DNA of 64,000 nucleotides from Mesorhizobium shangrilense (lineage in GTDB: Bacteria > Pseudomonadota > Alphaproteobacteria > Rhizobiales > Rhizobiaceae), in the NCBI RefSeq assembly GCF_028826155.1, contig NZ_JAQGPN010000001.1:62001-126000 (forward strand), read 5' to 3'. Positions 1 through 64,000 of the stretch are shown piece by piece; within the stretch, counting starts at the first letter, position 1, and each line of letters begins with the position of its first letter. The notes under the pieces were generated by a model that saw nothing but the letters and a program-made list of their open reading frames with translations, searched no databases and was not told where the DNA came from. Position numbers and translations under genes: made by a program.

Positions 1-112
1 GCACCATGACCCGCGCGAACACGCCATGATGATACTCCGGCAGCACGAAATTCAGCGCGAACAACAGCGCAATCGCGCCCGCGTGCAGGGCAAGGCTCTT
101 CGATCCGCTCAT
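1..112 (-). CDS. livM: Branched-chain amino-acid ABC transporter permease LivM, 5' end only
   Basis: Only the first 37 codons lie in the window; the rest runs off the left edge. The ATG at 110-112 overlaps the TGA of livH (109-111) in an ATGA arrangement, the usual translational coupling of livH and livM. The visible N-terminus is a short polar segment followed by a hydrophobic stretch (LALHAGAIALLFALNFVLP), as expected for the first membrane helix of the second Liv permease. The assignment rests on position directly after livH and on this helix, because the diagnostic cytoplasmic loop is not visible. Confidence 0.75.
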   Translation of the reverse strand, partial: MSGSKSLALHAGAIALLFALNFVLPEYHHGVFARVMV

Positions 113-990
113 TTGACTGCCGTGCCGAACAGCCCAGTCGGGCGAAAGACGAGGACCAGGGCAACCAGCAGCGTTGCGATCATCTTGGCCAGCGTCGGCG
201 AGAAGAAGACGGAGATGATGCCGTCGGAAAGGCCGATCAGCAGCGCCGCGATCAGCGTGCCGCGCAACGACCCCAGCCCACCGATGATGACGACGATGAA
301 GGAGAGCAGCAGCGGGTCGCGGCCCATTAGGTAGTGGGCCTGCTGGATGGGCACGATCAGCACGGCGGCCACGGCCGCCAGCATCGCGCCCAGCGCGAAG
401 ACGCCGCCATAGACGCGGTCGACCGGAATGCCGAAGGCCTGCGCGGTCTCCCGGTCATATTGCGTGGCGCGCATGACGAGGCCGATGCGGGTGCGCGTCA
501 GAACCAGCCAGGTCGCGAGGATGAGCAGCGCCGACGCGGCGATGACGGCGAGCTTGTAGCCGGAATAGCCGAACCAGGGCAGCAGGACGCGATAGTTGAA
601 CGGGGCCTCGACGGGCCTCGCGTCCGCCCCATAGAGGGACAGCGCCAGCTGCTGCAGGATGTAGAGAAGGCCGATGGTGGCGACGATCGTGGCCTCGGGG
701 TTGTATTCGAGGCGACGCAACACGAGCCGCTCCGCCGCGAAAGCGATGGCTCCGACGATCAGCGGGCTGATTATCAGCGCGGCCAGAAAACCTACGGCCG
801 GATGTCCGCCGAGCAGCGACGCCACCCACCAGGCGATGACGGCGCCCAGCATGAAGAACTCGCCATGCGCGACATTGACGATGCGCATGACGCCGAAGAC
901 CAGCGACAGGCCGAGCGCCGTCAGCGCCAGCACAGCGGCTGTGACGAGGCCTTCGAGGGAGGCTAGGAAGAGGTGGGGACCGAAGGACAT
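109..990 (-). CDS. livH: Branched-chain amino-acid ABC transporter permease LivH
   Basis: A 293-residue polytopic inner-membrane protein of the LivH family, one half of the membrane channel for branched-chain amino acids or related amides. The typical N-terminal signature NVAHGEFFMLGA is at about residues 39-50. The cytoplasmic ATPase-contact loop (GLVMRATQYDRETAQAFGIP) is at about 170-189. The length is normal for the family. It is followed by livM with a 4-nt overlap. The binding-protein gene that should precede it (1639-2943) is separated from it by a toxin-antitoxin pair, and the livH ATG directly follows the toxin TAA. No livG or livF ATPase gene is visible; they probably lie beyond the left edge. 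Confidence 0.93.
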   Translation of the reverse strand: MSFGPHLFLASLEGLVTAAVLALTALGLSLVFGVMRIVNVAHGEFFMLGAVIAWWVASLLGGHPAVGFLAALIISPLIVGAIAFAAERLVLRRLEYNPEATIVATIGLLYILQQLALSLYGADARPVEAPFNYRVLLPWFGYSGYKLAVIAASALLILATWLVLTRTRIGLVMRATQYDRETAQAFGIPVDRVYGGVFALGAMLAAVAAVLIVPIQQAHYLMGRDPLLLSFIVVIIGGLGSLRGTLIAALLIGLSDGIISVFFSPTLAKMIATLLVALVLVFRPTGLFGTAVK

Positions 991-1284
991 TTATGCATCC
1001 TCGCCAGCGATCGGCGGCCACCGGCGGGCGGTGTGGAAGATCGCTGCAATCCAGATCGTATCGCTGCGGATCTCATAGACGATCCGGTAGCTCGGATGAG
1101 GGATGAGTTCCCGGCTACCTATCAATTTCCCCTCGCGCGCAGAAAGGGGAAACCGCCTAATTCGATCTATCGCTCGGTCGAATGTAGCGTTCAGCCTGTC
1201 AGCCGCAGCGGGATCATGGGCGGCAACATACTCGAATATCTCCAGGCGATCCGCCTCTGCTTCGGGCGTCCAACGTATCCTCAC
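991..1284 (-). CDS. ParE/RelE-superfamily toxin of a type II toxin-antitoxin system
   Basis: A 97-residue basic protein with the ParE/RelE-fold pattern: an N-terminal strand and helix pair (RIRWTPEAEADRLEIFEYVA), a conserved arginine/proline region (RIRRFPLSAREG), and the C-terminal strands with YRIVYEI and HTARRW. ParE-type toxins poison DNA gyrase and RelE-type toxins cleave mRNA; this one looks closer to ParE, but the target cannot be read from sequence. The start overlaps the antitoxin stop by 4 nt, the usual antitoxin-first order. Its TAA stop abuts the livH ATG with no spacer, so the pair sits inside the Liv operon. Confidence 0.88.
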   Translation of the reverse strand: MRIRWTPEAEADRLEIFEYVAAHDPAAADRLNATFDRAIDRIRRFPLSAREGKLIGSRELIPHPSYRIVYEIRSDTIWIAAIFHTARRWPPIAGEDA

Positions 1285-1571
1285 GCGGTCTTCCTACTTG
1301 CGCCGCGAAGAGCTGCAACACGAGCGGCAAATTCGGTGCGCACCTCTTCATCAGACCGGCCAATGCCCGCATCGATGGAACGGCGCGCTCTTTCAATCTT
1401 GCGCCTGTAGTAGTCATCATAATCAAGTCGACGGATGCTTTCCTCGACATAATCGCGCATGAATTCGCGCACGATCTGCGACGCCGGCCGATCGGCGGCT
1501 GCAGCAGCCGCCATGAACGCCTCGCGCAATTCAGGCTCCAGCTTCATCGTGAAGACGGCTTCCTTGGCCAT
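1281..1571 (-). CDS. Ribbon-helix-helix antitoxin (ParD/CopG-like)
   Basis: A 96-residue protein. An N-terminal ribbon-helix-helix DNA-binding region (VFTMKLEPELREAFMAAAAA, about residues 6-25, with the second helix to about 45) is followed by a charged C-terminal tail rich in Arg, Asp and Glu, which in this family wraps and neutralises the toxin. It overlaps the toxin start by 4 nt. A near-perfect 32-bp palindrome 17-48 bp upstream of the ATG is the likely autoregulatory operator. Such antitoxins repress their own promoter alone and more strongly in complex with the toxin. Confidence 0.88.
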   Translation of the reverse strand: MAKEAVFTMKLEPELREAFMAAAAAADRPASQIVREFMRDYVEESIRRLDYDDYYRRKIERARRSIDAGIGRSDEEVRTEFAARVAALRGASRKTA

Positions 1572-1587
1572 GGCTCGGCTCCTTCTC

Positions 1588-1619
1588 GGTACTGACGACG
1601 TATATACGCCGTCAGTACC
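1588..1619. promoter_or_regulatory. 32-bp palindromic operator of the toxin-antitoxin promoter
   Basis: The arms GGTACTGACG (1588-1597) and CGTCAGTACC (1610-1619) are perfect reverse complements. The centre CGTATATACG is itself a palindrome, so the whole 32 bp is symmetric except for one base pair. It lies just upstream of the antitoxin gene and includes a TATATA core that could be the -10 element. This is the expected architecture for autorepression by a ribbon-helix-helix antitoxin dimer pair. Confidence 0.8.
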
Positions 1620-1638
1620 TTCCTGACCAGCGCGATGG

Positions 1639-2943
1639 CTACAGCGGCATCGTCGTGTAGTCGCCCTCGGGCTCGTACATGCCGTCCTCGATCGAGGTCC
1701 GGTGCACGACCGTCAGCTTGCCGCTCTCGAGCTTCGAAATATTCTGGTGGCCGAAGACTTGGTGGATCTTGCCGTTGAAGACCTTGTCGCCCTGGGGATG
1801 CTCCGGTCCATCCTTGAACTCGGTCAGCGCCTCGGTCGCCTCGACCAGCTTGGCGCGGTCCTCGGGGTCCTTGTAGCCGCTGTCCTCCATCGCCTTCTTG
1901 ATGACGTAGAGCGTCTCCCAGCAGCCGAACATGTGGGCGGCGGTCGAGACGTCCTTCGGGTCGTCCTTGGAAGCGCCGTTGTCGTCGATGCCGACGGCCT
2001 CGCGGTAGGCCTTCTGCGCTTCCGAGTCGTTCGCCTGCGCGTAGCGGGGCGAGCCCTCCCAGAAATGGCTGCCGCCCAGGAATTCCAGCCCCGGGCTGTT
2101 GATGTCGACGGCCTCGAGGCTGTCGATGAAGCCGAAAAGCTGCGGGCCGGAGGAACCGTAGAACTCGCCGAGTTCCTTGACGAAGGTGAGCACCGCGGGG
2201 CCGACCATGACGTGGTAGAGCACTTCCGTGTCCGTCGGAATCTGCGGGAGATATTTCGTGAAGGAGCTTTCCGTCGGCGGAATGGCGATCTGCGCAAGCA
2301 CGTCCGCACCCTGCGCCTTCAACGCCGGCGGCAGGTAGTCCCGGTGGTCGTAGCCGAAGGCGTAGTCCGGATAGATCATGGTGACCTTCTTGCCGAGATT
2401 CGCCGCCATCCAGGGCGCCACCGACGTCACCTGCGAGCGCACGTCGGTGATGCCCGGCTGCAGGCACCAGCGGTTCATCTTGCCGGAAGCGACGTGATAG
2501 CCCTCGCTGACCACGTAGTAGGGGATCTTGAGCTCGCCGGCGGTCGGCGCCGAACCCATCACGACATGGCTGAACAGCGTGCCGTAGACGAGGTCGCACT
2601 TGTGCTGCGTGGCAAACTTGCCGACCACCTCGGCGCCGCGTGCCGGGTCGGTGCCGTCATCCTCGGTGATGATCTCGATCGGCCGCCCGTTGATGCCGCC
2701 GGCGTCGTTGATCTTCTTCACGGCCGCCGCCGTCGTGCGCTCGTACCAGCGGCCATAGGCGGCGCCGATGCCGGTGCGATGGGCCTGGAAGCCGATCTTG
2801 ATCGGCGCAGAACTCTGCGCCTGGGCATAGCGCACGTAGCCCGGCGCCATGCCGATGGCGGCGGTCGCCCCAAGTCCCGCCAGAGCGGTGCGGCGGCTCA
2901 CCTTCGCATTCGAAAGGCTGGTCCTGTCACGCGTATCGGTCAT
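1639..2943 (-). CDS. Branched-chain amino-acid/amide-type ABC transporter substrate-binding protein
   Basis: A 434-residue periplasmic binding protein of the type I (Leu/Ile/Val, AmiC/UrtA-like) class. I chose the ATG at 2941-2943 because a Shine-Dalgarno-like AGGGGATC precedes it and the product then begins with a twin-arginine signal (SRRTAL at residues 16-21, then a hydrophobic stretch ending near AQAQ). An in-frame start 90 nt further upstream only adds an unlikely leader. The mature region starts with IKIGFQAHRTGIG, typical of the family. It belongs with livH and livM downstream, although a toxin-antitoxin cassette now separates them. The substrate is unknown; amides, urea or short-chain amino acids are possible. 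Confidence 0.88.
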   Translation of the reverse strand: MTDTRDRTSLSNAKVSRRTALAGLGATAAIGMAPGYVRYAQAQSSAPIKIGFQAHRTGIGAAYGRWYERTTAAAVKKINDAGGINGRPIEIITEDDGTDPARGAEVVGKFATQHKCDLVYGTLFSHVVMGSAPTAGELKIPYYVVSEGYHVASGKMNRWCLQPGITDVRSQVTSVAPWMAANLGKKVTMIYPDYAFGYDHRDYLPPALKAQGADVLAQIAIPPTESSFTKYLPQIPTDTEVLYHVMVGPAVLTFVKELGEFYGSSGPQLFGFIDSLEAVDINSPGLEFLGGSHFWEGSPRYAQANDSEAQKAYREAVGIDDNGASKDDPKDVSTAAHMFGCWETLYVIKKAMEDSGYKDPEDRAKLVEATEALTEFKDGPEHPQGDKVFNGKIHQVFGHQNISKLESGKLTVVHRTSIEDGMYEPEGDYTTMPL

Positions 2944-3058
2944 GCTGATCCCCTGTTCCCTCAATGCCCATGACGTCCGGCAAAGCCATCCGGATGAACG
3001 GCGCGAATGCGCGTCGATGATGTAAACCATCATTGCCGGGAGCCGGCAAGACGCTGCG

Positions 3059-4525
3059 TCAACCGGCTGTGGGTGTCGACAGCAACCAGAGCCCGAAGAC
3101 GGTGTAGCCGATCATCAGAAGCGTCAGCGGAAGCTGGCTGAGGGCGGCCGCCCTCGCGTCCGCATAAAGCCGCGCGGCAAGCCCATGCGCGATAAGCACC
3201 GCCAACACGTGGCCCGCTATGATGGCGCCAGCCTGCAGGTTCCAGACGATCCATGCGGCCCCGGAGCCCGCGGCGATCCCCGCATGAACATGGCCGCCGG
3301 CCGTGCCGAACAGGTTCCAGCCCCGCGCGAACGGGTCGGAAAGCGCGATCCCGGCGTATTGACCGTTCACCAGCAGCGCGGTGAGGTAATGCGACAAGTG
3401 GTAGGCCAGCGCGATCGGAACGATCGACCAGACGAGCAGCCCGGCCGCCTTCGCATAGGCGACCCTGTCGCCCGCCAGCCGCGCGCCCATGGCGACGGAG
3501 GCGAAGTAGGCTCCGGCAAGCCCCAGAAACGCGAGCGCCAAGCCAACGGAATTCGTCCCCATAACCGCTGTGCGTCCCGGAAATTCCAGCGGGTTCACTC
3601 CATTCAGCCCTAGCCAAAAGAAGGTCTTCGACAAACCGTCGAAGGAGACGGAACTCAACGCCAGAAGGAGGAAGGCGACGCCGCTGAGGGGCAGCGGATC
3701 GGCCTCGGAAAGCCCGGCGCCCGGCCAGCGCAACGCCAACCTCTTTCCGCCACCCGCTTTCGGTTCGCAGCCCAGCATCGCGAAGCGGGAAAGCATGGCG
3801 AAGAACGCGCTCAGGAACTCCCCGCGCCGGCTCCACTCGGCATGTCCGAAGGCCAGCATGGCGGCGAAGGTCGCCAGCCAATAGATCCCGACGACGAAGG
3901 CCAAGCGCGCGGGATCATCCGGCGCCGGATAGATCAGCTCGAACCAGGCAAAGGCGGCTAAGAGGAGGAATGCCGGCCAATAACCCCAGCGCGCCGGCAT
4001 CCTAGTCGGCTTGAGCCTGAAGACGCGGTGCGCGATCTTCCACGGCCCGTACCACGGATCGAGCCATGTCCAGACGTTGCCCACGACGCCCTGGACGAGG
4101 GTGACGCCGACCCAGAGCAATGTCCAGACCGTCAGTGGCAGCGGGTTGGAGAGGGGATCGCGGCTGCCGAACAGTCCGGCGAGCAACAGCATCGCCATGA
4201 AGGAGAAGGACAGCAGGCTGACGACTGCGCGCGACCTCTCGGGACATGCAAACAACCACAGCCGCATTGCCGCTGCGCGTACGACCAGCCGTTCCGGCAG
4301 GACGAGAAGGGCGAGGAAGCTCGCCGCGACGGCGACCGCGCCCCCGACCAGATAGTGCCCGGTAGGCAGGAGCAGGACATGTCCGCGCTCGGACGCATGG
4401 GCGAAGGCCTGGTCGGGGAGGAGAACGACGAGAGCGATGGCGCTCCAGAGCAAGCTCGCGCGCCCCCCTGGCCTGCAGGCCATCTCCCTCCCGAGGGGGG
4501 TATGAGGCGCCGTCCGAAAGCCCAA
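3059..4525 (-). CDS. Polytopic membrane protein of unknown function
   Basis: About 488 residues with a cleavable-looking N-terminal hydrophobic segment (SAIALVVLLPDQAFAHA, likely cleavage after AFA) and roughly ten further hydrophobic helices. Notable motifs are HASERGHVLLLPTG just after the signal, a Trp-rich NVWTWLDPWYGPWK segment, and several His residues in later helices (HLSHYL, GHVHAG). I do not recognise a firm family; it faintly recalls membrane proteins that databases label fenitrothion-hydrolase-like, which is only a guess. The N-terminal 25 or so residues are encoded by a GC-rich palindromic repeat (4461-4500), so the start is uncertain; a TTG just before the signal peptide is an alternative. 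It lies 15 nt after pncB on the same strand. Confidence 0.7.
   Translation of the reverse strand: MGFRTAPHTPLGREMACRPGGRASLLWSAIALVVLLPDQAFAHASERGHVLLLPTGHYLVGGAVAVAASFLALLVLPERLVVRAAAMRLWLFACPERSRAVVSLLSFSFMAMLLLAGLFGSRDPLSNPLPLTVWTLLWVGVTLVQGVVGNVWTWLDPWYGPWKIAHRVFRLKPTRMPARWGYWPAFLLLAAFAWFELIYPAPDDPARLAFVVGIYWLATFAAMLAFGHAEWSRRGEFLSAFFAMLSRFAMLGCEPKAGGGKRLALRWPGAGLSEADPLPLSGVAFLLLALSSVSFDGLSKTFFWLGLNGVNPLEFPGRTAVMGTNSVGLALAFLGLAGAYFASVAMGARLAGDRVAYAKAAGLLVWSIVPIALAYHLSHYLTALLVNGQYAGIALSDPFARGWNLFGTAGGHVHAGIAAGSGAAWIVWNLQAGAIIAGHVLAVLIAHGLAARLYADARAAALSQLPLTLLMIGYTVFGLWLLSTPTAG
4461..4500 (-). repeat. GC-rich palindromic repeat (family A), minus orientation
   Basis: Read on the minus strand this has the same order of blocks as the elements at 17845-17890 and 20876-20930: a C-run/TCG/G-run hairpin, then a GGCC...GGCC palindrome (here GGCCTGCAGGCC), then a G-run. 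It is a diverged copy. Unusually, it overlaps the 5' end of a reading frame and would encode the residues around TPLGREMACRPGGRA. Confidence 0.6.
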
Positions 4526-4540
4526 TTTCCGCCCGCCGCC

Positions 4541-5842
4541 TTACACAAAGACCTTGTGAGCCACGCGGGCCTCGTCGCCGAAGATGCGGATGTAGCGCTC
4601 GATTTCCTTCAGGTCGCCCGTCGCCTTCTCGGGATTGTCCGACAGCTTCACGGCCGGCCGGCCGTTCGCTTCCGTCACCTTGCAGACCAGCGAGATGGCC
4701 TTCAGGCCGTCGGTCTCGACGGGCGCGCAATCCTCGAAGTCGTTGGTGAGATTGGTGCCCCAGCCGAACGACATGCGCACCTTGCCCTCGAAATGCCGGT
4801 AGGTCTCGATGATGGTGTCGACATCCAGCCCGTCGGAGAAGATCAGCAGCTTCTTGCGCGGATCTTTTCCCCTCTTGCGCCACCAGTCGATGATCCTTTC
4901 GCCGCCCTCGATCGGAGGTGCGCTGTCCGGGCGGAACCCGGTCCAGTCCGCCACCCAGTCGGGCGCGTCGCGCAGGAAGGCCGCGGTGCCGAACGCATCG
5001 GGGAGCACGATGAGCAGGTTGCCGCCATAGTAGCGCTGCCAGTCCTGCAGGACGCTATAGGGTGCGGCGCGCAGCTCGGTCTCGTTCCTGGCCAGCGCGC
5101 CCAGCACCATCGGCAGCTCGTGTGCATTGGTGCCCAGCGCCTCGAGATCGGTGTCCATGGCGAGCAGCACATTGCTGGTTCCCGTAAAGGCCTCGCCTAT
5201 GCCCTCCTTCAACGCCTCCACGCACCAGCGCTGCCAAAGGAAGCTGTGGCGACGCCGCGTGCCAAAGTCTGAAATGCGGATGCCCGGCAGTTGCCGCAGC
5301 TGCTCGGTCTTGGCCCACATCTTGGCCTTGGCGCGCGCGTAGAGCACATCGAGTTCGAACGGCCCAAAACCTTTCATGGCGGCACGCGAGCGCAGTTCGT
5401 TGATGATGCCGAGCGCCGGGATCTCCCACATCGTGGTGTACTTCCACTTGCCGTGGAAATGCAGCTCGTACTGACCGTTCCGCTTCTCCAGCTCGTATTC
5501 CGGGAGCTGGAAGTCCTCCAGCCAGGCGAGGAACTCCGGCTCGAAGATCTGCTTGCGGCCGTAAAAGGTGTTGCCGGCCAGCCAGATCATCTCCTTCTTC
5601 GACATGCGGAGCGTGCGCGCATGGTCGAGCTGAGCGCGCAACTCCCCTTCGTCGATCTCGTCGGCCAGCCTGACCGGGCTGCGATTGATCAGGGAGAAGG
5701 TGGCGTCGACCTCCGGATACATGCCCCAGATCATCTGCAGCATCAGCAGCTTGTAGAAGTCCGTGTCCAGCAGGCTGCGGATGATGGGATCGAGCTTCCA
5801 TGTATGGTTGTAGACGCGCCTGGCGATGTCAGTCTGGGCCAT
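4541..5842 (-). CDS. pncB: Nicotinate phosphoribosyltransferase
   Basis: A 433-residue cytosolic enzyme of the Preiss-Handler NAD salvage pathway. It converts nicotinate, PRPP and ATP to nicotinate mononucleotide. The family hallmarks are clear: [17 protein letters not shown] near residues 23-39, [11 protein letters not shown] at 191-201 (containing the conserved His of this enzyme class), GTSN at 221-224, and the phosphate-binding [11 protein letters not shown] region near residue 344. The length matches bacterial PncB. It is the only gene here that links directly to NAD metabolism, and it is far from the enamidase-like gene at 51.6 kb. Confidence 0.97.
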
Positions 5843-5986
5843 GCTCTGCGATGCCTTTGCAAATACCTCCCGTGCGGGCAGCCGCCGCGCACATGTCGCC
5901 TATAGCATCAAATTGCAGGCGTGCGCCCCCTTCCCCGCCGTGGCACGACAGAAAGGGGAACCGTCAGGCCACCGTCGGGAACCGGC

Positions 5987-7720
5987 CTATTCGGTGCGCC
6001 CGCTCAGTATGCGCTTGCCGAGCGCGCTCAGCAGATAGCCGAACGCCGCGTCCAGCGCCGGAGGCGTCGGGCTCTCGCCGATGCCCGACAGCACGATCGC
6101 GCGAAGCTCCCGGCTGGCGGCAATGCGCTCCATCACGGTGGAGCATTCGCGGTAGCTCAAACCCGCCTCGCGCGGATCGTCGCCCATGCCGCGGGCCACG
6201 GAGGCATGCAGCACCAGCGCAAAGCCGTCGGTGGTCTGGGTGACGCGCTGGATCGCCTTGCGGGCCGACTCGCGGATGCCGACGAGATCGATATCCTCCA
6301 TGGTCAGGGCCAGGATCTTGCGCTCGTCTATGGTGCGCGCCTGCTCCTTCGTCGCCGTGCGGATGGCGAAAACCGCGGCCGCCTCCGGATTGGCCATGCG
6401 GCGGACGTCGCCTGGCTCTGAATCCATCCAGAGCAGCCCGGATTCCACCGCCGCGTCATCGGCTGTGTCGAGCATCTCGAAGATCCGGTCGCGATCCGGG
6501 ATGATCCAGACCGGAAGATCCGCTGCGTCCGGAACGCCATCGCGCTTGATCTCCAGGCCAAGCTCGATGACCCCTGCAACAAATGCACGTGTTTCGGTTC
6601 GATCATGGATGTCGGGCGCCGCGATCAGCCTCACCGCCGTCGGACGCGGCGCGATGTTCTCGCGACCGGCAAGCTGCTTGTCGATGTAAGGCGACAGCAT
6701 CGCCTGGACGAGCGCCCCATAGTCCATCTCGAAGCGGATGGGGTCGCCGACCGCGAATTTCTTCGCCTCGGTGATGTCGACGATCAGATGGTCGCTGGAG
6801 GCGGTGACGATTTCCACATTGCGGTGGCGCGGCTTCAGCCCCTCGGGGCGCATGTCCACGCGGCCGAGGTTGACGATGCCGCGCAGGCGCGCACCGCGAT
6901 CCTCGAAAACGAGCCGGTTGCCGAACGCGTCGGGCCCCGTCTCGCCGTCCGGCAGGGAGTGCTTCATCTTAATCTCGACGAGTTCCGCCTCCAGCGTGAA
7001 GCCGCCGTCGTCGTAGCCCGGCAGCGTGCCACCGGTGAAGGAGTTCTCGCCGCGCAGGATGGTCGCGCCGACGCGCAGCATGTTGACGCCCTTGGGCAGC
7101 GGCTCGGTCTGCATCAGTGCGAGATTCGCGGAGTTGCCGCCGGAAATGTAGTCGAGTTTCGTGCCGAAACGCTGTTCCAGCTGGTCCGCGAGGTTGCAGA
7201 GATTGTCCAACTTTGCGCGTGTCGGCATGACCCCGCTGGCGCACATGAAGTTGGCGCCGATACCGGCGAGCCGCAGCGACGGCTCGCGCATCGCGGTCGC
7301 CGCCAGCGGGAAAAGGTCCTCCGGCGGCACGCCTTCGCGGCGGTCGCCCATCTCCAGCATGAGGATGACGTCGTGCACGACGCCCTGCTCCTCGGCTGCA
7401 CGGGCGAGCGCGTCGAGCACTGCCGCTTCGGAATTCAGGCTCATGTCGCACAGCCGCACCACATCCGGCGCTTCGCTGACCGATGGAATACGCAGCATCA
7501 TCACGGGCGCGGCAATGCCGCTGTTGCGCAGGCGCTGGACGTTGTCGAGCCGCGAATCGGCCAGCCCGGCGGCTCCGCCGCGCAACATGGCGCGCGCCAC
7601 CAGCGGCGAACCGCAGACGGCCTTGGTCACGCCGAAGACACCGACTTGTCCGCCGAGGCTGTCGACGACGCGCCGCGTGTTCTCAGCGATGATGTCGAGA
7701 TCGATGACGACGGACGGCAT
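5987..7720 (-). CDS. PLP-dependent alanine/ornithine-racemase-like protein fused to a degenerate arginase-like domain
   Basis: 577 residues in two parts. Residues 1-360 form an alanine-racemase-type barrel of the ornithine/amino-acid racemase subfamily: the PLP lysine is K33 in GVTKAVCG, with LEMGDRREG (122-130) and ISGGNSANL (192-200). Residues about 363-577 follow an arginase/agmatinase fold: a VRLIAAPDIH start, ILALTMEDIDLVGIRE (469-484), LSYREC (521-526) and a C-terminal SALGKRIL. The metal-binding motifs are lost: the DAHxD position reads IPDRD (407-411), and the DxDxxD position is replaced by the HASVARGMGDDP stretch. It starts 1 nt after the ureohydrolase gene, so both are surely co-transcribed. 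Inferred role: racemisation of ornithine, arginine or a related amino acid, with the second domain structural or sensory. Confidence 0.85.
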   Translation of the reverse strand: MPSVVIDLDIIAENTRRVVDSLGGQVGVFGVTKAVCGSPLVARAMLRGGAAGLADSRLDNVQRLRNSGIAAPVMMLRIPSVSEAPDVVRLCDMSLNSEAAVLDALARAAEEQGVVHDVILMLEMGDRREGVPPEDLFPLAATAMREPSLRLAGIGANFMCASGVMPTRAKLDNLCNLADQLEQRFGTKLDYISGGNSANLALMQTEPLPKGVNMLRVGATILRGENSFTGGTLPGYDDGGFTLEAELVEIKMKHSLPDGETGPDAFGNRLVFEDRGARLRGIVNLGRVDMRPEGLKPRHRNVEIVTASSDHLIVDITEAKKFAVGDPIRFEMDYGALVQAMLSPYIDKQLAGRENIAPRPTAVRLIAAPDIHDRTETRAFVAGVIELGLEIKRDGVPDAADLPVWIIPDRDRIFEMLDTADDAAVESGLLWMDSEPGDVRRMANPEAAAVFAIRTATKEQARTIDERKILALTMEDIDLVGIRESARKAIQRVTQTTDGFALVLHASVARGMGDDPREAGLSYRECSTVMERIAASRELRAIVLSGIGESPTPPALDAAFGYLLSALGKRILSGRTE

Positions 7721-7721
7721 T

Positions 7722-8675
7722 TTATCCCTTATTCTCGGGCGCCAGCGACGCCCTTGCGCAGAGATGCTCCAGGATCACGGATGCTCCGAGCAGAGCCGTC
7801 GTCTCGGTCGGATCGTAAGGCGGCGCCACCTCGACGACGTCCATCCCGACGATATTGACATTCGTCAGCGCCCGGATCGTGTCGATCGCCTCATGCGGCA
7901 GCAATCCGTCGACAACCGGCGTGCCCGTGCCCGGCGCAAAGGCGGGATCGATGCAGTCGATGTCGAAGGTGAGGTAGCAGGGCATCCCGTCCGTCACCCT
8001 CTCGATCTCGGCGACCAGCGCCGCGATCCCGTGCTGGCGCACCCACGGCCGATGCAGCACGATGATCGGGTCGTCGAGATCATAAAATGTGCGGATGCCG
8101 ACCTGGATCGACTTCGCCGGGTCGATCAGTCCCTCGTCCATGGCGAAGCGCACATACGAGCCGTGATCGAGGAAGGATGACTTCATCGTGTCGCGATGGG
8201 CGTCGAACTGGATCAGCGCCAGCGGGCCGTGCACCTCAGCATGCGCCTTGAGCAGCGGATAAGTGGTCAGGTGGTCGCCGCCGAGGCCGATCAACCTGGT
8301 GCCGGCCTTGAGCACGTGCAGGGCCTGCGCATAGGCGTTCTGCAGCATCTCCTGCGGCTGGCCCCGCTGGTAGAACACGTCGCCATAGTCGACCACGGCC
8401 AGCCGGTCGAACGGATCGAAGTTCCACGGCCACACCTCGCCCCACGAAAGCTGCGAGGTGGCGCGACGCAGCGCATCCGGCCCCAGCCGCGCGCCCGGCC
8501 GCCCGGAAGTCGACAGGTCGTAGGGGATGCCCATGATCGCATAGTCGACGCCGGCAAGGTCGCGGGTCTGCCGCCTGCGCATGAAGCTCCGCGCGCCGGA
8601 GAACGGCATCTCGACCTCGGTGCCGTAGAGCGAGTCGTGATCGAAGGCCTGGTCACCACGATGGATGCGCGACAT
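7722..8675 (-). CDS. speB: Agmatinase-type ureohydrolase
   Basis: A 317-residue manganese enzyme of the arginase/agmatinase superfamily, which hydrolyses a guanidino compound to urea plus an amine. All metal ligands are present: GGDH (132-135), DAHRD (158-162) and the DIDCID motif (238-243) followed by PAFAPGTGTP. The overall pattern (SGRPGARLGPDALR near 57-70) fits agmatinases, but guanidinobutyrase or other guanidine-cleaving members look alike, so the substrate is not certain. I prefer the ATG at 8673-8675, which follows a GGGGGGAG ribosome site, over a GTG one codon earlier. The racemase-arginase fusion follows after 1 nt, suggesting a shared pathway on arginine, agmatine or ornithine. 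Confidence 0.9.
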   Translation of the reverse strand: MSRIHRGDQAFDHDSLYGTEVEMPFSGARSFMRRRQTRDLAGVDYAIMGIPYDLSTSGRPGARLGPDALRRATSQLSWGEVWPWNFDPFDRLAVVDYGDVFYQRGQPQEMLQNAYAQALHVLKAGTRLIGLGGDHLTTYPLLKAHAEVHGPLALIQFDAHRDTMKSSFLDHGSYVRFAMDEGLIDPAKSIQVGIRTFYDLDDPIIVLHRPWVRQHGIAALVAEIERVTDGMPCYLTFDIDCIDPAFAPGTGTPVVDGLLPHEAIDTIRALTNVNIVGMDVVEVAPPYDPTETTALLGASVILEHLCARASLAPENKG

Positions 8676-8745
8676 CACTCCCCCCGACGTACCTCTCCTG
8701 CCGGTATGCTACACCACCTTAGCCGATCTTGGCGCCTGATGTCGC

Positions 8746-8775
8746 GCCGGTCTCCAGACCTACTGGGAGACCGGC
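8746..8775 (-). terminator. Hairpin overlapping the 3' end of the MATE gene
   Basis: GCCGGTCTCC (8746-8755) and GGAGACCGGC (8766-8775) form a perfect 10-bp stem with a 10-nt loop that includes the MATE stop codon. No clear U-tract follows, so this is a stem-loop that could end or protect the transcript rather than a textbook terminator. Confidence 0.45.
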
Positions 8776-10172
8776 CGATAGGCCGTGGACAGTCCAAGCC
8801 GGTTGCGCTGCAGCCAACGGTAGATCAGCAGCACCGAAACCACCGCCAACCCGGTGCAGAGCCCTATCCAGATGCCGTTGCCGTCGAAGCCAAACCAGAA
8901 GGCGAGCGCCACGCCGAGCACGAGCCCGATGCCCCAGTAGCCGATCGCGGCATAGATCATCGGCACGGTCGTGTCCTGCAGGCCACGCAGCATCCCGGCG
9001 GCCACGGCCTGGGCGCCGTCGGCCACCTGGAAGAGCGCTGCAAAGGCGAGGAAGGTCACCGCAAAGCCGATCACCGCCGTGTTCGCGGGATCATCGATGT
9101 CGATGAAGACGCCGATCAACAGCTTCGGCAGCGTGATCATCACAATGGCCATCAGAGCCATGAACGACACGCCCATCGCCAGGGCAGTCCAGCCGGCGCG
9201 GCTGATGCCCTCCGTGTCACGCGCGCCAAAAGCCAGCCCGACGCGCACGGTCGCTGCCTGGGCAAGGCCGAGCGGGATCATGAACGTCACCGAGGAGATC
9301 TGCAGCGCGATGGCGTGGGCGGCGAGTTGCGCGGCGCCGATCAAACCCATCAGGAGGGCGGCAGCGTTGAAGATCGTCACCTCGAAGGCCAGGATGCCCG
9401 AAATCGGCGCGCCAAGCTTGAGCAGCGCCCGGAAGCGCGGCCAGTCGGCCCGCCAGAAACGACCGAGCAGGTGGTAGCGGCGGAACTGCCTGTGGGTCAT
9501 GACCACGGCGACCATGCCGAAGAACATGATGAAGCTCGCGAAGCTGGTGGCGAGGCCGGAGCCGACGATGCCCAGCGCGGGAAAGCCGAGATTGCCGAAG
9601 ACCAGCACCCAGTTGCCAAGCGCGTTGAGGATGACGGCGAACGCCATGATCCCCAGCGCCCAGGCCGGCTTCTCCAGCGCCGAAATGAACGAGCGCAGCA
9701 CGATGTAGCCATAGAAAGGCAGCACCGCCCATTGCAGGCCGCGCACATAGGTGCCTGCCAGCTTGGCCAGCGGCGGCTCCTGCCCCATGGCGAGCAGCAC
9801 CGTCTCGGTGTTCCACAAAAGTATCCAGATCGGGATCACCGCCAGGACGGCCAGCCAGAGACCCTGCCGCACGGTGCGGCGCACGTCGCGCACCGAGTGC
9901 TTCTTGCGGCCGAGCTCCGCCGCCATCATCGGCTGCGTCGCGTAGACGAGGCCGAGGCCGAAGATCAGGGGCGCGAAGTACATGTTCGAACCCAAGGCGC
10001 CCGCCGCCAGCGAATCGGCGCCCAGCCGGCCAATGAACATGACGTCGGTGGCGGTCATCGCCGCCTGCGCGAGATTGGTGAGGATCATGGGCCATGCCAG
10101 CGCCAGCATCGCCCGGAATTCCTCACGCCACAGTTTTCCGGACGCTTGCGCGCCGGCCACGATCGCAGACAT
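8760..10172 (-). CDS. MATE-family multidrug/metabolite efflux transporter (NorM-like)
   Basis: About 470 residues with twelve predicted membrane helices. The MATE signatures are visible: WPMILTNLAQAAMTATDVMFIGRLG in the first helix region, with its internal repeat (LGAPISGILAFEVTIFNAAAL) in the second half. These transporters expel cationic drugs or metabolites in exchange for sodium or protons. I chose the ATG at 10170-10172 because GGAAAG lies 7-12 nt before it; a GTG 54 nt upstream is possible but poorly spaced. It stands alone, downstream of the LysR gene and separated from the ureohydrolase by about 85 nt with a hairpin. Confidence 0.92.
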   Translation of the reverse strand: MSAIVAGAQASGKLWREEFRAMLALAWPMILTNLAQAAMTATDVMFIGRLGADSLAAGALGSNMYFAPLIFGLGLVYATQPMMAAELGRKKHSVRDVRRTVRQGLWLAVLAVIPIWILLWNTETVLLAMGQEPPLAKLAGTYVRGLQWAVLPFYGYIVLRSFISALEKPAWALGIMAFAVILNALGNWVLVFGNLGFPALGIVGSGLATSFASFIMFFGMVAVVMTHRQFRRYHLLGRFWRADWPRFRALLKLGAPISGILAFEVTIFNAAALLMGLIGAAQLAAHAIALQISSVTFMIPLGLAQAATVRVGLAFGARDTEGISRAGWTALAMGVSFMALMAIVMITLPKLLIGVFIDIDDPANTAVIGFAVTFLAFAALFQVADGAQAVAAGMLRGLQDTTVPMIYAAIGYWGIGLVLGVALAFWFGFDGNGIWIGLCTGLAVVSVLLIYRWLQRNRLGLSTAYRPVSQ

Positions 10173-10372
10173 TTTCGTCTTTCCGCTCAAAAAAGCCGGA
10201 ACGTGATCCGGCGCAGCAATAGTCACGGCGACGGCTTCGGCACGTCGCGGAGCAGTGCCGTTTAGATGAGAATCGCCCTCCGTGGCAAGGCGTGACGGAG
10301 CGGAAACGTTGAGCCAGAACCTCTCGCCCCCCGGTTTCCCATGGCGTGACGCACGCCGCGCCGGCGCGGCCG

Positions 10373-11224
10373 TCAGGCTTCCACGGCCTCAGCCAACAGG
10401 GCGGCCAACTGTCGGATATGGTCCGCCGCGTCGGCGCGGTGGTGGATCGCGATCTCCATCATCCCCGCCTTCGGAAGACCGCTGTCAGGCGTCAGGACGC
10501 GATGGCCGGGCAGCGCCGTCCGCGCCGGCAGCAGACTGACCCCGAGCCCGTCGGCGACCGCGCTCTGGATGCTGGCGAGGCTGGAACTCGTGTAGGCCAG
10601 GCGCCACCGCCGCCCGATCGCGTCGAGGGCGCTGATCATGTCGGCCCGGTAGAGCCCGTTCGGCGGGAATGCGGCGAGCGGCAACGGGTCCATTTCGAAA
10701 GCAGGATGGTCGGCGCTGTCCAGCCAGCAGAGGGGCTCGGGCCAGCTCATCACGCCCACCGTCGCACCGGGCTTCTGCTTCACCATCACGAGATCCAGTT
10801 CGCCGGTGTCATACGCGCGCTGGAGGTCGCGGCTGAGTCCGCTCGTCACCTCCAGCTTCATGCCGCCATGGCTGCGCATGAACCTTGAGAGGAGCGGCGT
10901 CACACGCATCGACGCAAAATCCTCCGGCAGGCCCAGCCGCATCGCGGGTCGGACCGAGGCCCCGGACAGCGCTGCGGCAGCCTCGTCGTTCAGCATCAGC
11001 ATCCGCCGGGCGTAGCCGAGCAGCTGTTCGCCCGCCTCGGTTGGCCGGACGCCGCGCCGGCTGCGGTCGAGCAGGACCTGGCTGGCCGTCTCTTCGAGCC
11101 GCAGCACCTGTTGGCTGACGGTCGACTGCGTCGAATGAAGCGCCCTCGCGGCCGCCGTGAAGCTGCCCGTGTCGACGACGGCCAGGAATGCGCGCAGGAG
11201 ATGGAGACTGAACGTCGTATTCAT
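10373..11224 (-). CDS. LysR-family transcriptional regulator
   Basis: About 283 residues: an N-terminal winged helix-turn-helix (LLRAFLAVVDTGSFTAAARA, then STQSTVSQQVLRLEE) and a C-terminal periplasmic-binding-like effector domain. I chose the ATG before NTTFSLHLLRAF (11222-11224) as the usual LysR start; an upstream in-frame ATG at 11258-11260 would add twelve unlikely residues. It is divergent from the deaminase-MFS pair at 11441-13192 with about 216 bp between, the standard layout for a LysR protein controlling its neighbours. The effector is unknown. A perfect 16-bp palindrome lies just beyond its stop (10355-10370). Confidence 0.9.
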   Translation of the reverse strand: MNTTFSLHLLRAFLAVVDTGSFTAAARALHSTQSTVSQQVLRLEETASQVLLDRSRRGVRPTEAGEQLLGYARRMLMLNDEAAAALSGASVRPAMRLGLPEDFASMRVTPLLSRFMRSHGGMKLEVTSGLSRDLQRAYDTGELDLVMVKQKPGATVGVMSWPEPLCWLDSADHPAFEMDPLPLAAFPPNGLYRADMISALDAIGRRWRLAYTSSSLASIQSAVADGLGVSLLPARTALPGHRVLTPDSGLPKAGMMEIAIHHRADAADHIRQLAALLAEAVEA

Positions 11225-11440
11225 GTTCCGACTGGATAACATTGATACATTTAATTTCAAAATACTCTTCTCGAAGCGTATATGAGTGTCGTGCCTTCAC
11301 GACGCTACCGGGCGCGGGGGGCCCATCGCAGATTCAGGATTGTTCATCATGTTGGTTCCCCGTGCCTCGAGGCCGCCCACGGCTGGCCCGACCGGCTCCA
11401 CCGCAACACTCGTCCGCTCGACGGAAAGCGCAGGTGCGAG

Positions 11441-11917
11441 ATGAGCGGCTCGGATCGCTTCCTGGACGAAGCCATTGATCTCGCGCTCGACAACATCCGC
11501 CAGGGCGGCAGGCCCTTCGGCGCGGTTGTCGTCAAGGACGGCGTCGTGATCGCGCGAGCCGCGAACCGGATGCAGGCCGACAGCGACCCGACCGCTCATG
11601 CCGAGCTCCTGGCGCTGCGCGCCGCCGGAAAGGCGCTCGGCTCGCCCCGGCTCGACGGTTGCTCCGTCTATGCGAGCGGCCAGCCCTGCCCGATGTGCAT
11701 GGCCGCGATGCGCATGTCCGACATCGGCGATATCACGTTCGCCTACTCGGACGAACAGGCCGAGCCCTTCGGACTTTCCACCGCCGCCATCGCCGCCGAA
11801 CTGGCCAAGCCGTACGACCAACAGGCCGGCCTGTCGTTGAAGCACCAGCCGCAGGAGGTGACGGAAGACGGTCATCTCTACCGCATCTGGCAGCGCCAGG
11901 CGGGATCGGCCGACTAG
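11441..11917 (+). CDS. Guanine/cytosine-type nucleobase deaminase
   Basis: A 158-residue zinc enzyme of the cytidine/deoxycytidylate deaminase superfamily. The catalytic motif TAHAEL (His53, Glu55) and the zinc-binding PCPMCMAAM (82-90) are both intact, with the spacing seen in small guanine deaminases and cytosine or tRNA-adenosine deaminases. The start at 11441 follows CAGGTGCGAG; a longer reading frame upstream has no family similarity. It is followed after 6 nt by a CynX-like transporter, and both lie divergent from a LysR gene. That suggests a small uptake-plus-deamination unit for a purine, pyrimidine or related amino-heterocycle. Confidence 0.88.
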   Translation: MSGSDRFLDEAIDLALDNIRQGGRPFGAVVVKDGVVIARAANRMQADSDPTAHAELLALRAAGKALGSPRLDGCSVYASGQPCPMCMAAMRMSDIGDITFAYSDEQAEPFGLSTAAIAAELAKPYDQQAGLSLKHQPQEVTEDGHLYRIWQRQAGSAD

Positions 11918-11923
11918 CTCCCG

Positions 11924-13192
11924 ATGTCGCACACGGATCGTCCGGCGCCCGGCCGGCAGTGGACCTTGCTTGCCCTGATCGTCCTGATCGGGCTCAACCT
12001 GCGACCCTTCCTCACCGGGCCGGGTCCGCTGCTGTCCCTCATCGAAGCCGACACCGGCATGGGCTTTCGCGGGCTGGCCATGCTGACACTTTTGCCCATG
12101 CTGCTGATGGGCGTCGGTGCATTCTTCGCCCCCGGCATCCAAGCCGCGGTCGGGACGCGTCGCGCCTTGCTCGCCGCCCTGCTCGTCCTGGCGCTGGGTT
12201 CATTGCTGCGCCTCGTCGTTCCAGGGGGCGTGACCCTGGTGATGACCGCAGCGCTGTGCGGCGCAGGTGTGGCGGTGATCCAGGCCGCGGTCCCCGGCAT
12301 CATCAAGGCGCATTTTGCCGGAAGCGTATCGGGGGTCACCGGTCTCTATTCGGCGATGCTGATGGCGGGCGGTGCGCTGGGTGCGCGCCTGTCGCCGCTT
12401 CTTGCCGGCCAGAACGGCGACTGGCGCGCCGGCCTGGCATGGCTTGCCGTCCCAGCAGCGGTCGCGCTCGTCGCCGCATTCTCCGCGCTTGCCAATTCCG
12501 CCGCGACGGCGCCCGACCGGTTACTGGCCGTGCGTCTTCTGCGCCGCCCGCGCACCTGGACTCTGATGGTAGCGTTCGGCCTGGTCAATGGCGGCTACTC
12601 GTCGATGGTCGCCTGGCTGGCGCCCTACTACCAGGCGCGCGGCTGGAACCCCGCCGAAAGCGGCAGCCTGGTCGCGGTGATGGCCGTCTCCCAGGCGATG
12701 TCCGCCATCGCCATGCCCCTCATCGCAGGTCGCGGCATCGACCGGCGTCCGTGGCTCCTGCTGACGCTCGCCATGCAGGCGACCGGCTTTCTGGGCCTCG
12801 CATTTGTCCCCAACGCAGCCCCCATGTTCTGGGTCGCCATCTGCGGCGCAGGGCTCGGCGGCGGCTTCGCGCTGGCTATGGTGACGGCGCTAGACCACCT
12901 TGCGCGGCCGGAACAGGCGGGGGCGCTTGCAGCGCTGATGCAGGGCGGGGGCTTCGTGATCGCAGCAACCGCGCCGCTGGCGACGGCCCTGCTGCAAGGA
13001 TGGAGCGGCAGCTTTGCCACCGGATGGATCATGCACCTGGCCTGGGTCGCCGTGACCGTCGCGCTCTACATGCGCTTCGATCCGGCAGGTTATGCGAGGG
13101 TCATGGGCGTTCCGGCGACGTCCGGCGCAATCGCCTCGATTCCTGCTGCTGTTGGCGAACTGCGCGCCAGCGCACCGCCCGCTGGCTCCTGA
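11924..13192 (+). CDS. MFS transporter, CynX/NimT family
   Basis: 422 residues with about twelve membrane helices. The N-terminal helix sequence IVLIGLNLRPFLTGPGPLL is the hallmark of the CynX/NimT branch (cyanate and 2-nitroimidazole transporter relatives). It begins 6 nt after the deaminase stop, so the two are co-transcribed; the likely cargo is the deaminase substrate or product. It ends 8 bp before the convergent FGGY kinase gene, leaving no room for a separate terminator. Confidence 0.9.
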   Translation: MSHTDRPAPGRQWTLLALIVLIGLNLRPFLTGPGPLLSLIEADTGMGFRGLAMLTLLPMLLMGVGAFFAPGIQAAVGTRRALLAALLVLALGSLLRLVVPGGVTLVMTAALCGAGVAVIQAAVPGIIKAHFAGSVSGVTGLYSAMLMAGGALGARLSPLLAGQNGDWRAGLAWLAVPAAVALVAAFSALANSAATAPDRLLAVRLLRRPRTWTLMVAFGLVNGGYSSMVAWLAPYYQARGWNPAESGSLVAVMAVSQAMSAIAMPLIAGRGIDRRPWLLLTLAMQATGFLGLAFVPNAAPMFWVAICGAGLGGGFALAMVTALDHLARPEQAGALAALMQGGGFVIAATAPLATALLQGWSGSFATGWIMHLAWVAVTVALYMRFDPAGYARVMGVPATSGAIASIPAAVGELRASAPPAGS

Positions 13193-13200
13193 TCCGGCCT

Positions 13201-14778
13201 CTAAGCCAGCGCCCTCGACAAGTCGTCCAGCTCCTTCCTCTGGCGGAGCATCTCGAGGAAGATCCGGTAGTCCCGATCGTAGTCCGCTCCCCGTATGGCG
13301 GGGCGCGGATGCCCGGTTCGACCCATGGCGCTGGCGGCGCCGGCGAGGTTTTCGTGGAGGCCGGCCGCCGTCGCGGCCGCCATCGCCGTGCCCAGCAACA
13401 CCGCATCCTCCGACCCCGGCTCGACGATCCGGCAGCCGGTCGCGTCCGCATAGAGCTCCATCAGCAGCGGGTTCCTGAGATGGCCGCCCGCGACATGCAG
13501 CGTGTCGATCGGCCGCCCGCCGGCCCGCAGCGTCTCGACGATGTGGCGTACGCCGAGCGCGATCGCAACGCAGCTCCGCCAGTATAGCCGGCAAAGCCCG
13601 TCGAAGGAGGCGTCGAGCGCAAGGCCGCTGACGACGCCGAGCGCATGCGGATCGCCGAGCGGCGCCCGGTTGCCGTGGAAATCCGGAAGCACGTGCAGGC
13701 GTGCCGCAAAGTCGCGACCCTCGATCGACCGCAGTTCGCCGATGCGCCCGGCGATGCGTTCGTGCATGGCGAGCCCCGGCTTCTCTCCGTGCAGGAGGAT
13801 GACATGGTCGAGCAGCGCACCGGTGGCCGACTGCCCGGCCTCGCTCATCCACCGGCGCTGTAGGGCGGCGTCGCGAAACGGTCCCCAGACCGACGGAAGA
13901 TGCAGCGGCGCGTCCGAGGCGAACATCACGCAACTCGACGTGCCGGCGATGAGCGCCGCCTCGCTTGCCAGCCTCTCGGCCGGCAGCGCGCCAAGTGCGC
14001 CGAGCGCCCCGGCATAGGCGTCGACCAGGCCCGCGCCGACCCGGCACGCCGGCGACAGGCCGAGCGCGGCGGCGGCTTCCGGCGAAAGCGCGCCGAGATC
14101 CGAACCGATCGCGGTCGCGACGGCAGGCAGACCGGCACGAACGAGCATGTCCGAAAGGCCGACCGCATTGAGGAAGGCATAGGGCCATGGTTCCTTCTCG
14201 TCCGGCAGATAGCCCCACTTGCAGGCGAGCGTGCCTTGCGAACGCGCATTGGAGCCGCTGGCTCGCCAGGTCAGGAAGTCGGCAAGGTCGAGGATGGGAC
14301 CTGCCGCCGACCAGCTTTCCGGCAGCCGTCGCTTGAGCCACATCAGCTTCGGCGTCTGCATCTCGGGCGACATGACGCCGCCGGCCTTGGCCAGCACGGG
14401 GTGGCCGGTCGCGGTGCACTCGTCGGCCTCTGCAAGGGCGCGATGGTCGAACCAGGCGATCGTGTCCCAGCGGCTCCCGCCGTCCCGCGACACCGGAACC
14501 TGCGATCCGTCGCGGGCCCGCACCACCAGCGAACACGTTGCGTCAAAGGAGATGCCGCGAACGGCCTCCGGAGCGACGCCGGCCTCCTCGCGCGCGGCCT
14601 TCACCGCGGCGCAGACCGCCTCCCAGATGTCTTCGGAATCGTGCTCGGCCTGCCCGGGCGCGCCACGCCGCAGGGCGATCGGACGGTCAGCGCGTCCAAG
14701 GAGGACGCCCTCGGCGGTGAAGATGCCAGCACGTGCGCTGCCCGTGCCGACATCGACAGCGCAGACCACTTGCTGCAT
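13201..14778 (-). CDS. FGGY-family carbohydrate kinase (ribulokinase/xylulokinase-like)
   Basis: 525 residues. The N-terminal ATPase fold starts with VDVGTGSARAG (8-18), followed by GISFDATCS. The C-terminal half carries DTLHVAGGHLRNPL and GSEDAVLLGTAM, typical FGGY nucleotide-binding segments. The GGVMSPEMQTPKLMWLKR region resembles D-ribulokinase/ribitol-type members more than classic XylB. It is the last gene of the polyol operon and would phosphorylate the ketose made by the mannitol/sorbitol/arabitol dehydrogenases. Its ATG (14776-14778) overlaps the HAD stop by one base. The same frame is open far upstream, but that part is antisense shadow. Confidence 0.88.
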   Translation of the reverse strand: MQQVVCAVDVGTGSARAGIFTAEGVLLGRADRPIALRRGAPGQAEHDSEDIWEAVCAAVKAAREEAGVAPEAVRGISFDATCSLVVRARDGSQVPVSRDGGSRWDTIAWFDHRALAEADECTATGHPVLAKAGGVMSPEMQTPKLMWLKRRLPESWSAAGPILDLADFLTWRASGSNARSQGTLACKWGYLPDEKEPWPYAFLNAVGLSDMLVRAGLPAVATAIGSDLGALSPEAAAALGLSPACRVGAGLVDAYAGALGALGALPAERLASEAALIAGTSSCVMFASDAPLHLPSVWGPFRDAALQRRWMSEAGQSATGALLDHVILLHGEKPGLAMHERIAGRIGELRSIEGRDFAARLHVLPDFHGNRAPLGDPHALGVVSGLALDASFDGLCRLYWRSCVAIALGVRHIVETLRAGGRPIDTLHVAGGHLRNPLLMELYADATGCRIVEPGSEDAVLLGTAMAAATAAGLHENLAGAASAMGRTGHPRPAIRGADYDRDYRIFLEMLRQRKELDDLSRALA

Positions 14779-15455
14779 CAGCGGCCTTCTCGTGCCGGCA
14801 GGGCGGCGATCAGTTCGGGCAGGCGCCGCACGTCGCTCAGCATGAAGTCCGGACCGAGCGCTTCCAGCCGCTCCGCGAAACCGGGATAGCGAGCATGCGA
14901 GCCCCCGCTGAAGCCGACGACGCGCATGCCGGCGCTTCTCGCCGCCAGGATTCCGGCGGGGCTGTCCTCGACGACAAGGCAATCCTCCGGCGCGGCGCCC
15001 ATCTGCTCGGCTGCGTAGAGGAAGAGGTCGGGCGATGGCTTGCCGCGCTTCACCATGGTGGCACTGTATATGTGCGGTTCGAGCAGCGCCAGCAGCCCGG
15101 TGACCCGCAGGGACAGGCGGATGCGGTCCGGCTGGCTGGACGACGCCACGCAGCGCGCGCCCCCGATCCGCTCCAGCGTCTCGCGTATCCCGGGGATGGG
15201 CTTCAGCTCCGCCTCGAAGCGATGGAAGAGTTCGTCGCGCAGCGCGTGCATCTCTTCCTCGGGCAGCACCAGCCCATAGTCCGAGCGCAGCGTGTCGAGG
15301 ATCGTCGCCATGCTGCGTCCGAGGAAGCGTTCGTAGGCGTCCTCCTCGCCGATCATGACGCCGTTGCGGGCGAGGCCGTCGCGCAGTACCGCGATCGAGA
15401 TGACCTCGCTGTCGACCAGCACCCCGTCGCAGTCGAAGATGACGAGTCCGGGCAT
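14778..15455 (-). CDS. HAD-superfamily sugar phosphatase/phosphoglucomutase-like hydrolase
   Basis: 225 residues. The nucleophile motif DCDGVLVDSE is at 8-17, followed by a four-helix cap. Motif II is ASSSQ, the lysine is in KRGKPSPDLF, and the acidic motif is EDSPAGILAA. This is the subclass of beta-phosphoglucomutase and small sugar phosphatases. The ATG at 15453-15455 is the first start consistent with the fold. The gene lies 8 nt after the SDR and overlaps the kinase start by 1 nt, so it belongs to the polyol operon, perhaps clearing or isomerising a sugar phosphate. Confidence 0.9.
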   Translation of the reverse strand: MPGLVIFDCDGVLVDSEVISIAVLRDGLARNGVMIGEEDAYERFLGRSMATILDTLRSDYGLVLPEEEMHALRDELFHRFEAELKPIPGIRETLERIGGARCVASSSQPDRIRLSLRVTGLLALLEPHIYSATMVKRGKPSPDLFLYAAEQMGAAPEDCLVVEDSPAGILAARSAGMRVVGFSGGSHARYPGFAERLEALGPDFMLSDVRRLPELIAALPAREGR

Positions 15456-15463
15456 CGCTGGCG

Positions 15464-16255
15464 TCACACCGTCCGCAGCATGCCGCCATCCACATGATAG
15501 GTGGAGCCGACGGAGTAGGACGCGCGGTCCGAGCATAGGAAGACGAAGAAGTTGGCCAGTTCCTCGACCGTGCCGAAGCGTTTTATCGGGGCATGCTCGT
15601 CGGCGACGGACTGCAGATAGGCCTGATAGTCGCCGCCGCTCTCGGCGGTGAGCTGCTTCGCCGTCTTCACCCAGTCGGGCGTCAGGATCAGGCCGGGATT
15701 GATCGTGTTGACGCGGATGTTGTCCTTGATCACCTCGGCGGCGAGGTTCTTCGAGAACATCAGCAGCGCCGCCTTGGTGACGTTGTAGATCGGCTCGTAC
15801 CAGAGCGGCTGCACCGCGCAGATCGAAGCGTTGTGCAGGATCGCGCCGCCGCCTCGCGCCTTCATCATCGGCACGAAGCCGCGAGCGAGCCGCACCGCCG
15901 CCATGACGTGAAGTTCCCAATAGGCCTGCCACTTGTCGTCGGGCGCCTCCATGATGGTCTCGTTCGAGCCCGTGCCGGCATTGTTGACGAGGATGTCCGC
16001 TCCGCCGAACTCCTTGCGGGCGGCGGCGACCAGCGATTCGGCGCCCTCGATCGTCGCGACATCGCAGGCGACGGGAACCGCTCGAACGCCGTGCTCCCGG
16101 GCGATGCGGCGAGCCTCGTCCTGCAGCCGCTCCGCCCCCCGCGCAGCCATGACGACATGCGCGCCCTCGCGTGCAAACGCTTCCGCCACGCCGAGCCCGA
16201 TGCCGACGCTGGCGCCCGTGATCGCGGCCACCTTGCCGCCCAGCCCGAGATCCAT
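15464..16255 (-). CDS. SDR-family polyol/sugar dehydrogenase
   Basis: 263 residues with the classical short-chain dehydrogenase pattern: the NAD-binding TGASVGIG (14-21), NNAG near residue 90, a catalytic Ser in HNASICAV, and YNVTK as the YxxxK pair. The C-terminal GSTYHVDGG is typical. In related rhizobial and Rhodobacter polyol operons an SDR (SmoS, sorbitol dehydrogenase) occupies this position between mtlK and the kinase, which suggests oxidation of sorbitol, galactitol or arabitol. That substrate assignment is inference from context. It is followed after 8 nt by the HAD gene. Confidence 0.9.
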   Translation of the reverse strand: MDLGLGGKVAAITGASVGIGLGVAEAFAREGAHVVMAARGAERLQDEARRIAREHGVRAVPVACDVATIEGAESLVAAARKEFGGADILVNNAGTGSNETIMEAPDDKWQAYWELHVMAAVRLARGFVPMMKARGGGAILHNASICAVQPLWYEPIYNVTKAALLMFSKNLAAEVIKDNIRVNTINPGLILTPDWVKTAKQLTAESGGDYQAYLQSVADEHAPIKRFGTVEELANFFVFLCSDRASYSVGSTYHVDGGMLRTV

Positions 16256-16322
16256 GCTCTCCTCCGCTCCTCCGATGGCGCGACGCTATCGCAGCGGCAC
16301 AGCCTGCGGAAGCCTTCCGTTC

Positions 16323-17795
16323 TCAGCTTGCGAGATAGCGGGCCAGGGCGTCCCGCGCGCCATGCCGCCACAGCGCATTGAGACGCCGGGTGAAGGCCTC
16401 CGCGAAGGCGGGCGACTTGCCGACGTCGCCGTAGATGTCTTCCATGGCGAGCCAGGCGGCCGGATCGTCCTTTGCCGCCTTCGAACGCTCCACCAGGCGA
16501 TCCCAGTTGGGATCGTTGGGCGCGATCTCCGCGCCGGAATCGGTGGCGCCGGCGCAGTAGCGGCACCACAGCGCCGATTCCAGCGCCAGCCCCTCCACGG
16601 AGGCGTCGGCCTTCAGCCGGTCTGCGATCGTCGGGATGATGAATTTCGGCTGCCTGTTGGAGCCGTCGAGGCACAGCCGGCGGATGGTGTCGCCGATCTT
16701 GGGATTGGCGAACCGCTTCTCGATGAGCTGCCGGTACGCTTCCAGGTCCGTGCCGGGAACGGGCGGCACCGTCGGCAGGATCTCCTCGCGGTGCAGCTTC
16801 GACAGGAAGCCGCGGATCAAGTCGTTCTCCATCGCCTCGTGCACGAAATGGAGGTCCATCAGTCCGCCCGGATAGGCGATGGCTGCGTGTCCCCCGTTCA
16901 GGATGCGGATCTTCATCAGCTCGAAGGGCGAGACATCGTCGACGAACTCGACGCCGGCCTTCTCCAGGTCCGGGCGGCCGAGCGGGAAGCTGTCCTCCAG
17001 CACCCACTGCTTGAACGGTTCGCAGAACACAGGCCAGTTGTCCTCGACGCCGAACTCGGTCCGCAGCATCTCGCGCTCGCGGTCGGTGGTCGCAGGCGTG
17101 ATGCGGTCGACCATCCCGTTCGGAAAGGCGACGTTGCCCTCCACCCAGTCGGCGAAGGCGGGATCGGAGAGTTTTGCCAGCCCGCAGACCGTCTCCATGG
17201 TGACATGGCCGTTATGGGGGATGTTGTCGCAGCACATGACCGTGAAAGGCGGCACGCCGGCCTCCCTGCGCCGCTTCAGGCCGGCCAGGATCAGGCCGAA
17301 CACCGTTTTCGACCTCTCCGGGCTTGCTGCGTCCGCCACAATGTCGGGATGCTGCGGATTGAAGCGGCCGGTCGAGGCATCGATGAAATAGCCGCCCTCG
17401 GTGATGGTCATCGAGACGATGCGGATCGCCGGGTCGGCAAGTTTTGCGACGGTCGCTTCGCGGTCGCCCGGCACCAGGAAGTCGACCATGGCCCCGGTCA
17501 CCCTCGCCTGCATATGCCCGGTATCCTGCTCGACCACCGTCGTCAGCCAGTCCTGCTCGGCCAGCCTGTCGCGCCCCGCCTTCTCGGCCTCGAACACGCC
17601 TGCGCCGACGATCGCCCAGTCGCGGTCGATCCCCGCATTGAACAGATCGTCCAGATAGACGGCCTGATGGGAGCGGTGGAAATTGCCCACCCCGAAATGG
17701 AGGATCCCGGGCGTGAGGTCGGAACGCGCATAGGACGGAACGGCAACCCTCGACTGGAACGAGCCCAGATTGGCGGCGGAGAGTTTCGTGCTCAT
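16323..17795 (-). CDS. mtlK: Mannitol dehydrogenase family protein (polyol 2-dehydrogenase)
   Basis: 490 residues of the long-chain mannitol/arabinitol/fructuronate dehydrogenase family, zinc-independent and NAD-dependent. Clear signatures are GILHFGVGNFHRSHQAVYLD near residues 30-50, VMCCDNIPHNG near 190, and the catalytic-lysine region around LMKIRILNGGHAA. Length and motifs match mannitol 2-dehydrogenase. It follows smoK after a 159-bp gap that holds a palindromic repeat and precedes the SDR by 67 nt. Role: oxidation of mannitol or D-arabitol taken up by SmoEFGK. Confidence 0.92.
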   Translation of the reverse strand: MSTKLSAANLGSFQSRVAVPSYARSDLTPGILHFGVGNFHRSHQAVYLDDLFNAGIDRDWAIVGAGVFEAEKAGRDRLAEQDWLTTVVEQDTGHMQARVTGAMVDFLVPGDREATVAKLADPAIRIVSMTITEGGYFIDASTGRFNPQHPDIVADAASPERSKTVFGLILAGLKRRREAGVPPFTVMCCDNIPHNGHVTMETVCGLAKLSDPAFADWVEGNVAFPNGMVDRITPATTDREREMLRTEFGVEDNWPVFCEPFKQWVLEDSFPLGRPDLEKAGVEFVDDVSPFELMKIRILNGGHAAIAYPGGLMDLHFVHEAMENDLIRGFLSKLHREEILPTVPPVPGTDLEAYRQLIEKRFANPKIGDTIRRLCLDGSNRQPKFIIPTIADRLKADASVEGLALESALWCRYCAGATDSGAEIAPNDPNWDRLVERSKAAKDDPAAWLAMEDIYGDVGKSPAFAEAFTRRLNALWRHGARDALARYLAS

Positions 17796-17844
17796 TACTA
17801 TGGTCCTTGTCTCTGCCCCCTCCGGCCGAACTCGCGCACGAAGC

Positions 17845-17890
17845 CCTTCCCGCCCCTCGACGGGGAGGGTGGCCCGCAGGGCTGGGTGGG
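17845..17890 (+). repeat. GC-rich palindromic repeat (family A) in the smoK-mtlK gap
   Basis: The blocks are CCCGCCCCTCGACGGGGAGG, then GTGGCCCGCAGGGC, then TGGGTGGG. The same order is seen at 20876-20930 and, diverged, at 4461-4500. It can fold into a C-run/G-run hairpin plus a short second stem. It sits entirely between two genes of the polyol operon, so it would be transcribed. Confidence 0.75.
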
Positions 17891-17954
17891 TTGATCAGCC
17901 CTTCGCCTGGCTTCGCCGAGCACCTCCGCTATCGAATGGGAGGAGGGAGCCGCC

Positions 17955-18956
<1,002 letters not shown>

Positions 18957-18970
18957 GTCTCATCCTCCCC

Positions 18971-19795
18971 CTACTTGACGGCGCCGAAGGTCAGTCCGCG
19001 CACGAGCTGGCGCTGCGAGAACCAACCCATGATGAGGATCGGCGCGATGGCGAGCGTGGACGCCGCCGAGAGCTTTGCCCAGAACAGGCCCTGCGGGCTC
19101 GAGAACGACGCGATGAAGGCCGTCAGCGGCGCAGCGTCGGTGGCAGTCAGCCGGATGGTCCAGAACGCTTCGTTCCAGGCCAGGATGATGTTGAGCAGCA
19201 TGGTGGACGCGATCCCCGGCACTGCCATCGGCGTCAGCACGTGGACGATCTCGCCCCACAGCGAGGCGCCGTCCATGCGCGCCGCCTCCAGGATCTCGCC
19301 GGGGATCTCGCGGAAATAGGTGTAGAGCATCCATACCACGATCGGCAGGTTGATCAGCATCAGCATCACGGTGAGGCCGATGCGCGAGTCCAGCAGGCCG
19401 GTGTCGCGGAAGATCAAATAGATCGGCACCAGGACGGCAGCCGCCGGCATCATCTTGGTCGAGAGCATCCACATCAGGATGTCCTTGGTCCTCTTCGTCG
19501 GCGAGAACGCCATCGACCATGCCGCCGGCACCGCGATGATGATGCCGAGCAGGGTCGCCCCGACGGCGATGATCACCGAGTTCATGAATGGCTTGAAATA
19601 GTCCCGCTGGGTCTGCACCTCGATATAGTTCTCGAAGGTGAAGGAGGGGATCATGTTGAAACCGGCAATCGCCTCCGGCTCGGTCTTCACCGACGTGATG
19701 ATGGTGTAGAGGATCGGGAAGAAGATCAGCAGCGCGAGCACCCATGCGGCGATGCTGAACCCGATCTTGGTCCGTGTCGGGACTGCGCGTGCCAT
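18971..19795 (-). CDS. smoG: Polyol ABC transporter permease, MalG-like
   Basis: A 274-residue permease of the carbohydrate ABC class with six membrane helices and the ATPase-contact EAA loop EAARMDGASLWGEIVHVLTP. It forms the channel with SmoF. It is separated from smoF by 178 bp containing a large palindromic element, an unusual gap because it is only 14 nt from smoK. Confidence 0.93.
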   Translation of the reverse strand: MARAVPTRTKIGFSIAAWVLALLIFFPILYTIITSVKTEPEAIAGFNMIPSFTFENYIEVQTQRDYFKPFMNSVIIAVGATLLGIIIAVPAAWSMAFSPTKRTKDILMWMLSTKMMPAAAVLVPIYLIFRDTGLLDSRIGLTVMLMLINLPIVVWMLYTYFREIPGEILEAARMDGASLWGEIVHVLTPMAVPGIASTMLLNIILAWNEAFWTIRLTATDAAPLTAFIASFSSPQGLFWAKLSAASTLAIAPILIMGWFSQRQLVRGLTFGAVK

Positions 19796-19826
19796 GATCA
19801 GATGTCCTCGACTACGTGGATAAATG

Positions 19827-19960
19827 CGCCCCCTCCACCACCTTCGGCGGTCCCCCTCCCCCGTACACGGGGGAGGATCAAGGTCGCGGCCGGCCGCACG
19901 GCCGGATCCTCCCCTGCGAAGCGGGGGAGGGGGACCACGCGAAGCGTGGTGGAGGGGGCG
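19827..19960. repeat. 134-bp composite inverted repeat (family B) between smoF and smoG
   Basis: Two nested pairs of perfect 15-bp arms are present: CGCCCCCTCCACCAC (19827-19841) with GTGGTGGAGGGGGCG (19946-19960), and GGTCCCCCTCCCCCG (19849-19863) with CGGGGGAGGGGGACC (19922-19936). Between the inner arms there are further short stems. As RNA it would form one very stable long hairpin. It resembles the palindromic intergenic elements spread through rhizobial genomes. It lies fully inside the transcribed polyol operon. Confidence 0.85.
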
Positions 19961-19973
19961 CGCATCTCTTTCC

Positions 19974-20846
19974 TCACCTGTCCAAATTCTTCCCCACCGC
20001 GCGCATCAGGAAGAACGCGACGATGTTGGCGAGGATGACCGCGATCACGCCGCCGGCCGAAGCCCCGCCGACGTCGTAGCCGAGCAGCGCCGTGCGGTAG
20101 ATGAGGAACGGCAGGTTGGTCGATGCGTAGCCCGGCCCGCCATTGGTCGTGACGAGGATCTCCGCATAGACGCCGAGCAGGAAGATCGTCTGGATCAGGA
20201 TCACCACCGTGATCGCCCGCGACATGTGCGGCAGGGTCAGGTGCCAGAACCTGCTGACGAAGCCCGCGCCGTCCATCTCGGCCGCCTCCTTCTGCTCCGA
20301 ATCCAGCGACTGCAGCGCGGTGAGCAGGATCAGCGTGGCGAAGGGCAGCCACTGCCAGGCGACGATGAGGATGATGGAAAAGAGCGGATAGCTGGCGAAC
20401 CAGTCGACCGGCTTCAGGCCGAAGAAGCGCGAGATGTCGGCGAACACCCCATAGCCCGGATGCATGATCATGTTCTTCCACACCAGCGCGGCGACCGGCG
20501 GCATGACGAAGAAGGGCGAGATCACGAGGATGCGCACGATGCCCTGCCCGAACATCGGCTGGTCGAGCAAAAGGGCCAGCGCGGTGCCTCCGATCACCGT
20601 GATCAGCAGGACGCCGACTACGATCACCAGTGTGTTCCAGATCGACTGGAAGAAGGCCGGGTCCGTATAGAAATACACGTAGTTGAACAGGCCGGCGAAG
20701 CTGACATTGCCCGGATTGAGCAGGTTGTAGTTCTGGAACGAGAACCACAGCGTCATGGCCAGCGGCACGATCATCCAGATCAGGAGGAGGATGACCGAGG
20801 GCGCCATCATGAAGCGCGCCAGCGTCCGCGTCTGCTTGGTTGCCAT
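19974..20846 (-). CDS. smoF: Polyol ABC transporter permease, MalF-like
   Basis: 290 residues, six helices, with the EAA loop EAAEMDGAGFVSRFWHLTLP and the N-terminal MMAPSVILLLIWMIVPLAMT common to sugar permeases. A good GGGAGGAGACC ribosome site precedes the ATG (20844-20846). It is separated from smoE by 244 bp that contain a hairpin with a U-run and a palindromic repeat, so its expression is probably lower than that of the binding protein. Confidence 0.93.
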   Translation of the reverse strand: MATKQTRTLARFMMAPSVILLLIWMIVPLAMTLWFSFQNYNLLNPGNVSFAGLFNYVYFYTDPAFFQSIWNTLVIVVGVLLITVIGGTALALLLDQPMFGQGIVRILVISPFFVMPPVAALVWKNMIMHPGYGVFADISRFFGLKPVDWFASYPLFSIILIVAWQWLPFATLILLTALQSLDSEQKEAAEMDGAGFVSRFWHLTLPHMSRAITVVILIQTIFLLGVYAEILVTTNGGPGYASTNLPFLIYRTALLGYDVGGASAGGVIAVILANIVAFFLMRAVGKNLDR

Positions 20847-20875
20847 GGTCTCCTCCCAGGTTCCGGTCCGGCGTT

Positions 20876-20930
20876 TCCCTCCCCCTCGAGGGGAGGGTGG
20901 CCGCCAAGCGGCCGGGTGGGTCGGTGCGGC
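20876..20930 (+). repeat. GC-rich palindromic repeat (family A) in the smoE-smoF gap
   Basis: The blocks are CCCTCCCCCTCGAGGGGAGG, GTGGCCGCCAAGCGGCC and GGGTGGGTCGG, in the same order and orientation as the copy at 17845-17890. It forms a C-run/G-run hairpin and a GGCCG-CGGCC stem. It lies inside the operon, just upstream of smoF. Confidence 0.75.
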
Positions 20931-21033
20931 AGCGCTCCACGTTCCTTTGCGCCGCGCCGTGCCGAGACAACCCCTCCCGCTCGTTCTGCTCGCGACGTTC
21001 CCCTCAAGACGAGGGAAGGTCCATTGAGAAAAG

Positions 21034-21073
21034 GGCCGCCCGGAAGTCTGTCGACCACTGGGACCGGGCGGCC
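21034..21073 (-). terminator. Terminator/attenuator hairpin after smoE
   Basis: On the minus strand GGCCGCCCGG (21073-21064) pairs perfectly with CCGGGCGGCC (21043-21034) across a 20-nt loop, followed directly by CTTTTCTC. This is an intrinsic-terminator layout 17 nt beyond the smoE stop. Since smoF follows in the same direction, it probably acts as a partial terminator that keeps binding-protein mRNA in excess. Confidence 0.7.
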
Positions 21074-21090
21074 AAGGCTCTGGGAGGAGC

Positions 21091-22398
21091 CTATTTGATG
21101 TAGCCCGCTCGGGTCATCTCGCGGGTGGCCACCGACTGCGCCTGCGCCAGCGCGTCGTCGACGGTCATCTGCCCGGCCAACGCCGCGGAGAACAGCTGCC
21201 CGACGGTGGTGCCCAGCCCCTGGAACTCGGGGATCGCGACGAACTGCACGCCCGTGTAGGGAACCGGCTTCACCGTCGGCTTGGTCGGATCGGCCGCGTT
21301 GATGGAGTCCAGCGTCATCTTCGCGAAGGGTGCGGCCTTCTGGTACTCCGCATTGTTGTAGAGCGAGGTTCTCGTCCCCGGAGGCACGTTCGCCCAGCCA
21401 TCCTTGGAAGCCACGAGGTCGAGATAGGCCTTGCTGGTCGCCCAGGACACGAACTTCTCGGCGGCGGCCGCCTTCTGGCTGCCCGCCGGGATGGCGAGCG
21501 ACCACGCCCACAGCCAGTTGCCGCGCTTGCCGAGCCCGTTGTCGGGCGCCAGCGCGTAGCCGACCTTGTCGGCGACCGTCGAGTTCTTCGGGTCGGAGAC
21601 GAAGGACGCAGCCACCGTGGCGTCGATCCACATGCCGCACTTGCCCTGCTGGAACAGCGCCAGGTTCTCGTTGAAGCCGTTTGATGACGCCCCTTGCGGG
21701 CCGGCGTCGGCCATCAGCTTGGTATAGAAGTCGAGCGCCGCCTTCCATTCCGGCTGGTCGAACTGGGGCACCCATTTCTCGTCGAACCAGCGGGCGCCGA
21801 ACGAGTTGGACATGGCGGTCAGAAACGCCATGTTCTCGCCCCAGCCCGCCTTGCCGCGCAGGCAGATGCCGTTGATGTCGGCAGCGCGATCCGTCATCTT
21901 GCGCGCCGCCTCGCCGATGAACTCCCAGGTCGGCGCCTCAGGCATGGTCAGCCCGGCCTTCTCCATCAGGTCCTTGCGGTACATGACGAAGGAGCTCTCG
22001 CCGTAGAACGGCGCGGCATAGAGCTTGCCGTCGGCCGACAGGCCGTTGCGGATCGCGGGGATGATGTCGTCGACGTCATAGTCCGCGCCGAGATTGTCGA
22101 GCGGCAGCAGCCACTGCTGCTTCGCCCAGATCGGCACCTCGTAGGTGCCGATCGTCATCACGTCGTACTGGCCGCCCTTGGTCGCGATGTCGGTGGTGAC
22201 GCGCTCGCGCAGCACGTTCTCCTCCAGCGTCACCCATTCGAGCTGGATGTCTGGATTCTTGGCGGCGAAGTCGTCGGTCAGCTTCTGCATGCGCACCATG
22301 TCGCCGTTGTTCACAGTGGCGATGGTGATGGTTTCGGCATGCGCGCCCAACGCCAAGAGGCTGGCGGTCGCGCCCAAGAAGAGCGTTCTCATACGCAT
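21091..22398 (-). CDS. smoE: Polyol ABC transporter substrate-binding protein
   Basis: A 435-residue periplasmic extracellular solute-binding protein (family 1) with a signal peptide (LFLGATASLLALGAHA, cleavage before ETITIATVNN). The mature N-terminus and motifs such as YDVMTIGTYEVPIWAKQQW fit the sorbitol/mannitol-binding SmoE/MtlE subgroup. The ATG at 22396-22398 has a strong GGGAGGAA site; an upstream in-frame start is not needed. It is the first gene of the polyol operon. A 33-bp inverted-repeat operator shared with the regulator promoter lies 26-58 bp upstream. Confidence 0.93.
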   Translation of the reverse strand: MRMRTLFLGATASLLALGAHAETITIATVNNGDMVRMQKLTDDFAAKNPDIQLEWVTLEENVLRERVTTDIATKGGQYDVMTIGTYEVPIWAKQQWLLPLDNLGADYDVDDIIPAIRNGLSADGKLYAAPFYGESSFVMYRKDLMEKAGLTMPEAPTWEFIGEAARKMTDRAADINGICLRGKAGWGENMAFLTAMSNSFGARWFDEKWVPQFDQPEWKAALDFYTKLMADAGPQGASSNGFNENLALFQQGKCGMWIDATVAASFVSDPKNSTVADKVGYALAPDNGLGKRGNWLWAWSLAIPAGSQKAAAAEKFVSWATSKAYLDLVASKDGWANVPPGTRTSLYNNAEYQKAAPFAKMTLDSINAADPTKPTVKPVPYTGVQFVAIPEFQGLGTTVGQLFSAALAGQMTVDDALAQAQSVATREMTRAGYIK

Positions 22399-22423
22399 GA
22401 AACTTCCTCCCAAAACTCCAAGG

Positions 22424-22456
22424 TGAGCAATTGCCTTGGCTATGGGCAATTATTCA
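22424..22456. promoter_or_regulatory. Inverted-repeat operator upstream of smoE
   Basis: TGAGCAATTG (22424-22433) and CAATTATTCA (22447-22456) are near-perfect inverted half-sites separated by 13 bp. The same two half-sites, 14 bp apart, occur at 24910-24943 upstream of the SorC-family regulator gene. That marks this as its probable binding site. Confidence 0.75.
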
Positions 22457-22644
22457 TTCTCCGTGATGAATGTCAAGCAGGTTGATCGCCGGGCGGGCAA
22501 ACAGCGAAGAACCTGGCCTGGGATGTTCTCGCTGCCGCGTCCCTCGACCTAGCATTCAGCACGGACGACCAAGCGCGCAAACCGAGGCGTCGGCGATGAA
22601 AGGATGAGGCGATGCGAGGCTGACGCCCCAAGTGACCGCCAAGA

Positions 22645-23544
22645 CTACTCGGAGGACGCCGCGATCTCGGCGAGGATCCAGTCGCGGAAGGCGCGAATCT
22701 TGGGAACGTTGCGGCGCTGCTCTTGATAGACGAGCCAGAAGATGTGGCCATCGTTTCCGACCACATCGAAGGGCTGGATGAGACTGCCATCCGCCAGTTC
22801 CGACGTGAAGAACGCCCTGGTCAGTATGCCGACCCCGCGCCCGGCAACGGCAGCGCGGCCCTCATAGGCCTGCGACCCCAGCTGGGACCGCACCTGGCCG
22901 GACGTGTCGGGCCGGTCGTTGACGCCGGCCAGCTTGAACCAGATCTCCCACCAGGGGTCGTCCGGATCAAGGATCGGCAGACGCAGGAGATCGGAGGGAT
23001 GCCGGACGCCACCGATGGAGGCCGCGAGCTTCGGACTCAGCATCGGCGTAAAGTCGGCGAGAAACAGACGGTGGGCCATGAGTCCGGGCCACTCGCCCTT
23101 TGCGCCCGAGCGAATGCCGATGTCGACGCTCTCAGCAGCGAAATCCACCATGCGGTGCGAGGTCTCGAGGCGAACCGCGATCGCCGGATGCGCGATATGA
23201 AAGGAGCCCAGCCGCAACGCCAGCCAGTTCGCGGCGAATGTGGGGATGGTGCTGATCGTCAGGGTGCCGAGCCCGCCCGTCCTGGCGCTCTCATAGCCTT
23301 CCGCCAGGATGCGGAAGGCGTCGGTGGCGGCGGATGCCAGCGTTTTCCCGGCGTCGGTCAGCGCGACCCGCCGCGGTTGCCGCACGAAGAGCGGCGCGCC
23401 CACCCGCTCCTCCAGCACCTTGATTTGATAACTCACCGCCGCCTGCGTCATCGCCAATTCCTCGGCGGCGCGGGTGAAGCTCAGATGGCGCGCGGCGGCC
23501 TCGAAGGCCCGCACCGCAGCCAGGGGCGGCAAGCGGTTTGACAT
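22645..23544 (-). CDS. LysR-family regulator, GcvA-like
   Basis: 299 residues beginning with LPPLAAVRAFEAAARHLSFT and then AAEELAMTQAAVSYQIKVLE, the helix-turn-helix sequence typical of the GcvA/AmpR subgroup. The C-terminal domain is the usual LysR effector fold (DIGIRSG, SQLGSQAYEGRAAVAGRGVG). It is divergent from a small DUF1127-like gene at 23644 with a 99-bp shared promoter region, a pairing often seen in rhizobia. It is unlikely to control the polyol operon, which has its own SorC-type regulator. The effector is unknown. Confidence 0.9.
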   Translation of the reverse strand: MSNRLPPLAAVRAFEAAARHLSFTRAAEELAMTQAAVSYQIKVLEERVGAPLFVRQPRRVALTDAGKTLASAATDAFRILAEGYESARTGGLGTLTISTIPTFAANWLALRLGSFHIAHPAIAVRLETSHRMVDFAAESVDIGIRSGAKGEWPGLMAHRLFLADFTPMLSPKLAASIGGVRHPSDLLRLPILDPDDPWWEIWFKLAGVNDRPDTSGQVRSQLGSQAYEGRAAVAGRGVGILTRAFFTSELADGSLIQPFDVVGNDGHIFWLVYQEQRRNVPKIRAFRDWILAEIAASSE

Positions 23545-23643
23545 AAGTCCTCCTTATGCAAACTACGCGACGTTCGATTGGAGAACAAGCACCCCGCGCC
23601 TCATATGTCCCTCATCACGAGTTCCCGACGAAGGAGAAGGACA

Positions 23644-23871
23644 ATGCTCTACAATTCTTCGACCGCCACCGTGAAATTCCTCGCCCGCGAGTTCTCCTTC
23701 GCCTCGCGACCGGCCAAAAGCAGGCCTTTGAACCGGGACGAGTTCTCCGATCATCTGTTGCGCGATCTTGGACTCCTCGACGGCCATGCGGTGCCGGAGC
23801 ATTCGGAACGACACAGGCTGAACCGGGCAGTCGAACCCGAGCAGATCGTCCAGACCCGCTACGGTGCATAA
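23644..23871 (+). CDS. Small DUF1127-like protein
   Basis: A 75-residue basic protein. A central motif DEFSDHLLRDLGLLDGHAV resembles the conserved core of DUF1127 proteins, which are short, Arg-rich regulators, some of which bind RNA or act in phosphate and carbon physiology in alphaproteobacteria. The ATG at 23644 is chosen because AAGGAGAAGG lies just upstream; the reading frame also extends further 5' without similarity. It is divergent from a GcvA-like LysR gene that probably controls it. It ends 12 bp before the convergent SorC-type regulator. Confidence 0.7.
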   Translation: MLYNSSTATVKFLAREFSFASRPAKSRPLNRDEFSDHLLRDLGLLDGHAVPEHSERHRLNRAVEPEQIVQTRYGA

Positions 23872-23883
23872 GGCGTGCTTCGC

Positions 23884-24840
23884 CTATCCCGCCAGAAGTG
23901 CGGCCGCGGTCAGTTCGTCGGTGATCACCCCGTTGACCAGACGACGGTTGAGCGCGGCCCGGATGCCGGGCAGCTTTGCCTCCCCCATGGCGAGCGCCAC
24001 GACCAGCGATTTCTCGCGCGAGGGTAGCGGGGCGGCGGCGACGCGCTCATTGGTGAGACCCTCGATCAGCCGGCCGTCACGATCGAAGGCCCAGCCGACG
24101 ATCTCGCCGACGGCCCCGGCCTTCTGGAGCGCCTTGAGTTCGGTTTCGGAGATGAAGCCGTCGACATAGAGCGGCGCCGAAGGGCCGAGATCGCCGATGC
24201 CGACGAAGGTGACATCGGCCGTGGCGGCCAGTTCCAGCGTCTGCCTGATCATCGCCTGGCTCTGCAGCATCTCGCGCTCGGCGGGCGTGGACGCGATGAC
24301 CGGCAGCGGCATCGGAAAGCTGCGCGCCTTGATGAGGTCCGCCATCGTGAAGATGACGTTGTAGAAGGCGGCCGACCCGTCCGGCGCAATATTGCCTGTC
24401 AGCGAGACGACCTTGTGTTGCGGGCACTCCATCGGCGACATCTGTTCGATCGCCGCCTTCAGCGTGCGGCCTGTCCCGATCGCCATCACGATCGGTTGCG
24501 GCGAGCGCAGCCGGCGCTCGATCTCGGCCGCGGCCGCTTCAGCCACGCCGATCGTCGTCGACAGATTGCCGGGATCGCTCGGCACCACTTCGACGAGATC
24601 CAGTGCGAAGCGAGCCTTCAGCCGCTCGCCGAGATCCAGGCATTCGGCGATGGGATGGTCCAGCCTGACCTTCACCAGGCCTTCGGAAACGGCCAACGAG
24701 ACGAGGCGTTGCGCGCTCTGCCGGGAAACGCCCAGCTTTGTTGCAATCTGGTCCTGCGTGTTGCCGGCGACGTAGTACAGCCACCCGGCCCTGGCAGCGT
24801 CGTCGTGCCGCCCCGTCGCCATATCCGCCCGACCAGCCAT
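23884..24840 (-). CDS. SorC-family sugar-responsive transcriptional regulator (SmoC-like)
   Basis: 318 residues. An N-terminal helix-turn-helix (ARAGWLYYVAGNTQDQIATK, then LGVSRQSAQRLVSLAVSEGL) is joined to a phosphosugar-binding domain related to glucosamine-6-phosphate deaminase (IGTGRTLKAAIEQM, VGIGDLG, EIVGWAFDRDG). Such proteins regulate polyol operons; SmoC is the named relative in Rhodobacter and rhizobia. The gene is on the same strand as smoE, one LysR gene away. Its promoter region carries the same inverted repeat as smoE, suggesting it controls both itself and the operon. Confidence 0.92.
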   Translation of the reverse strand: MAGRADMATGRHDDAARAGWLYYVAGNTQDQIATKLGVSRQSAQRLVSLAVSEGLVKVRLDHPIAECLDLGERLKARFALDLVEVVPSDPGNLSTTIGVAEAAAAEIERRLRSPQPIVMAIGTGRTLKAAIEQMSPMECPQHKVVSLTGNIAPDGSAAFYNVIFTMADLIKARSFPMPLPVIASTPAEREMLQSQAMIRQTLELAATADVTFVGIGDLGPSAPLYVDGFISETELKALQKAGAVGEIVGWAFDRDGRLIEGLTNERVAAAPLPSREKSLVVALAMGEAKLPGIRAALNRRLVNGVITDELTAAALLAG

Positions 24841-24909
24841 ATCGCTCCGCCCTCAATCCTGCACAGCCGCCCGCGCCGCAATTCCGCTGAACAGGCAGCA
24901 CCCCATCCT

Positions 24910-24943
24910 TGAGCAATTGTCCTGCAAGATCAACAATTATTCA
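24910..24943. promoter_or_regulatory. Inverted-repeat operator upstream of the SorC-type regulator
   Basis: TGAGCAATTG (24910-24919) and CAATTATTCA (24934-24943), spaced by 14 bp, repeat exactly the two half-sites found before smoE. The site lies about 70 bp before the regulator start, consistent with autoregulation. Confidence 0.75.
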
Positions 24944-25056
24944 GATCTCAGGCACGACTGCGACGGCGACGCAACGCCGCCTATGGCCATCGGCATATCG
25001 GCCAGACAGGCTGAAGGCAACCGGTGCGCGAGCGCGAGCCGCCTCCAGCCGCGATT

Positions 25057-26274
25057 TCACGCGACGCGGTAGCGGTCGACAATGTCCATGTCGAGCTCGA
25101 CGCCGATGCCGGGACGTTCCGGCACTTCCATGTAGCCGTCGACCAGCTTCTCCACCGGCTCGCGCAGGAGCTTGTGGCGCAGCGGGTTCGGCTGGTTTTT
25201 GGACCAGTCGCTCTGCATGAACTCGAAGACGAGGAAGTTGGGAAGCGATACGGCAAACTGGAGTGTCGCGGCGAGGCAGACGGCCGAGCAACTGCCGGTA
25301 TGCGGCGCGTATGGGATGTGGAACGCGCGCGACATCGCCGCGATCCTTCGCGCTTCGGTGATGCCGCCCGTACGGGAGATGTTAGGCTGCACGATGTCGA
25401 TGGCGCGGCGGCGAAAGAAGTCGCGCGATCCGAACGACATGAAGTCCGCTTCGCCGGCCGCGATGCGAATGTCCAGCGAATCCGCGAGATGCACGTAGCC
25501 GTCTATGTCGTTCGGGGCGATCGGCTCCTCGAACCAGAAAATGTCCAGCTTCTCCAACGCCCGGCCGACCTGGAGTGCGGTCGCGACGTCCTCGCTGTAG
25601 GCGCAGTTGGCGTCGACCATCAACCGGATGTCCGGTCCGACCGCATCGCGTATGGCGGCCACGAAGTCGATATCGGCCTGCGGCCTGTCGAGATTGCGGC
25701 CAATCTTGATCTTCATTGCCCTGAAGCCGCGCTCCTTGAAGCCGACGGCCTGCGCGATCACTTCGTCAAATGCCCGGAAACGGAGGGAAGACGCATAGGC
25801 GGCCAGGCGGTCATGGTGGCGACCGCCGAGCAGCGTATAGAGGGGCAGGTCGAGGAATTTTCCGGCGAGATCCCACAGCGCGATGTCGATGCCGCTGATC
25901 GCCTCGACGAACATGCCGCGGTTGTGGCCGCGGTTCATCATCACGCCGAACAGCAACTCCCATATCGCCTCGCGATCGAGCGGGTCGCGCCCGACAAGGA
26001 TCTTCGCAATGTCCTCGATAATGGCGCGCGTGGCCGTCGGCGCCAGCCTGACCATGCATTCGCCGACGCCCGTGAGACCACAATCCGTCTCGATGAGGAC
26101 CAGCGTCGTGCGGTAGCCGCTGAAGATGACGTCGGTCAGGTCGGCGGCGTGCGGCACGGCGACCGGCGCATCGATCTCGTCTTCGATGGGGACATAGAGG
26201 CTGATCGGCGTCACCTTGGTAATGCGCATCCGCGGGCGCGTCGAAGCTCGCCCCAGGGCGGTGGTCGTCGTCAT
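25057..26274 (-). CDS. Mandelate racemase/muconate lactonizing enzyme family protein
   Basis: 405 residues of the enolase superfamily, a magnesium-dependent enzyme acting on carboxylate substrates by alpha-proton abstraction. Visible catalytic elements are KIKIGR (KxK base), VDANCAY (first metal Asp), FEEP (metal Glu), AAGEAD (metal Glu), NISRTGGI and PHTGSC (His base). Having both the KxK and the His base is typical of the mandelate-racemase subgroup, which includes acid-sugar dehydratases and racemases. It lies downstream of tctA on the same strand, with a very stable hairpin between, and may process the acid imported by the Tct system. Its exact substrate is unknown. Confidence 0.9.
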   Translation of the reverse strand: MTTTTALGRASTRPRMRITKVTPISLYVPIEDEIDAPVAVPHAADLTDVIFSGYRTTLVLIETDCGLTGVGECMVRLAPTATRAIIEDIAKILVGRDPLDREAIWELLFGVMMNRGHNRGMFVEAISGIDIALWDLAGKFLDLPLYTLLGGRHHDRLAAYASSLRFRAFDEVIAQAVGFKERGFRAMKIKIGRNLDRPQADIDFVAAIRDAVGPDIRLMVDANCAYSEDVATALQVGRALEKLDIFWFEEPIAPNDIDGYVHLADSLDIRIAAGEADFMSFGSRDFFRRRAIDIVQPNISRTGGITEARRIAAMSRAFHIPYAPHTGSCSAVCLAATLQFAVSLPNFLVFEFMQSDWSKNQPNPLRHKLLREPVEKLVDGYMEVPERPGIGVELDMDIVDRYRVA

Positions 26275-26348
26275 ATCTTTCCCCTGCTACATTTCGATGA
26301 AATCAGGCCTGTCCCCGGCGCTCGACCGCAGGTTGGCAGGTCCTCGAG

Positions 26349-26368
26349 CCGGCGCTCGAAAGCGCCGG
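26349..26368 (-). terminator. UUCG-capped hairpin after tctA
   Basis: On the minus strand CCGGCGCT, loop TTCG and AGCGCCGG form a perfect 8-bp stem with the exceptionally stable UUCG tetraloop, starting 5 nt beyond the tctA stop. There is no U-tract, so it may protect the 3' end or slow transcription rather than terminate it fully. Confidence 0.6.
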
Positions 26369-26373
26369 GCTTG

Positions 26374-27876
26374 TTACACTTGCGCGTCGCCGTTCAGGCT
26401 CTTCAGACGTCCGCGATATCGCTCGACCATCGTGAAGGCGAGGAAAGCCACGATCAGCAGCAGGATCGTCAGGGCATAGGGCCTTGTGACGAAGATCGAA
26501 TAGCTGCCGTCCGACAGCAGCATTGACCGTCTCAGGCTTTCCTCGATGATCGGGCTGAGGATGAAGGCCAGGATGAAGGACGGCATGGAATAGTCCAGTT
26601 GCCTGAGGATGAAGCACAGCATCCCTACCCCCAGGGCAAGCCACAGTTCGAAGAACAGGCTGTGCGCGGCGTAGACGCCGACGATCGACAGAGTGAGGAT
26701 GATCGGCACCAGGTAGATATTGGAGATGGTGAGCGCCCGGGCAAACATGTTCGTCACCAGACGGCCGGCGAGGTACATCGCCACCGTCGTCAGCAGGAAG
26801 CCGTAGAACAGGCCATAGGCGAGGTCCGCACTGTTGGTGAAAAGGTTCGGACCGGGCTGGATGCCGTGGATGATGAAGGCGCCGAGGATGATTGCCGTGG
26901 CGGGCGACCCCGGGATGCCCAGCGCCATCAGCGGCACAAGGTTGCCGCCCACCACGGCGTTGTTGGCGGATTCGGGCGCTGCAATGCCTTCGGGATTGCC
27001 GTGCCCGAACGTCTGCGGCGAGCGGCTCATCTTCTTTGCCTGAATGTAGGCGAACCAGGAGGCAGGCCCGGCTCCCATGCCGGGGAACAGGCCGACCAGC
27101 GATCCGATGCCCGCGCCGGTCATGGTGGGCGCGAAGATCGACTTGAACTCCTTCCAGGTGAGCCCGGTGCTGACGCGCTCCGTCGAGGCGACATAGCGCT
27201 TGTGCAGGTCGTGACTGATGATCGCGAATATTTCGGAGAAGGCGAACATGCCCGTCAGCAGCGCCACCATGCCGACGCCCTCGAGCAGCTCGAGGCGTCC
27301 GAAGGTGAAGCGCAAGGCGCCGGTGAAGGTGTCCAGTCCTATGGTTCCGACCATGAGGCCGAGTACCACCGAGATGGCGCTCTTCAGCGCGCTCTTCGAG
27401 CTTAGAGCCGCAACCGCCAGCAAGCCGGCGATGCCTATGAGAAAGAATTCAGGATCGGAGAAGCGCACCGCGAGACGGGCGAGCGGAACTGCGAGAAACG
27501 CGAGGACAAGGCCGCCGACGATGCCGCCGATCGTCGACGACAGCAGCGAATAGCCGAGGGCCTTGCCCGGCAGCCCCTGCTTGGCCATCGCGTTGCCGTC
27601 CAGCACCGTCGCAACCGCCGCCGGCGTCCCCGGAATGCCGAGCACGATCGACGATATGGAGCCGCCGTATTCCGCGCCCTGATAAGCTGCCACGAGAAGC
27701 AGGATCGAGGCCAGCGGCGACATGCTGTAGGTCAACGGCAGCAAAAGCACGATGGCGATGGTCGCTCCCAGGCCCGGCAGCGCACCTATGATCAGCCCGA
27801 CCAAGGTTCCCAGAGCGATCGCGGAGAGGTTCGCGAGTGAAAACAGGCTCGCGAAATCGAAGGCAAGAAAATCCAT
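26374..27876 (-). CDS. tctA: Tripartite tricarboxylate transporter large membrane subunit TctA
   Basis: 500 residues with about eleven helices. The TctA signatures are GTLVGLIIGALPGLGATIAI in the first helices, then YGGSISSIVLGIPGTPAAVA and a related second-half repeat GMGAGPASWFAYIQAKKMSR with ALGIPGSPATAIILGAFI. The ATG at 27874-27876 starts MDFLAFDF; the frame is open upstream but without similarity. It follows tctB after 20 nt. With TctC it imports a carboxylate or sulfonate, driven by an ion gradient. Divergent from the SuyAB-like genes. Confidence 0.94.
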   Translation of the reverse strand: MDFLAFDFASLFSLANLSAIALGTLVGLIIGALPGLGATIAIVLLLPLTYSMSPLASILLLVAAYQGAEYGGSISSIVLGIPGTPAAVATVLDGNAMAKQGLPGKALGYSLLSSTIGGIVGGLVLAFLAVPLARLAVRFSDPEFFLIGIAGLLAVAALSSKSALKSAISVVLGLMVGTIGLDTFTGALRFTFGRLELLEGVGMVALLTGMFAFSEIFAIISHDLHKRYVASTERVSTGLTWKEFKSIFAPTMTGAGIGSLVGLFPGMGAGPASWFAYIQAKKMSRSPQTFGHGNPEGIAAPESANNAVVGGNLVPLMALGIPGSPATAIILGAFIIHGIQPGPNLFTNSADLAYGLFYGFLLTTVAMYLAGRLVTNMFARALTISNIYLVPIILTLSIVGVYAAHSLFFELWLALGVGMLCFILRQLDYSMPSFILAFILSPIIEESLRRSMLLSDGSYSIFVTRPYALTILLLIVAFLAFTMVERYRGRLKSLNGDAQV

Positions 27877-27896
27877 CACAGCACCGGACAAAGGGC

Positions 27897-28355
27897 TCAG
27901 GCCAGCGAGACGCCGAGAGCAAGTTCGAAGATGAGGTAGAGCGATGCCGTGAAAGCGCCGGCGACGGCGGCCGCAACAGCTGCGGTGCGCGGCTTGCGTT
28001 CCGGCGCATAGACCATGATCAGCGCAAAGAAGAACAGCGCCGCGGGCACGTAGAACTGGCTTGCCGCCGCCCATAGGAGAAAGAACAGGCCGCTGAGAAT
28101 GATCGTCAGCGCCAACCTGCCCGCGTTTGGCAGTTCCAGCGGCTCAGCAGCTTCGGAACGATCTCTCTTGAACGACACCACGACCTGGACGCCGCACAGG
28201 ATGATCAGCAGGACGCCCAGCATGATCGGGAACTGCGCCGGCCCGAAACCGGCCCCCGGAAAGGCGGCGGCAAGTTTGTAGCTCTCAAACAGATAGTAGC
28301 ATCCCGCCAGGATGAAGCCTGCCAGGAACAGCCGGTCAGCCAGCCTCGTGGTCAT
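27897..28355 (-). CDS. tctB: Tripartite tricarboxylate transporter small membrane subunit TctB
   Basis: 152 residues with four hydrophobic helices, the standard size of TctB. The PGAGFGPAQFPIMLGVLLI segment is typical. The ATG at 28353-28355 has an excellent GGAGGAGAACGG site, so the longer upstream frame is rejected. First gene of the tctBA unit, transcribed away from the SuyAB-like genes, with 245 bp of shared control region between them. Confidence 0.9.
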   Translation of the reverse strand: MTTRLADRLFLAGFILAGCYYLFESYKLAAAFPGAGFGPAQFPIMLGVLLIILCGVQVVVSFKRDRSEAAEPLELPNAGRLALTIILSGLFFLLWAAASQFYVPAALFFFALIMVYAPERKPRTAAVAAAVAGAFTASLYLIFELALGVSLA

Positions 28356-28457
28356 CCGTTCTCCTCCCTGGACACGGAACCCGTTTCGACGTTGCTGAAG
28401 AAACGACGTTATGATTGAACGCTGAATGCGTCTTGGCAAGAGGTAATCGGATTCAAT

Positions 28458-28479
28458 GATCGATTTTGTCTTATCGATC
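28458..28479. promoter_or_regulatory. Palindromic operator candidate between tctBA and the SuyAB-like genes
   Basis: GATCGAT (28458-28464) and ATCGATC (28473-28479) are perfect inverted arms with an 8-bp spacer. The site lies in the AT-rich middle of the 245-bp divergent region, next to a TTGTCT...GATTAA promoter-like pair (17-bp spacing) that would drive the plus-strand genes. The regulator is not identified; the YeiE-like LysR protein at 33377 or an outside protein could bind. Confidence 0.5.
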
Positions 28480-28600
28480 GTTTCCTTCGATTAAACTATT
28501 CGCCTTTACGTGTTGGACTCGTCGCCTGCGGCTTGCCACGGTCGACGCTGAACCGTGGACCTCGGGGACCACCGGTAACTGCAAGGGGAGGAGTGCGCGC

Positions 28601-28882
28601 ATGGGCAAGGTCATCATCCTCGATAGCCGTGACAACGTTGCAACGGCCATCGTGGACATCGCGAAAGGCGAACGCATCGAGGCGACCTCGGGCGTCGTCA
28701 CGGCGGCGGAGGACATCCCGTTCGGGCACAAGATGGCGCTCGCGGCGATCCCCCACGGCGGCGTCATCCTGAAATACGGCGAGTCCATCGGACTGGCCGA
28801 GGGGGACATCGGCGTCGGCGCATGCGTGCACGTGCACAATGTCGACAGCCAGCGCGGGCGCGGCGATCGGGGAGGCAAGTGA
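28601..28882 (+). CDS. UxaA-family lyase small subunit (SAF domain), SuyA-like
   Basis: A 93-residue stand-alone SAF domain, equal to the N-terminal part of altronate/galactarate dehydratases but encoded separately. The motif DIPFGHKMALAAIPHGGVIL, then KYGESIG and VHVHNVDSQRG, fits both SuyA of (R)-sulfolactate sulfo-lyase and other split UxaA enzymes. An AGGGGAGGAG ribosome site precedes the ATG at 28601. Its TGA overlaps the ATG of the large subunit by one base, so the two subunits are made together. Known SuyAB splits 3-sulfolactate into pyruvate and sulfite; assignment to that reaction is inference. Confidence 0.75.
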   Translation: MGKVIILDSRDNVATAIVDIAKGERIEATSGVVTAAEDIPFGHKMALAAIPHGGVILKYGESIGLAEGDIGVGACVHVHNVDSQRGRGDRGGK

Positions 28883-30039
28883 TGAGTGAGCATGGTTTCT
28901 GGGGATATCGCCGCGCCAACGGCACGGTAGGAATACGCAATCAGGTCGCCATCCTGGCGGTGATGGATAACGTCAACGGCGTCGTCAAGAACCTCGCGAG
29001 CCTGGTGCGCGGCACGCTGCCAATCCCGGTCTGGTATGGCCGTGGCCAGTTCGGAGCAGACGACGTCCTGTTCCGCAGGACGCAGGTAGGGCTGGCGGCC
29101 AACCCCAACATCGCCTCGGTTCTGGTGATCAGCCTGGAAAAGGTTTCGGCGCAGAAGGTAGCGGCAGCCATCGCCGAGAGCGGCAAGCCGGTCGAATGGA
29201 TTTCCGTCCAGGACATCGGCGGCACGGTCGAGGCGCTGGCCGCCGGAATTCGCAAGCTCCTGCCGATGGTTTCCGCCGCGAGCGCCGAGCGGCCCGAATT
29301 CGTGCCGCTGTCGAGCCTTGTCCTCGGCGTCGAATGCGGCGGCACCGACACGACCTCGGGCATCGCCGCCAATCCGGCTCTCGGCTATGTCGCCGACCGC
29401 GTCGTCGAAAGTGGCGGCACGGTCTATCTTTCCGAAACGTCCGAATGGATGGGCGCGGAACAGGTGCTCGCAAAACGCGCCAGGAGCGAGGCGATCAGCG
29501 CCGACATCTGGGCTGCCGTGCGGCGCATCGAAGACAGCGCGGTTGCCCGCGGGGTCGACATCCGCGGCGCCAATCCGGTGCCCGACAACATTCGCGGCGG
29601 CATCACGACGATTGAGGAGAAGTCGCTCGGCGCCATCATCAAGGGTGGTACGACAGAGATCCAGGGCGTCCTAGACTATGCGGTGCCGGCAAAGGGGAAC
29701 GGGCTCTATCTGATGGACACCGCCGCTCCGGCGGCAGAATCCATGACCGGGCTCGCCGCGGGCGGCGCCCAGCTCATTCTCTTCTCGACCGGCCAGATGA
29801 ACATCATGGGCAATCTCATCGCCCCCACGGTCAAGGTGACCGGCAATCCGCGCACGGCGGAGCGGCTGCGGGACAATGTGGATGTCGACGTCTCGGCAAT
29901 GCTTCAGGGTGAGAGCCTCGAAGCGGCCGGGTCTCGGCTGCTCGATTTCACGCTGGGCGTTGCCAGCGGAAGGCTGACCAAGGCGGAGATCCTCGGCGAC
30001 GAGGACATCGCGATCAGCCGGATCGAGCCCACGGTCTGA
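28882..30039 (+). CDS. UxaA-family lyase large subunit, SuyB-like
   Basis: 385 residues of the altronate/galactarate dehydratase C-terminal family. From what I recall of SuyB, the shared features are FWGYRRANGTVGIRN at the start, GTLPIPVWYGRGQFGAD, VECGGTDTTSGIAANPALG, GGITTIEEKSLGAI and the C-terminal STGQMNIMGNLIAPTVKVTG then NPRT and DVDVS. The TGQ..N..GN pattern differs from the TGRGTP..G of true altronate/galactarate enzymes. Together with neighbouring exporter genes this favours a sulfo-lyase releasing sulfite. The ATG overlaps the small-subunit TGA. The alternative is a sugar-acid dehydratase. Confidence 0.75.
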   Translation: MSEHGFWGYRRANGTVGIRNQVAILAVMDNVNGVVKNLASLVRGTLPIPVWYGRGQFGADDVLFRRTQVGLAANPNIASVLVISLEKVSAQKVAAAIAESGKPVEWISVQDIGGTVEALAAGIRKLLPMVSAASAERPEFVPLSSLVLGVECGGTDTTSGIAANPALGYVADRVVESGGTVYLSETSEWMGAEQVLAKRARSEAISADIWAAVRRIEDSAVARGVDIRGANPVPDNIRGGITTIEEKSLGAIIKGGTTEIQGVLDYAVPAKGNGLYLMDTAAPAAESMTGLAAGGAQLILFSTGQMNIMGNLIAPTVKVTGNPRTAERLRDNVDVDVSAMLQGESLEAAGSRLLDFTLGVASGRLTKAEILGDEDIAISRIEPTV

Positions 30040-30048
30040 GGGAGCAAC

Positions 30049-31128
30049 ATGTCGTCGGTCGGTGCGGCAGAACCAAAGCAACGTTTCGCGGCGGAGGAGC
30101 TGCGCGCCTTTGCGACAGGGATGTTCGCGCACGCCGGATTGGCTGGGGAGCACGCAGCCATCGTTGCGGATGCGCTGGTCTATGCCAACCTGCGCGGGCT
30201 CGACACCCACGGCCTGGTGCGCATCCCGGCATATCTGAAGAGGATCGCAGCGGGCCTCATCAATACCCGGCCGGAGATCCGCAGGCACTCGCCGATGCCC
30301 TTCAGCAGCGTCTTCGACGCCGACAATGCAATGGGGCCGGTGGGCGCAAGGCTGGCGATGGATGCGTGCGTGGAAACGGCCGACCGTCTCGGCATCGGGG
30401 TCGCCACGGTGCGCCGCAGCAATCATTTCGGCGCAGCATCCGTCTACACCGTGCCGCCGACCGCCAAGGGCCTGATCACGGTCGTCATGTCGCCCGCCGC
30501 CCGATCGCTGGCAGCGCATGGCAGCCGCGCGCCGCTTCTCGGCACCAATCCCTTCGCCGTGGCGACACCAGCCGGCAAGTATGGCGCCTGGTCGCTGGAC
30601 ATGGCGGCGAGCGTTGCAGCGCGCGGGCACATCCGGCTTGCCGCCCAGGAAGGCAGGGCGATTCCGGAGGGCTGGGCGCTCGACCCGGATGGCGCCCCAA
30701 CCACCGATGCCCAGGCAGCGCTCCGCGGCACCATGCTGCCTTTCTCGGGCGCGAAGGGTTCCGCCCTGGCGATGATGGTCGACATTCTCGGCGGGGTGCT
30801 GTCGGGCTCTGCTTTCGCCGGCGACACCCGCGACTGGAATACGGATTTCACCGGACCCGCCGACGTCGGCCACTTCCTGCTGGCGATGAAGGTGGAAGCC
30901 TTCATGCCGCTGGCCGAATTCGAGAGCCGGATGGAGACGGCGATCGGGCGGCTGAAGGCGCTGCCGCCCGCACAGGGCTTCGACGAGGTGCGTTTTCCCG
31001 GCGAGCGCAGCGGCAATACCGAGATCGAGAGACGTCGGCACGGCATCCCGCTCAGCGTCGAGGCGGTGACGTCCTTGCGCGCGCAAGCCGCGTCATCCGG
31101 AGTGGAGTTTCCCGCGCCGCTCGCGTGA
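30049..31128 (+). CDS. Malate/L-lactate/sulfolactate dehydrogenase family (Ldh2) oxidoreductase
   Basis: A 359-residue NAD(P)-dependent enzyme of the Ldh2/MDH2 family, not related to classic lactate dehydrogenase. Motifs are ANLRGLDTHGLVRIPAYLKR, VRRSNHFGAASVY, GTNPFAVATPA and SGAKGSALAMMVDIL. Family members include ComC, an (R)-sulfolactate dehydrogenase, and ureidoglycolate and 2,3-diketogulonate enzymes. It begins 9 nt after the SuyB-like gene, so it belongs to that operon. In sulfolactate degraders a dehydrogenase of this family interconverts sulfolactate and sulfopyruvate beside suyAB, which fits here. The substrate is inferred from context. Confidence 0.87.
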   Translation: MSSVGAAEPKQRFAAEELRAFATGMFAHAGLAGEHAAIVADALVYANLRGLDTHGLVRIPAYLKRIAAGLINTRPEIRRHSPMPFSSVFDADNAMGPVGARLAMDACVETADRLGIGVATVRRSNHFGAASVYTVPPTAKGLITVVMSPAARSLAAHGSRAPLLGTNPFAVATPAGKYGAWSLDMAASVAARGHIRLAAQEGRAIPEGWALDPDGAPTTDAQAALRGTMLPFSGAKGSALAMMVDILGGVLSGSAFAGDTRDWNTDFTGPADVGHFLLAMKVEAFMPLAEFESRMETAIGRLKALPPAQGFDEVRFPGERSGNTEIERRRHGIPLSVEAVTSLRAQAASSGVEFPAPLA

Positions 31129-31142
31129 ACTACCTCATTCGA

Positions 31143-31165
31143 AATCCGATTGGCTCAATCGGATT
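31143..31165. terminator. Bidirectional hairpin between convergent genes
   Basis: AATCCGATTG (31143-31152) and CAATCGGATT (31156-31165) form a perfect 10-bp stem with a 3-nt loop in the 42-bp gap between the Ldh2 gene and the convergent ketopantoate-reductase-like gene. It can act for both strands. No strong U-run is present. Confidence 0.65.
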
Positions 31166-31170
31166 GCCGG

Positions 31171-32205
31171 TCAGATGATGCCCCGGGCGAGTTCCGGCGA
31201 TGGCTGCAGTTCACCGCGCTCGATCCGCAGGATTAACTGGTGAACCCTCCCGTGCGGCGTGGCGTCGATGCCGACGTCCCTGCCCTTTTGCGCAATGAAT
31301 CCGTTGATCGCGTCGGTTTCCGTGCGACGCCCCTTGCCGATGTCCTGCGCCATTGAAGGTCGCTGATCGCCTGAGCGCGCCCCGGCGATCTCGGCCATCC
31401 GCAGGCGGATCGCATCGATCGCGCCAGCGTCGCCCCGCTCCGCCGCGACCAGCGTGTCGAAGTCGAACCCGGTGTTGACGAGCGGGTAGCCGAGCGCGCG
31501 GCCTATGCGCACCGCCTGCCCGCCGAGACGCATGCCGAGCGCCATCGTGACCGGATCGGAATCGCGTTCCCGGCCCGTCATGCCGGTCATGGCGGACAGG
31601 CCGTTGCGCATGGAGTTGATGACCAGCTTCGACCATTTCACGCCGATGAGGTTGCCGATCGGCTTGCTGGCTTCGGCGTGGTCCAGGGCTGCAGCAATTT
31701 CCGCGCAGCGGGCAGGATCGGCGCCTTCCACTGCGCCGACGCTGATATCGCCCTTCGGCGACATCCTCCTGACGTGGGCCGGTCCGACGAGTTCGCAGGC
31801 GAGAGCATTGATCGCGCAGCCATAGGTGCGGCGGGCGCCGGCAATGGAGGCTATCGCACCTTCATTTATCGCGTTCTGTAGCGACACGACCACGCCATCG
31901 TCGGCAAGATAGGGAACGACGAGCTGCGTCGCCCAAAGGGTATCGTAGGACTTGACCGCGATGAAGGCGATGTCGATGGGCCGCTCCCGAACGAAGCCCT
32001 GGACATCGCCGATATGCCTTATGTCAGCGGGTACGGTGAAGCGTTCGCCGGACAGCCCCTCCACGGTCATCCCGTCGCGGCGCACTTTCTCGACATGCTC
32101 GGGCCAGGCATCGATCAGCGTGACGTCCAGCCCAGCCCGAGCCATGTGCGCGCCGAAATAGCCGCCGATGGCGCCGGCGCCCACGATCACGATCCGAGCC
32201 GACAT
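31171..32205 (-). CDS. Ketopantoate reductase (PanE/ApbA) family dehydrogenase
   Basis: 344 residues. The Rossmann start VGAGAIGGYFGAHMARAG (8-25) and AVKSYDT identify the ApbA/PanE fold; the C-terminal all-helical half contains GVKWSKLVINSM, typical of the family. True pantoate synthesis is doubtful because the gene sits inside a catabolic cluster; such relatives often reduce or oxidise other 2-keto/2-hydroxy acids. Here it could be the partner of the Ldh2 enzyme in interconverting a 2-hydroxy acid. It lies 32 nt after the YeiH-like exporter gene on the same strand. Confidence 0.87.
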   Translation of the reverse strand: MSARIVIVGAGAIGGYFGAHMARAGLDVTLIDAWPEHVEKVRRDGMTVEGLSGERFTVPADIRHIGDVQGFVRERPIDIAFIAVKSYDTLWATQLVVPYLADDGVVVSLQNAINEGAIASIAGARRTYGCAINALACELVGPAHVRRMSPKGDISVGAVEGADPARCAEIAAALDHAEASKPIGNLIGVKWSKLVINSMRNGLSAMTGMTGRERDSDPVTMALGMRLGGQAVRIGRALGYPLVNTGFDFDTLVAAERGDAGAIDAIRLRMAEIAGARSGDQRPSMAQDIGKGRRTETDAINGFIAQKGRDVGIDATPHGRVHQLILRIERGELQPSPELARGII

Positions 32206-32237
32206 TTATCTCCTCCCCCAGAGACGATCCCGTATGC

Positions 32238-33263
32238 CTAGTAGCCGAACAGCTTGAGCGCGGCGAGACCGAACACCGCGATGAACAGCCAGCCGAATAC
32301 TCCCAGCAGCAGCGGCTTCGCGCCCTTGGCCCGCAGCCGTCCCGCATTGATCTGAAGACCGATGGCGGCGAGGGCGGAGGCCAGAAGGAAGTTGGTCACC
32401 AGCCCGACATTCTCGGCGACGATCGCCGGCAGCTCCACGGCGCTGTTGACGATGACCATGCAGACGAAGCCCAGCACGAACCATGGCACCGGCGTCTCGG
32501 CCCGCGCCTCGCCTTCTCCGCGCGAAGTCGCGAACACGGCCATGCCCAGCACCAGCGGGGCCAGCATCACGACCCGCGTCAGCTTCGAGACGGTGCCGTA
32601 CTGGCCCGCCGCATCACTGTGCTGGAATGCTGCGGCCGCAACCTGCGCGACTTCGTGCACCGTGGCGCCGACCCACAAGCCGAAGCCAACATCGTCGAGA
32701 CCCAGCGGCTGTGCCAGCAACGGGTAGACGAACATGGATATCGAGCCGAGGATGCTCACACAGGCAATGGCATAGGCCACATCCTCATCGCTGCCCCGGC
32801 TCACGGTATTGGCTGCGACGACTGCAGAAGCGCCGCACACCGCCGTTCCGGCCGCTATGAGGTCGGTCAGGGCGCGGTCGACGCCCAGCGCGCGGCCGGC
32901 GAGGCGAATGGCGAAAAAGGTCGCCAGCAGCGTTGCGGCGAGAATAGCGACCGCGCCGCCGCCCAGGCTCAGCACCTGGGTCAGCGTGAGCTGCAGGCCC
33001 AGCAGCACGATGCCAAGCCGCAGCAGCCGCTTGGCCGAGAACGCGATGCCCGGCAGCGCCGACGCAGGCGCGCCCCACAGGTTCTGGACGGCAATGCCGA
33101 CGACAATCGCAAGGATCATCGGGCTGAGGCTGCTGATGCCCGACAAGCTCCTGAACGTCAGGCACGCGGCGGCAATCGTCGTCGCCAGGACGATGCCCGG
33201 CAACAGCGGAAATTGGCGCACCAGGCCAATAGGAGCGTCCCTTACTTCCGACTGCTGCGACAC
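32238..33263 (-). CDS. YeiH-family putative sulfate/sulfite exporter
   Basis: 341 residues, about ten membrane helices. The YeiH/UPF0324 pattern is clear: PMILAIVVGIAVQNLWG, RLLRLGIVLLGLQLTLTQVL, AAGTAVCGASAVVAANTV and GATVHEVAQVAAAAF. This family is often found beside genes that release sulfite from organosulfonates and is commonly called a sulfate exporter; transport has rarely been shown directly. It is divergent from a LysR gene of the YeiE/CysB-like type, the same gene pair as in Escherichia coli. Its presence supports the sulfo-lyase reading of the neighbouring genes. Confidence 0.9.
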   Translation of the reverse strand: MSQQSEVRDAPIGLVRQFPLLPGIVLATTIAAACLTFRSLSGISSLSPMILAIVVGIAVQNLWGAPASALPGIAFSAKRLLRLGIVLLGLQLTLTQVLSLGGGAVAILAATLLATFFAIRLAGRALGVDRALTDLIAAGTAVCGASAVVAANTVSRGSDEDVAYAIACVSILGSISMFVYPLLAQPLGLDDVGFGLWVGATVHEVAQVAAAAFQHSDAAGQYGTVSKLTRVVMLAPLVLGMAVFATSRGEGEARAETPVPWFVLGFVCMVIVNSAVELPAIVAENVGLVTNFLLASALAAIGLQINAGRLRAKGAKPLLLGVFGWLFIAVFGLAALKLFGY

Positions 33264-33315
33264 CGCGATCTCCAGACTGCAATTAAAACACCGGAGGTCT
33301 TTGGCCTTGCGCGAT

Positions 33316-33372
33316 CAATCAATCCAACGGATATTTATGCTCAGAACGTTCGGTTTTTTCGAATATTGATTG
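33316..33372. promoter_or_regulatory. Distant inverted repeats in the YeiH-LysR divergent promoter
   Basis: CAATCAAT (33316-33323) and ATTGATTG (33365-33372) are perfect inverted copies 41 bp apart in the 113-bp gap between the exporter and its divergent LysR gene. The spacing is compatible with a LysR tetramer contacting two sites. The right copy lies just before the LysR start, so it could allow autorepression. Confidence 0.4.
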
Positions 33373-33376
33373 GCAG

Positions 33377-34279
33377 ATGACGCTCGACCAGCTTCGGATT
33401 TTTCTGGAAGTCGCCACCTATGAGCACGTTACCCGTGCGGCGCAGACATTGAACATGACCCAGTCGGCCGTCAGCGCGGCGGTCGCGGCGCTGGAGGCCC
33501 GTCACGGGGTCACGCTGTTCGATCGCATCGGCAGACGGATCGAACTCACGCAGGCCGGACGCGCCTTCGTCAAGGAAGCAAGGAGCGCGCTTCGCCGGGC
33601 GGAGGAGGCAGAACGCTTCCTGAGCGATCTCGGCGGCACGGCTTCGGGGGTGCTGCGTCTGCACGCGAGCCAAACCGTGGCCAGCTACTGGTTGCCCCCA
33701 CACTTGGTGCGCTTCCGAGAGCGCCATCCGCGGGTCGAGATCCAGCTCAGCCTCGGCAACACCCGCTCGGCGACCTCGGCAATTATGGAGGGCGCTGCCG
33801 ACCTCGCCATCGTGGAGGGCGAGGTTGAGGGCGACGGCCTGCTCCAGAAGGTCGTCGCGAGGGATCGTCTGGTGCTGGTCGTCAGCAAACGGCATCCGTG
33901 GGCGGACGGCCGCCCGATCGGAGCGGCGGACCTCAGCAGCACGACCTGGATCATGCGGGAATCCGGTTCGGGGACCAGGGCAGCCTTCGAGCGTGACCTG
34001 GCGGCGCTAGGAGTCGACCCGTCGCGCCTGCTCACCGTGCTGGAGATGCCGTCCAACGAAGCCTGCCTGGCGGCCGTCGAAGTGGGACGCAGCGCGACAG
34101 TCCTGTCAAAGCGCGCCGCGCTCGCACGGCTGAACGACGGCAGCTTCCACGAAGTCAACTTCGAGCTTCCGGTGCGCCATTTCGCGATGATCCGCCACGC
34201 CGAGCGTCACGCTGCGCGTTCGGTTCGGGCGATGATGGAGATGCTCGAGACATCGGCGGGCGACAACGCCATCGGCTGA
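33377..34279 (+). CDS. LysR-family regulator, YeiE-like
   Basis: 300 residues. MTLDQLRIFLEVATYEHVTR then AAQTLNMTQSAVSAAVAALE is the helix-turn-helix of the CysB/CysL/YeiE branch; the effector domain has LRLHASQTVASYWLP and RESGSGTRAAFE, the latter typical of sulfur-related members. In Escherichia coli YeiE controls yeiH and responds to sulfite. Divergence from the YeiH-type exporter here makes a sulfite-sensing role likely, which is inference. It could also govern the SuyAB-like and Tct genes nearby. It ends 55 bp before the convergent tctC. Confidence 0.88.
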   Translation: MTLDQLRIFLEVATYEHVTRAAQTLNMTQSAVSAAVAALEARHGVTLFDRIGRRIELTQAGRAFVKEARSALRRAEEAERFLSDLGGTASGVLRLHASQTVASYWLPPHLVRFRERHPRVEIQLSLGNTRSATSAIMEGAADLAIVEGEVEGDGLLQKVVARDRLVLVVSKRHPWADGRPIGAADLSSTTWIMRESGSGTRAAFERDLAALGVDPSRLLTVLEMPSNEACLAAVEVGRSATVLSKRAALARLNDGSFHEVNFELPVRHFAMIRHAERHAARSVRAMMEMLETSAGDNAIG

Positions 34280-34291
34280 CCGATTGCCCGC

Positions 34292-34323
34292 CGGGGCCGC
34301 GAACCATATTGGGTGCGGCCCCG
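34292..34323. terminator. Bidirectional hairpin between LysR gene and tctC
   Basis: CGGGGCCGC (34292-34300) and GCGGCCCCG (34315-34323) make a perfect 9-bp stem with a 14-nt loop, in the 55-bp gap between the two convergent genes. There is no clear U-run on either strand. Confidence 0.6.
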
Positions 34324-34334
34324 TCCGGATTGCC

Positions 34335-35279
34335 CTACTCTGTTGAATACTCGTCGAGTTGCGCCTTGAAGTACTCGGCGAACGCCTTGTGATCCATGTA
34401 GGCATCCTGCTGGCGCTGCTGCTTCATGTACTCCTGCCAGCGCGGATCCTTGGTCGCCTGCTGGAGGGCCGCGCTCAACTTCTCCAGGACCGGTTCAGGC
34501 GTGCCGGCCTTCGCGAATACGCCGCGCCATAGCACCTCGCCATCGATGTCCTTGTGCCCCTCTTCGACGAAGGTCGGAACGTCCGGACGGTCGGCTGCAC
34601 GTTCGCCGAGGCTAAGCGCCAGCATGCGAAGATCGCCAGCATCGACCTGTGCGTTGACGTTGCTGCTGGTCACCACGGCGGCGTCGATGTTTTCGCCCAG
34701 CACCGCCGAGACGACGCCGCTGCCACCGTCATAGGGCACATAGGTCACCTTGATGTCGGCGCCCTTGGATACCTTGTCGACGAAGAACGAGGACCAGCTC
34801 TTGGAACCCACGCCGCCCACCTTGAGGCTGCCCGGATTGGCTTTCGCCGCCGCGACGAAATCCTTGTAGGATTTGAGCGGGCTGTTCTTGGGAACGACGA
34901 GGGTCTTGTAGTCCGCGTTGATGCGGGCGATCGGCTGCACGTCCTCCCCCTTCACCGGCCATTGTCCTCCGGTGATGCCAAGCACGACGGTGTCCGACTG
35001 GCTGAAGACCGTGTATCCGTCCGCCGCCTGGGCCAGCGAGTAGGCGACGCCGATCGCGGTGCCGCCGCCATCCTTGTTCACGGGCACGATCTTCTGTCCA
35101 AGCACCTGCTCGGTTGCCGTGATGAGCGTGCGGGCAAATGTATCGGCGCCCGAGCCCGGCGAGAACGGGATGACCCAATTGATGGGCTTGGCGGGGTATT
35201 CCTGCGCCTGAGAGGGGGCCGCCCAGCCCAACGCTCCCAACAGCGCGACAGCAATTCCCAGTGACCTGATAGGCTTCAT
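34335..35279 (-). CDS. tctC: Tripartite tricarboxylate transporter substrate-binding protein TctC
   Basis: A 314-residue periplasmic protein with a signal peptide (LGIAVALLGALGWAAPSQAQ) and the BUG/TctC pattern: YPAKPINWVIPFSPGSGADT at the mature start, GGTAIGVAYSLAQAADGYT and VGGVGSKSWSSFFVDKV. A strong GGAGGAAGTGG site precedes the ATG. It is about 6 kb from tctBA and on the same strand, with the SuyAB-like genes between, so the three-part transporter is split across the locus. It probably binds a carboxylate or sulfonate handled by the neighbouring enzymes. Confidence 0.92.
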   Translation of the reverse strand: MKPIRSLGIAVALLGALGWAAPSQAQEYPAKPINWVIPFSPGSGADTFARTLITATEQVLGQKIVPVNKDGGGTAIGVAYSLAQAADGYTVFSQSDTVVLGITGGQWPVKGEDVQPIARINADYKTLVVPKNSPLKSYKDFVAAAKANPGSLKVGGVGSKSWSSFFVDKVSKGADIKVTYVPYDGGSGVVSAVLGENIDAAVVTSSNVNAQVDAGDLRMLALSLGERAADRPDVPTFVEEGHKDIDGEVLWRGVFAKAGTPEPVLEKLSAALQQATKDPRWQEYMKQQRQQDAYMDHKAFAEYFKAQLDEYSTE

Positions 35280-35334
35280 TCCACTTCCTCCTTTTATGAT
35301 CTGTCGCGCCGGCCGTCCTCCCGACCCAAACGCC

Positions 35335-36204
35335 CTAATCCAGTCCAGTCCTTTCCCGAAACGACTGCGCCTGCTCCTTGGTGAAGCGGCGGAGCCTGAG
35401 CTGCTTCAGGTGCGGCCCGAACACCTCCTCGATCTGCGAGCCGAAGCGCAGGTGGATCTCGGCCATGTAGTAGTCGTGCCTGATCAGCGAATCCGCCATC
35501 TGCACCACCGAGTAGTTGCGCGTGTGGAACGCCGTCATCCGGTCGGTGGTGGCGGTGACAGCCTCACGATGGTCGATGGTCAGCGTGAAAAGGTTGTCCG
35601 CCGTGCCCATGCGCATGCCGTTGGCTTCGTGCAGGTAGACTTGACAGCGGTCGTTGAAACGGAACTCGTCGGGATCCGTGCCGAACAGCACGATCAGAAT
35701 CTCGACGCCGCGCTCGGCCGCCTCCCGCAGCGCCTCGGAATAGACGCGAAGCACCTCGTCCGCAGCCTTGATGCAGATGGTGCTGCGGCTTTCGCTGATG
35801 AGGGAGCTGATCTTCCGATAGATGGCGAGTTCGCCCTGCACGTTCCACACATAGGGATCGTCCTCCGGCGCTTTCAGCCTGGCGAGCTCCTTTGCGAGGT
35901 TGTCGCAGACCGCCATCGTCTGGCGACCGAGGTTCTTCAAGTGGCGATCGGGCGGCGCGGCGACATAGCGCACCGGATTTTCGCTGATGGGCTGGACGGC
36001 GCCCCGCTTCGCCAGCGATTCGAGCGCATTGTAGGTGTTCGGTCGCGGCACGCCGGTCGCCTTGGCGATCTCGTAGGCGGTGGCCGGGCTCTCGGTGAGG
36101 AGTTGCATGTAGATCTTGGCTTCGTATTCGGTGAAGCCGAGACGGCGGAAATCCTGGATCAGGTCGGCAGAAGCCGTTTCGCGCTTGTTCGGTTCCTGCA
36201 CCAT
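35335..36204 (-). CDS. TrmB-family transcriptional regulator
   Basis: 289 residues. The N-terminal winged helix-turn-helix (FRRLGFTEYEAKIYMQLLTE, AYEIAKATGVPRPNTYNALE) is diagnostic of the TrmB family. The C-terminal half has a phospholipase-D-like or sugar-sensing fold (IYRKISSLISESRSTICIKA, ERGVEILIVLFG). TrmB proteins are common in archaea and rarer in proteobacteria. The GGAGGGAAAG ribosome site fixes the start at 36204. It lies 15 nt after the acyl-CoA synthetase alpha gene on the same strand, so it is probably the last gene of that operon and its regulator. Confidence 0.85.
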   Translation of the reverse strand: MVQEPNKRETASADLIQDFRRLGFTEYEAKIYMQLLTESPATAYEIAKATGVPRPNTYNALESLAKRGAVQPISENPVRYVAAPPDRHLKNLGRQTMAVCDNLAKELARLKAPEDDPYVWNVQGELAIYRKISSLISESRSTICIKAADEVLRVYSEALREAAERGVEILIVLFGTDPDEFRFNDRCQVYLHEANGMRMGTADNLFTLTIDHREAVTATTDRMTAFHTRNYSVVQMADSLIRHDYYMAEIHLRFGSQIEEVFGPHLKQLRLRRFTKEQAQSFRERTGLD

Positions 36205-36219
36205 CTTTCCCTCCTGCGG

Positions 36220-37713
36220 CTAAGCTGTGCTTCGGTTGGCTGGGGGCGAGTTTGCATGTCCGATTGCCGAAAGGAACTCCTCGTAGCCGCGGAAGCCGGC
36301 GAGCGCATCGACCGCCTGCGGGATCTCGTCGAATGTCGGGACGCCGCGCTCCATGGCCGCCCGACGGAACTCGCGACGCCACGCGTCCGCTTCCTCGCTG
36401 CGGTCGGAGCGCAGCACCAGGATCTGGTGCGGCGCGCTATCGGCCCCATCCGCCCCGCCCAGAACCGAGTTGAGCAGGTTGGGCAGGAAGCCCGGCACAT
36501 GGCGGTAGCCGAGGATGACCGGCAGATTGAGGTGGATGATCGTGGCGTAGGGCGCCGTCAGCGTCCGGTTGATATCGAGGATTCGAGCAGCCACCCTTCC
36601 CTCTTCCTCCTTCAGCACGCTTGCGGGGAGGTCGATCGGATTGGCCAGGCTCGCTCCCGGCGGAAGCTTGATGCGCGCATACTCCTCACGCGCCGCCGGC
36701 GAGGGCGACGCCAGGCCGAAACCGGCGCGGTCGAGGGCGTCGGTCGCAAGCACGCTGGCTCCGCCACCATTGCCGAACAGCGTGACGACCGGCTCGCGGC
36801 CAGGCTTGGGCTGAAGCCACAGGCAAAGCTGCAGCGCGTCCAGAAAAGTATCCAGCGTGTCGGTCAGCACCATGCCGGTCTGCCGCGCCAGCGCGCGCCA
36901 GGCCTGATCCGTCCCGGCCATGGCCCCGGTGTGCGAAGCTGCCGCCTTCCCGCCGAGACCGGTGACGCCGCCGACCAGAAGCACGACCGGCTTGCGCCCC
37001 TTGTTCTTCCGGACAAGCTCCTGGAAGCGCCGTCCGTCCTTCACATCCTCGACGTAGAGGCCGACCACGCGCGTCTCGGGATCGTGCAGATAGTACTCGA
37101 GCAAATCCGACGGTCCGACGTCGATGGAGTTTCCTAGCGTTACAAGCCCGCTGAACCGGAGACCCAGATTCTGCCCACGCCTCAGGATATCCATCCCGAG
37201 ACCGCCGCTCTGGCAAGCCACGCCGACACCGCCCGGCTCGATCACCGCGCCTTCCATGAAGGTGTAGCCGCCATGGGGGGAATGAGTCCCCATGCAGTTC
37301 GGCCCTACCAGGCGGAAGCCGCCCTGCCGCGCGAGCTCGCGCAGCCGGTCTTCCCAGGCGTGATGGGTTTCAGGATCGCCGCTTGCCATGACCTGCGCGA
37401 AACGCAGCCTGCCGCCTGCCCCGGCGAGCACGGCCTCGGCGTTCTTCGCCGGGACGGTCAGGTACGCGTAGTCGGTCGGCTCGGGCGTCTCCGCCAGCGA
37501 GCGGAAGGCCGGGATGCCCTCGATCTCGGCCGCACTTGGATGGATCGGGAAAATGCGCCCCCGGTAGCCGCAATCTCTGAGGACACGGATGAACCGGTTT
37601 CCCGCCGACGTGCCGTTGGCGGACGCCCCGATGACGGCGATGGAGTCGGGCCTGAAGAGCGGCCGAAACTCCTTCAACACCTGCGAGGGTGCCTGCATCC
37701 TGACGACACTCAT
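36220..37713 (-). CDS. Acetate/acyl-CoA ligase (ADP-forming) alpha subunit
   Basis: 497 residues. A CoA-binding Rossmann domain (PDSIAVIGASANGTSAGNRF, about 22-41) is followed by two succinyl-CoA-ligase-like flavodoxin domains, with VGPNCMG (136-142), CQSGGLG (168-174) and the phospho-histidine loop ASHTGAMAG (His261). It interconverts an acyl-CoA, ADP and phosphate with the free acid, ATP and CoA, together with the separate beta subunit whose stop overlaps this start by 4 nt. The neighbouring carboxylase genes suggest an acyl-CoA other than acetyl-CoA as substrate. Split alpha and beta subunits are the archaeal-type layout. Confidence 0.88.
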   Translation of the reverse strand: MSVVRMQAPSQVLKEFRPLFRPDSIAVIGASANGTSAGNRFIRVLRDCGYRGRIFPIHPSAAEIEGIPAFRSLAETPEPTDYAYLTVPAKNAEAVLAGAGGRLRFAQVMASGDPETHHAWEDRLRELARQGGFRLVGPNCMGTHSPHGGYTFMEGAVIEPGGVGVACQSGGLGMDILRRGQNLGLRFSGLVTLGNSIDVGPSDLLEYYLHDPETRVVGLYVEDVKDGRRFQELVRKNKGRKPVVLLVGGVTGLGGKAAASHTGAMAGTDQAWRALARQTGMVLTDTLDTFLDALQLCLWLQPKPGREPVVTLFGNGGGASVLATDALDRAGFGLASPSPAAREEYARIKLPPGASLANPIDLPASVLKEEEGRVAARILDINRTLTAPYATIIHLNLPVILGYRHVPGFLPNLLNSVLGGADGADSAPHQILVLRSDRSEEADAWRREFRRAAMERGVPTFDEIPQAVDALAGFRGYEEFLSAIGHANSPPANRSTA

Positions 37714-38462
37714 TTGCCGACGCCCCTGAGAACGACGCGGCAGTCGACGGCCACTAGGCCGTCATGTCGCGCGATCAGCGGGTTCAGATCGAATTCTTCG
37801 ACCCGGTCCGCGTGGGCAGTGAAAAACCCGTCCTCACCGCCAAGGGCAAGCAGCGCATCCCGGATCCGGCCGAGGTCCGCGCCGGCCTTCCCACGGGCCC
37901 CTTTCAGTATCGGAGCCATCCTGAGGCCCTCGATCATCTCACAGGCGTCCCGCGCCTCGATCGGGCACAATCGAAAGGCGACATCCTTCAGGATCTCGGC
38001 AAAGACCCCGCCTGCGCCGAGCATGATCATCGGCCCGAGCTGCGGGTCGATGACGCCGCCGATGACAATCTCCGTCCCCGGCTCCACCATCTCCTCGACC
38101 AGGAAACCGGTGAGCGCCTTGCCGGCCTGAGCCATCCTTGCGCGAATTTCGGCGCAGGCGGCATCGACTTCTGCCGCGTTGGCGAGTCCGAGCCGCACCG
38201 CACCGAGGTCGCTCTTGTGAACCGCTTCGCTTGACAGCGCCTTGAGCACAAATGGCGGTCGCAGAGCCGCGATCCGCCCGTGCGCACCGTCGTACGGGCC
38301 GATGCGAACGCTCTTCGGTACGGCAATACCGAGTTCCGACAGAACCAGCTTTCCGCTGTGTTCGTCGAGCGCTCCCTGCCCCGCCTCGATGGCGCGATCG
38401 ATGATCCGTCGGATGGCCGGGGCATGCGCGCCGTTGCCAGAGATTTGCGCCGGAGCGTCCAT
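37710..38462 (-). CDS. Acyl-CoA ligase (ADP-forming) beta subunit, ATP-grasp
   Basis: 250 residues forming one ATP-grasp_5 domain. Recognisable segments are KLVLSELGIAVPKSVRI, FVLKALSSEAVHKSDLGAVR (the His and Lys of the nucleotide and phosphate sites), FLVEEMVEPGTEIVIGGVID and GPMIMLGAGGVFAEILKDV, ending with EFDLNPLIA. The size matches stand-alone ADP-forming beta subunits. The ATG (38460-38462) overlaps the carboxyltransferase stop by 1 nt, and its own stop overlaps the alpha subunit start by 4 nt. This is tight coupling of three genes. Confidence 0.88.
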   Translation of the reverse strand: MDAPAQISGNGAHAPAIRRIIDRAIEAGQGALDEHSGKLVLSELGIAVPKSVRIGPYDGAHGRIAALRPPFVLKALSSEAVHKSDLGAVRLGLANAAEVDAACAEIRARMAQAGKALTGFLVEEMVEPGTEIVIGGVIDPQLGPMIMLGAGGVFAEILKDVAFRLCPIEARDACEMIEGLRMAPILKGARGKAGADLGRIRDALLALGGEDGFFTAHADRVEEFDLNPLIARHDGLVAVDCRVVLRGVGK

Positions 38463-40012
38463 CAATAGCTCGTCGGCCAGTTGGCGAGGTGGTGTTCGCC
38501 GATGCCGCCCTTCGGTCCGGCGCACTGAATGTCGAGGGCGGAGACGAGGAAGCGGCGGGTTTCGCGCGGGTCGATTACGGCCTGCGCCTCGAACAGACCG
38601 GCCAGCGCGTAGGCGGAACTGTCCTGCGAGATTTCCTCGACCAGCTTCTCGAACCGTTCGGGGTCGTCCTCACGCTGGATGCCATGCAGGACATTGACGC
38701 CCACCCTTGGATCCATGAAGCCGAAATTGGCTGTGGGCCACGCCGCCGCGATTTCGGAATGACGGCCGCCACCCATGTTGAGATAGGCCTGGCCGTAGTT
38801 CTTGCGCATCGTCACCGCGATGCGGGGCACCGTCACCTGTGACAGGGCGTTCATCCAGTTCATGATGCGGCCCGGCGCCCAGCGACGCTCCCCGTCGATG
38901 CCGATCAGGAAGCCCGGCTGGTCGACCAGGAAGATGATCGGCAGGTTGAAGGAGTCGCACAGGACCAGGAAACTGGTCGCCTTGCGCATCGAATCGACAT
39001 CGATCGCGCCGCCCCGGACGAGCGGATTGTTGGCCAGGATGCCGACGCTGCGGCCGCCGATGCGCGCCAGGGCAGTGACCAGCGACCGGCCGAACTTGGG
39101 CTTCAGCTCGAAAAGGCTGTCGCGATCGACCAGCGGCGCGAGGATCTTGCGGGAATCATAGACCTGCGACTGGTTCACCGGAAAATGGTCGAGAACCGAC
39201 AGCGCCGCTTCGTCCGACCCCTGCGGAACCGGCTTGCGCGGGGTGGTCTCGTCGCGATTCTGCGGCATGTAGCCGAGATATGTCTTGACGATGTCCAGCG
39301 CCTGCTCGTCGGTGTCGACCGCATAGTCGACCAGCCCGGTCTTCTCCGTGTGCAGCTTCCAGCCGCCCAGTTCCTCGGGGTCGACAGCCTGATTGATGGC
39401 CACCGACGTCACGCGGCTGCTTGCCACCGCCATCGTGGCGCCCTTGCGCATCACCGCGAAGTCCGACATGCAGCCATACCAGGTCGACGAGCCGTAGCAG
39501 TCGCCGAGCAGCGCCGAAACGAGCGGCATCTCGCGGCGGCGACGGAACTCGAACGGATCCTGCCCGAGCATGGCGCGCCCGGAGGCGCCCATGCGATCGG
39601 GCATCCGCGCGCCGGAGGATTCGCCCAGCATGACCAGCGGCATGCCGCGCGCCGCCGCCGTGTCCTTCACATGCTTGATCTTCTTGCCGTTGATGACGCT
39701 GGACGAAGCCCCCAGCACGCTGAAGTCGTTGGAGACCACCGCGACCTGGCGGCCATTGACCTCGCCGAAACCGGCGATCTTGCCGTCGGCAGGCGTACGG
39801 TCGCGCATCTCCGGACGGTGCGAGGTGGCGAGCTGACCGACCTCGAAGAACGTGTCCCGGTCCAACAGATGGTCCAGCCGTTGGCGGGCATTCAGGATGC
39901 CGGCGGCACGCCTTTCCTCGAGCCGCTTCGGACTGCCCATCGCAAGCGCCCTGGCCTGCCGCCGGCTCAATTCGTCGAGCGATAGGGCCATGGCGTCTAC
40001 ATGATCCGTCAT
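38462..40012 (-). CDS. Acyl-CoA carboxylase carboxyltransferase subunit (propionyl/methylcrotonyl-type)
   Basis: 516 residues with the two crotonase-like halves of biotin-dependent carboxyltransferases: ERRAAGILNARQRLDHLLD at the start, GRQVAVVSNDFSVLGAS, GESSGARMPD for the first CoA-binding loop, then GRSVGILANNPLVRGGAIDV, FLVDQPGFLIG and MGGGRHSEIAAAWPTANFG in the second half. The start chosen is the ATG at 40010-40012. The biotin carrier and biotin carboxylase that it needs are encoded divergently at 40166-41779. The acyl-CoA substrate is not known. It is not the housekeeping AccA/AccD type, because both halves are in one chain. Confidence 0.92.
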   Translation of the reverse strand: MTDHVDAMALSLDELSRRQARALAMGSPKRLEERRAAGILNARQRLDHLLDRDTFFEVGQLATSHRPEMRDRTPADGKIAGFGEVNGRQVAVVSNDFSVLGASSSVINGKKIKHVKDTAAARGMPLVMLGESSGARMPDRMGASGRAMLGQDPFEFRRRREMPLVSALLGDCYGSSTWYGCMSDFAVMRKGATMAVASSRVTSVAINQAVDPEELGGWKLHTEKTGLVDYAVDTDEQALDIVKTYLGYMPQNRDETTPRKPVPQGSDEAALSVLDHFPVNQSQVYDSRKILAPLVDRDSLFELKPKFGRSLVTALARIGGRSVGILANNPLVRGGAIDVDSMRKATSFLVLCDSFNLPIIFLVDQPGFLIGIDGERRWAPGRIMNWMNALSQVTVPRIAVTMRKNYGQAYLNMGGGRHSEIAAAWPTANFGFMDPRVGVNVLHGIQREDDPERFEKLVEEISQDSSAYALAGLFEAQAVIDPRETRRFLVSALDIQCAGPKGGIGEHHLANWPTSY

Positions 40013-40032
40013 CCGCTGCCTCCTCCAAAACA

Positions 40033-40123
40033 GTAGTTGCCGCAAACACTACGCTACGTTTTGGCGCGCTGTCCATAGCTGAAATTGACGTCACTGCATT
40101 TTCGTAGTTGCTATTGCAACACC
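40033..40123. promoter_or_regulatory. Divergent carboxylase promoter with paired GTAGTTGC palindromes
   Basis: Two imperfect palindromes share the half-site GTAGTTGC: one at 40033-40053 ending in ACTACG and one at 40104-40123 ending in GCAACACC. Their left arms are 71 bp apart, close to seven helical turns. A TTGACG (40085-40090) lies just before the second, giving a plausible plus-strand -35. The layout suggests one regulator, perhaps the TrmB-type protein, controlling both directions. Confidence 0.45.
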
Positions 40124-40165
40124 GCGCCGGACGCCGTACGGTTCCTGCAAACCAAGGGAGAAGTC

Positions 40166-40387
40166 ATGGCGAAAATCGACATTATCGGAGAGATGACCGG
40201 ATCGATCTGGAAAATCCTCGCAGAGCCCGGCCAGCAAGTGACCGAGGGAGACACCGTCATCCTGATTGAGGCCATGAAGATGGAGATCCCGGTGGCCGCG
40301 CCGGAGTCCGGCCGCGTGTCCGAGATCCTCGTCAAGGAAGGCGACATGGTTGCCGACGGCGACGTGGTCATGCGCCTGGAGCAGTAG
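40166..40387 (+). CDS. Biotin carboxyl carrier protein, minimal biotinyl domain
   Basis: Only 73 residues: a lone biotinyl domain with the biotinylation motif EAMKM, lysine 38 being the attachment site, and the hammerhead fold pattern GSIWKILAEPGQQVTEGD and then VKEGDMVADGDVVMRLE. The start follows AAGGGAGAAGTC. Carriers this short occur in methylmalonyl/oxaloacetate-type and some acyl-CoA carboxylases. It is followed after 3 nt by the biotin carboxylase gene. Confidence 0.92.
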   Translation: MAKIDIIGEMTGSIWKILAEPGQQVTEGDTVILIEAMKMEIPVAAPESGRVSEILVKEGDMVADGDVVMRLEQ

Positions 40388-40390
40388 CCG

Positions 40391-41779
40391 ATGCGCAAGC
40401 TGCTGGTCGCCAATCGTGGCGAGATCGCCTGCCGAGTCATGCGCACCGCGCAGGCGAACGGCGTCAGAACGGTTGCTGTCTTCTCGGAAGCTGATCGCAA
40501 CGCCATGCATGTTGAAATGGCCGATGAAGCGCGCCTCATCGGCGCGGCGCAAGCCGCCCAAAGCTATCTCGACCCGGCGCGGATTCTGGAGGCGGCGCGC
40601 GAATCCGGCGCCGATGCCGTTCATCCCGGTTACGGCTTCCTGTCCGAGAACGCCGGTTTTGCCGAAGCCGTCATCAAGGCGGACCTGACATGGGTTGGCC
40701 CATCGCCCGAGACGATCCGCCTGATGGGCGACAAGCAGACGGCGCGCAGCACAGCGGCCAATGCCGGAGTTCCGGTGGTTCCCGGCAGCCGGCGCTTCGC
40801 ACCGGGCGACCTTGCCGGACTGGCGGAAGCCGCGTCGGAAGTCGGATTTCCGGTGCTGATCAAGGCTGCGGCCGGCGGTGGCGGCATCGGCATGCGCCAG
40901 GCCGAAGGCCCGGACAAGCTCGAGGAACTTGTGGTCGCGGTTCAGGAAGCGGCGCAGAAATCGTTCGGCAACGGCGACATCTACCTCGAACGTTTCCTCC
41001 CGAAGGCGCGCCATGTGGAAATCCAGGTCTTCGGCTTCGGCGATGGACGCGCCATCCATCTGCATGAGCGCGACTGCTCCCTGCAGCGGCGCTTCCAGAA
41101 GGTCATCGAGGAGGCGCCTGCTCCAGGACTGCCGGAACAGGTTCGCGCTCGCATGGCCGAAGCTGCCTTGGCCCTGTGCGGCTCGACCCGCTATTCGGGG
41201 CTCGGCACCGTCGAATTCATCGTCGACGCCGCAACCTTCGAGTTTTTCTTCCTGGAGATGAACACCCGCATCCAGGTGGAGCACCCGGTGACCGAGATGA
41301 TCACGGGGATCGATCTGGTCGGGCTGCAGTTGGCTCTTGCCGGCGGGCAAACCGGCGAATTGCCTGGGGAAACTCCGCCGAGGCGCGGTTGCGCGATCGA
41401 ATGCAGGCTCTACGCGGAAAACCCCGCAAAGATGTTCTTCCCGTCACCCGGCCGCCTGACGACATTTCAGTTGCCCGCACCGCGCGACGGCCTGCGGATC
41501 GATACCGGCTACCGGCAGGGGGACACGGTGACGCCGTTCTACGATCCGATGATCGCCAAGATCATCGTCCATGGCGACACGCGCGAAGCAGCGATCGCAA
41601 AAGCCGTAGTCGCCCTTGAGGAACTCAGCGTAGACGGGATCTCCACCAATCGCGGTTTCCTGCTTGCCTGCCTGAGGCACGAGGCTTTTGCCGAAGGCGC
41701 GGTGCATACGAAATTCATCGACACCTACAAGAACGAATTGCTGGATGCAGTTCGGCAGGCAGAAGCGGTAGCCGCGTGA
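40391..41779 (+). CDS. Biotin carboxylase subunit
   Basis: 462 residues of the AccC family, which makes carboxybiotin from ATP and bicarbonate. It carries the MRKLLVANRGEIACRVMRTA start, PGYGFLSENAGFAEA, the glycine-rich ATP lid KAAAGGGGIGMR, HLHERDCSLQRRFQKVIEEA, and the catalytic EMNTRIQVEHPVTEM. It works with the upstream 73-residue carrier and the divergent carboxyltransferase. Its TGA overlaps a GTG micro-reading-frame leading into the TauE-type gene. Confidence 0.94.
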   Translation: MRKLLVANRGEIACRVMRTAQANGVRTVAVFSEADRNAMHVEMADEARLIGAAQAAQSYLDPARILEAARESGADAVHPGYGFLSENAGFAEAVIKADLTWVGPSPETIRLMGDKQTARSTAANAGVPVVPGSRRFAPGDLAGLAEAASEVGFPVLIKAAAGGGGIGMRQAEGPDKLEELVVAVQEAAQKSFGNGDIYLERFLPKARHVEIQVFGFGDGRAIHLHERDCSLQRRFQKVIEEAPAPGLPEQVRARMAEAALALCGSTRYSGLGTVEFIVDAATFEFFFLEMNTRIQVEHPVTEMITGIDLVGLQLALAGGQTGELPGETPPRRGCAIECRLYAENPAKMFFPSPGRLTTFQLPAPRDGLRIDTGYRQGDTVTPFYDPMIAKIIVHGDTREAAIAKAVVALEELSVDGISTNRGFLLACLRHEAFAEGAVHTKFIDTYKNELLDAVRQAEAVAA

Positions 41780-41834
41780 CCGATCTGCCCTGCGAGCGCT
41801 GCGGTTCCCGTGCAGCCGTGCCCGGGAGCGCAGA

Positions 41835-42578
41835 TTGGCGATCCTGACCGGCGTCTTCCTTGTCGTCGCTGTGCTGCTGACGTCCACACTCTCGGGCGTC
41901 TTCGGCATGGTCGGCGGGATGGTGCTGTTGTGGCTGCTCCTGCTGGTGATGCCGGTAACCACCGCGATTGCCGTTCAGGGCATGCTGCAGCTCGTCGCCA
42001 ACTGCTCGCGCGCCTATTTCGCGCGCGCCTGGATGGACTGGCGGATCATCGGCTTCTCCACGGCCGGACTGGCGTTGGCCATCCTGCTTCTGGCGCTCGT
42101 CAGCTACACGCCCAGCGTCGCGATGGTCTCGATCTGCGTCGGCCTGTTGCCGATCATCGTGTGGATGCCGGTGCGACGCCTGCGCCTCGACGCTTCACGC
42201 CCCCTGCATGCCGTCGCCTGCGGCTTCATTTCGGGGGGGCTGAACATCGGCGTCGGGGTTGCGGGACCGGTTGCCGACGTCTTCTTCGTCCGGACAGACA
42301 TGGATCGCCGCAAGGTGATTGCCACCAAGGCCGCCCTGCAGGTGCTCTCGCACCTCGCGAAGGTCGTCTATTATTCGGGCTCGCTGGTTCTTCTTTCGCG
42401 GACCGAGATCGTGTCGATCGGCATAGCGGCCCCGTTCGCAGTGCTTGGCTCTATCCTCGGTCATCGCATCCTGGTGCGGCTCTCCAACGAGGGCTTCAGG
42501 CAGGGAACCCGCTGGTTGGTGACGGTGGTGGGCGCATTCTATTTCGTGCAGGGTGTCTACCTGATCGCAAACGGTTGA
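41835..42578 (+). CDS. TauE/SafE-family (putative sulfite/sulfonate) exporter
   Basis: 247 residues, about eight membrane helices, with the internal repeat of the TauE/SafE family: LLTSTLSGVFGMVGGMVLLW in the first half and FISGGLNIGVGVAGPVADVF in the second. It uses a TTG start (41835), with GGGAG about 6 nt upstream and no better in-frame start. Family members are proposed to export sulfite, sulfoacetate or other organic anions. It follows biotin carboxylase after 55 nt. Another sulfite-type exporter (YeiH) is 8 kb away, so sulfur release is a plausible common theme. Confidence 0.87.
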   Translation: MAILTGVFLVVAVLLTSTLSGVFGMVGGMVLLWLLLLVMPVTTAIAVQGMLQLVANCSRAYFARAWMDWRIIGFSTAGLALAILLLALVSYTPSVAMVSICVGLLPIIVWMPVRRLRLDASRPLHAVACGFISGGLNIGVGVAGPVADVFFVRTDMDRRKVIATKAALQVLSHLAKVVYYSGSLVLLSRTEIVSIGIAAPFAVLGSILGHRILVRLSNEGFRQGTRWLVTVVGAFYFVQGVYLIANG

Positions 42579-42588
42579 GCGCGGCGCC

Positions 42589-43293
42589 TCAGTTCTTCCG
42601 CTCGCGCAGAGTCTCGAAGGCTTCCGGCAGTTGCGAGAGCGAGTCCAGGAGCAGGTCCGCGCCGAGCTCCTCGACCGGCACGGTCGTGTAGCCGCCGCGC
42701 ACGATAACAACCGCGACACCCGCGGCCCGCGCGGAAGCGACGTCGGCCATGCTGTCGCCCACCATCAGCGCATTCCAGGGCTCGACGCCGAGGCGGTCGA
42801 GCGCGGCGAGCAGAATGTCGGGCGCCGGTTTCTTGGCGACACCGGCATCGCCGCCGACAACTGAGCCGAGATAGGGGAACAGGGCGAAGTGATCGAGGAT
42901 GGCCTCGGCGGCGCGCTGCGGCTTGTTGGTCGCCACCGCCAGGCGGACCCCGTCGCCGTGGAGTCCCTCGAGCGTCTCTGCGGCGGATGGCATCAGCACC
43001 GTGAATTCGGTCAGGTGATTGCCGTAGATGTCGAGCATGGCGATATGCTCATTCTCCAGCGCCTCGCCTTCCAGCGGCCTGCCGCAGGCGCGGAAGGCGC
43101 GTTCGACCAGAACCTTCACCCCCTGCCCGACCATCGACTTGACCTCGTCGAGCATCAGCGGCCCGAGCGCATGGCGGGCCAGCAGCTGGTTGGTCGCCGC
43201 CTGGATATCTGGCGCGGAATCGACCAGCGTGCCGTCGAGGTCGAGCAGCACCGCCTGCGGCCAGCGCCGCGCCACGGGGGCAGAGTCGTTCAT
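42589..43293 (-). CDS. gph: Phosphoglycolate phosphatase
   Basis: 234 residues, HAD superfamily. Motif I is LLDLDGTLVDSAPDI, the cap includes GQGVKVLVERAF, motif II is VATNKP, then VAKKPAPDILLAAL and MVGDSMADVASARAAG. These match Gph, which removes phosphate from 2-phosphoglycolate arising from DNA repair. The ATG at 43291-43293 overlaps the thioredoxin-like gene stop by 4 nt. It converges on the TauE-type gene, 10 bp away. Confidence 0.9.
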   Translation of the reverse strand: MNDSAPVARRWPQAVLLDLDGTLVDSAPDIQAATNQLLARHALGPLMLDEVKSMVGQGVKVLVERAFRACGRPLEGEALENEHIAMLDIYGNHLTEFTVLMPSAAETLEGLHGDGVRLAVATNKPQRAAEAILDHFALFPYLGSVVGGDAGVAKKPAPDILLAALDRLGVEPWNALMVGDSMADVASARAAGVAVVIVRGGYTTVPVEELGADLLLDSLSQLPEAFETLRERKN

Positions 43294-43847
43294 GCCGCGT
43301 CGCGCCACTTGATGGAACAGCCGATGGCGACGACCTGCTCGCGCGGACCTTCGCCGGTTTCCGCGACCTGTCGCATCGCCTCGTAGAGGTCGCGCTTGAG
43401 ATCCGACGCAGCTTCCTCCTTGCGGGAGGCGTCGAGACGGCCACGATACTGCAGCTCCAGCTTGCCGTTGAAGCCGAAGAAGTCCGGCGTGCAGGCAGCT
43501 CCGTAGGCGCGGGCCGCGTCCTGGCTCTCGTCATGGAGGTAGGGGAAGCCCAGCTTGTGCCTCTCGGCGAACAGCTTCATGTTCTCGAAGGAATCTTCGG
43601 GATAGGCGCCCGCGTCGTTCGAATTGATCGCCACGAAACCGACCCCGATCGCCCGCAGGTCGGCGGCGTCCCGCGCCATCCGGCCGATCACCGCCTTCAC
43701 ATAGGGGCAGTGGTTGCAGATGAAGGCGACGACGAGGCCGTTCGGCCCCGCCTCGCCGAGGATGGAGCGCGACTGGCCGTCCACGCCCGCAAGCACGAAA
43801 TCGACCGCCTTCCATCCGAAATCGCAAACAGGTGCTGCCGTCGGCAT
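43290..43847 (-). CDS. Thioredoxin-like/peroxiredoxin family protein
   Basis: 185 residues with a thioredoxin fold of the AhpC-TSA/redoxin type. A resolving pair CNHCPYVKA is near residues 44-52 and a later Cys in GAACTPDFFGFN gives the cis-Pro segment. Such proteins often reduce peroxides or act as general disulfide carriers; the exact partner is unknown. A GGAGGCGACC ribosome site precedes the ATG. The gene lies between rpe and gph on one strand and is translationally coupled to gph. Confidence 0.88.
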   Translation of the reverse strand: MPTAAPVCDFGWKAVDFVLAGVDGQSRSILGEAGPNGLVVAFICNHCPYVKAVIGRMARDAADLRAIGVGFVAINSNDAGAYPEDSFENMKLFAERHKLGFPYLHDESQDAARAYGAACTPDFFGFNGKLELQYRGRLDASRKEEAASDLKRDLYEAMRQVAETGEGPREQVVAIGCSIKWRDAA

Positions 43848-43862
43848 GGTCGCCTCCTTTTG

Positions 43863-44543
43863 CTAGGCGGCGATGGCGCGCTCGGCCGCGCCGCGGATCG
43901 CCGCGATGTTCTGCCGGTAGGACTCCAGGTTGCCGCCCTTGAAGACGGCCGCACCGGCGACGAAGACGTCGGCCCCGGCAGCGGCCGCAAGCGGCGCCGT
44001 CTCGACGCCCACGCCACCGTCGACCTCGATGCGGATCGGGCGATCGCCTATCATAGTCCTGATGCGGCGGATCTTGTCCAGCGTGGCGGGGATGAAGGCC
44101 TGGCCGCCGAAGCCGGGATTGACGGTCATGACGAGCACGGTGTCGACCCGGTCGAGCACGTATTCGATCGCGCTTTCGTGCGTCGACGGATTGAGCGAGA
44201 CGCCGGCCATCCGGCCGGCGGACTTGATCGCCTGGAGGGAGCGGTCGAGATGCGGCCCTGCCTCGGCATGAACGGTGATCTGGTCGCAGCCGGCGTCGAT
44301 GAAGGCGTCCAGGTAGCGGTCCACCGGCGCGATCATCAGGTGACAGTCGAACAGCTTCTTGGTGCGATCGCGCAGCGCCTTGATGATCGGCGCGCCGAAG
44401 CTGATGTTCGGCACGAAATGGCCGTCCATGACGTCGAGATGGATCCAGTCGGCGCCGGCCGCGTCGATGGCCTCGACCTCCTCTCCGAGCCGCGAGTAGT
44501 CCGCCGACAGTATGGACGGGGCGATAAGGATGCTGCGGCTCAT
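43863..44543 (-). CDS. rpe: Ribulose-phosphate 3-epimerase
   Basis: 226 residues, TIM-barrel enzyme of the pentose-phosphate/Calvin pathway. Signatures are [35 protein letters not shown] with the metal-binding His and Asp, [22 protein letters not shown] and IEVDGGVG with the catalytic Asp. The length is standard. It interconverts ribulose- and xylulose-5-phosphate, which fits the ketose phosphates made by the polyol operon, though it is probably a housekeeping gene. Confidence 0.97.
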
Positions 44544-44734
44544 GACGTCTCCATGTCGGGCGCGGCTTGGAACGAGGGCTCTATAGCCGCAATGGCCGCG
44601 GACGGAAAGTTACACCTTGGCGGGGGACGGCCGAGTGTCGCGCCCCTGATAGCAGCATCGCGCATGCGAACGATTCGCTTAAACACAACGCGGCGCCCTA
44701 GGCGCTTGCTACTCTATGGCAGCACATACGCCTG

Positions 44735-44782
44735 TTGACGCGGTTCAGTTCGTTGGTGTTATATCCATCTGAATATATCGAT
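44735..44782 (+). promoter_or_regulatory. modA promoter with candidate Mo-box (ModE operator)
   Basis: TTGACG (44735-44740) and TTATAT (44759-44764) form a -35/-10 pair with 18-bp spacing, about 40 bp before modA. The -10 is the left half of an imperfect palindrome GTTATAT-N8-ATATATCG (44758-44780), close to the known ModE operator pattern CGnTATAT...TATAnCG. Molybdate-bound ModE would block this promoter. No modE gene is in the window. Confidence 0.65.
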
Positions 44783-44802
44783 TGGTCGAAGGGGGAGGTA
44801 TC

Positions 44803-45600
44803 ATGCGTTCAACGATCAGGATGGCGCTCGGAGTGGCGGGGATGTCGGTTGCCGCAATGACGGCGCTGACGCCCGCGGCGCTTGCCGAGGAGAACGTCAC
44901 CGTCTTCGCCGCCGCGAGCCTCAAGAACGCGCTCGACGCCGTCAACGAGGCCTGCGCGGCCGAGGTCGGCGAGAAGGCGACCATCTCCTACGCTGCAAGT
45001 TCGGCCCTGGCCAAGCAGATCGAACAGGGCGCGCCGGCCGACGTCTTCATGTCCGCGGACCTCGACTGGATGGCGTATCTTTCCGAGAAGAACCTGACGA
45101 AGAAAGAAACCGAGACAAAACTGCTCGGCAACAGCATCGTGCTCGTCGCGCCTGCGGATTCGGCCGCCTCCACCACCATTGCCGCCAATTTCGACCTCGC
45201 AGGTCTTGTGGGCGACGGCCGACTGGCAATGGCCAACGTCGATTATGTCCCGGCCGGCAAGTACGGCAAGGCCGCGCTTGAAAAGCTGGGCGTCTGGTCC
45301 TCCGTCGAGGGCAAGGTCGCACAGGCTGAGAACGTGCGTGCCGCACTCGCGCTGGTGGCGACCGGCGAAGCCCCGCTCGGCATCGTCTACAAGACCGACG
45401 CCGCCGCCGAGAAGAAGGTCAAGGTTGTCGGCACCTTCCCCGAGGATTCGCATGCGCCGATCGTCTACCCGGTGGCGCAGACCGCCGATTCCAAGGACGA
45501 CGACACGCCAACCTTTCTGAAGTGCCTGCAGTCGGCAAAGGCGAAGTCGCTGTTCGAGGAGCAGGGATTCACCGTACTCGCGCCGACCGTCTCGAACTAA
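44803..45600 (+). CDS. modA: Molybdate ABC transporter substrate-binding protein
   Basis: 265 residues. A signal peptide ends at PAALA (cleavage after residue 28), then ENVTVFAAASLKNALDAVNE, the canonical ModA beginning whose Ser binds the oxyanion. SSALAKQIEQGAPADVFMSA and AMANVDYVPAGKYGKAAL are further family hallmarks. The ATG at 44803 has a GGGGGAGG site. It is the first gene of modABC under a candidate Mo-box promoter, but an unusually long 263-bp structured spacer separates it from modB. Confidence 0.95.
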   Translation: MRSTIRMALGVAGMSVAAMTALTPAALAEENVTVFAAASLKNALDAVNEACAAEVGEKATISYAASSALAKQIEQGAPADVFMSADLDWMAYLSEKNLTKKETETKLLGNSIVLVAPADSAASTTIAANFDLAGLVGDGRLAMANVDYVPAGKYGKAALEKLGVWSSVEGKVAQAENVRAALALVATGEAPLGIVYKTDAAAEKKVKVVGTFPEDSHAPIVYPVAQTADSKDDDTPTFLKCLQSAKAKSLFEEQGFTVLAPTVSN

Positions 45601-45634
45601 GGCATCTAGCGGCGCCCGCGACGAAGCGTCAGGT

Positions 45635-45783
45635 TGGCGCCGGAAACGGAAAGTCGGTGCCACGTATCAGTGCGAGAGCCGGGACGTTCCCTCCCCGCCC
45701 CACCCGGCTCTCCACTTGGCAGACCGCACCGTTTCCGGCGCCAGCATTGTGCGACCCGCCCTTGCCAAATTCGGGCGAAGGGC
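45635..45783 (+). other. Highly structured spacer between modA and modB
   Basis: Three hairpins are visible. An outer pair TGGCGCCGGAAACGG (45635-45649) and CCGTTTCCGGCGCCA (45729-45743) is a perfect 15-bp match. It encloses an inner pair GAGAGCCGGG (45674-45683) and CCCGGCTCTC (45703-45712). A third stem, GCCCTT...AAGGGC (45758-45783), follows. The 263-bp gap has no convincing gene. It may be a mobile palindromic element or an RNA element that lowers modBC expression relative to modA. Confidence 0.7.
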
Positions 45784-45863
45784 TTGAAAAGCGCGCGCAA
45801 TTGCTATGCCTTCTCGGCAGACCTCGCACCGCCACCACCGAACCCCTACGGCACGCATAAGAC

Positions 45864-46565
45864 ATGGAATGGCTGGCCCTCAGTCCCGATGAATGGAATG
45901 CGGTCCGCCTTTCCCTCAAGGTTTCCACCTGGGCGACGATCGTCAGCCTGCCCTTCGGGCTCCTCATCGCTCATCTGCTGGCGCGCGGGCGCTTCCCCGG
46001 CAAGTCGATTCTCAACGGCATCATCCACCTGCCGCTCATCCTGCCGCCAGTGGTCACCGGCTACCTGCTGTTGCTCGGCTTCGGGCGACGCGGGCCGATC
46101 GGGTCCTTTCTCGACGAATACTTCGGCATCGTCTTCTCCTTCCGCTGGACGGGCGCCGCACTCGCCTGCGGGGTCATGGCCTTCCCGCTGATGGTGCGCG
46201 CCATCCGCCTGTCGATCGAGGCGGTGGATCGCCGGCTCGAGGCCGCGGCGGGCACGCTCGGCGCCAATCCGGCCTGGGTCTACGCCACCATCACGTTGCC
46301 GCTGATTCTGCCCGGCGTGATCGCCGGCATGATCCTCTCCTTTGCCAAGGCCATGGGAGAGTTCGGCGCCACCATCACCTTCGTCTCCAACATTCCCGGC
46401 GAGACCCAGACGCTGCCCTCGGCGATCTATACCTTCACCCAGGTGCCGGGCGGCGACCTCGGCGCGCTGCGCCTGACCCTGGTATCCATCGTCATCGCCA
46501 TGATCGCGCTGATCGTCTCGGAGGTGCTGGCGCGCCGGGTCAGCCAGCGGATCGAGGCCGAATGA
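45864..46565 (+). CDS. modB: Molybdate ABC transporter permease
   Basis: 233 residues with about five helices. Typical ModB segments are VRLSLKVSTWATIVSLPFGL, LPLILPPVVTGYLLLLGFGR, AVDRRLEAAAGTLGANPAWV (ATPase-contact loop) and FAKAMGEFGATITFVSNIPG. The length is normal. Its TGA overlaps the modC ATG (ATGA), so the two are coupled. Confidence 0.95.
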   Translation: MEWLALSPDEWNAVRLSLKVSTWATIVSLPFGLLIAHLLARGRFPGKSILNGIIHLPLILPPVVTGYLLLLGFGRRGPIGSFLDEYFGIVFSFRWTGAALACGVMAFPLMVRAIRLSIEAVDRRLEAAAGTLGANPAWVYATITLPLILPGVIAGMILSFAKAMGEFGATITFVSNIPGETQTLPSAIYTFTQVPGGDLGALRLTLVSIVIAMIALIVSEVLARRVSQRIEAE

Positions 46566-47647
46566 CGCTCTCCGTCTCCGTCCGCCGCCGCCTCGGCGCC
46601 TTCGATCTCGACGCCGCCTTCGAGAGCAGCGGACGCCTCACCGCCCTGTTCGGCCCCTCAGGCTCGGGCAAGACCTCGCTGGTCAATCTGATCGGCGGGC
46701 TGATCCGCCCCGATTCCGGCCGCATCGCCGCCGGCGAGCGCGTGCTGGTCGACACGGCGCAGCGCATCCACGTGCCCAAGCATCGGCGCCGCATGGGCTA
46801 CGTCTTTCAGGACGCCAGGCTGTTTCCGCATCTGACCGTCGCGCAGAACCTCCGCTACGGGCGCTTCTTCACGCCGCAGGCGGACCGCTATGCCGATTTC
46901 GACAGCATCGTCGACCTGCTCGGCATCGGCCATTTGCTCGACCGCAAGCCCGACCGCCTCTCGGGCGGCGAGAAGCAGCGCGTCGCCATCGGCCGCGCGC
47001 TGATCTCCAGCCCGAAGCTCCTCTTGATGGACGAGCCGCTCGCGTCGCTGGACGAGGCCCGCAAGGCCGAGATCCTGCCCTATCTTGAGCGGCTGCGCGA
47101 CGAGTCGGGCATCCCCATCGTCTATGTGAGCCACTCCGTCGCGGAGGTCGCACGGCTTGCTACCGACGTCGTGGTGCTCTCCGCCGGCAAGGTCACCGCC
47201 AGCGGGTCGACGCAGCAGATCCTGGCGCGGCTCGATCTCTTGCCGGAGGAGGAGCGCGCCGAAGGCGGCTCGGTCATCGAAGTGATCGTCAGCCGGCACG
47301 ACCGCGAAGCCGGCCTGACCGTGATGCGCTCACCGGCCGGCGAATGGCTGCTGCCGCTGATCGACGCCGAGGCCGGCTCGCACATCCGGCTCCGCATCCG
47401 CGCCCGCGATGTGATGATCGCGACGGAGAGGCCGCACGGCATCAGCGCGCTCAACGTTGCAGCAGGCAAGGTCGTCGAGATTTCAAGCGGCCCGGAGCGC
47501 GACGCGCTGGTGGGGATCGACTGCGGCGGCGACAGGATCGTCGCCCGCATCACACGCTATTCGGCAAACGCACTAGGCCTGGTGCCGGGGCGGGAGGTGT
47601 TCGCCATCGTCAAGGCGGTGACGTTTGACAAGGGCAACGTCAGGTAG
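46562..47647 (+). CDS. modC: Molybdate ABC transporter ATP-binding protein
   Basis: 361 residues. Walker A GPSGSGKT is at 31-38, then VFQDARLFPHLTV, the signature [15 protein letters not shown] and Walker B LLLMDEPLASLDEA. A C-terminal MOP/TOBE molybdate-binding domain (about 290-361, GISALNVAAGKVVEISSG) is typical of ModC and can bind the oxyanion. The ATG at 46562 overlaps the modB stop; the same frame is open far upstream only as a shadow of modB. Confidence 0.95.
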   Translation: MTLSVSVRRRLGAFDLDAAFESSGRLTALFGPSGSGKTSLVNLIGGLIRPDSGRIAAGERVLVDTAQRIHVPKHRRRMGYVFQDARLFPHLTVAQNLRYGRFFTPQADRYADFDSIVDLLGIGHLLDRKPDRLSGGEKQRVAIGRALISSPKLLLMDEPLASLDEARKAEILPYLERLRDESGIPIVYVSHSVAEVARLATDVVVLSAGKVTASGSTQQILARLDLLPEEERAEGGSVIEVIVSRHDREAGLTVMRSPAGEWLLPLIDAEAGSHIRLRIRARDVMIATERPHGISALNVAAGKVVEISSGPERDALVGIDCGGDRIVARITRYSANALGLVPGREVFAIVKAVTFDKGNVR

Positions 47648-47684
47648 CGCCAACGCTAGGCCGCCGCCAGCGCAGAACGAACTC

Positions 47685-47711
47685 AGGCGGCCGGGAGGAA
47701 CCCAGCCGCCT
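47685..47711. terminator. Hairpin between modC and the convergent DUF892 gene
   Basis: AGGCGGC (47685-47691) and GCCGCCT (47705-47711) form a 7-bp GC stem with a 13-nt loop in the 97-bp gap between the convergent genes. No U-run is obvious, so efficiency is uncertain. Confidence 0.45.
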
Positions 47712-47744
47712 TGTGGCGTCTCAAACAATGGCCTGGTCTGACGG

Positions 47745-48251
47745 CTACTCGGCCGCCTTCAGGTTGACCTTGCTCTCGGCCAACTGCGAGAGCTTCTTGT
47801 CGGTCGCTTCCTCCTCCTTGAGGTTTTCCATGAGTACGCTGGCGCAATCGCTGCGGCCGAGCTGCTTGGCCCAGGCGATCAACGTCCCGTAGCGCGTCAT
47901 CTCATAGTGTTCCACCGCCTGCGCCGAAGCGATGAGCGCGGCGTCGAGCACCTGCTTGTCGGCGATGTCTCCGCTTACCTCGTCCGCCTCCTTGAGAATG
48001 CCGTCGATGGCCGGACAGTCTACGCCCTTGGCCTTGACGCCGTGCATCTCAAACACTTTCTCCACACGCGCGATGTGGCCCTTGGTTTGGGTCAGGTGCT
48101 CCTGGAAGCCTGCCTTGAGCTGCGGATCGGTTGCCTTCTCGATCATCTTGGGCAAAGCCTTTTCGATCTGCTGCTCGGCATAGTAGATGTCGCGCAGGGT
48201 GTGCACGAAAAGGTCGTCCAAGCTTTTGATATCCTTAGAAAAGAAGCCCAT
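47745..48251 (-). CDS. DUF892 (YciE/YciF-type) ferritin-like protein
   Basis: 168 residues, all helical. The DUF892 pattern is evident: SLDDLFVHTLRDIYYAEQQI, then EKALPKMIEKATDPQLKAGF, HLTQTKGHIARVEKVFE, and a later EHYEMTRYGTLIAWAKQLG. Glu and His residues sit at ferritin-like di-metal positions. These proteins are stress-induced and appear in oxidative or osmotic stress regulons; the exact role is unknown. It stands alone, with a 447-bp gap upstream. Confidence 0.92.
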   Translation of the reverse strand: MGFFSKDIKSLDDLFVHTLRDIYYAEQQIEKALPKMIEKATDPQLKAGFQEHLTQTKGHIARVEKVFEMHGVKAKGVDCPAIDGILKEADEVSGDIADKQVLDAALIASAQAVEHYEMTRYGTLIAWAKQLGRSDCASVLMENLKEEEATDKKLSQLAESKVNLKAAE

Positions 48252-48698
48252 GATCTTCCTGCCTTTCCATTGCGTTGGGGGTTTGTGTTAGCCGGGGGCG
48301 CCACGCTTGACGCCGGGTTGTGGCCGGCCGGCGCCGGTCCCTGCCTCAACGTGTGCGAGGCCATCGCGTTCCGGCAGGACGCGGATGAATATGTCCGGTG
48401 ACGAAATGCGGTGCGTGGAGAGGAGCCTGTGCCGAAAGGAGCGCGCGTTCTACGGCGTCCTCGACGCGCTCCTACTTGCGCCTGTCGTAGCGCAGCGGAA
48501 CTTCCAGAAAGCAGGAGCGTAGCCAGGACACGCACGAGGTCAGGAACGAAGACATCACATCCCTCCGAATCTATCCCATAACAGCCTACCGGACTGTTGG
48601 TTCCAGCCGCTGGCCCAGCGGCACAGCCATGCTATCGTGGGGAACCGAGCCGCCACGCCGGCCGTTGCGGCCAACAACACGCAACAGAGGGCAAAGAT
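48252..48698. other. 447-bp gap between the DUF892 gene and a small hypothetical gene
   Basis: Both flanking genes are transcribed away from this gap, so promoters for both should lie in it. I see no RNA gene and no long repeat. The only coding candidate with a good ribosome site is a 27-codon minus-strand frame at 48472-48555, listed separately. Other open frames here lack start-site support. Confidence 0.6.
48472..48555 (-). CDS. Possible 27-residue peptide
   Basis: The frame encodes MSSFLTSCVSWLRSCFLEVP followed by LRYDRRK: a hydrophobic/amphipathic segment with two Cys and a basic tail. A perfect GGAGGG lies 5 nt before the ATG (48553-48555), an ideal Shine-Dalgarno arrangement. Such short membrane-associating peptides are usually missed by gene callers. 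Nothing else supports it, and I know no family for it. Confidence 0.35.
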   Translation of the reverse strand: MSSFLTSCVSWLRSCFLEVPLRYDRRK

Positions 48699-49007
48699 AT
48701 GGCCGACATCATCGAGTTGACGGAGCACGAGGACATCCGGAATTGGGCCGCGGCCCGCATGGGGGCTCCCGCGATCATCGACGCTTCGGCGGAAGGCGGC
48801 ACCCAGCCGGTCCTGCGCATCGTCTTCGACCAGGCCGCCTACCAGGACCAGGACCGCGCCGAGCGGCCGCAGAACGCCGGTGGCTTCGAACTGGTCGAAT
48901 GGGACGACTGGTTCAAGATCTTCGACGATGCCGGACTGGCGCTGCTCGTCGCCCGGGAAACGCCGGGTCGCAAGGACAGCTTCCACGAGATCGTGCGACG
49001 CGCGTGA
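48699..49007 (+). CDS. Small conserved-looking hypothetical protein
   Basis: 102 residues, acidic, soluble. It begins MADIIELTEHEDIRNWAAAR, has a middle QPVLRIVFDQAAYQDQDRAE and a conserved-looking GGFELVEWDDWFKIFDDAGL. There is no signal peptide or membrane segment. The ATG at 48699 follows GAGGGCAAAG. I recognise no domain; the Trp/Asp-rich WDDWFKIFDD segment might be a protein-binding site. It is not obviously linked to its neighbours. Confidence 0.7.
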   Translation: MADIIELTEHEDIRNWAAARMGAPAIIDASAEGGTQPVLRIVFDQAAYQDQDRAERPQNAGGFELVEWDDWFKIFDDAGLALLVARETPGRKDSFHEIVRRA

Positions 49008-49150
49008 GACAGGGGTCCCTAGCCCCACTGGAAAGGAAGCGTGAAGGGCGACGCCGTCCCGTCATCTGGCGTCGCCGATAGGCGTCGCCTGGTCCGGTCG
49101 CCGGCCTCCCGCGTCTGATAGACCAGCCTTACGCATTCAGGAGGAAACCT

Positions 49151-50080
49151 TTGTCCAGCCGCAAAGTCATCATCACCTGCGCCGTCACCGGCTCCATCCA
49201 CACGCCATCGATGACGCCGCATCTTCCGGTGACCGCCGCGGAGATCGCCGACGCGGCCATCGGCGCGGCCGAGGCCGGCGCGGCGATCATCCACCTGCAT
49301 GCCCGCAAGCCCGAGACAGGCGAGCCGGATCAGTCGCTGGAGGCGTTCCGTCCGTTCCTCGGGGTCATCAAGCAGCGGGTCGGCGCCGTCCTCAACATCA
49401 CCACCGGCGGCGCCTCGACGATGACCATCGAGGAACGGCTGCAGCCGGCTCTCCACTTCCAGCCGGAGGTGGCCTCGCTCAACATGGGCACGATGAACTT
49501 CGGGCTGTTTCCGATGCTGGGGCGCTTCAAGGAGTTCAAGCATTCGTGGGAGCGCCCCTATCTCGAGGGTACGAAGAGCCGCATCTTCCGCAACACCTTC
49601 GAGGACATCGAGACGATCCTCACGCGCTGCGCCGACAACGACACGCGCTTCGAGATCGAATGCTACGACATCGGCCACCTCTACACCTGCGCGCATTTCG
49701 TCGAGCGCGGGCTGATCAAGCCGCCCTTCTTCATCCAGAGCGTGTTCGGCATCCTTGGCGGCATCGGCACGCATCCCGAGGACGTGGCCCACATGAAGCG
49801 CACCGCCGATCGCCTGTTCGGCGCGGACTATCGCTGGTCGGTGCTCGGCGCCGGACGCATGCAGATGCCGATCGCCATGCAGTCGGTGATCCTCGGCGGC
49901 AACGTGCGGGTCGGACTGGAGGATTCCATCTGGGCGGGCAAGGGTCGGCTGGCCGCCAGCAATGCCGAGCAGGTCGGCATCGCGCGCAAACTGATCGAGG
50001 ACCTCGGCATGGAGATCGCGACCCCCGAAGAGGCGCGCGCCATGCTGAACCTGAAAGGCGGCAGCAACGTCAACTTCTGA
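49151..50080 (+). CDS. BKACE family (3-keto-5-aminohexanoate cleavage-type) enzyme
   Basis: A 309-residue TIM-barrel enzyme of the DUF849/BKACE family. It condenses a beta-keto acid with acetyl-CoA or another acyl-CoA and cleaves it, using zinc. VIITCAVTGSIHTPSMTPHL at the start, IIHLHARKPETGEPDQS (zinc-binding His48 and His50), and GRMQMPIAMQSVILGGNVRV with GLEDSIW are the hallmarks. It uses a TTG start at 49151 after GAGGAAACC. The size and motifs fit well, but BKACE enzymes accept many beta-keto acids. It precedes the tandem DUF1185 genes by 189 bp and may serve the same pathway as the hydrolase operon downstream. Confidence 0.92.
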   Translation: MSSRKVIITCAVTGSIHTPSMTPHLPVTAAEIADAAIGAAEAGAAIIHLHARKPETGEPDQSLEAFRPFLGVIKQRVGAVLNITTGGASTMTIEERLQPALHFQPEVASLNMGTMNFGLFPMLGRFKEFKHSWERPYLEGTKSRIFRNTFEDIETILTRCADNDTRFEIECYDIGHLYTCAHFVERGLIKPPFFIQSVFGILGGIGTHPEDVAHMKRTADRLFGADYRWSVLGAGRMQMPIAMQSVILGGNVRVGLEDSIWAGKGRLAASNAEQVGIARKLIEDLGMEIATPEEARAMLNLKGGSNVNF

Positions 50081-50195
50081 TAGGGGCCGCCTGACGATTG
50101 CGGAGATGCGAGGCCCCCGCCGCCGCCGCGATGCAGTGAGGCCAGAGGGTGATGAAACGCCGCGTTTTCCTTCGCAATCCGCGGCCTCGCCTGCC

Positions 50196-50240
50196 TTGAC
50201 AGAAGCCGGCGCAGGCTAGATTGTTTGTACTCTAACAATC
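50196..50240 (+). promoter_or_regulatory. Promoter and palindromic operator of the DUF1185 pair
   Basis: A perfect TTGACA (50196-50201) is followed after 17 bp by GATTGT (50219-50224). That -10 position lies inside a perfect inverted repeat, GATTGTT (50219-50225) and AACAATC (50234-50240), spaced by 8 bp. The TTGT...ACAA form is common for MarR or GntR-type repressors; a MarR gene lies 2.6 kb away (52855-53379). Binding would block the polymerase. Confidence 0.65.
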
Positions 50241-50269
50241 GAGCTCATCGTCAAGGAACGAGTGCCACC

Positions 50270-50854
50270 ATGCCCAGCGTCGAAGTCCGCAAGTTCGTCA
50301 CCCAGGTCGAAGAGATCTGGCATGAGGGAGGCCCCGCGGCGGCCGCCCCGCTGCTCCGCGGCTCCATCGCAGCCGTCGTCAAAAACCCCTATGCCGGCCG
50401 CTACGTCGAGGAAATCACCAGCTTCATGGAAGACCTGAAGCCGCTCGGCCTCGACATGGCGAAGCGGCTCCTGGCTGCGCTCGGCGGGAATGTCGAGCGG
50501 ATCGAGGGCTACGGGAAAGGCGCCATCGTCGGCGCGGCGGGTGAACTCGAACACGGCGCGCTCTGGCACGTGCCCGGCGGATACGCCATGCGCGAGCTTC
50601 TCGGCGGCGCCAAGGCGATCGTTCCCTCCACCAAGAAAGTCGGCGGTCTGGGCGCGCAGATCGATATCCCGATCACGCACAAGGACGCCTCCTACGTGCG
50701 CAGCCATTTCGACGCCGTCGAGGTCCGCATCAGCGACGCGCCACGCGCCGACGAGCTCATGCTGGTTCTGGCCATGACTTGCGGCCCACGGGTGCATGCG
50801 CGCGCCGGCGGCCTGGCGGTTTCCGAGATCAAGGGAGAGGACGGATTGCGATGA
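50270..50854 (+). CDS. DUF1185 (amino acid synthesis family) protein, copy 1
   Basis: 194 residues beginning MPSVEVRKFVTQVEEIWHEG. Family segments are GGNVERIEGYGKGAIVGAAG, ELEHGALWHVPGG, PSTKKVGGLGAQIDIPITHK and the ending SEIKGEDGLR. DUF1185 is listed in databases as an amino acid synthesis family, but no enzyme activity is established that I can name. The ATG at 50270 is chosen because upstream residues have no family match. It overlaps the next gene, a paralogue of identical length, by 4 nt. An operator with a TTGACA promoter lies upstream. Confidence 0.85.
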   Translation: MPSVEVRKFVTQVEEIWHEGGPAAAAPLLRGSIAAVVKNPYAGRYVEEITSFMEDLKPLGLDMAKRLLAALGGNVERIEGYGKGAIVGAAGELEHGALWHVPGGYAMRELLGGAKAIVPSTKKVGGLGAQIDIPITHKDASYVRSHFDAVEVRISDAPRADELMLVLAMTCGPRVHARAGGLAVSEIKGEDGLR

Positions 50855-51435
50855 ACACTTCGATCCGCAAGATCGTCACCATCGTCGAGGAAACGCTGAT
50901 CGAGGGCGGCAAGGAGGTTTCACCTCCGACCCGCCGCGCGGCCGCCGTCGCCATCATCGACAATCCGTTTGCCGGCAAATATGTTGAAAACCTCGAGCCG
51001 CTGTTCGCTGTCGGCGAGGAGCTTGGCGGCCTGCTTGCGGAGCGCGCGGTCGCCGCGCTCGGCATTCCGGGCGAGAAGGTGGAAAGCTTCGGCAAGGCGG
51101 CTTGCGTCGGCGCAGAGGGCGAACTGGAGCATGCAGCTGCGCTCCTGCATCCCAAGCTCGGCGCACCGTTCCGCAAGGTGCTCGGCAAGGGCGCAGCGCT
51201 CATCCCCTCCTCCAAGAAGCGGGGTGGCCCCGGCACGCCGTTCGACATCCCGCTCGGCCACAAGGACGCCGCCTTTGTGCGGAGCCACTTCGATGGGATG
51301 GAAGTGCGCGTCAACGACGCGCCGCGCGAAAACGAGATCGCGGTGGCGATCGCCGTCACCGATTCCGGCCGCCCGCACCCGCGCGTCGGCGGGCTCCTGA
51401 AGAGCGAGATCAAGGGCGAAGACGGGCTGCGGTGA
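50851..51435 (+). CDS. DUF1185 (amino acid synthesis family) protein, copy 2
   Basis: 194 residues, the same length as copy 1 and clearly homologous along its whole length: KIVTIVEETLIEGG, ELEHAAALLHPKLGAPFRKV, PSSKKRGGPGTPFDIPLGHK, DAAFVRSHFDGMEVRVNDAP and the same SEIKGEDGLR-type ending. Sequence differs enough to suggest an old duplication and perhaps a heteromeric complex. Its ATG overlaps the stop of copy 1 (ATGA). A strong hairpin follows at 51464. Confidence 0.85.
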   Translation: MNTSIRKIVTIVEETLIEGGKEVSPPTRRAAAVAIIDNPFAGKYVENLEPLFAVGEELGGLLAERAVAALGIPGEKVESFGKAACVGAEGELEHAAALLHPKLGAPFRKVLGKGAALIPSSKKRGGPGTPFDIPLGHKDAAFVRSHFDGMEVRVNDAPRENEIAVAIAVTDSGRPHPRVGGLLKSEIKGEDGLR

Positions 51436-51463
51436 CGCACCCGACTGCGCCGATCGCTGAAAT

Positions 51464-51503
51464 GCAACAGGCCGGCGCCGCGGAAGCGACGCCGGCCTGT
51501 TGC
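51464..51503. terminator. Strong bidirectional terminator hairpin
   Basis: GCAACAGGCCGGCG (51464-51477) and CGCCGGCCTGTTGC (51490-51503) make a perfect 14-bp stem with a 12-nt loop between the convergent DUF1185 pair and the enamidase-like gene. There is no pronounced U-tract, but the stem is very stable. Confidence 0.75.
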
Positions 51504-51622
51504 GTCAGAAGGGGCTGAGAGCGCTTTGCTTCCGGTGCGTCTCGCCGGTTACGGCTGGAAATGGCAACGGGCGGCAGGGGATGACCAGGTCATTCCCCTC
51601 CGCGGTCCGCAAACCTATCGCG

Positions 51623-52822
51623 TCAGCTCCCGAACAGCTCCGGCATGACGCTCGACGGCGGCGTGTTGCGCGAGCGATGGGTGCGGACGATGCCGTCGAT
51701 GACGGTCATGCCGATGCCGGGGATGTCGCCCAGTTGTACGCTTTCCAGCAGGTTCTTGCCGGCGGAATGCTGGGCCTTGTCGAGCAGCACGAAGTCCGCA
51801 GCGCGGCCGACCTCGATCAGGCCGCAGTCCAGGTCGCGCATGCGTGCCGTGTTGCCGGTGGCGAAGCAGAAGGCGATCTCGGCCGGGATGTCGCCCAGCG
51901 AGGACAGCATCGAGACCATGCGGATTATGCCGAGCGGCTGCACGCCCGAGCCGGCGGGCCCGTCGGTGCCCAGGATGACGCGCTCGAGTTCCTTCATCTC
52001 CCTGGCGATGCGCAACGTGTAAAGGGCGGCGCGCTCGTTGCCGTTGTGGACCAGCTCCAGGCCGCGCTTGCAGCCTTCGCAGATGCAGCGGATCTGGTCG
52101 TCAGGCAGCGCCGTGTGGCCGCCATTGATATGGCCGATGACATCGGTATCGGCTGCCAGCACCACGTCCTTGTCGATCAGCCCGGAGCCGGGGATCGACG
52201 GGCCGCCGGTGTGGATCGTGCTCTGGATGCCGTACTTGCGCGCCCAGGCGACCATCTGGCGGGCGGTATCGGCATCCTTGACCGAGCCGAGGCCCACCTC
52301 GCCCAGCAGCTTGACGCCCGCCGCGGCCAGTTCCTTGAAATCGTCCTCGACCATGCCCTGCTCGATGACGGGTGCGCCGGCATGGACCTTGACGCCCGAG
52401 GGGCGGAAGGCTTCGAACATGCGCTGCGAGGTGATGGCGTGCGCCTTCAGGCCTACAATGTCGCGCGGACGTCCGGGCGTATGCACCTCGCCGGCGGAAA
52501 TCATGGTGGTGACGCCGCCATGCAGCGTGGAGTCGATCCAGGAGAGCTGGCTCTGGCGCGGCGTCCAGTCGCCCGCGACCGGATGCACGTGGCTGTCGAT
52601 CAGGCCCGGCGCGATCGCCGAGCCCTTGGCGTCGATGGTGGTCGTGGCGCCCTCGGTGTCCAGGTCCTTGAACCTGCCGACGGCGGTGATGCGGTCGTTG
52701 TCACAGACGATGGTGTCGGCGTCGAGGATGGGTTTCTCGATGGCGCCCGACAGCATCAGGCCGATGTTGCGGATGACCAGCCTGGTCGGCTTGCCGTCGC
52801 CGGTGGGAGCATCATGAGCCAT
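51623..52822 (-). CDS. Amidohydrolase, enamidase-like (6-oxo-tetrahydronicotinate hydrolase type)
   Basis: A 399-residue metal-dependent amidohydrolase. Visible metal ligands are DSHVH (His78, His80), the bridging glutamate in GEVGLGS (Glu175), HTGG (His204), HINGG (His231) and the catalytic Asp287 in GTDGPAG. From memory, the segments PGLIDSHVHPVAGDWTPRQ, TLHGGVTTMISAGE and PGISVV-like GDIPGIGMTVIDG closely follow enamidase of Eubacterium barkeri, which opens 1,4,5,6-tetrahydro-6-oxonicotinate to 2-formylglutarate and ammonia. A bridging Glu instead of carboxylated Lys also fits enamidase. It is the last gene of the nucleoside-hydrolase operon, 32 nt after marR. Confidence 0.82.
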   Translation of the reverse strand: MAHDAPTGDGKPTRLVIRNIGLMLSGAIEKPILDADTIVCDNDRITAVGRFKDLDTEGATTTIDAKGSAIAPGLIDSHVHPVAGDWTPRQSQLSWIDSTLHGGVTTMISAGEVHTPGRPRDIVGLKAHAITSQRMFEAFRPSGVKVHAGAPVIEQGMVEDDFKELAAAGVKLLGEVGLGSVKDADTARQMVAWARKYGIQSTIHTGGPSIPGSGLIDKDVVLAADTDVIGHINGGHTALPDDQIRCICEGCKRGLELVHNGNERAALYTLRIAREMKELERVILGTDGPAGSGVQPLGIIRMVSMLSSLGDIPAEIAFCFATGNTARMRDLDCGLIEVGRAADFVLLDKAQHSAGKNLLESVQLGDIPGIGMTVIDGIVRTHRSRNTPPSSVMPELFGS

Positions 52823-52854
52823 GGTCGATCCTTGCAGCTGCGTTCAGAAATGCG

Positions 52855-53379
52855 TCAGGCGAATTCGTCGTCACCGTCGCCGATCCGGTGGAGCAGCGAA
52901 AGAAGCGTCTGCTGTTCCTCGGAGGAGAGCGGCGCCAGCACCCGGCGCGCGACCTCCATGCTGTCGGCGAGGCGTTCGATCGCGTATCGATTGCCCTCGT
53001 CGGTCAGCTTGATCATGGCGAGCCTTTGGTCCTTCTTGGTCGGCCGCCGCTGGATGAGGCCGATCTTCAGAAGCTTGCGCACCACGATGCTGATCGTCGA
53101 GGGATCCATCGCGGTGAGCCGGCCGAGATGATTCTGCGACACCTCGCCATGCTTCAGCAGCGTCGCCAGCACGGCGACCTGCGTCGGGGTTAGGTCCTGC
53201 CCGCTCAACACCTGCTGGAAGCAGAAGGTGGCGCGCTGGTGCGCGCGCCGGATCATGTGCGCCGGATGCCTGCCGAGGTCGTAGCCGGACGCCTCGTAGA
53301 CGGCCAGCACCTCCGCCCGCGTCATCGGCGGCTTGTCAGCCGCACCGCTCTCCTGATCCGGCTTGGCGTTCAAGCTCAC
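52855..53379 (-). CDS. MarR-family transcriptional regulator
   Basis: 174 residues. A winged helix-turn-helix is visible (LTPTQVAVLATLLKHGEVSQ, HLGRLTAMDPSTISIVVRKL, then IGLIQRRPTKKDQRLAMIKL, the wing), with dimerisation helices at both ends. Its start overlaps the cysteine hydrolase stop by 4 nt, so it is embedded in the operon. MarR proteins often sense aromatic or heterocyclic acids and repress their own catabolic genes, as NicR does for nicotinate. A TTGT...ACAA palindrome near 50219 is a possible target; both points are inference. Confidence 0.9.
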   Translation of the reverse strand: MSLNAKPDQESGAADKPPMTRAEVLAVYEASGYDLGRHPAHMIRRAHQRATFCFQQVLSGQDLTPTQVAVLATLLKHGEVSQNHLGRLTAMDPSTISIVVRKLLKIGLIQRRPTKKDQRLAMIKLTDEGNRYAIERLADSMEVARRVLAPLSSEEQQTLLSLLHRIGDGDDEFA

Positions 53380-54020
53380 GCGGCGATGTCCATGTTCTCG
53401 ATGACCCCGCCCTTCGACAGGGCGGCGACCACGCTCTTGGCGTCGGTGACGATGCCGAAATGCGTGGAGATGTCGTAGAGCGTGCTTTCCTGCTCGCGCG
53501 GACCGGTGGCCGCGCAGCAGTCATGCGGCACGACGACCTCGTAACCGTTGAAGAAGGCGTCGTGGACGGTCGAGCGCACGCAGATATTGGTGACCACACC
53601 GAACACGATAACCTGGTCGACCATCATGTCCTTCAGCGTCACGTCGAGATCGGTCTGGAAGAACGACGAATAACGGTGCTTGTCTACGTGGATCTCGTCG
53701 TCGCGCGCGCCGAGGTCGTCGATGATCTCGACCGCCCAGGTGCCGGCTTCGCAATGCGGCGTCCGCTTCAGGAACTCGCGGTCGCGCCGCATGTTCTTGC
53801 GGTGGCTGTCATGCACCCAGATCACCGGGGCGCCCGCCTTGCGGGCTGCCTCGATGACGGCCAGCTGCGGCGGCACCAGCGTCTCGTAGCCGGGGAGCAC
53901 CATCTTGCCGCCCGGCTTGCAGAACTCGTTGATCATGTCGACCACGATCACCGCTGCGCGCTGCGGGTCGAGCGCGATGCGCTCAACATTCCGATGCGAG
54001 GAAAAGACATCTAAGGACAT
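53376..54020 (-). CDS. Isochorismatase-family cysteine hydrolase (amidase)
   Basis: 214 residues with the catalytic triad in place: Asp28 in VVDMINEF, Lys114 in VDKHRYSSF, and Cys147 in GVVTNICVRST preceded by the cis-peptide VVTN. This family includes nicotinamidase, maleamate amidohydrolase (NicF) and ureidoacrylate hydrolase (RutB), so an amide-cleaving step on a ring-opened heterocycle fits the neighbourhood. It lies 24 nt after a nucleoside hydrolase gene and overlaps marR by 4 nt. Confidence 0.9.
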   Translation of the reverse strand: MSLDVFSSHRNVERIALDPQRAAVIVVDMINEFCKPGGKMVLPGYETLVPPQLAVIEAARKAGAPVIWVHDSHRKNMRRDREFLKRTPHCEAGTWAVEIIDDLGARDDEIHVDKHRYSSFFQTDLDVTLKDMMVDQVIVFGVVTNICVRSTVHDAFFNGYEVVVPHDCCAATGPREQESTLYDISTHFGIVTDAKSVVAALSKGGVIENMDIAA

Positions 54021-54044
54021 CAGACGGCCTCCTGGACGTGTCGC

Positions 54045-54974
54045 TCAATCCCTGAGCAGGCTGTAGAGTAGATCGAAGAAGCGGTCGCTATCCACTTCAT
54101 ATGCGATGCTTGCGTTCGGTTTCTCGCCGCGCTCGTTCCAGAAGTCGGCAACGGTCGCGCCGAAGGAGTAACCCGCGGCCAGATTGACCCCGATATGCAC
54201 CGGCTTGGTGCGGATCAGGGTCGGATCGATCACGGCGGCGATGACCAGCGGATCGTGGAGCGCCCCGCCGACCCCCATCGAGTTGCGGTGAAGCTTCTCA
54301 TAGAACTTCAGCCAGTCGACGACAACCTTGCCGAGCGGGGAGTCGATCTTCTCAAGCTCGGCAAACTGCGGCGCCTCAACCAGCACCTGCATGGTGACGT
54401 CGAGACCGAGCATGGTGATCGGAATGCCGCTGTCGAGCACGATCTTCAGCGCTTCGGGATCGCAGAAGGCGTTGAATTCGGTCGGCGTGATGATCTCGCT
54501 CTTGCGGTAGAACACGCCGCCCATCCAGATCAGGTTCTTGATCTTGGACAGCACCTGCGGGTGCTTCAGCACCAAGAGGCCGATGTTGGTGAGTGGGCCC
54601 GTCGCAACCACCTGGATCGGCTCCGGCTGCGCAGCCAGCTTCTCGGCGAGAAAATCAACGGCGTGCTGGTCGACGACCTGCTTCTTCGCCGGCGGCAGGT
54701 AGGGCGAGCCTTCAAGGCCGCTTGGGCCGTCAGCGGTGCCGAGCACCAGCGGACGCGCCAACGGACGGTCGCAGCCCTGCGCCACCGGCACATCGTTCGC
54801 CCCGATGAACTCGAGGATGCGCAGGCAGTTCGCCGTGGTCTTCTCAAGCTCGGAATTGCCGCAGGTCGTCGTGATACCGAGGATCTCGATAGCCGGCGAA
54901 CGATGCGCCATGACCAGCGCGATGGCGTCATCGTGACCGGGGTCGCAATCGAAGAGGATCGGGGTGGCGGTCAT
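54045..54974 (-). CDS. Nucleoside hydrolase (ribonucleoside hydrolase type)
   Basis: 309 residues, IUNH family; cleaves the N-glycosidic bond of a nucleoside to ribose and free base using calcium. The DxDxxxDD metal site is intact: FDCDPGHDDA (Asp9, Asp11, Asp15, Asp16). Other signatures are GITTTCGNSELEKTTANCLR, VVATGPLTNIGLLV, WMGGVF and a C-terminal LHDPLVIAAVIDP. It resembles RihA/RihB pyrimidine-type enzymes, but the base preference cannot be read. It overlaps a second, more divergent nucleoside hydrolase gene by 4 nt. Confidence 0.92.
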   Translation of the reverse strand: MTATPILFDCDPGHDDAIALVMAHRSPAIEILGITTTCGNSELEKTTANCLRILEFIGANDVPVAQGCDRPLARPLVLGTADGPSGLEGSPYLPPAKKQVVDQHAVDFLAEKLAAQPEPIQVVATGPLTNIGLLVLKHPQVLSKIKNLIWMGGVFYRKSEIITPTEFNAFCDPEALKIVLDSGIPITMLGLDVTMQVLVEAPQFAELEKIDSPLGKVVVDWLKFYEKLHRNSMGVGGALHDPLVIAAVIDPTLIRTKPVHIGVNLAAGYSFGATVADFWNERGEKPNASIAYEVDSDRFFDLLYSLLRD

Positions 54975-55993
54975 GCTGCGTCTCCCGCACGCTCGTACTT
55001 CGTCATGGTATCCTTGAACATCTGCATGAAGCGGCGGCCGTCGATATCCGTGCAGATGCGGGTCGTCTTCGGCCCTCCGCCGGGGAGGATCTGGCGGCCG
55101 CGATAGGCCACCGTCTGGCCGCGCGCGATGCGCCCGTCGAGGACGACATCGACGAAGAGCGGTTCGGTCATGCGGCAGAGGTCAGGCTGGAACGCCAGCG
55201 CGACGGTGATGACGTCGTCCATCGGGAAGGCGACGAGGTCGAAGAACTCCCGCCAGATGTCGATGTAGATCGGGAACACGCGGTCGATCATGGCGACGAC
55301 CGCGTTGTCCTTGGCGACGGCGCGCATGTCGGCGAGGTCGTCGCGCGACATCATGCCGGTGGCCGCGCGGTTGTCCTCGCAGACGTCGAGCGGCACCAGG
55401 ATCTTGTCGATGTCGGCATTGAGCACGATGCGCGAGGCTTCCGGGTCGGCCCAGATGTTGTATTCGGTGACGGGCGTGATGTTGCCCGGCGTGGTGAAGG
55501 TGCCGCCGAGCACGACGAGGCGCTTGAGCAGCTTCGTCAGCCCGGGCTCCTGCAGCAGCGCCATCGCGGCGTTGGTGAGCGGCCCGGTGGTGACCAGCGT
55601 GATCTCGCCCGGATTGGCGCGCGCCATGTCGATGATGAAGTCGACGGCGTGCTTGTCGATCGCCTTGTGGGTCGGCTGCGGGGCCTTGGGGTTGAAGTCC
55701 TTCAGGCGGTCCCCGAAGCGGGCGATGAGGCGCTTCTCGAAATGCACCGGCGCTTCCATGTCGGCCTTGTCATGACCGACGATCGGACACCATGCGCCCG
55801 CCGCGACCGGAATGTCCTCACGGCCAGCCAGCGAAAGCGTGTTGAGCACGACATTGGTCACCTGCTCGATGCCGCCGGCCGCGCCGGTGACCGTGGTGAT
55901 GCCTTCCAGTTTCAGATGCGGTGACGCCGCGGCGAAGAGGACGGCGAGGATGTCGTCGCCCGCCGAATCGACGTCGAGAATGATGCGTTCCAT
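54971..55993 (-). CDS. Divergent nucleoside hydrolase family protein
   Basis: 340 residues, IUNH family. The metal site reads LDVDSAGDDILA (Asp7, Asp9, Asp13, Asp14): the acids are kept but the usual T and P of DTDPGxDD are V and S, an uncommon variant. Other parts are typical (GITTVTGAAGGIEQVTNVVL, LVTTGPLTNAAMALL, VVLGGTF) with MDDVITVALAFQP near the end. I prefer the ATG at 55991-55993 with AAGGGAAGAC before it; a GTG six codons earlier directly follows the permease stop. It may act on a modified nucleoside, complementing the standard enzyme next to it. Confidence 0.88.
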   Translation of the reverse strand: MERIILDVDSAGDDILAVLFAAASPHLKLEGITTVTGAAGGIEQVTNVVLNTLSLAGREDIPVAAGAWCPIVGHDKADMEAPVHFEKRLIARFGDRLKDFNPKAPQPTHKAIDKHAVDFIIDMARANPGEITLVTTGPLTNAAMALLQEPGLTKLLKRLVVLGGTFTTPGNITPVTEYNIWADPEASRIVLNADIDKILVPLDVCEDNRAATGMMSRDDLADMRAVAKDNAVVAMIDRVFPIYIDIWREFFDLVAFPMDDVITVALAFQPDLCRMTEPLFVDVVLDGRIARGQTVAYRGRQILPGGGPKTTRICTDIDGRRFMQMFKDTMTKYERAGDAA

Positions 55994-56011
55994 GTCTTCC
56001 CTTGAACTCAC

Positions 56012-56983
56012 TTACGATTTCGTCTCTGGCGCAGGCTTGACCGTCAGCACGCGCCGCATGCTGTCCAGCGTCTCCCTGATGATCTTCGGGCGAGCCCGAT
56101 AGGAGAGCGCGAAGAGCGCAGTGAGCGCCACGAGATAGGGCACCGCCAGCACCAGGTAGGACGAGACGCCGAAGGTCTGCAGACGTAGCGCCAGCGCATC
56201 GGAGAAGCCGAAGAGCAGGCAGCCGAGCAGGATCCGCCACGGATCGCCCGCCGAGAAGATGAGGATGGCGACGGCCATGAAGCCGCGGCCCGACGACATA
56301 TTCTCGGTGAACATCGTGGTGTAGCCGAGCGACAGATGAGCGCCGGCGAGGCCCGCCAGCAGGCCGCACAGCAGCGAGGCGGTATAGCGGATACGCGTGA
56401 TCGAGATGCCAAGCGCCTCGGCCGCCTCCGGCTTCTCGCCGACCACGCGGATATAGAGCCCCAGCTTGGTGCGCTTGTAGAAGAGGATCAGCAGCGGCAC
56501 CAGGATGAAGGCGACGTAGACCAGCGGCGTATAGCCGGAGATCAGCTGGCCGAACCAGCCGAGTTCCTTCGCAAAGGGCAGCTTCACCGCCGGCAGGCCC
56601 ACCAGGCCATGGCCGAAGATCGAGCCGCGCGTGCCGAAGATCGCCTTCATCAGCGAGATCGTCATGCCGCCTGCGAGGATGTTGAGCGCCAGGCCCACCA
56701 CCACCTCGTTCGCCTTGAAGGTGACGACGAGCAGCGCGAAGACATAGGCCAGCACCAGCGCAGCGAGCACCCCGCACAGCACGCCGATCCAGGGCGAGCC
56801 GAAGAAGATGGTGCCAATGACGGCGAAGAAGGCGCCGACCAGCATCTGGCCCTCGAGGCCGATGTTGAAGATGCCCGCCTTCGTGGTGAACGAACCGCCG
56901 AGCGCGACCAACAGGATCGGCGCCGTGGTGCGGAGCGTCGCGACGAAGAGCGAAACGTTGATGATGCGCTCTAGAATTTCCAC
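56012..56983 (-). CDS. Nucleoside-type ABC transporter permease 2
   Basis: 323 residues, nine or so helices, of the BPD_transp_2 family (NupQ/YufQ type). Recognisable segments are LVALGGSFTTKAGIFNIGLE then GQMLVGAF, a sequence shared with the partner permease, and VVGEKPEAAEALGISITRIR (ATPase contact). It overlaps the partner permease gene by 13 nt. Together they form the channel of the BMP-type importer encoded by the same operon. Confidence 0.92.
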   Translation of the reverse strand: MEILERIINVSLFVATLRTTAPILLVALGGSFTTKAGIFNIGLEGQMLVGAFFAVIGTIFFGSPWIGVLCGVLAALVLAYVFALLVVTFKANEVVVGLALNILAGGMTISLMKAIFGTRGSIFGHGLVGLPAVKLPFAKELGWFGQLISGYTPLVYVAFILVPLLILFYKRTKLGLYIRVVGEKPEAAEALGISITRIRYTASLLCGLLAGLAGAHLSLGYTTMFTENMSSGRGFMAVAILIFSAGDPWRILLGCLLFGFSDALALRLQTFGVSSYLVLAVPYLVALTALFALSYRARPKIIRETLDSMRRVLTVKPAPETKS

Positions 56984-58014
56984 CGGCGCTCCCCTGCGGT
57001 GCTGTCGCCGGCCTTGCGGCGGATGGTGACCTGGGCGGATACGGCGAGGATGATCAGCGCCTGCACCACCGTGATGATCTCGCGCGAGGCCGTTGTGTCG
57101 ACCTCCAGCATCAGCGAGCCGCTGCGCAGCGCGCCGAAGAAGATGGCGGTGAAGATGGTGCCGATCGGATTGCCGTTGGCGAGCAGCGCGGCGATGACGC
57201 CGTCGAAGCCGAAGCCTGGCGCAAAACCTTCCATGAAGCGGTGGTGGACGCCGAGGGCCTCGATGCCGCCGGCCAGGCCGCCGACCGCGCCCGACACCAG
57301 CAGGACGAAGAACACCTGCCGCTTGATGTCGATGCCGCCATACTCGGCGAACTTCGGATTGGCGCCCATCTCGGAGACCGAGTAGCCGCGCGACGTGCGC
57401 AGGAAGAAGTAGTGCACAGCGACAGCAAGCACGAGCCCGATGATCAGGCCCCAGTTCAACCGCGAGAACGAGAACAGCTCCGGCAGGTAGGCCGACTCAA
57501 AGATCGGCGGCGTTTCGGACTGGCCGCCAGGCTTCTTGAAGACGCTGATCGTGAGGTAGGACGTCATCAGGATCGCGACGTAGTTCGCAAGGATGGTCGA
57601 GACCACCTCGTTGGCGTTGTAGCGGGCGCGGAAGAAGGCCGGGATCGCAATCCACGCCATGCCGGCCAGCGCCGCCACGACGATCGCGACCAGCATGTGG
57701 AGGATCGGCGGCATGCCGAACGAGAAGCCGACCCAGGTGGCTGCGAAGCCCCCCATGAAGAGCTGCCCCTCGATGCCGATGTTGAACAGGCCGCCGCGCA
57801 GGGAAATGCACGCGGCGATGCCGCAGACCAGGATCGGCGTCGCCTGGAGCAGCGTCCCGGCGATGCGTTCCGGACTGCCGAAGGCGCCGCGAAGCAGCGT
57901 ATCGAGGACGTGCAGCGGGTTCTCGTCGATTGCGAGGATCACGAGCGCGCCAAGGATCAGCGCCAACAGGATCGCCAGTGCCTGGCCTGAAAGGGCCGCC
58001 ATGCGGTCGCTCAT
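56971..58014 (-). CDS. Nucleoside-type ABC transporter permease 1
   Basis: 347 residues of the NupP/YufP type. It contains GIAACISLRGGLFNIGIEGQ and then LFMGGFAATWVG, and the contact loop VSEMGANPKFAEYGGIDIKR. About ten helices. Its stop region overlaps the second permease start by 13 nt and its start overlaps the ATPase stop by 4 nt. This gene order (ATPase, permease, permease) is the standard one for nucleoside importers such as NupNOPQ. Confidence 0.92.
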   Translation of the reverse strand: MSDRMAALSGQALAILLALILGALVILAIDENPLHVLDTLLRGAFGSPERIAGTLLQATPILVCGIAACISLRGGLFNIGIEGQLFMGGFAATWVGFSFGMPPILHMLVAIVVAALAGMAWIAIPAFFRARYNANEVVSTILANYVAILMTSYLTISVFKKPGGQSETPPIFESAYLPELFSFSRLNWGLIIGLVLAVAVHYFFLRTSRGYSVSEMGANPKFAEYGGIDIKRQVFFVLLVSGAVGGLAGGIEALGVHHRFMEGFAPGFGFDGVIAALLANGNPIGTIFTAIFFGALRSGSLMLEVDTTASREIITVVQALIILAVSAQVTIRRKAGDSTAGERRWKF

Positions 58015-59552
58015 TGCGCCACCTCCGCCCGAGCGGCCGCTTCATCGCGGCTTGCGCCTGCCATCATGAAGCCAAGCTCCTCTTCGCTTACGTTATTGCC
58101 GTCGAGCTCGCCCATGATGCGCCCCGCGAACATCACGAGGATGCGATCGGCGAGCGCGATCAGTTCGTCGAGTTGCACGGAGATCAGCAGAATGGCCCGC
58201 CCGTCCTCGCGCTGTTTCATGATCTCGGCGTGGATTGCCTCCTGCGCGCCGATGTCGACGCCGCGCGTCGGCTGGTCGATGAGCAGGAAGCGGGGGTCGC
58301 CCGAAAATTCGCGGGCCAGCACGACCTTCTGGATGTTGCCGCCCGACAGGCTCTTCACCGGCGAGTCCGCGCTGCGGGTACGGATGTCGAAGCGCTTGAT
58401 CAGTGTCTCGGTCTGCTCGTGCAGGTAGCGGCGCGAGATGATGCCCCGGCGCGACCAGGGTTCCTGGTCCTGCCGCCCCATCAGCACGTTCTGCGCGATC
58501 GAGGCGTTGCGGTTGACGCCGCGCACCATGCGGTCGCCCGGCACGTGGGCGAGCCCCGCATGGCGGATCTCTCGCGTCGACAGGCCATTCAGCGGCTTTC
58601 CGTCGAGGCTGACCAGCCCGTGGCTCTCGGGGCGAAGGCCGCTGATCACTTCGGCGAGTTCGGTCTGGCCGTTGCCGGCGACGCCGGCGATGCCGACGAT
58701 CTCGCCCGCCCTCACGTCGAAGGACACGCCCGTCACCGCCGGGAGCCGGCGGTCGTCGCGCGCCCAAAGGTCGCGGACCTGGAGCACGCTCGGACCGTTC
58801 TGGGCCTCGCGCGGTCGCCGATCGAAGCTGACGGTGCGGCCGACCATCATCTGGACCAGTTCCGACTTGCTGAGCCCCTTGGTCGGGCGGGTGTCTATGA
58901 CCTTGCCGTGGCGCAGCACGGTGACCGAATCCGACACCTCCATCACCTCCTCGAGGTGGTGCGAGATGAAGATCACGGTCATGCCCTGAGCGACGAAGCC
59001 GCGCAGCGTCTGGAAAAGTTCGCGGCTTTCCTGCGGCGTCAGCACCGCGGTCGGCTCGTCGAGGATGATGGTGCGCGCGCCGCGAACCAGAACCTTCAGG
59101 ATTTCGATGCGCTGCTCGATGCCGACGGACAGCAGGCCGACGCGCTCGGTGGCGTCCACCTGAAGCCCGAACTGCTTTGACAACTCGGCGGTCTTGGCGA
59201 TCTGGGCGGCATGGTCGATCATGCCGTTCCGCACGATCTCCATGCCGAGAAACACGTTTTCGGCCACGCTCAGCGACGGCACCAGCTTGAAATGCTGGTG
59301 CACCATGCCGATCCCGGCGTCGATGGCGACCGAGGGATTGGGCAGCACCAGCTGCTTGCCGTCGATCCAGATCTCGCCCTCGTCGGGCTGCAGCAGCCCG
59401 AAAAGGATGTTCATCAGCGTGGTCTTGCCGGCGCCGTTCTCGCCAATGATGGCGTGAATCTTGCCGCGCTCGACGGCGAGGTTCACGTCCTCGTTCGCGA
59501 CGAACGCGCCGAAGCGCTTGGTTATGGATTTCAGTTCGATGGCAAGGGGCAT
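58011..59552 (-). CDS. Nucleoside-type ABC transporter ATP-binding protein, double domain
   Basis: 513 residues with two ABC cassettes in tandem, as in NupO/YufO and sugar importers of the RbsA type. First cassette: GENGAGKTTLMNILFGLLQP (Walker A), LSVGIEQRIEILKVLVRGAR, TIILDEPTAVLTP. Second cassette: GVAGNGQTELAEVISGLRPE (degenerate Walker A), LSGGNIQKVVLAREF, LLIDQPTRGVDIGA. The second Walker A lacks the lysine, usual for this class. It follows the binding-protein gene after 67 bp holding a hairpin. Confidence 0.94.
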   Translation of the reverse strand: MPLAIELKSITKRFGAFVANEDVNLAVERGKIHAIIGENGAGKTTLMNILFGLLQPDEGEIWIDGKQLVLPNPSVAIDAGIGMVHQHFKLVPSLSVAENVFLGMEIVRNGMIDHAAQIAKTAELSKQFGLQVDATERVGLLSVGIEQRIEILKVLVRGARTIILDEPTAVLTPQESRELFQTLRGFVAQGMTVIFISHHLEEVMEVSDSVTVLRHGKVIDTRPTKGLSKSELVQMMVGRTVSFDRRPREAQNGPSVLQVRDLWARDDRRLPAVTGVSFDVRAGEIVGIAGVAGNGQTELAEVISGLRPESHGLVSLDGKPLNGLSTREIRHAGLAHVPGDRMVRGVNRNASIAQNVLMGRQDQEPWSRRGIISRRYLHEQTETLIKRFDIRTRSADSPVKSLSGGNIQKVVLAREFSGDPRFLLIDQPTRGVDIGAQEAIHAEIMKQREDGRAILLISVQLDELIALADRILVMFAGRIMGELDGNNVSEEELGFMMAGASRDEAAARAEVAQ

Positions 59553-59570
59553 CGGACGATCTTCCGCGCG

Positions 59571-59600
59571 TCCGCCCCCTTCGCGGTGGAAGGGGGCGGA
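59571..59600 (-). terminator. Intercistronic hairpin after the binding-protein gene
   Basis: TCCGCCCCCTT (59571-59581) and AAGGGGGCGGA (59590-59600) form a perfect 11-bp stem with an 8-nt loop, between the binding-protein gene and the ATPase gene. A second stem GCGGAT/ATCCGC (59596-59610) shares bases with it, so the two exclude each other. It may keep the binding-protein message more abundant. Confidence 0.65.
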
Positions 59601-59619
59601 TTGGATCCGCGCTTTCCTG

Positions 59620-60630
59620 TTACTTTACGGTATCGACAACGACCTTGCCGGAGATCACGTCCGCCTTGGCGGCCTCGACCTTGGCGAGCACATCGGCGGG
59701 GACCTTGTCGGCCACGTCGGGGCAGATCAGCAGCTCGACGCCGCCCGACTTGAGGTCGTAGGTGTAGGTGGCGCCGGGCGTGATGCCCTTGCCGTCGACC
59801 ACGTCCTTGACCAGGCTGTAGACCGCGACGTCGGCGTGCTTCAGCATGCTGGCCATGACCGCGCCAGGCGCGACCGGGCACTGGTCGATGTCGACGCCAA
59901 ACGAGTACTTGCCGGCGGCCTTGCTGGCCTGCAGCACGCCCTCGCCCGTCGGGCCGGCGACGTTGTAGACCATGTCGGAACCCTGGCCGTAGAGCGCCAT
60001 GGTCAGTTCGCTGCCCTTGGCCGGATCGTCGAAGGTGCCGGCAAAGACGACGTCGACGCGGACATCCGGCGCGACATACTTGGCGCCCTGCTCGTAGCCG
60101 GCCAGGAAGTCGCGGATGACCGGGATGTCGCGGCCGCCAACGAAGCCGATGGCCTTGCCGTCGCCGAGGCCTTCGACCTCGCTGCCCTTCTCGGCCATCG
60201 CCGCGCCGAGCGCGCCGACGAGGAAGGAGCCCTGGTTCTGGGCGAAGTTGGCGTAGGAAATCGTCTTGGAATCAAGAACGCCGTCGATGAAGACGAAGCG
60301 CGTGTCGGGATAGGCAGCGGACGCCTTGGTCAGCGCGTCGACCAGCTCCCAGCCCATCACGAAGACGACATCGTACTCGCCGCTCTTGGCGACGTTGTTG
60401 AACTGCTCCTCATAGTCGAGCGCGCGGTTGCCCGTGTCGATGAGCTTGACCTTAACGCCGAGATCCTTCTCGGCCTTCTTCAGACCCTCGACGATGGAGA
60501 TGCCGAAGCCCTGGGCGAAGTAGCCCGAGATGGCTGCGACGTTGACGTCCTTGGCGAAGGCGGAGGTGCTGGCCAGCGCGAGCAGGGAGGCGCCACACAG
60601 GGACATGAAACGACCGGAACGAGCGAACAT
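59620..60630 (-). CDS. BMP-family ABC transporter substrate-binding protein (nucleoside-type)
   Basis: About 336 residues. I chose the ATG at 60628-60630: AGAGGG precedes it and the product starts with a good signal peptide (MSLCGASLLALASTSAFA, cleavage before KDVNVAAISG). An ATG 33 nt upstream is also possible. The mature protein is of the BMP/Med type (GFGISIVEGLKKAEKDLGVK, YDVVFVMGWELVDALTKASA, GFVGGRDIPVIRDFLAGYEQ). There is no lipobox Cys, so it is a soluble periplasmic protein. Relatives bind purine nucleosides. First gene of the nine-gene operon. Confidence 0.9.
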   Translation of the reverse strand: MFARSGRFMSLCGASLLALASTSAFAKDVNVAAISGYFAQGFGISIVEGLKKAEKDLGVKVKLIDTGNRALDYEEQFNNVAKSGEYDVVFVMGWELVDALTKASAAYPDTRFVFIDGVLDSKTISYANFAQNQGSFLVGALGAAMAEKGSEVEGLGDGKAIGFVGGRDIPVIRDFLAGYEQGAKYVAPDVRVDVVFAGTFDDPAKGSELTMALYGQGSDMVYNVAGPTGEGVLQASKAAGKYSFGVDIDQCPVAPGAVMASMLKHADVAVYSLVKDVVDGKGITPGATYTYDLKSGGVELLICPDVADKVPADVLAKVEAAKADVISGKVVVDTVK

Positions 60631-60704
60631 TCGGATTACCCTCTGGGTTAGTGTTTGGTTCATTGGCCATCCTGGTCCGCACCGTTCGCAGAGGCGATCG
60701 CCAG

Positions 60705-60752
60705 ATCGTTGATGGTCATACAATCGTGATCTGGAAATTGTCGGCTTGTCAA
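60705..60752 (-). promoter_or_regulatory. Promoter/operator module 1 for the nucleoside-transport operon
   Basis: On the minus strand TTGACA (60752-60747) is followed after exactly 17 bp by a 25-bp box (60729-60705) that begins TCACGATTGTATGACC and ends ATCAACGAT. The same TTGACA, spacer length and box occur in the opposite direction at 60817-60864. The box lies where the -10 and start site should be, so it is likely an operator. Confidence 0.7.
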
Positions 60753-60816
60753 TCCGGAAACTCAGACCCTCGATCTTCGCATCAACACTTTTGGACGCAG
60801 CGAGCCGTCTTCCCGA

Positions 60817-60864
60817 TTGACAAACGGCCTGCCGCGCGGTCACGATCATATGACCATCAACGAT
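60817..60864 (+). promoter_or_regulatory. Promoter/operator module 2 for the epimerase-SDR operon
   Basis: TTGACA (60817-60822), a 17-bp spacer and a 25-bp box (60840-60864) that begins TCACGATCATATGACC and ends ATCAACGAT. The box differs from module 1 at only two positions while the spacer differs widely, so the box and TTGACA are conserved by selection. It points toward the epimerase gene at 61007. The remaining bases of the roughly 376-bp gap show no gene. Confidence 0.7.
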
Positions 60865-61006
60865 CTCGTCGACTGTCAACACGGCAGCAGGCCAGGACGG
60901 AATGCAGCTACGGCGCCACCGGCAAAACGCGGCGGCGACTTCGCCGCGTTGGCGTCATCAGGTCGCCGGCGACACAAAATGACTTTCAATCACTAGCCAG
61001 GTAAAC

Positions 61007-61849
61007 ATGCGCACCATCGTCACTGGATCAAGCGGCCTCCTGGGGCGGCACGTCGCTGCGGCGCTCACCGAGGCGGGGCACACGGTGCTCGGCCTCGACG
61101 CAGCGCCCGCACCCGCCGGCGCTTCGTGGCAGCACGTCACGATCGACCTCACCGACTTCGGCCAAACGATGCAGCTCGTCCGCGACGCCGAGGCGGTCGT
61201 GCACATCGCGGCGATCCCGCGCCCCACAGGGCTGCCGCCGGTCCAGGTGTTCCAGACCAACATGGCGGCCTGCTATAACGTCGTCGAGGCAGCCGTTCTG
61301 AGTGGAGCAAAGCGGATCGTCTATGCCTCATCGATGAGCGTACTCGGCTACCCCTTCTTCGAGCAGCCGGTCGTACCGACCTACCTCCCCTTCGATTCCA
61401 GGCATCCTGTCGCGCCGCAAGACGCCTATGCCCTGTCCAAATGGCTCGGCGAGGAGCTCGTGCAGTCCGCGATCCTCAGGCGTCCGGGACTGTCGGCGGT
61501 CAGCCTGCGCATGCCCTGGATACAGACGCCGGAGACATTCCCGCGCGACGTGGTCGAGCGCCGCCGCCACGCCGAATTGGTCGCACGCGACCTGTGGGCC
61601 TATCTCGATGCCCGCGATGCCGGCCAGGCGTTCGTTTCGGCGGTGGAACGACCCTTGCAAGGCCACCATCGCATGTTCATCAGCGCCGCCGACACATTTA
61701 TGGAGACGGAGACGCAGGCACTGGTTGCAGCCGCCTATCCGTCGGCCGAAATCCGCAAGCCGCTGGCGGACCACGCCACCGTGTTCGACCTCTCCGAAGC
61801 CCGCGACGTTCTGGGTTTTGAGCCGCGCCATGTCTGGCGCGATTACTAA
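61007..61849 (+). CDS. NAD-dependent epimerase/dehydratase family protein
   Basis: 280 residues, extended-SDR fold. TGSSGLLGRH (6-15) binds NAD; HIAAIPRPTG, a catalytic SSMSV and YALSKWLGEEL (YxxxK) follow. It could be a sugar epimerase, uronate dehydrogenase-like enzyme or lactone-forming dehydrogenase; the sequence does not decide. The gene is divergent from the nucleoside operon, shares its operator, and precedes an SDR gene by 10 nt. It may act on the sugar freed from the imported nucleoside. Confidence 0.85.
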   Translation: MRTIVTGSSGLLGRHVAAALTEAGHTVLGLDAAPAPAGASWQHVTIDLTDFGQTMQLVRDAEAVVHIAAIPRPTGLPPVQVFQTNMAACYNVVEAAVLSGAKRIVYASSMSVLGYPFFEQPVVPTYLPFDSRHPVAPQDAYALSKWLGEELVQSAILRRPGLSAVSLRMPWIQTPETFPRDVVERRRHAELVARDLWAYLDARDAGQAFVSAVERPLQGHHRMFISAADTFMETETQALVAAAYPSAEIRKPLADHATVFDLSEARDVLGFEPRHVWRDY

Positions 61850-61859
61850 GGAGCATTCC

Positions 61860-62690
61860 ATGAACAATCTGATCGGACGGCGCTTCGCCGACAAAGTCGC
61901 GCTGGTGACCGGCGGAGCCGGCGCGATCGGCTCGGCCGCCGTGCGGCGATTCGCGGCCGAGGGCGCGCGCGTCGTCATCGCCGACCGCAACGAAGCGGCC
62001 GCCGCGGCGCTTGCCCACGAACTGGCGGAGACCGGCGCAGAGGCGCTCGCCGTCACGGCGGACGTCACCTCCGAAGCCGACGTCCAGGCCCTCGTCGAGA
62101 AGGCCCAGGCGCGCTTCGGCCGTATCGCCGTGCTCTTCAACAATGCCGGCATCTCCGGCAAGGTCGCGCCCGTTTACGAGCTGTCGCCCGACGACTGGGA
62201 CGACATCATCCGCATCAACCTGCGCGGCATCTTCCTTGTCCAGCGCGCCGTCCTGCGCGCCATGATCGACAGCAAGGTTCGCGGCAGCGTGGTCAACATG
62301 GGATCGTCCATGGCCGGCTGGGACGTGCTGTCGGGCGGCGCCGGCTATGCGGCGAGCAAGCACGCCGTGGTCGGGCTCACCCGCATCGCGGCCCTCGACG
62401 CCGCGCCCTATGGCATCCGCGTCAACGCCATCTGCCCTGGCGTCATCGAGACGCGCCTGGGCGTCCCGTCGGGCGACGACGCCGAGTACCGCGCCGGCAT
62501 CGAGCGCTTCTCCAACCGCATCCCGCTGCGCCGCATCGGCGAGCCTGACGACGTGGCCGCCGCCGTCGCCTTCCTCGCCTCCGCGGAGGCGCGGCACGTC
62601 ACCGGCGTGGACTGGCTGATCGACGGCGGGCAGACGCTGCAGAGCTGGGCCAACGCGCCCGAGGCGACCGCCTATCCGCGGCTGGTGTGA
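61860..62690 (+). CDS. SDR-family oxidoreductase
   Basis: 276 residues. Classical SDR: VALVTGGAGAIGSAAVRRFA (about 13-32), NNAGISGKVAPVY, a catalytic serine in VVNMGSSMAGW, YAASKHAVVGLTRIAALDA, and CPGVIETRLG. An AAGGAGCATTCC site precedes the ATG at 61860. Last gene of the two-gene operon with the epimerase-like enzyme. Likely oxidises a sugar or hydroxy acid; the substrate is unknown. Confidence 0.92.
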   Translation: MNNLIGRRFADKVALVTGGAGAIGSAAVRRFAAEGARVVIADRNEAAAAALAHELAETGAEALAVTADVTSEADVQALVEKAQARFGRIAVLFNNAGISGKVAPVYELSPDDWDDIIRINLRGIFLVQRAVLRAMIDSKVRGSVVNMGSSMAGWDVLSGGAGYAASKHAVVGLTRIAALDAAPYGIRVNAICPGVIETRLGVPSGDDAEYRAGIERFSNRIPLRRIGEPDDVAAAVAFLASAEARHVTGVDWLIDGGQTLQSWANAPEATAYPRLV

Positions 62691-62879
62691 ACGTATCGAC
62701 CGTTTTCGCGTCGGTCGGGCTGACCCGCGCCGGGTATCACTGGTGGAAAATATCTGCATAGCGCAGAAACAGACAGACTTTGGTCAGATTTCCCCTGTCA
62801 TGAACCTGTGACATCAGCGTTGCTTCGGCTTGCCGAGGCCAACGGCCGCAGCAGACCTTCAGCAGTCCGGAGAGAACTC

Positions 62880-63335
62880 ATGAACATCAACCAGGTCTTT
62901 CCGGTAAAGGCCTCCCGCGACAGGGTCTGGGCAGGCCTCATGGATCCGGAGATCCTGCGCCAGTCCATTCCAGGCTGCCAGTCGGTCGAATGGGACGGCG
63001 AGGACACATTCGACATCGTGGTCGTGCTGCGCGTGGCAGGCCAGAAGATTCGCTTCAGCGGCAGCGTTTCGCTGGAGGACCTCGTGCCGGACACTTCGTT
63101 CGAGGCGGAGGGCTCGGTCAAGATCGCAGGCTTCGGGTTTTCCGCCGCAAATGCCAGTATATCGCTGCGCGATCCCGAGAACGCCGGCTCGGGTCAAGCG
63201 ACGCTGGTGGATGCGAACGTCTCGGTCAACATCTCAGGCAAGATCGCCTTCCTCGGCGAGCGCATCATCACCCGTCATGCGCTCAGGCTGGCGGACGAGT
63301 TCTTCCGCCGTTTCGGCCCGCTGGTCACGGCCTGA
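62880..63335 (+). CDS. CoxG-like SRPBCC domain protein
   Basis: 151 residues: a single SRPBCC/START-like domain of the CoxG (carbon monoxide dehydrogenase subunit G) family. It starts MNINQVFPVKASRDRVWAGL, then DPEILRQSIPGCQSVEWDGE and a beta-strand-rich middle with FSGSVSLEDLVPDTSF. CoxG proteins anchor or mature molybdenum hydroxylases, and many homologues stand beside other oxidoreductases. No CO dehydrogenase or xanthine-oxidase-type genes are in the window, so its partner is elsewhere. The ATG at 62880 is the first that keeps the family N-terminus. Confidence 0.85.
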   Translation: MNINQVFPVKASRDRVWAGLMDPEILRQSIPGCQSVEWDGEDTFDIVVVLRVAGQKIRFSGSVSLEDLVPDTSFEAEGSVKIAGFGFSAANASISLRDPENAGSGQATLVDANVSVNISGKIAFLGERIITRHALRLADEFFRRFGPLVTA

Positions 63336-63339
63336 GACA

Positions 63340-63371
63340 GCCTGAGCGGCTGCCTCGCGCTGCTTCAGGCT
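63340..63371. terminator. Hairpin between the CoxG-like gene and the convergent partial gene
   Basis: AGCCTGA (63340-63346) and TCAGGCT (63365-63371) form a 7-bp stem that can be lengthened by a few inner pairs. The right arm includes the stop codon region of the convergent gene. No clear U-run. Confidence 0.4.
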
Positions 63372-64000
63372 ACCTTCTTCGGAGCGAGACGCAGCAGCGT
63401 CTCCTTGTCCAGCGTCGCCGCCAGCGCGACGTCCGGCCGGTCGCGAGAGAAGTTGACATACCCGAGCGGCGCGGATGGCGGCTCGGCCTTGGAGATGGCG
63501 CGCAGAAGCCGTCTGCCGTCCTTCGCGTAGGTAATGTGACCGCTCTCGATATACGTCTCAAACAGGGCTGCGCCGGTCGCATGGTGGGTGATGGCAGGGA
63601 TGCCCACTGACGCCGCTTCGAGCGCCGCCGCCGAATATTTCGTCACCAGCACATCGGTCAGCCTGAGCACGTCCTCGAACAGGCATTCGCTGGCGAGGTG
63701 CAGCTCGAATCTGCCGACGCCGCGTTCATGCAGGTAGCTGGCGATTTCGTCACGCAGGTGGAACGATCTCGGGTGCACGCGGATCAGCCAGAAGACGTCA
63801 TCGCGCGACGATTGCAGCGCCTCCAGCACGTCGACCGGCAGATAGCCGTCGAACTCCGAATTATGCAGGCTCACCTCGTGGCAATAGAGCACCCGTTTCG
63901 CGCCCTCGGGAATCATCGCCCGCAGCCGTTCGACGCGCGGATCGCGCTGCCACACGCGATGCGCGTGCTTCCATGGGAACCCGGCGACCTCGACCTTGCG
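63365..64000 (-). CDS. Glycosyltransferase-like protein (GT-B-type), 5' part missing
   Basis: 211 residues are visible and the frame stays open to the window edge, so the N-terminus lies beyond 64000. The segment CHEVSLHNSEFDGYLPVDVL, then DDVFWLIRVHPRSFHLRDEI, VLRLTDVLVTKYSAAALEAA and SVGIPAITHHATGAALFETY reads like the C-terminal half of a GT-B glycosyltransferase or CDP-glycerol-type transferase: HP for phosphate binding, then a Ser/Glu-containing nucleotide-sugar site. The donor and acceptor are unknown. It is unrelated to the neighbouring catabolic genes. Confidence 0.65.
   Translation of the reverse strand, partial: RKVEVAGFPWKHAHRVWQRDPRVERLRAMIPEGAKRVLYCHEVSLHNSEFDGYLPVDVLEALQSSRDDVFWLIRVHPRSFHLRDEIASYLHERGVGRFELHLASECLFEDVLRLTDVLVTKYSAAALEAASVGIPAITHHATGAALFETYIESGHITYAKDGRRLLRAISKAEPPSAPLGYVNFSRDRPDVALAATLDKETLLRLAPKKVA

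Follow-up and report, generated by a model that had tools for sequence, protein, structure and literature searches.

The window, i.e., the whole stretch of 64,000 nucleotides of Mesorhizobium shangrilense DNA analyzed here, carries genes for a BMP-type ABC importer, two nucleoside hydrolases (NH1 and NH2), an isochorismatase-fold cysteine hydrolase (ISO), a MarR-family regulator, an enamidase (ENA), two AA_synth (DUF1185) proteins, and an epimerase-SDR pair. This arrangement is not unique to the window but is a conserved locus, and the grouping of its genes exceeds chance. On balance, we favor the view that the locus encodes a regulated pathway by which a nucleoside with a pyridine-type (nicotinamide-derived) base is catabolized; all of its reactions are predicted. 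If true, this would connect the uptake of nucleosides with the enamidase branch of vitamin B3 degradation, place the poorly understood AA_synth family in another substrate context, and give a metabolic fate to NAD(P)H hydrates, which are damage products. The host is a soil bacterium, and the genes are maintained jointly in many relatives of nodule bacteria.

Gene content and conservation of the locus

The gene families that a sequence-only reading had named in the window were all confirmed by Pfam matches over the cut-off, comprising BKACE, two AA_synth (PF06684), amidohydrolase, MarR, isochorismatase, two IU_nuc_hydro, two permeases, ATPase, Bmp, Epimerase, and SDR, and the named genes have intact reading frames with no internal stops (Table 1). 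The statement that most genes of the minus-strand operon overlap by 4 nt was overstated, because the distances between its genes are 67, -4, -13, 0, -4, 24, -4, and 32 nt, with 4-nt overlaps at three of the eight junctions. The AA_synth gene starts were corrected to 50270 and 50851. For the BMP gene, a start at 60630, as given by the sequence-only reading, or at 60606 is more probable than the longer ORF, which extends to 60882.

Table 1. Features of the locus in the window
Feature	Position	Strand	Evidence
BKACE, neighbor, not core	49151..50080	+	NF053538, 530 bits vs cut-off 430
MarR-type operator TTGTTTGTACTCTAACAA (predicted), precedes AA_synth a	50221..50238	no strand	exact TTGTT-N8-AACAA; 29.9 bits
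AA_synth a (DUF1185)	50270..50854	+	Pfam; fold of PDB 3byq
AA_synth b (DUF1185)	50851..51435	+	Pfam 2e-74
ENA, enamidase of nicotinate-pathway clade	51623..52822	-	PDB 2vun, E 2e-105; tree
MarR-family regulator, proposed local repressor	52855..53379	-	Pfam
ISO, isochorismatase-fold cysteine hydrolase, proposed carboxamide amidase	53376..54020	-	Pfam 2e-44
NH1, nucleoside hydrolase with usual HD motif	54045..54974	-	Pfam 8e-90
NH2, nucleoside hydrolase, Met/Leu replacing leaving-group His	54971..56011	-	Pfam 3e-73
ABC importer permease 2	56012..56983	-	Pfam BPD_transp_2
ABC importer permease 1	56971..58014	-	Pfam BPD_transp_2
ABC importer ATPase, two ABC domains	58011..59552	-	Pfam
BMP-type (PnrA-like) substrate-binding protein	59620..60630	-	Pfam Bmp 5e-53; PDB relatives Lbp, TmpC, BmpD
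Weaker operator-like site, BMP gene/epimerase gene interval	60706..60723	no strand	20.3 bits
Epimerase-family (extended SDR) oxidoreductase	61007..61849	+	Pfam 6e-25
Classical SDR	61860..62690	+	nearest solved relatives are glucose 1-dehydrogenases

NH2 was found in 18 of the 297 genomes of the family, the window genome included. ISO and the epimerase gene are linked to NH2 in all 18 genomes, AA_synth is present in all 18 loci, and ENA is linked to NH2 in 15 (14 of the 17 other genomes); in the remaining three loci, a HyuA-type gene stands in place of ENA, with HyuB beside it in the single locus read. The MarR gene occurs in all 17 other loci, NH2, NH1, ISO, MarR, importer, and AA_synth recur jointly in those 17 genomes, and the common gene order is kept in 13 of the 17 loci fetched. 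These counts bear out the co-occurrence of the families in other genomes that had been proposed as a check. They also speak against random loss of the enamidase or DUF1185 genes from homologous operons, named beforehand as grounds for abandoning the proposal, because ENA or the HyuA-type gene occupies every locus and AA_synth is never missing. The interpretation itself holds insofar as one conserved set combines import of a nucleoside, cleavage of its glycosidic bond, an amidase-type hydrolase, and an enamidase, but its beta-keto acid cleavage step is unsupported, because BKACE was found in none of the 17 other NH2 loci; two further genomes of the genus have BKACE next to ENA.

In four NH2 genomes, intervening genes separate ISO from the epimerase gene, and in the one genome read they are of the sugar-ABC type, which fits a sugar role. 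One locus that lacks NH genes (L107) has the epimerase gene as well. The NH2 gene of one locus (L122) contains an in-frame stop. In these scans, tblastn matches were dropped if they covered less than half of the query (one scan) or less than 40% (the others, including that for NH2 loci). L001 and L002 were left out of the gene clustering. L005 and the G003 loci L105 and L106, whose contigs are equal in length, are probably one genome.

Enzymes and operator of the locus

The window amidohydrolase is a full-length relative of enamidase (residues 14 to 391). Its HVH, EVGLG, HTGG, HINGG, and D motifs align with the HxH, E, H, H, and D metal-site motifs of the Eubacterium barkeri enamidase. ENA proteins fall into two clades, both 42 to 49% identical to the E. 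barkeri enzyme, with which 112 positions fixed in both clades (L125 left out of this comparison) are shared. The locus-type ENA of L107 scores 365 bits with enamidase versus at most 31.2 bits with dihydroorotases and dihydropyrimidinase. In a tree of 33 chosen ENA loci and the window, the window ENA falls in the nicotinate clade, and by this placement the usual ENA type of the locus is replaced in the window by the nicotinate type. Since the window ENA belongs to the nicotinate clade yet lies in an operon with the NH and ISO genes, the two ENA types seem to be exchangeable. The predicted activity of the window ENA is the hydrolysis of 1,4,5,6-tetrahydro-6-oxonicotinate (THON) to 2-formylglutarate.

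The Bmp domain, ABC permeases, and ATPase together constitute a BMP-type importer, which is predicted to bind and import a nucleoside. The N-terminal Ca-binding motif DxDxxxDD is present as DCDPGHDD in NH1 and DVDSAGDD in NH2, and each is invariant across 18 rows. NH1 has a His before the last Ca-binding Asp (HD) in 18 of 18 loci, as is typical of group I, and NH2 lacks this group I feature, with Met or Leu at the position of the leaving-group His in 18 of 18 loci; among the 120 database matches listed for NH2 relatives, out of 310, 119 have Met or Leu there. Sinorhizobium medicae WSM419 carries an NH2 relative on a plasmid, and in strain ml29 the annotated neighboring genes form a set of the HyuA type. 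The role of the leaving-group His in nucleoside hydrolases is described in PMC8910321. ISO scores 120 bits with the RutB ureidoacrylate amidohydrolase and 53 bits with the nicotinamidase PncA, below the NCBIfam equivalog cut-offs of 378 and 174, respectively.

The AA_synth proteins reach the Pfam gathering score and share the 3byq fold. After matches with stops or fewer than 170 residues were dropped, 51 were kept, 27 of which were aligned with the window sequences. AA_synth a falls in the half of the tree that holds paralogue a and is most similar (76% identity) to a copy from a nucleoside locus, and AA_synth b groups with the ENA-only loci L005 and L006; lineages a and b each have nicotinate-type and nucleoside-locus members. 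In PMC7913881, the AA_synth relative TgnF is described as aiding the oxidation of a semialdehyde during trigonelline degradation, and such an effect was not seen for that study's DUF1185 protein HcdD.

The operator preceding AA_synth a is the sole exact copy of TTGTT-N8-AACAA in the 64 kb, and the site between the BMP and epimerase genes is the second best in the window. The exact operator precedes the BMP gene in 12 of 18 loci, versus 0.005 expected, and the motif at 10 bits or more lies upstream of ENA in 48 of 80 ENA loci, versus 15 of 800 shuffles; at 10 bits, it is missing in the other 32, L005 and L006 included. A one-mismatch operator scan of the genome gave the control level. The locus has ENA, AA_synth, and its operator type in common with the nicotinate cluster.

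Independence from 6-hydroxynicotinate reductase

A homologue of 6-hydroxynicotinate reductase (HnR) is present in all 20 ENA genomes without NH2, versus 6 of the 15 with NH2 (none in nine; Fisher p 7e-5, which is overstated because the genomes are related). No HnR match appeared even at E 0.01 in 12 HnR-negative NH2 genomes, and one positive control was recovered. The share of 6 of 15 differs little from the background in the family (105 of 297 genomes). Because HnR always accompanies ENA without NH2 and is often missing with NH2, it appears that the ring has been reduced before it is taken up, and an enamidase in genomes without HnR offers a clean comparative test. Within the window locus, neither HnR nor a Mo-containing nicotinate dehydrogenase, which mark a reductive nicotinate cluster, was found. 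The only HnR match of the window genome is at C1:519 kb, and of its nine MoCoBD_2 matches, all outside the window, one lies beside HnR at 521 kb. Because HnR and this Mo hydroxylase are 0.4 Mb from the locus in the same genome, the window ENA may serve that distant route.

Proposed pathway and its alternatives

In the proposed pathway, the BMP-ABC importer would take up the nucleoside, NH1 and NH2 would cleave the N-glycosidic bond, ISO would hydrolyze the carboxamide, and ENA would open the ring of THON, yielding 2-formylglutarate and ammonia. AA_synth a and b would help convert the formyl product to glutarate semialdehyde or glutarate, and MarR would repress the gene set. The epimerase/SDR pair would oxidize either the ribose or, from 6-hydroxy to 6-oxo, the hemiaminal of the ring. 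As ring reduction inside the cell would be unneeded, we infer that the most likely substrates are nucleosides derived from NAD(P)H in its hydrated or reduced form. More tentatively, and with doubt prevailing, Rhizobiaceae might possess a dedicated route for dead NAD(P)H that needs no ring-reducing enzyme. The hydrated-NADH nucleosides (6-hydroxy-1,4,5,6-tetrahydronicotinamide riboside with its epimers and anomers) would be imported, the epimerase/SDR pair would oxidize their hemiaminal, giving the lactam, two chemically distinct hydrolases would remove the sugar, and deamidation would precede ring opening by an enamidase that nicotinate catabolism also uses.

ISO is nearest to the RutB and N-carbamoylsarcosine amidase types, and ureidoacrylate, biuret, and carbamoyl hydrolases score closer than nicotinamidases, which better fits a ureide. 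The substrate could accordingly be a dihydropyrimidine or hydantoin nucleoside (e.g., from tRNA dihydrouridine), from which NH would free a cyclic ureide, ENA or HyuAB would open it, and ISO would remove the carbamoyl group. HyuA-type genes, which are classical for hydantoin and oxoproline lactams, replace ENA in 3 of 18 loci, and independence from HnR fits equally. We nevertheless consider a ureide unlikely, as the L107 ENA scores favor enamidase over the dihydroorotases and dihydropyrimidinase, nicotinate-type loci have the same AA_synth lineages and operator type, and a nicotinate-clade ENA substitutes for the usual one in the window.

A slightly less likely alternative is that the cell imports and cleaves the riboside of nicotinamide or nicotinate and feeds its base into the ordinary nicotinate route via the distant Mo hydroxylase and HnR, both of which the window genome has. 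The lack of HnR in 9 of 15 ENA+NH2 genomes and its near-background frequency in these argue against this, although the yeast NH URH1 cuts nicotinamide riboside (PMC8910321) and a cationic pyridinium riboside would allow an NH2 without the leaving-group His. It is very improbable that an ordinary nucleoside scavenging operon adjoins unrelated nicotinate genes by chance: 15 of 18 loci combine ENA and AA_synth with NH2 and ISO, and a single operator type recurs at the promoters of these genes, even though the side with ENA, AA_synth b, and BKACE in the window differs in ancestry from the NH side.

Creatinine/hydantoin and Rut/Pyd pyrimidine routes open a cyclic amide and then use an isochorismatase-fold hydrolase. 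The HyuA-type gene of three variant loci resembles them, whereas the enamidase-type ENA, AA_synth, MarR operator, and importer set differ. Trigonelline breakdown differs in its oxygenase ring cleavage, N-methyl substrate, and absence of nucleoside steps, and the NAXD and NAXE enzyme families of NAD(P)HX repair differ from those of the locus. A literature search covering titles, abstract openings, and selected passages, with subscription papers mostly outside its scope, found no published description of this gene set and no breakdown route for NAD(P)H hydrates. The trigonelline pathway (tgn, Acinetobacter baylyi) likewise has an AA_synth-family protein at the semialdehyde stage (PMC7913881), and NAD(P)HX repair (PMC11715087) would handle the same damaged ring but mends the dinucleotide, whereas the proposed pathway is one of breakdown. 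The reductive nicotinate pathway (E. barkeri; Azorhizobium caulinodans/Bradyrhizobium cluster) shares the enamidase, AA_synth lineages, MarR, operator type, and an ABC importer (PMC3511419); compared with it, the locus is without HnR (as are 9 of 15 ENA+NH2 genomes), UPF0280, and Mo hydroxylase and adds the BMP importer, two nucleoside hydrolases, ISO, and the epimerase-SDR pair.

Gene content and conservation of the nucleoside locus

The gene families named in the sequence-only reading are all real in the window (bases 62001 to 126000 of a 4.8-Mb contig; genome, 5.5 Mb), with Pfam matches to the four window features tabulated here and to MarR, an isochorismatase-fold cysteine hydrolase (ISO), two nucleoside hydrolases (NH1 and NH2), two permeases, a double ATPase, the Bmp substrate-binding protein (BMP), an Epimerase-family protein, and an SDR. 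No gene of this set has an internal stop, and 4-nt overlaps, which that reading had ascribed to most genes, occur at three of the eight junctions in the minus-strand operon.

Features in the window and in the 6-hydroxynicotinate reductase (HnR) cluster of the same genome
Feature	Position	Strand	Evidence
BKACE	49151-50080	+	Pfam
AA_synth/DUF1185, copy a	50270-50854	+	Pfam
AA_synth/DUF1185, copy b	50851-51435	+	Pfam
Enamidase-like amidohydrolase (ENA)	51623-52822	-	Pfam
HnR-like reductase, UPF0280, MarR, ferredoxin reductase, fused 2Fe-2S/Mo hydroxylase (961 aa), FAD subunit	L102:8913-16670 (own genome, contig C1, ~517-525 kb)

Among 297 Rhizobiaceae genomes, 35 have a match for ENA (E 1e-100 or better), 18 for NH2 (1e-60), and 21 for ISO (1e-50); in a search of 376 genomes of the class, NH2 was not found outside the genome studied here. 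By comparison of places on the same contig, ISO lies within ~14 kb of NH2 in 18/18 genomes, and ENA lies within ~15 kb of it in 15. The epimerase gene is present in all 18, ~7 kb or less from ISO; the interval holds additional genes in four, and the one of these that was read (L112) has genes for a sugar-type binding protein, a TIM-barrel protein, and a permease. All 17 NH2 loci other than the window were fetched, and 13 share the order ISO, MarR, and ENA; AA_synth b and a on the opposite strand; and BMP, ATPase, permeases, NH2, and NH1, with the SDR-epimerase pair divergent from ISO wherever it falls inside the fetched stretch. In three loci (L121 to L123), which have the gene order of the window and a single AA_synth gene, a HyuA-type gene replaces ENA (by Pfam for L121; HyuB was seen in L122), and the same replacement appears in the annotation of an S. 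medicae plasmid. The variant loci L107, L124, and L125 lack BMP and NH genes and have an importer of the LIV type, and L119 carries both sets. BKACE is absent from all 17 loci. The NH2 gene of L122 (11366-12352, draft genome) has an in-frame stop, possibly a broken gene or a draft error, and L107:10750-14900, adjoining a locus-type ENA, encodes a 184-aa protein without a Pfam match, an FAD oxidoreductase, and a HyuA protein.

Two enamidase settings and their relation to HnR

In 80 compared ENA loci (ENA identity, 81 to 94%; mostly Bradyrhizobium), no BMP or NH gene was found within up to 10 kb on each side. At L013, the ENA neighbors encode a LIV importer, AA_synth, UPF0280, a 485-aa protein, a ferredoxin reductase, MarR, and a 2Fe-2S Mo-hydroxylase subunit. 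The 485-aa protein was provisionally taken as HnR because the nicotinate cluster of Azorhizobium and Bradyrhizobium, as outlined in an excerpt of PMC3511419, contains HnR, an importer, and two unknown proteins. HnR so assigned by context occurs in 105 of the 297 genomes. It is present in 20/20 ENA genomes without NH2 versus 6/15 with NH2 (Fisher P = 7e-5 among the 35, uncorrected for kinship), and a repeated search at E 0.01 recovered it in the control genome G054 and in none of the 12 HnR-negative NH2 genomes (9 with ENA and 3 with HyuA). Since HnR is missing from many genomes having both ENA and NH2, the enamidase linked to NH genes is independent of HnR. The ring thus seems to be reduced already when it reaches the cell's enamidase, although a different, unknown reductase may act instead. 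HnR matches without an enamidase match occur in 79/297 genomes, and HnR-like reductases may thus have a second, unassigned use. A second isochorismatase-fold gene (L102:16865-17464) adjoins the HnR cluster of the studied genome.

In the ENA tree (34 rows), one side (SH-aLRT, 100) holds the 14 other ENA-NH2 loci and L107, and the other holds the nicotinate-type ENAs, deep among which the window ENA is placed beside L005 and L104 of its genus. Identity to the Eubacterium barkeri enamidase (2vun) is 42 to 49% in both clades; 161 positions are fixed alike in both, 112 of these also in 2vun, and 18 are fixed differently. The window protein matches 2vun over its full length (E 2e-105; next solved relative, 8e-06). 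AA_synth comprises two paralogue lineages, each with nicotinate-type and nucleoside-locus members mostly on separate branches; window copy b groups with L005/L006, and copy a has no close partner, its best identity being 76%, to a nucleoside-locus copy. BKACE adjoins ENA in L005/L106 (probably one genome, the contigs being equally long) and in L104. Because ENA, AA_synth b, and BKACE match ENA loci of the genus, the window seems to contain such an ENA-BKACE locus joined to the nucleoside locus. The operon is otherwise intact, suggesting that a nicotinate-type ENA can do the job of the nucleoside-locus ENA, and this points to the same ring substrate for both types. No second full ENA was found in the genome. 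However, given its HnR and Mo hydroxylase, the single ENA may serve both the nucleoside locus and that route.

Operators, enzyme features, and the candidate substrate

The palindrome TTGTT-N8-AACAA precedes the BMP gene in 12/18 loci versus a mean of 0.005 in 1,000 mononucleotide shuffles, the loci being related. Its single exact occurrence in the window (50221-50238) precedes AA_synth a; a weaker palindrome lies at 60706, between the BMP and epimerase genes. These sites rank first and second with a weight matrix that was built without the former and whose training sites from other loci include one with the letters of the latter. The matrix reaches at least 10 bits upstream of ENA in 48/80 ENA loci, most of them Bradyrhizobium, versus 15/800 dinucleotide shuffles; L005, L006, and L073 score low. 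This operator type, common to both locus kinds, suggests related regulators that would sense related compounds.

The residue preceding the last Ca-binding Asp is His in NH1 in 18/18 loci, and in NH2 it is Met or Leu in 18/18 and in 119 of the 120 database matches listed (of 310). According to an excerpt of PMC8910321, group I nucleoside hydrolases use this His to protonate the leaving base; with it replaced, the base cut by NH2 probably either leaves without such assistance or is assisted in another way. ISO falls below the cutoffs for RutB (120 versus 378 bits) and nicotinamidase (53 versus 174 bits). Uronate dehydrogenases are among the solved relatives of the epimerase protein, and glucose 1-dehydrogenases lead the list for the SDR. 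Such dehydrogenases oxidize cyclic hemiacetals, and the target of the pair could be a hemiaminal, the nitrogen analogue, with ribose as the plain alternative.

Taken together, the gene set, ENA, HnR, enzyme, and operator evidence, read from sequence, favors a pyridine-type nucleoside whose base would enter nicotinate breakdown at the step catalyzed by the enamidase. A cyclic ureide nucleoside is the strongest alternative, in view of the nearest kin of ISO and of HyuA in the variant loci. For the pyridine-type nucleoside, the simplest natural source bringing in an already reduced ring would be hydrated NAD(P)H, whose nucleosides are candidate substrates; R, S, and cyclic hydrates are described in an excerpt of PMC11715087.

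Elsewhere in the window, a CoxG-family gene follows the SDR gene (62880-63335) and has no match among the 17 other NH2 loci. A solute-binding protein and an ABC ATPase with a TOBE domain (44782-47647) are of the molybdate-transporter type by domain content, and tripartite TctA/TctC transporter genes with galactarate/altronate dehydratase, Ldh_2, and ketopantoate-reductase-like genes (26374-35279) likely form a sugar-acid region.
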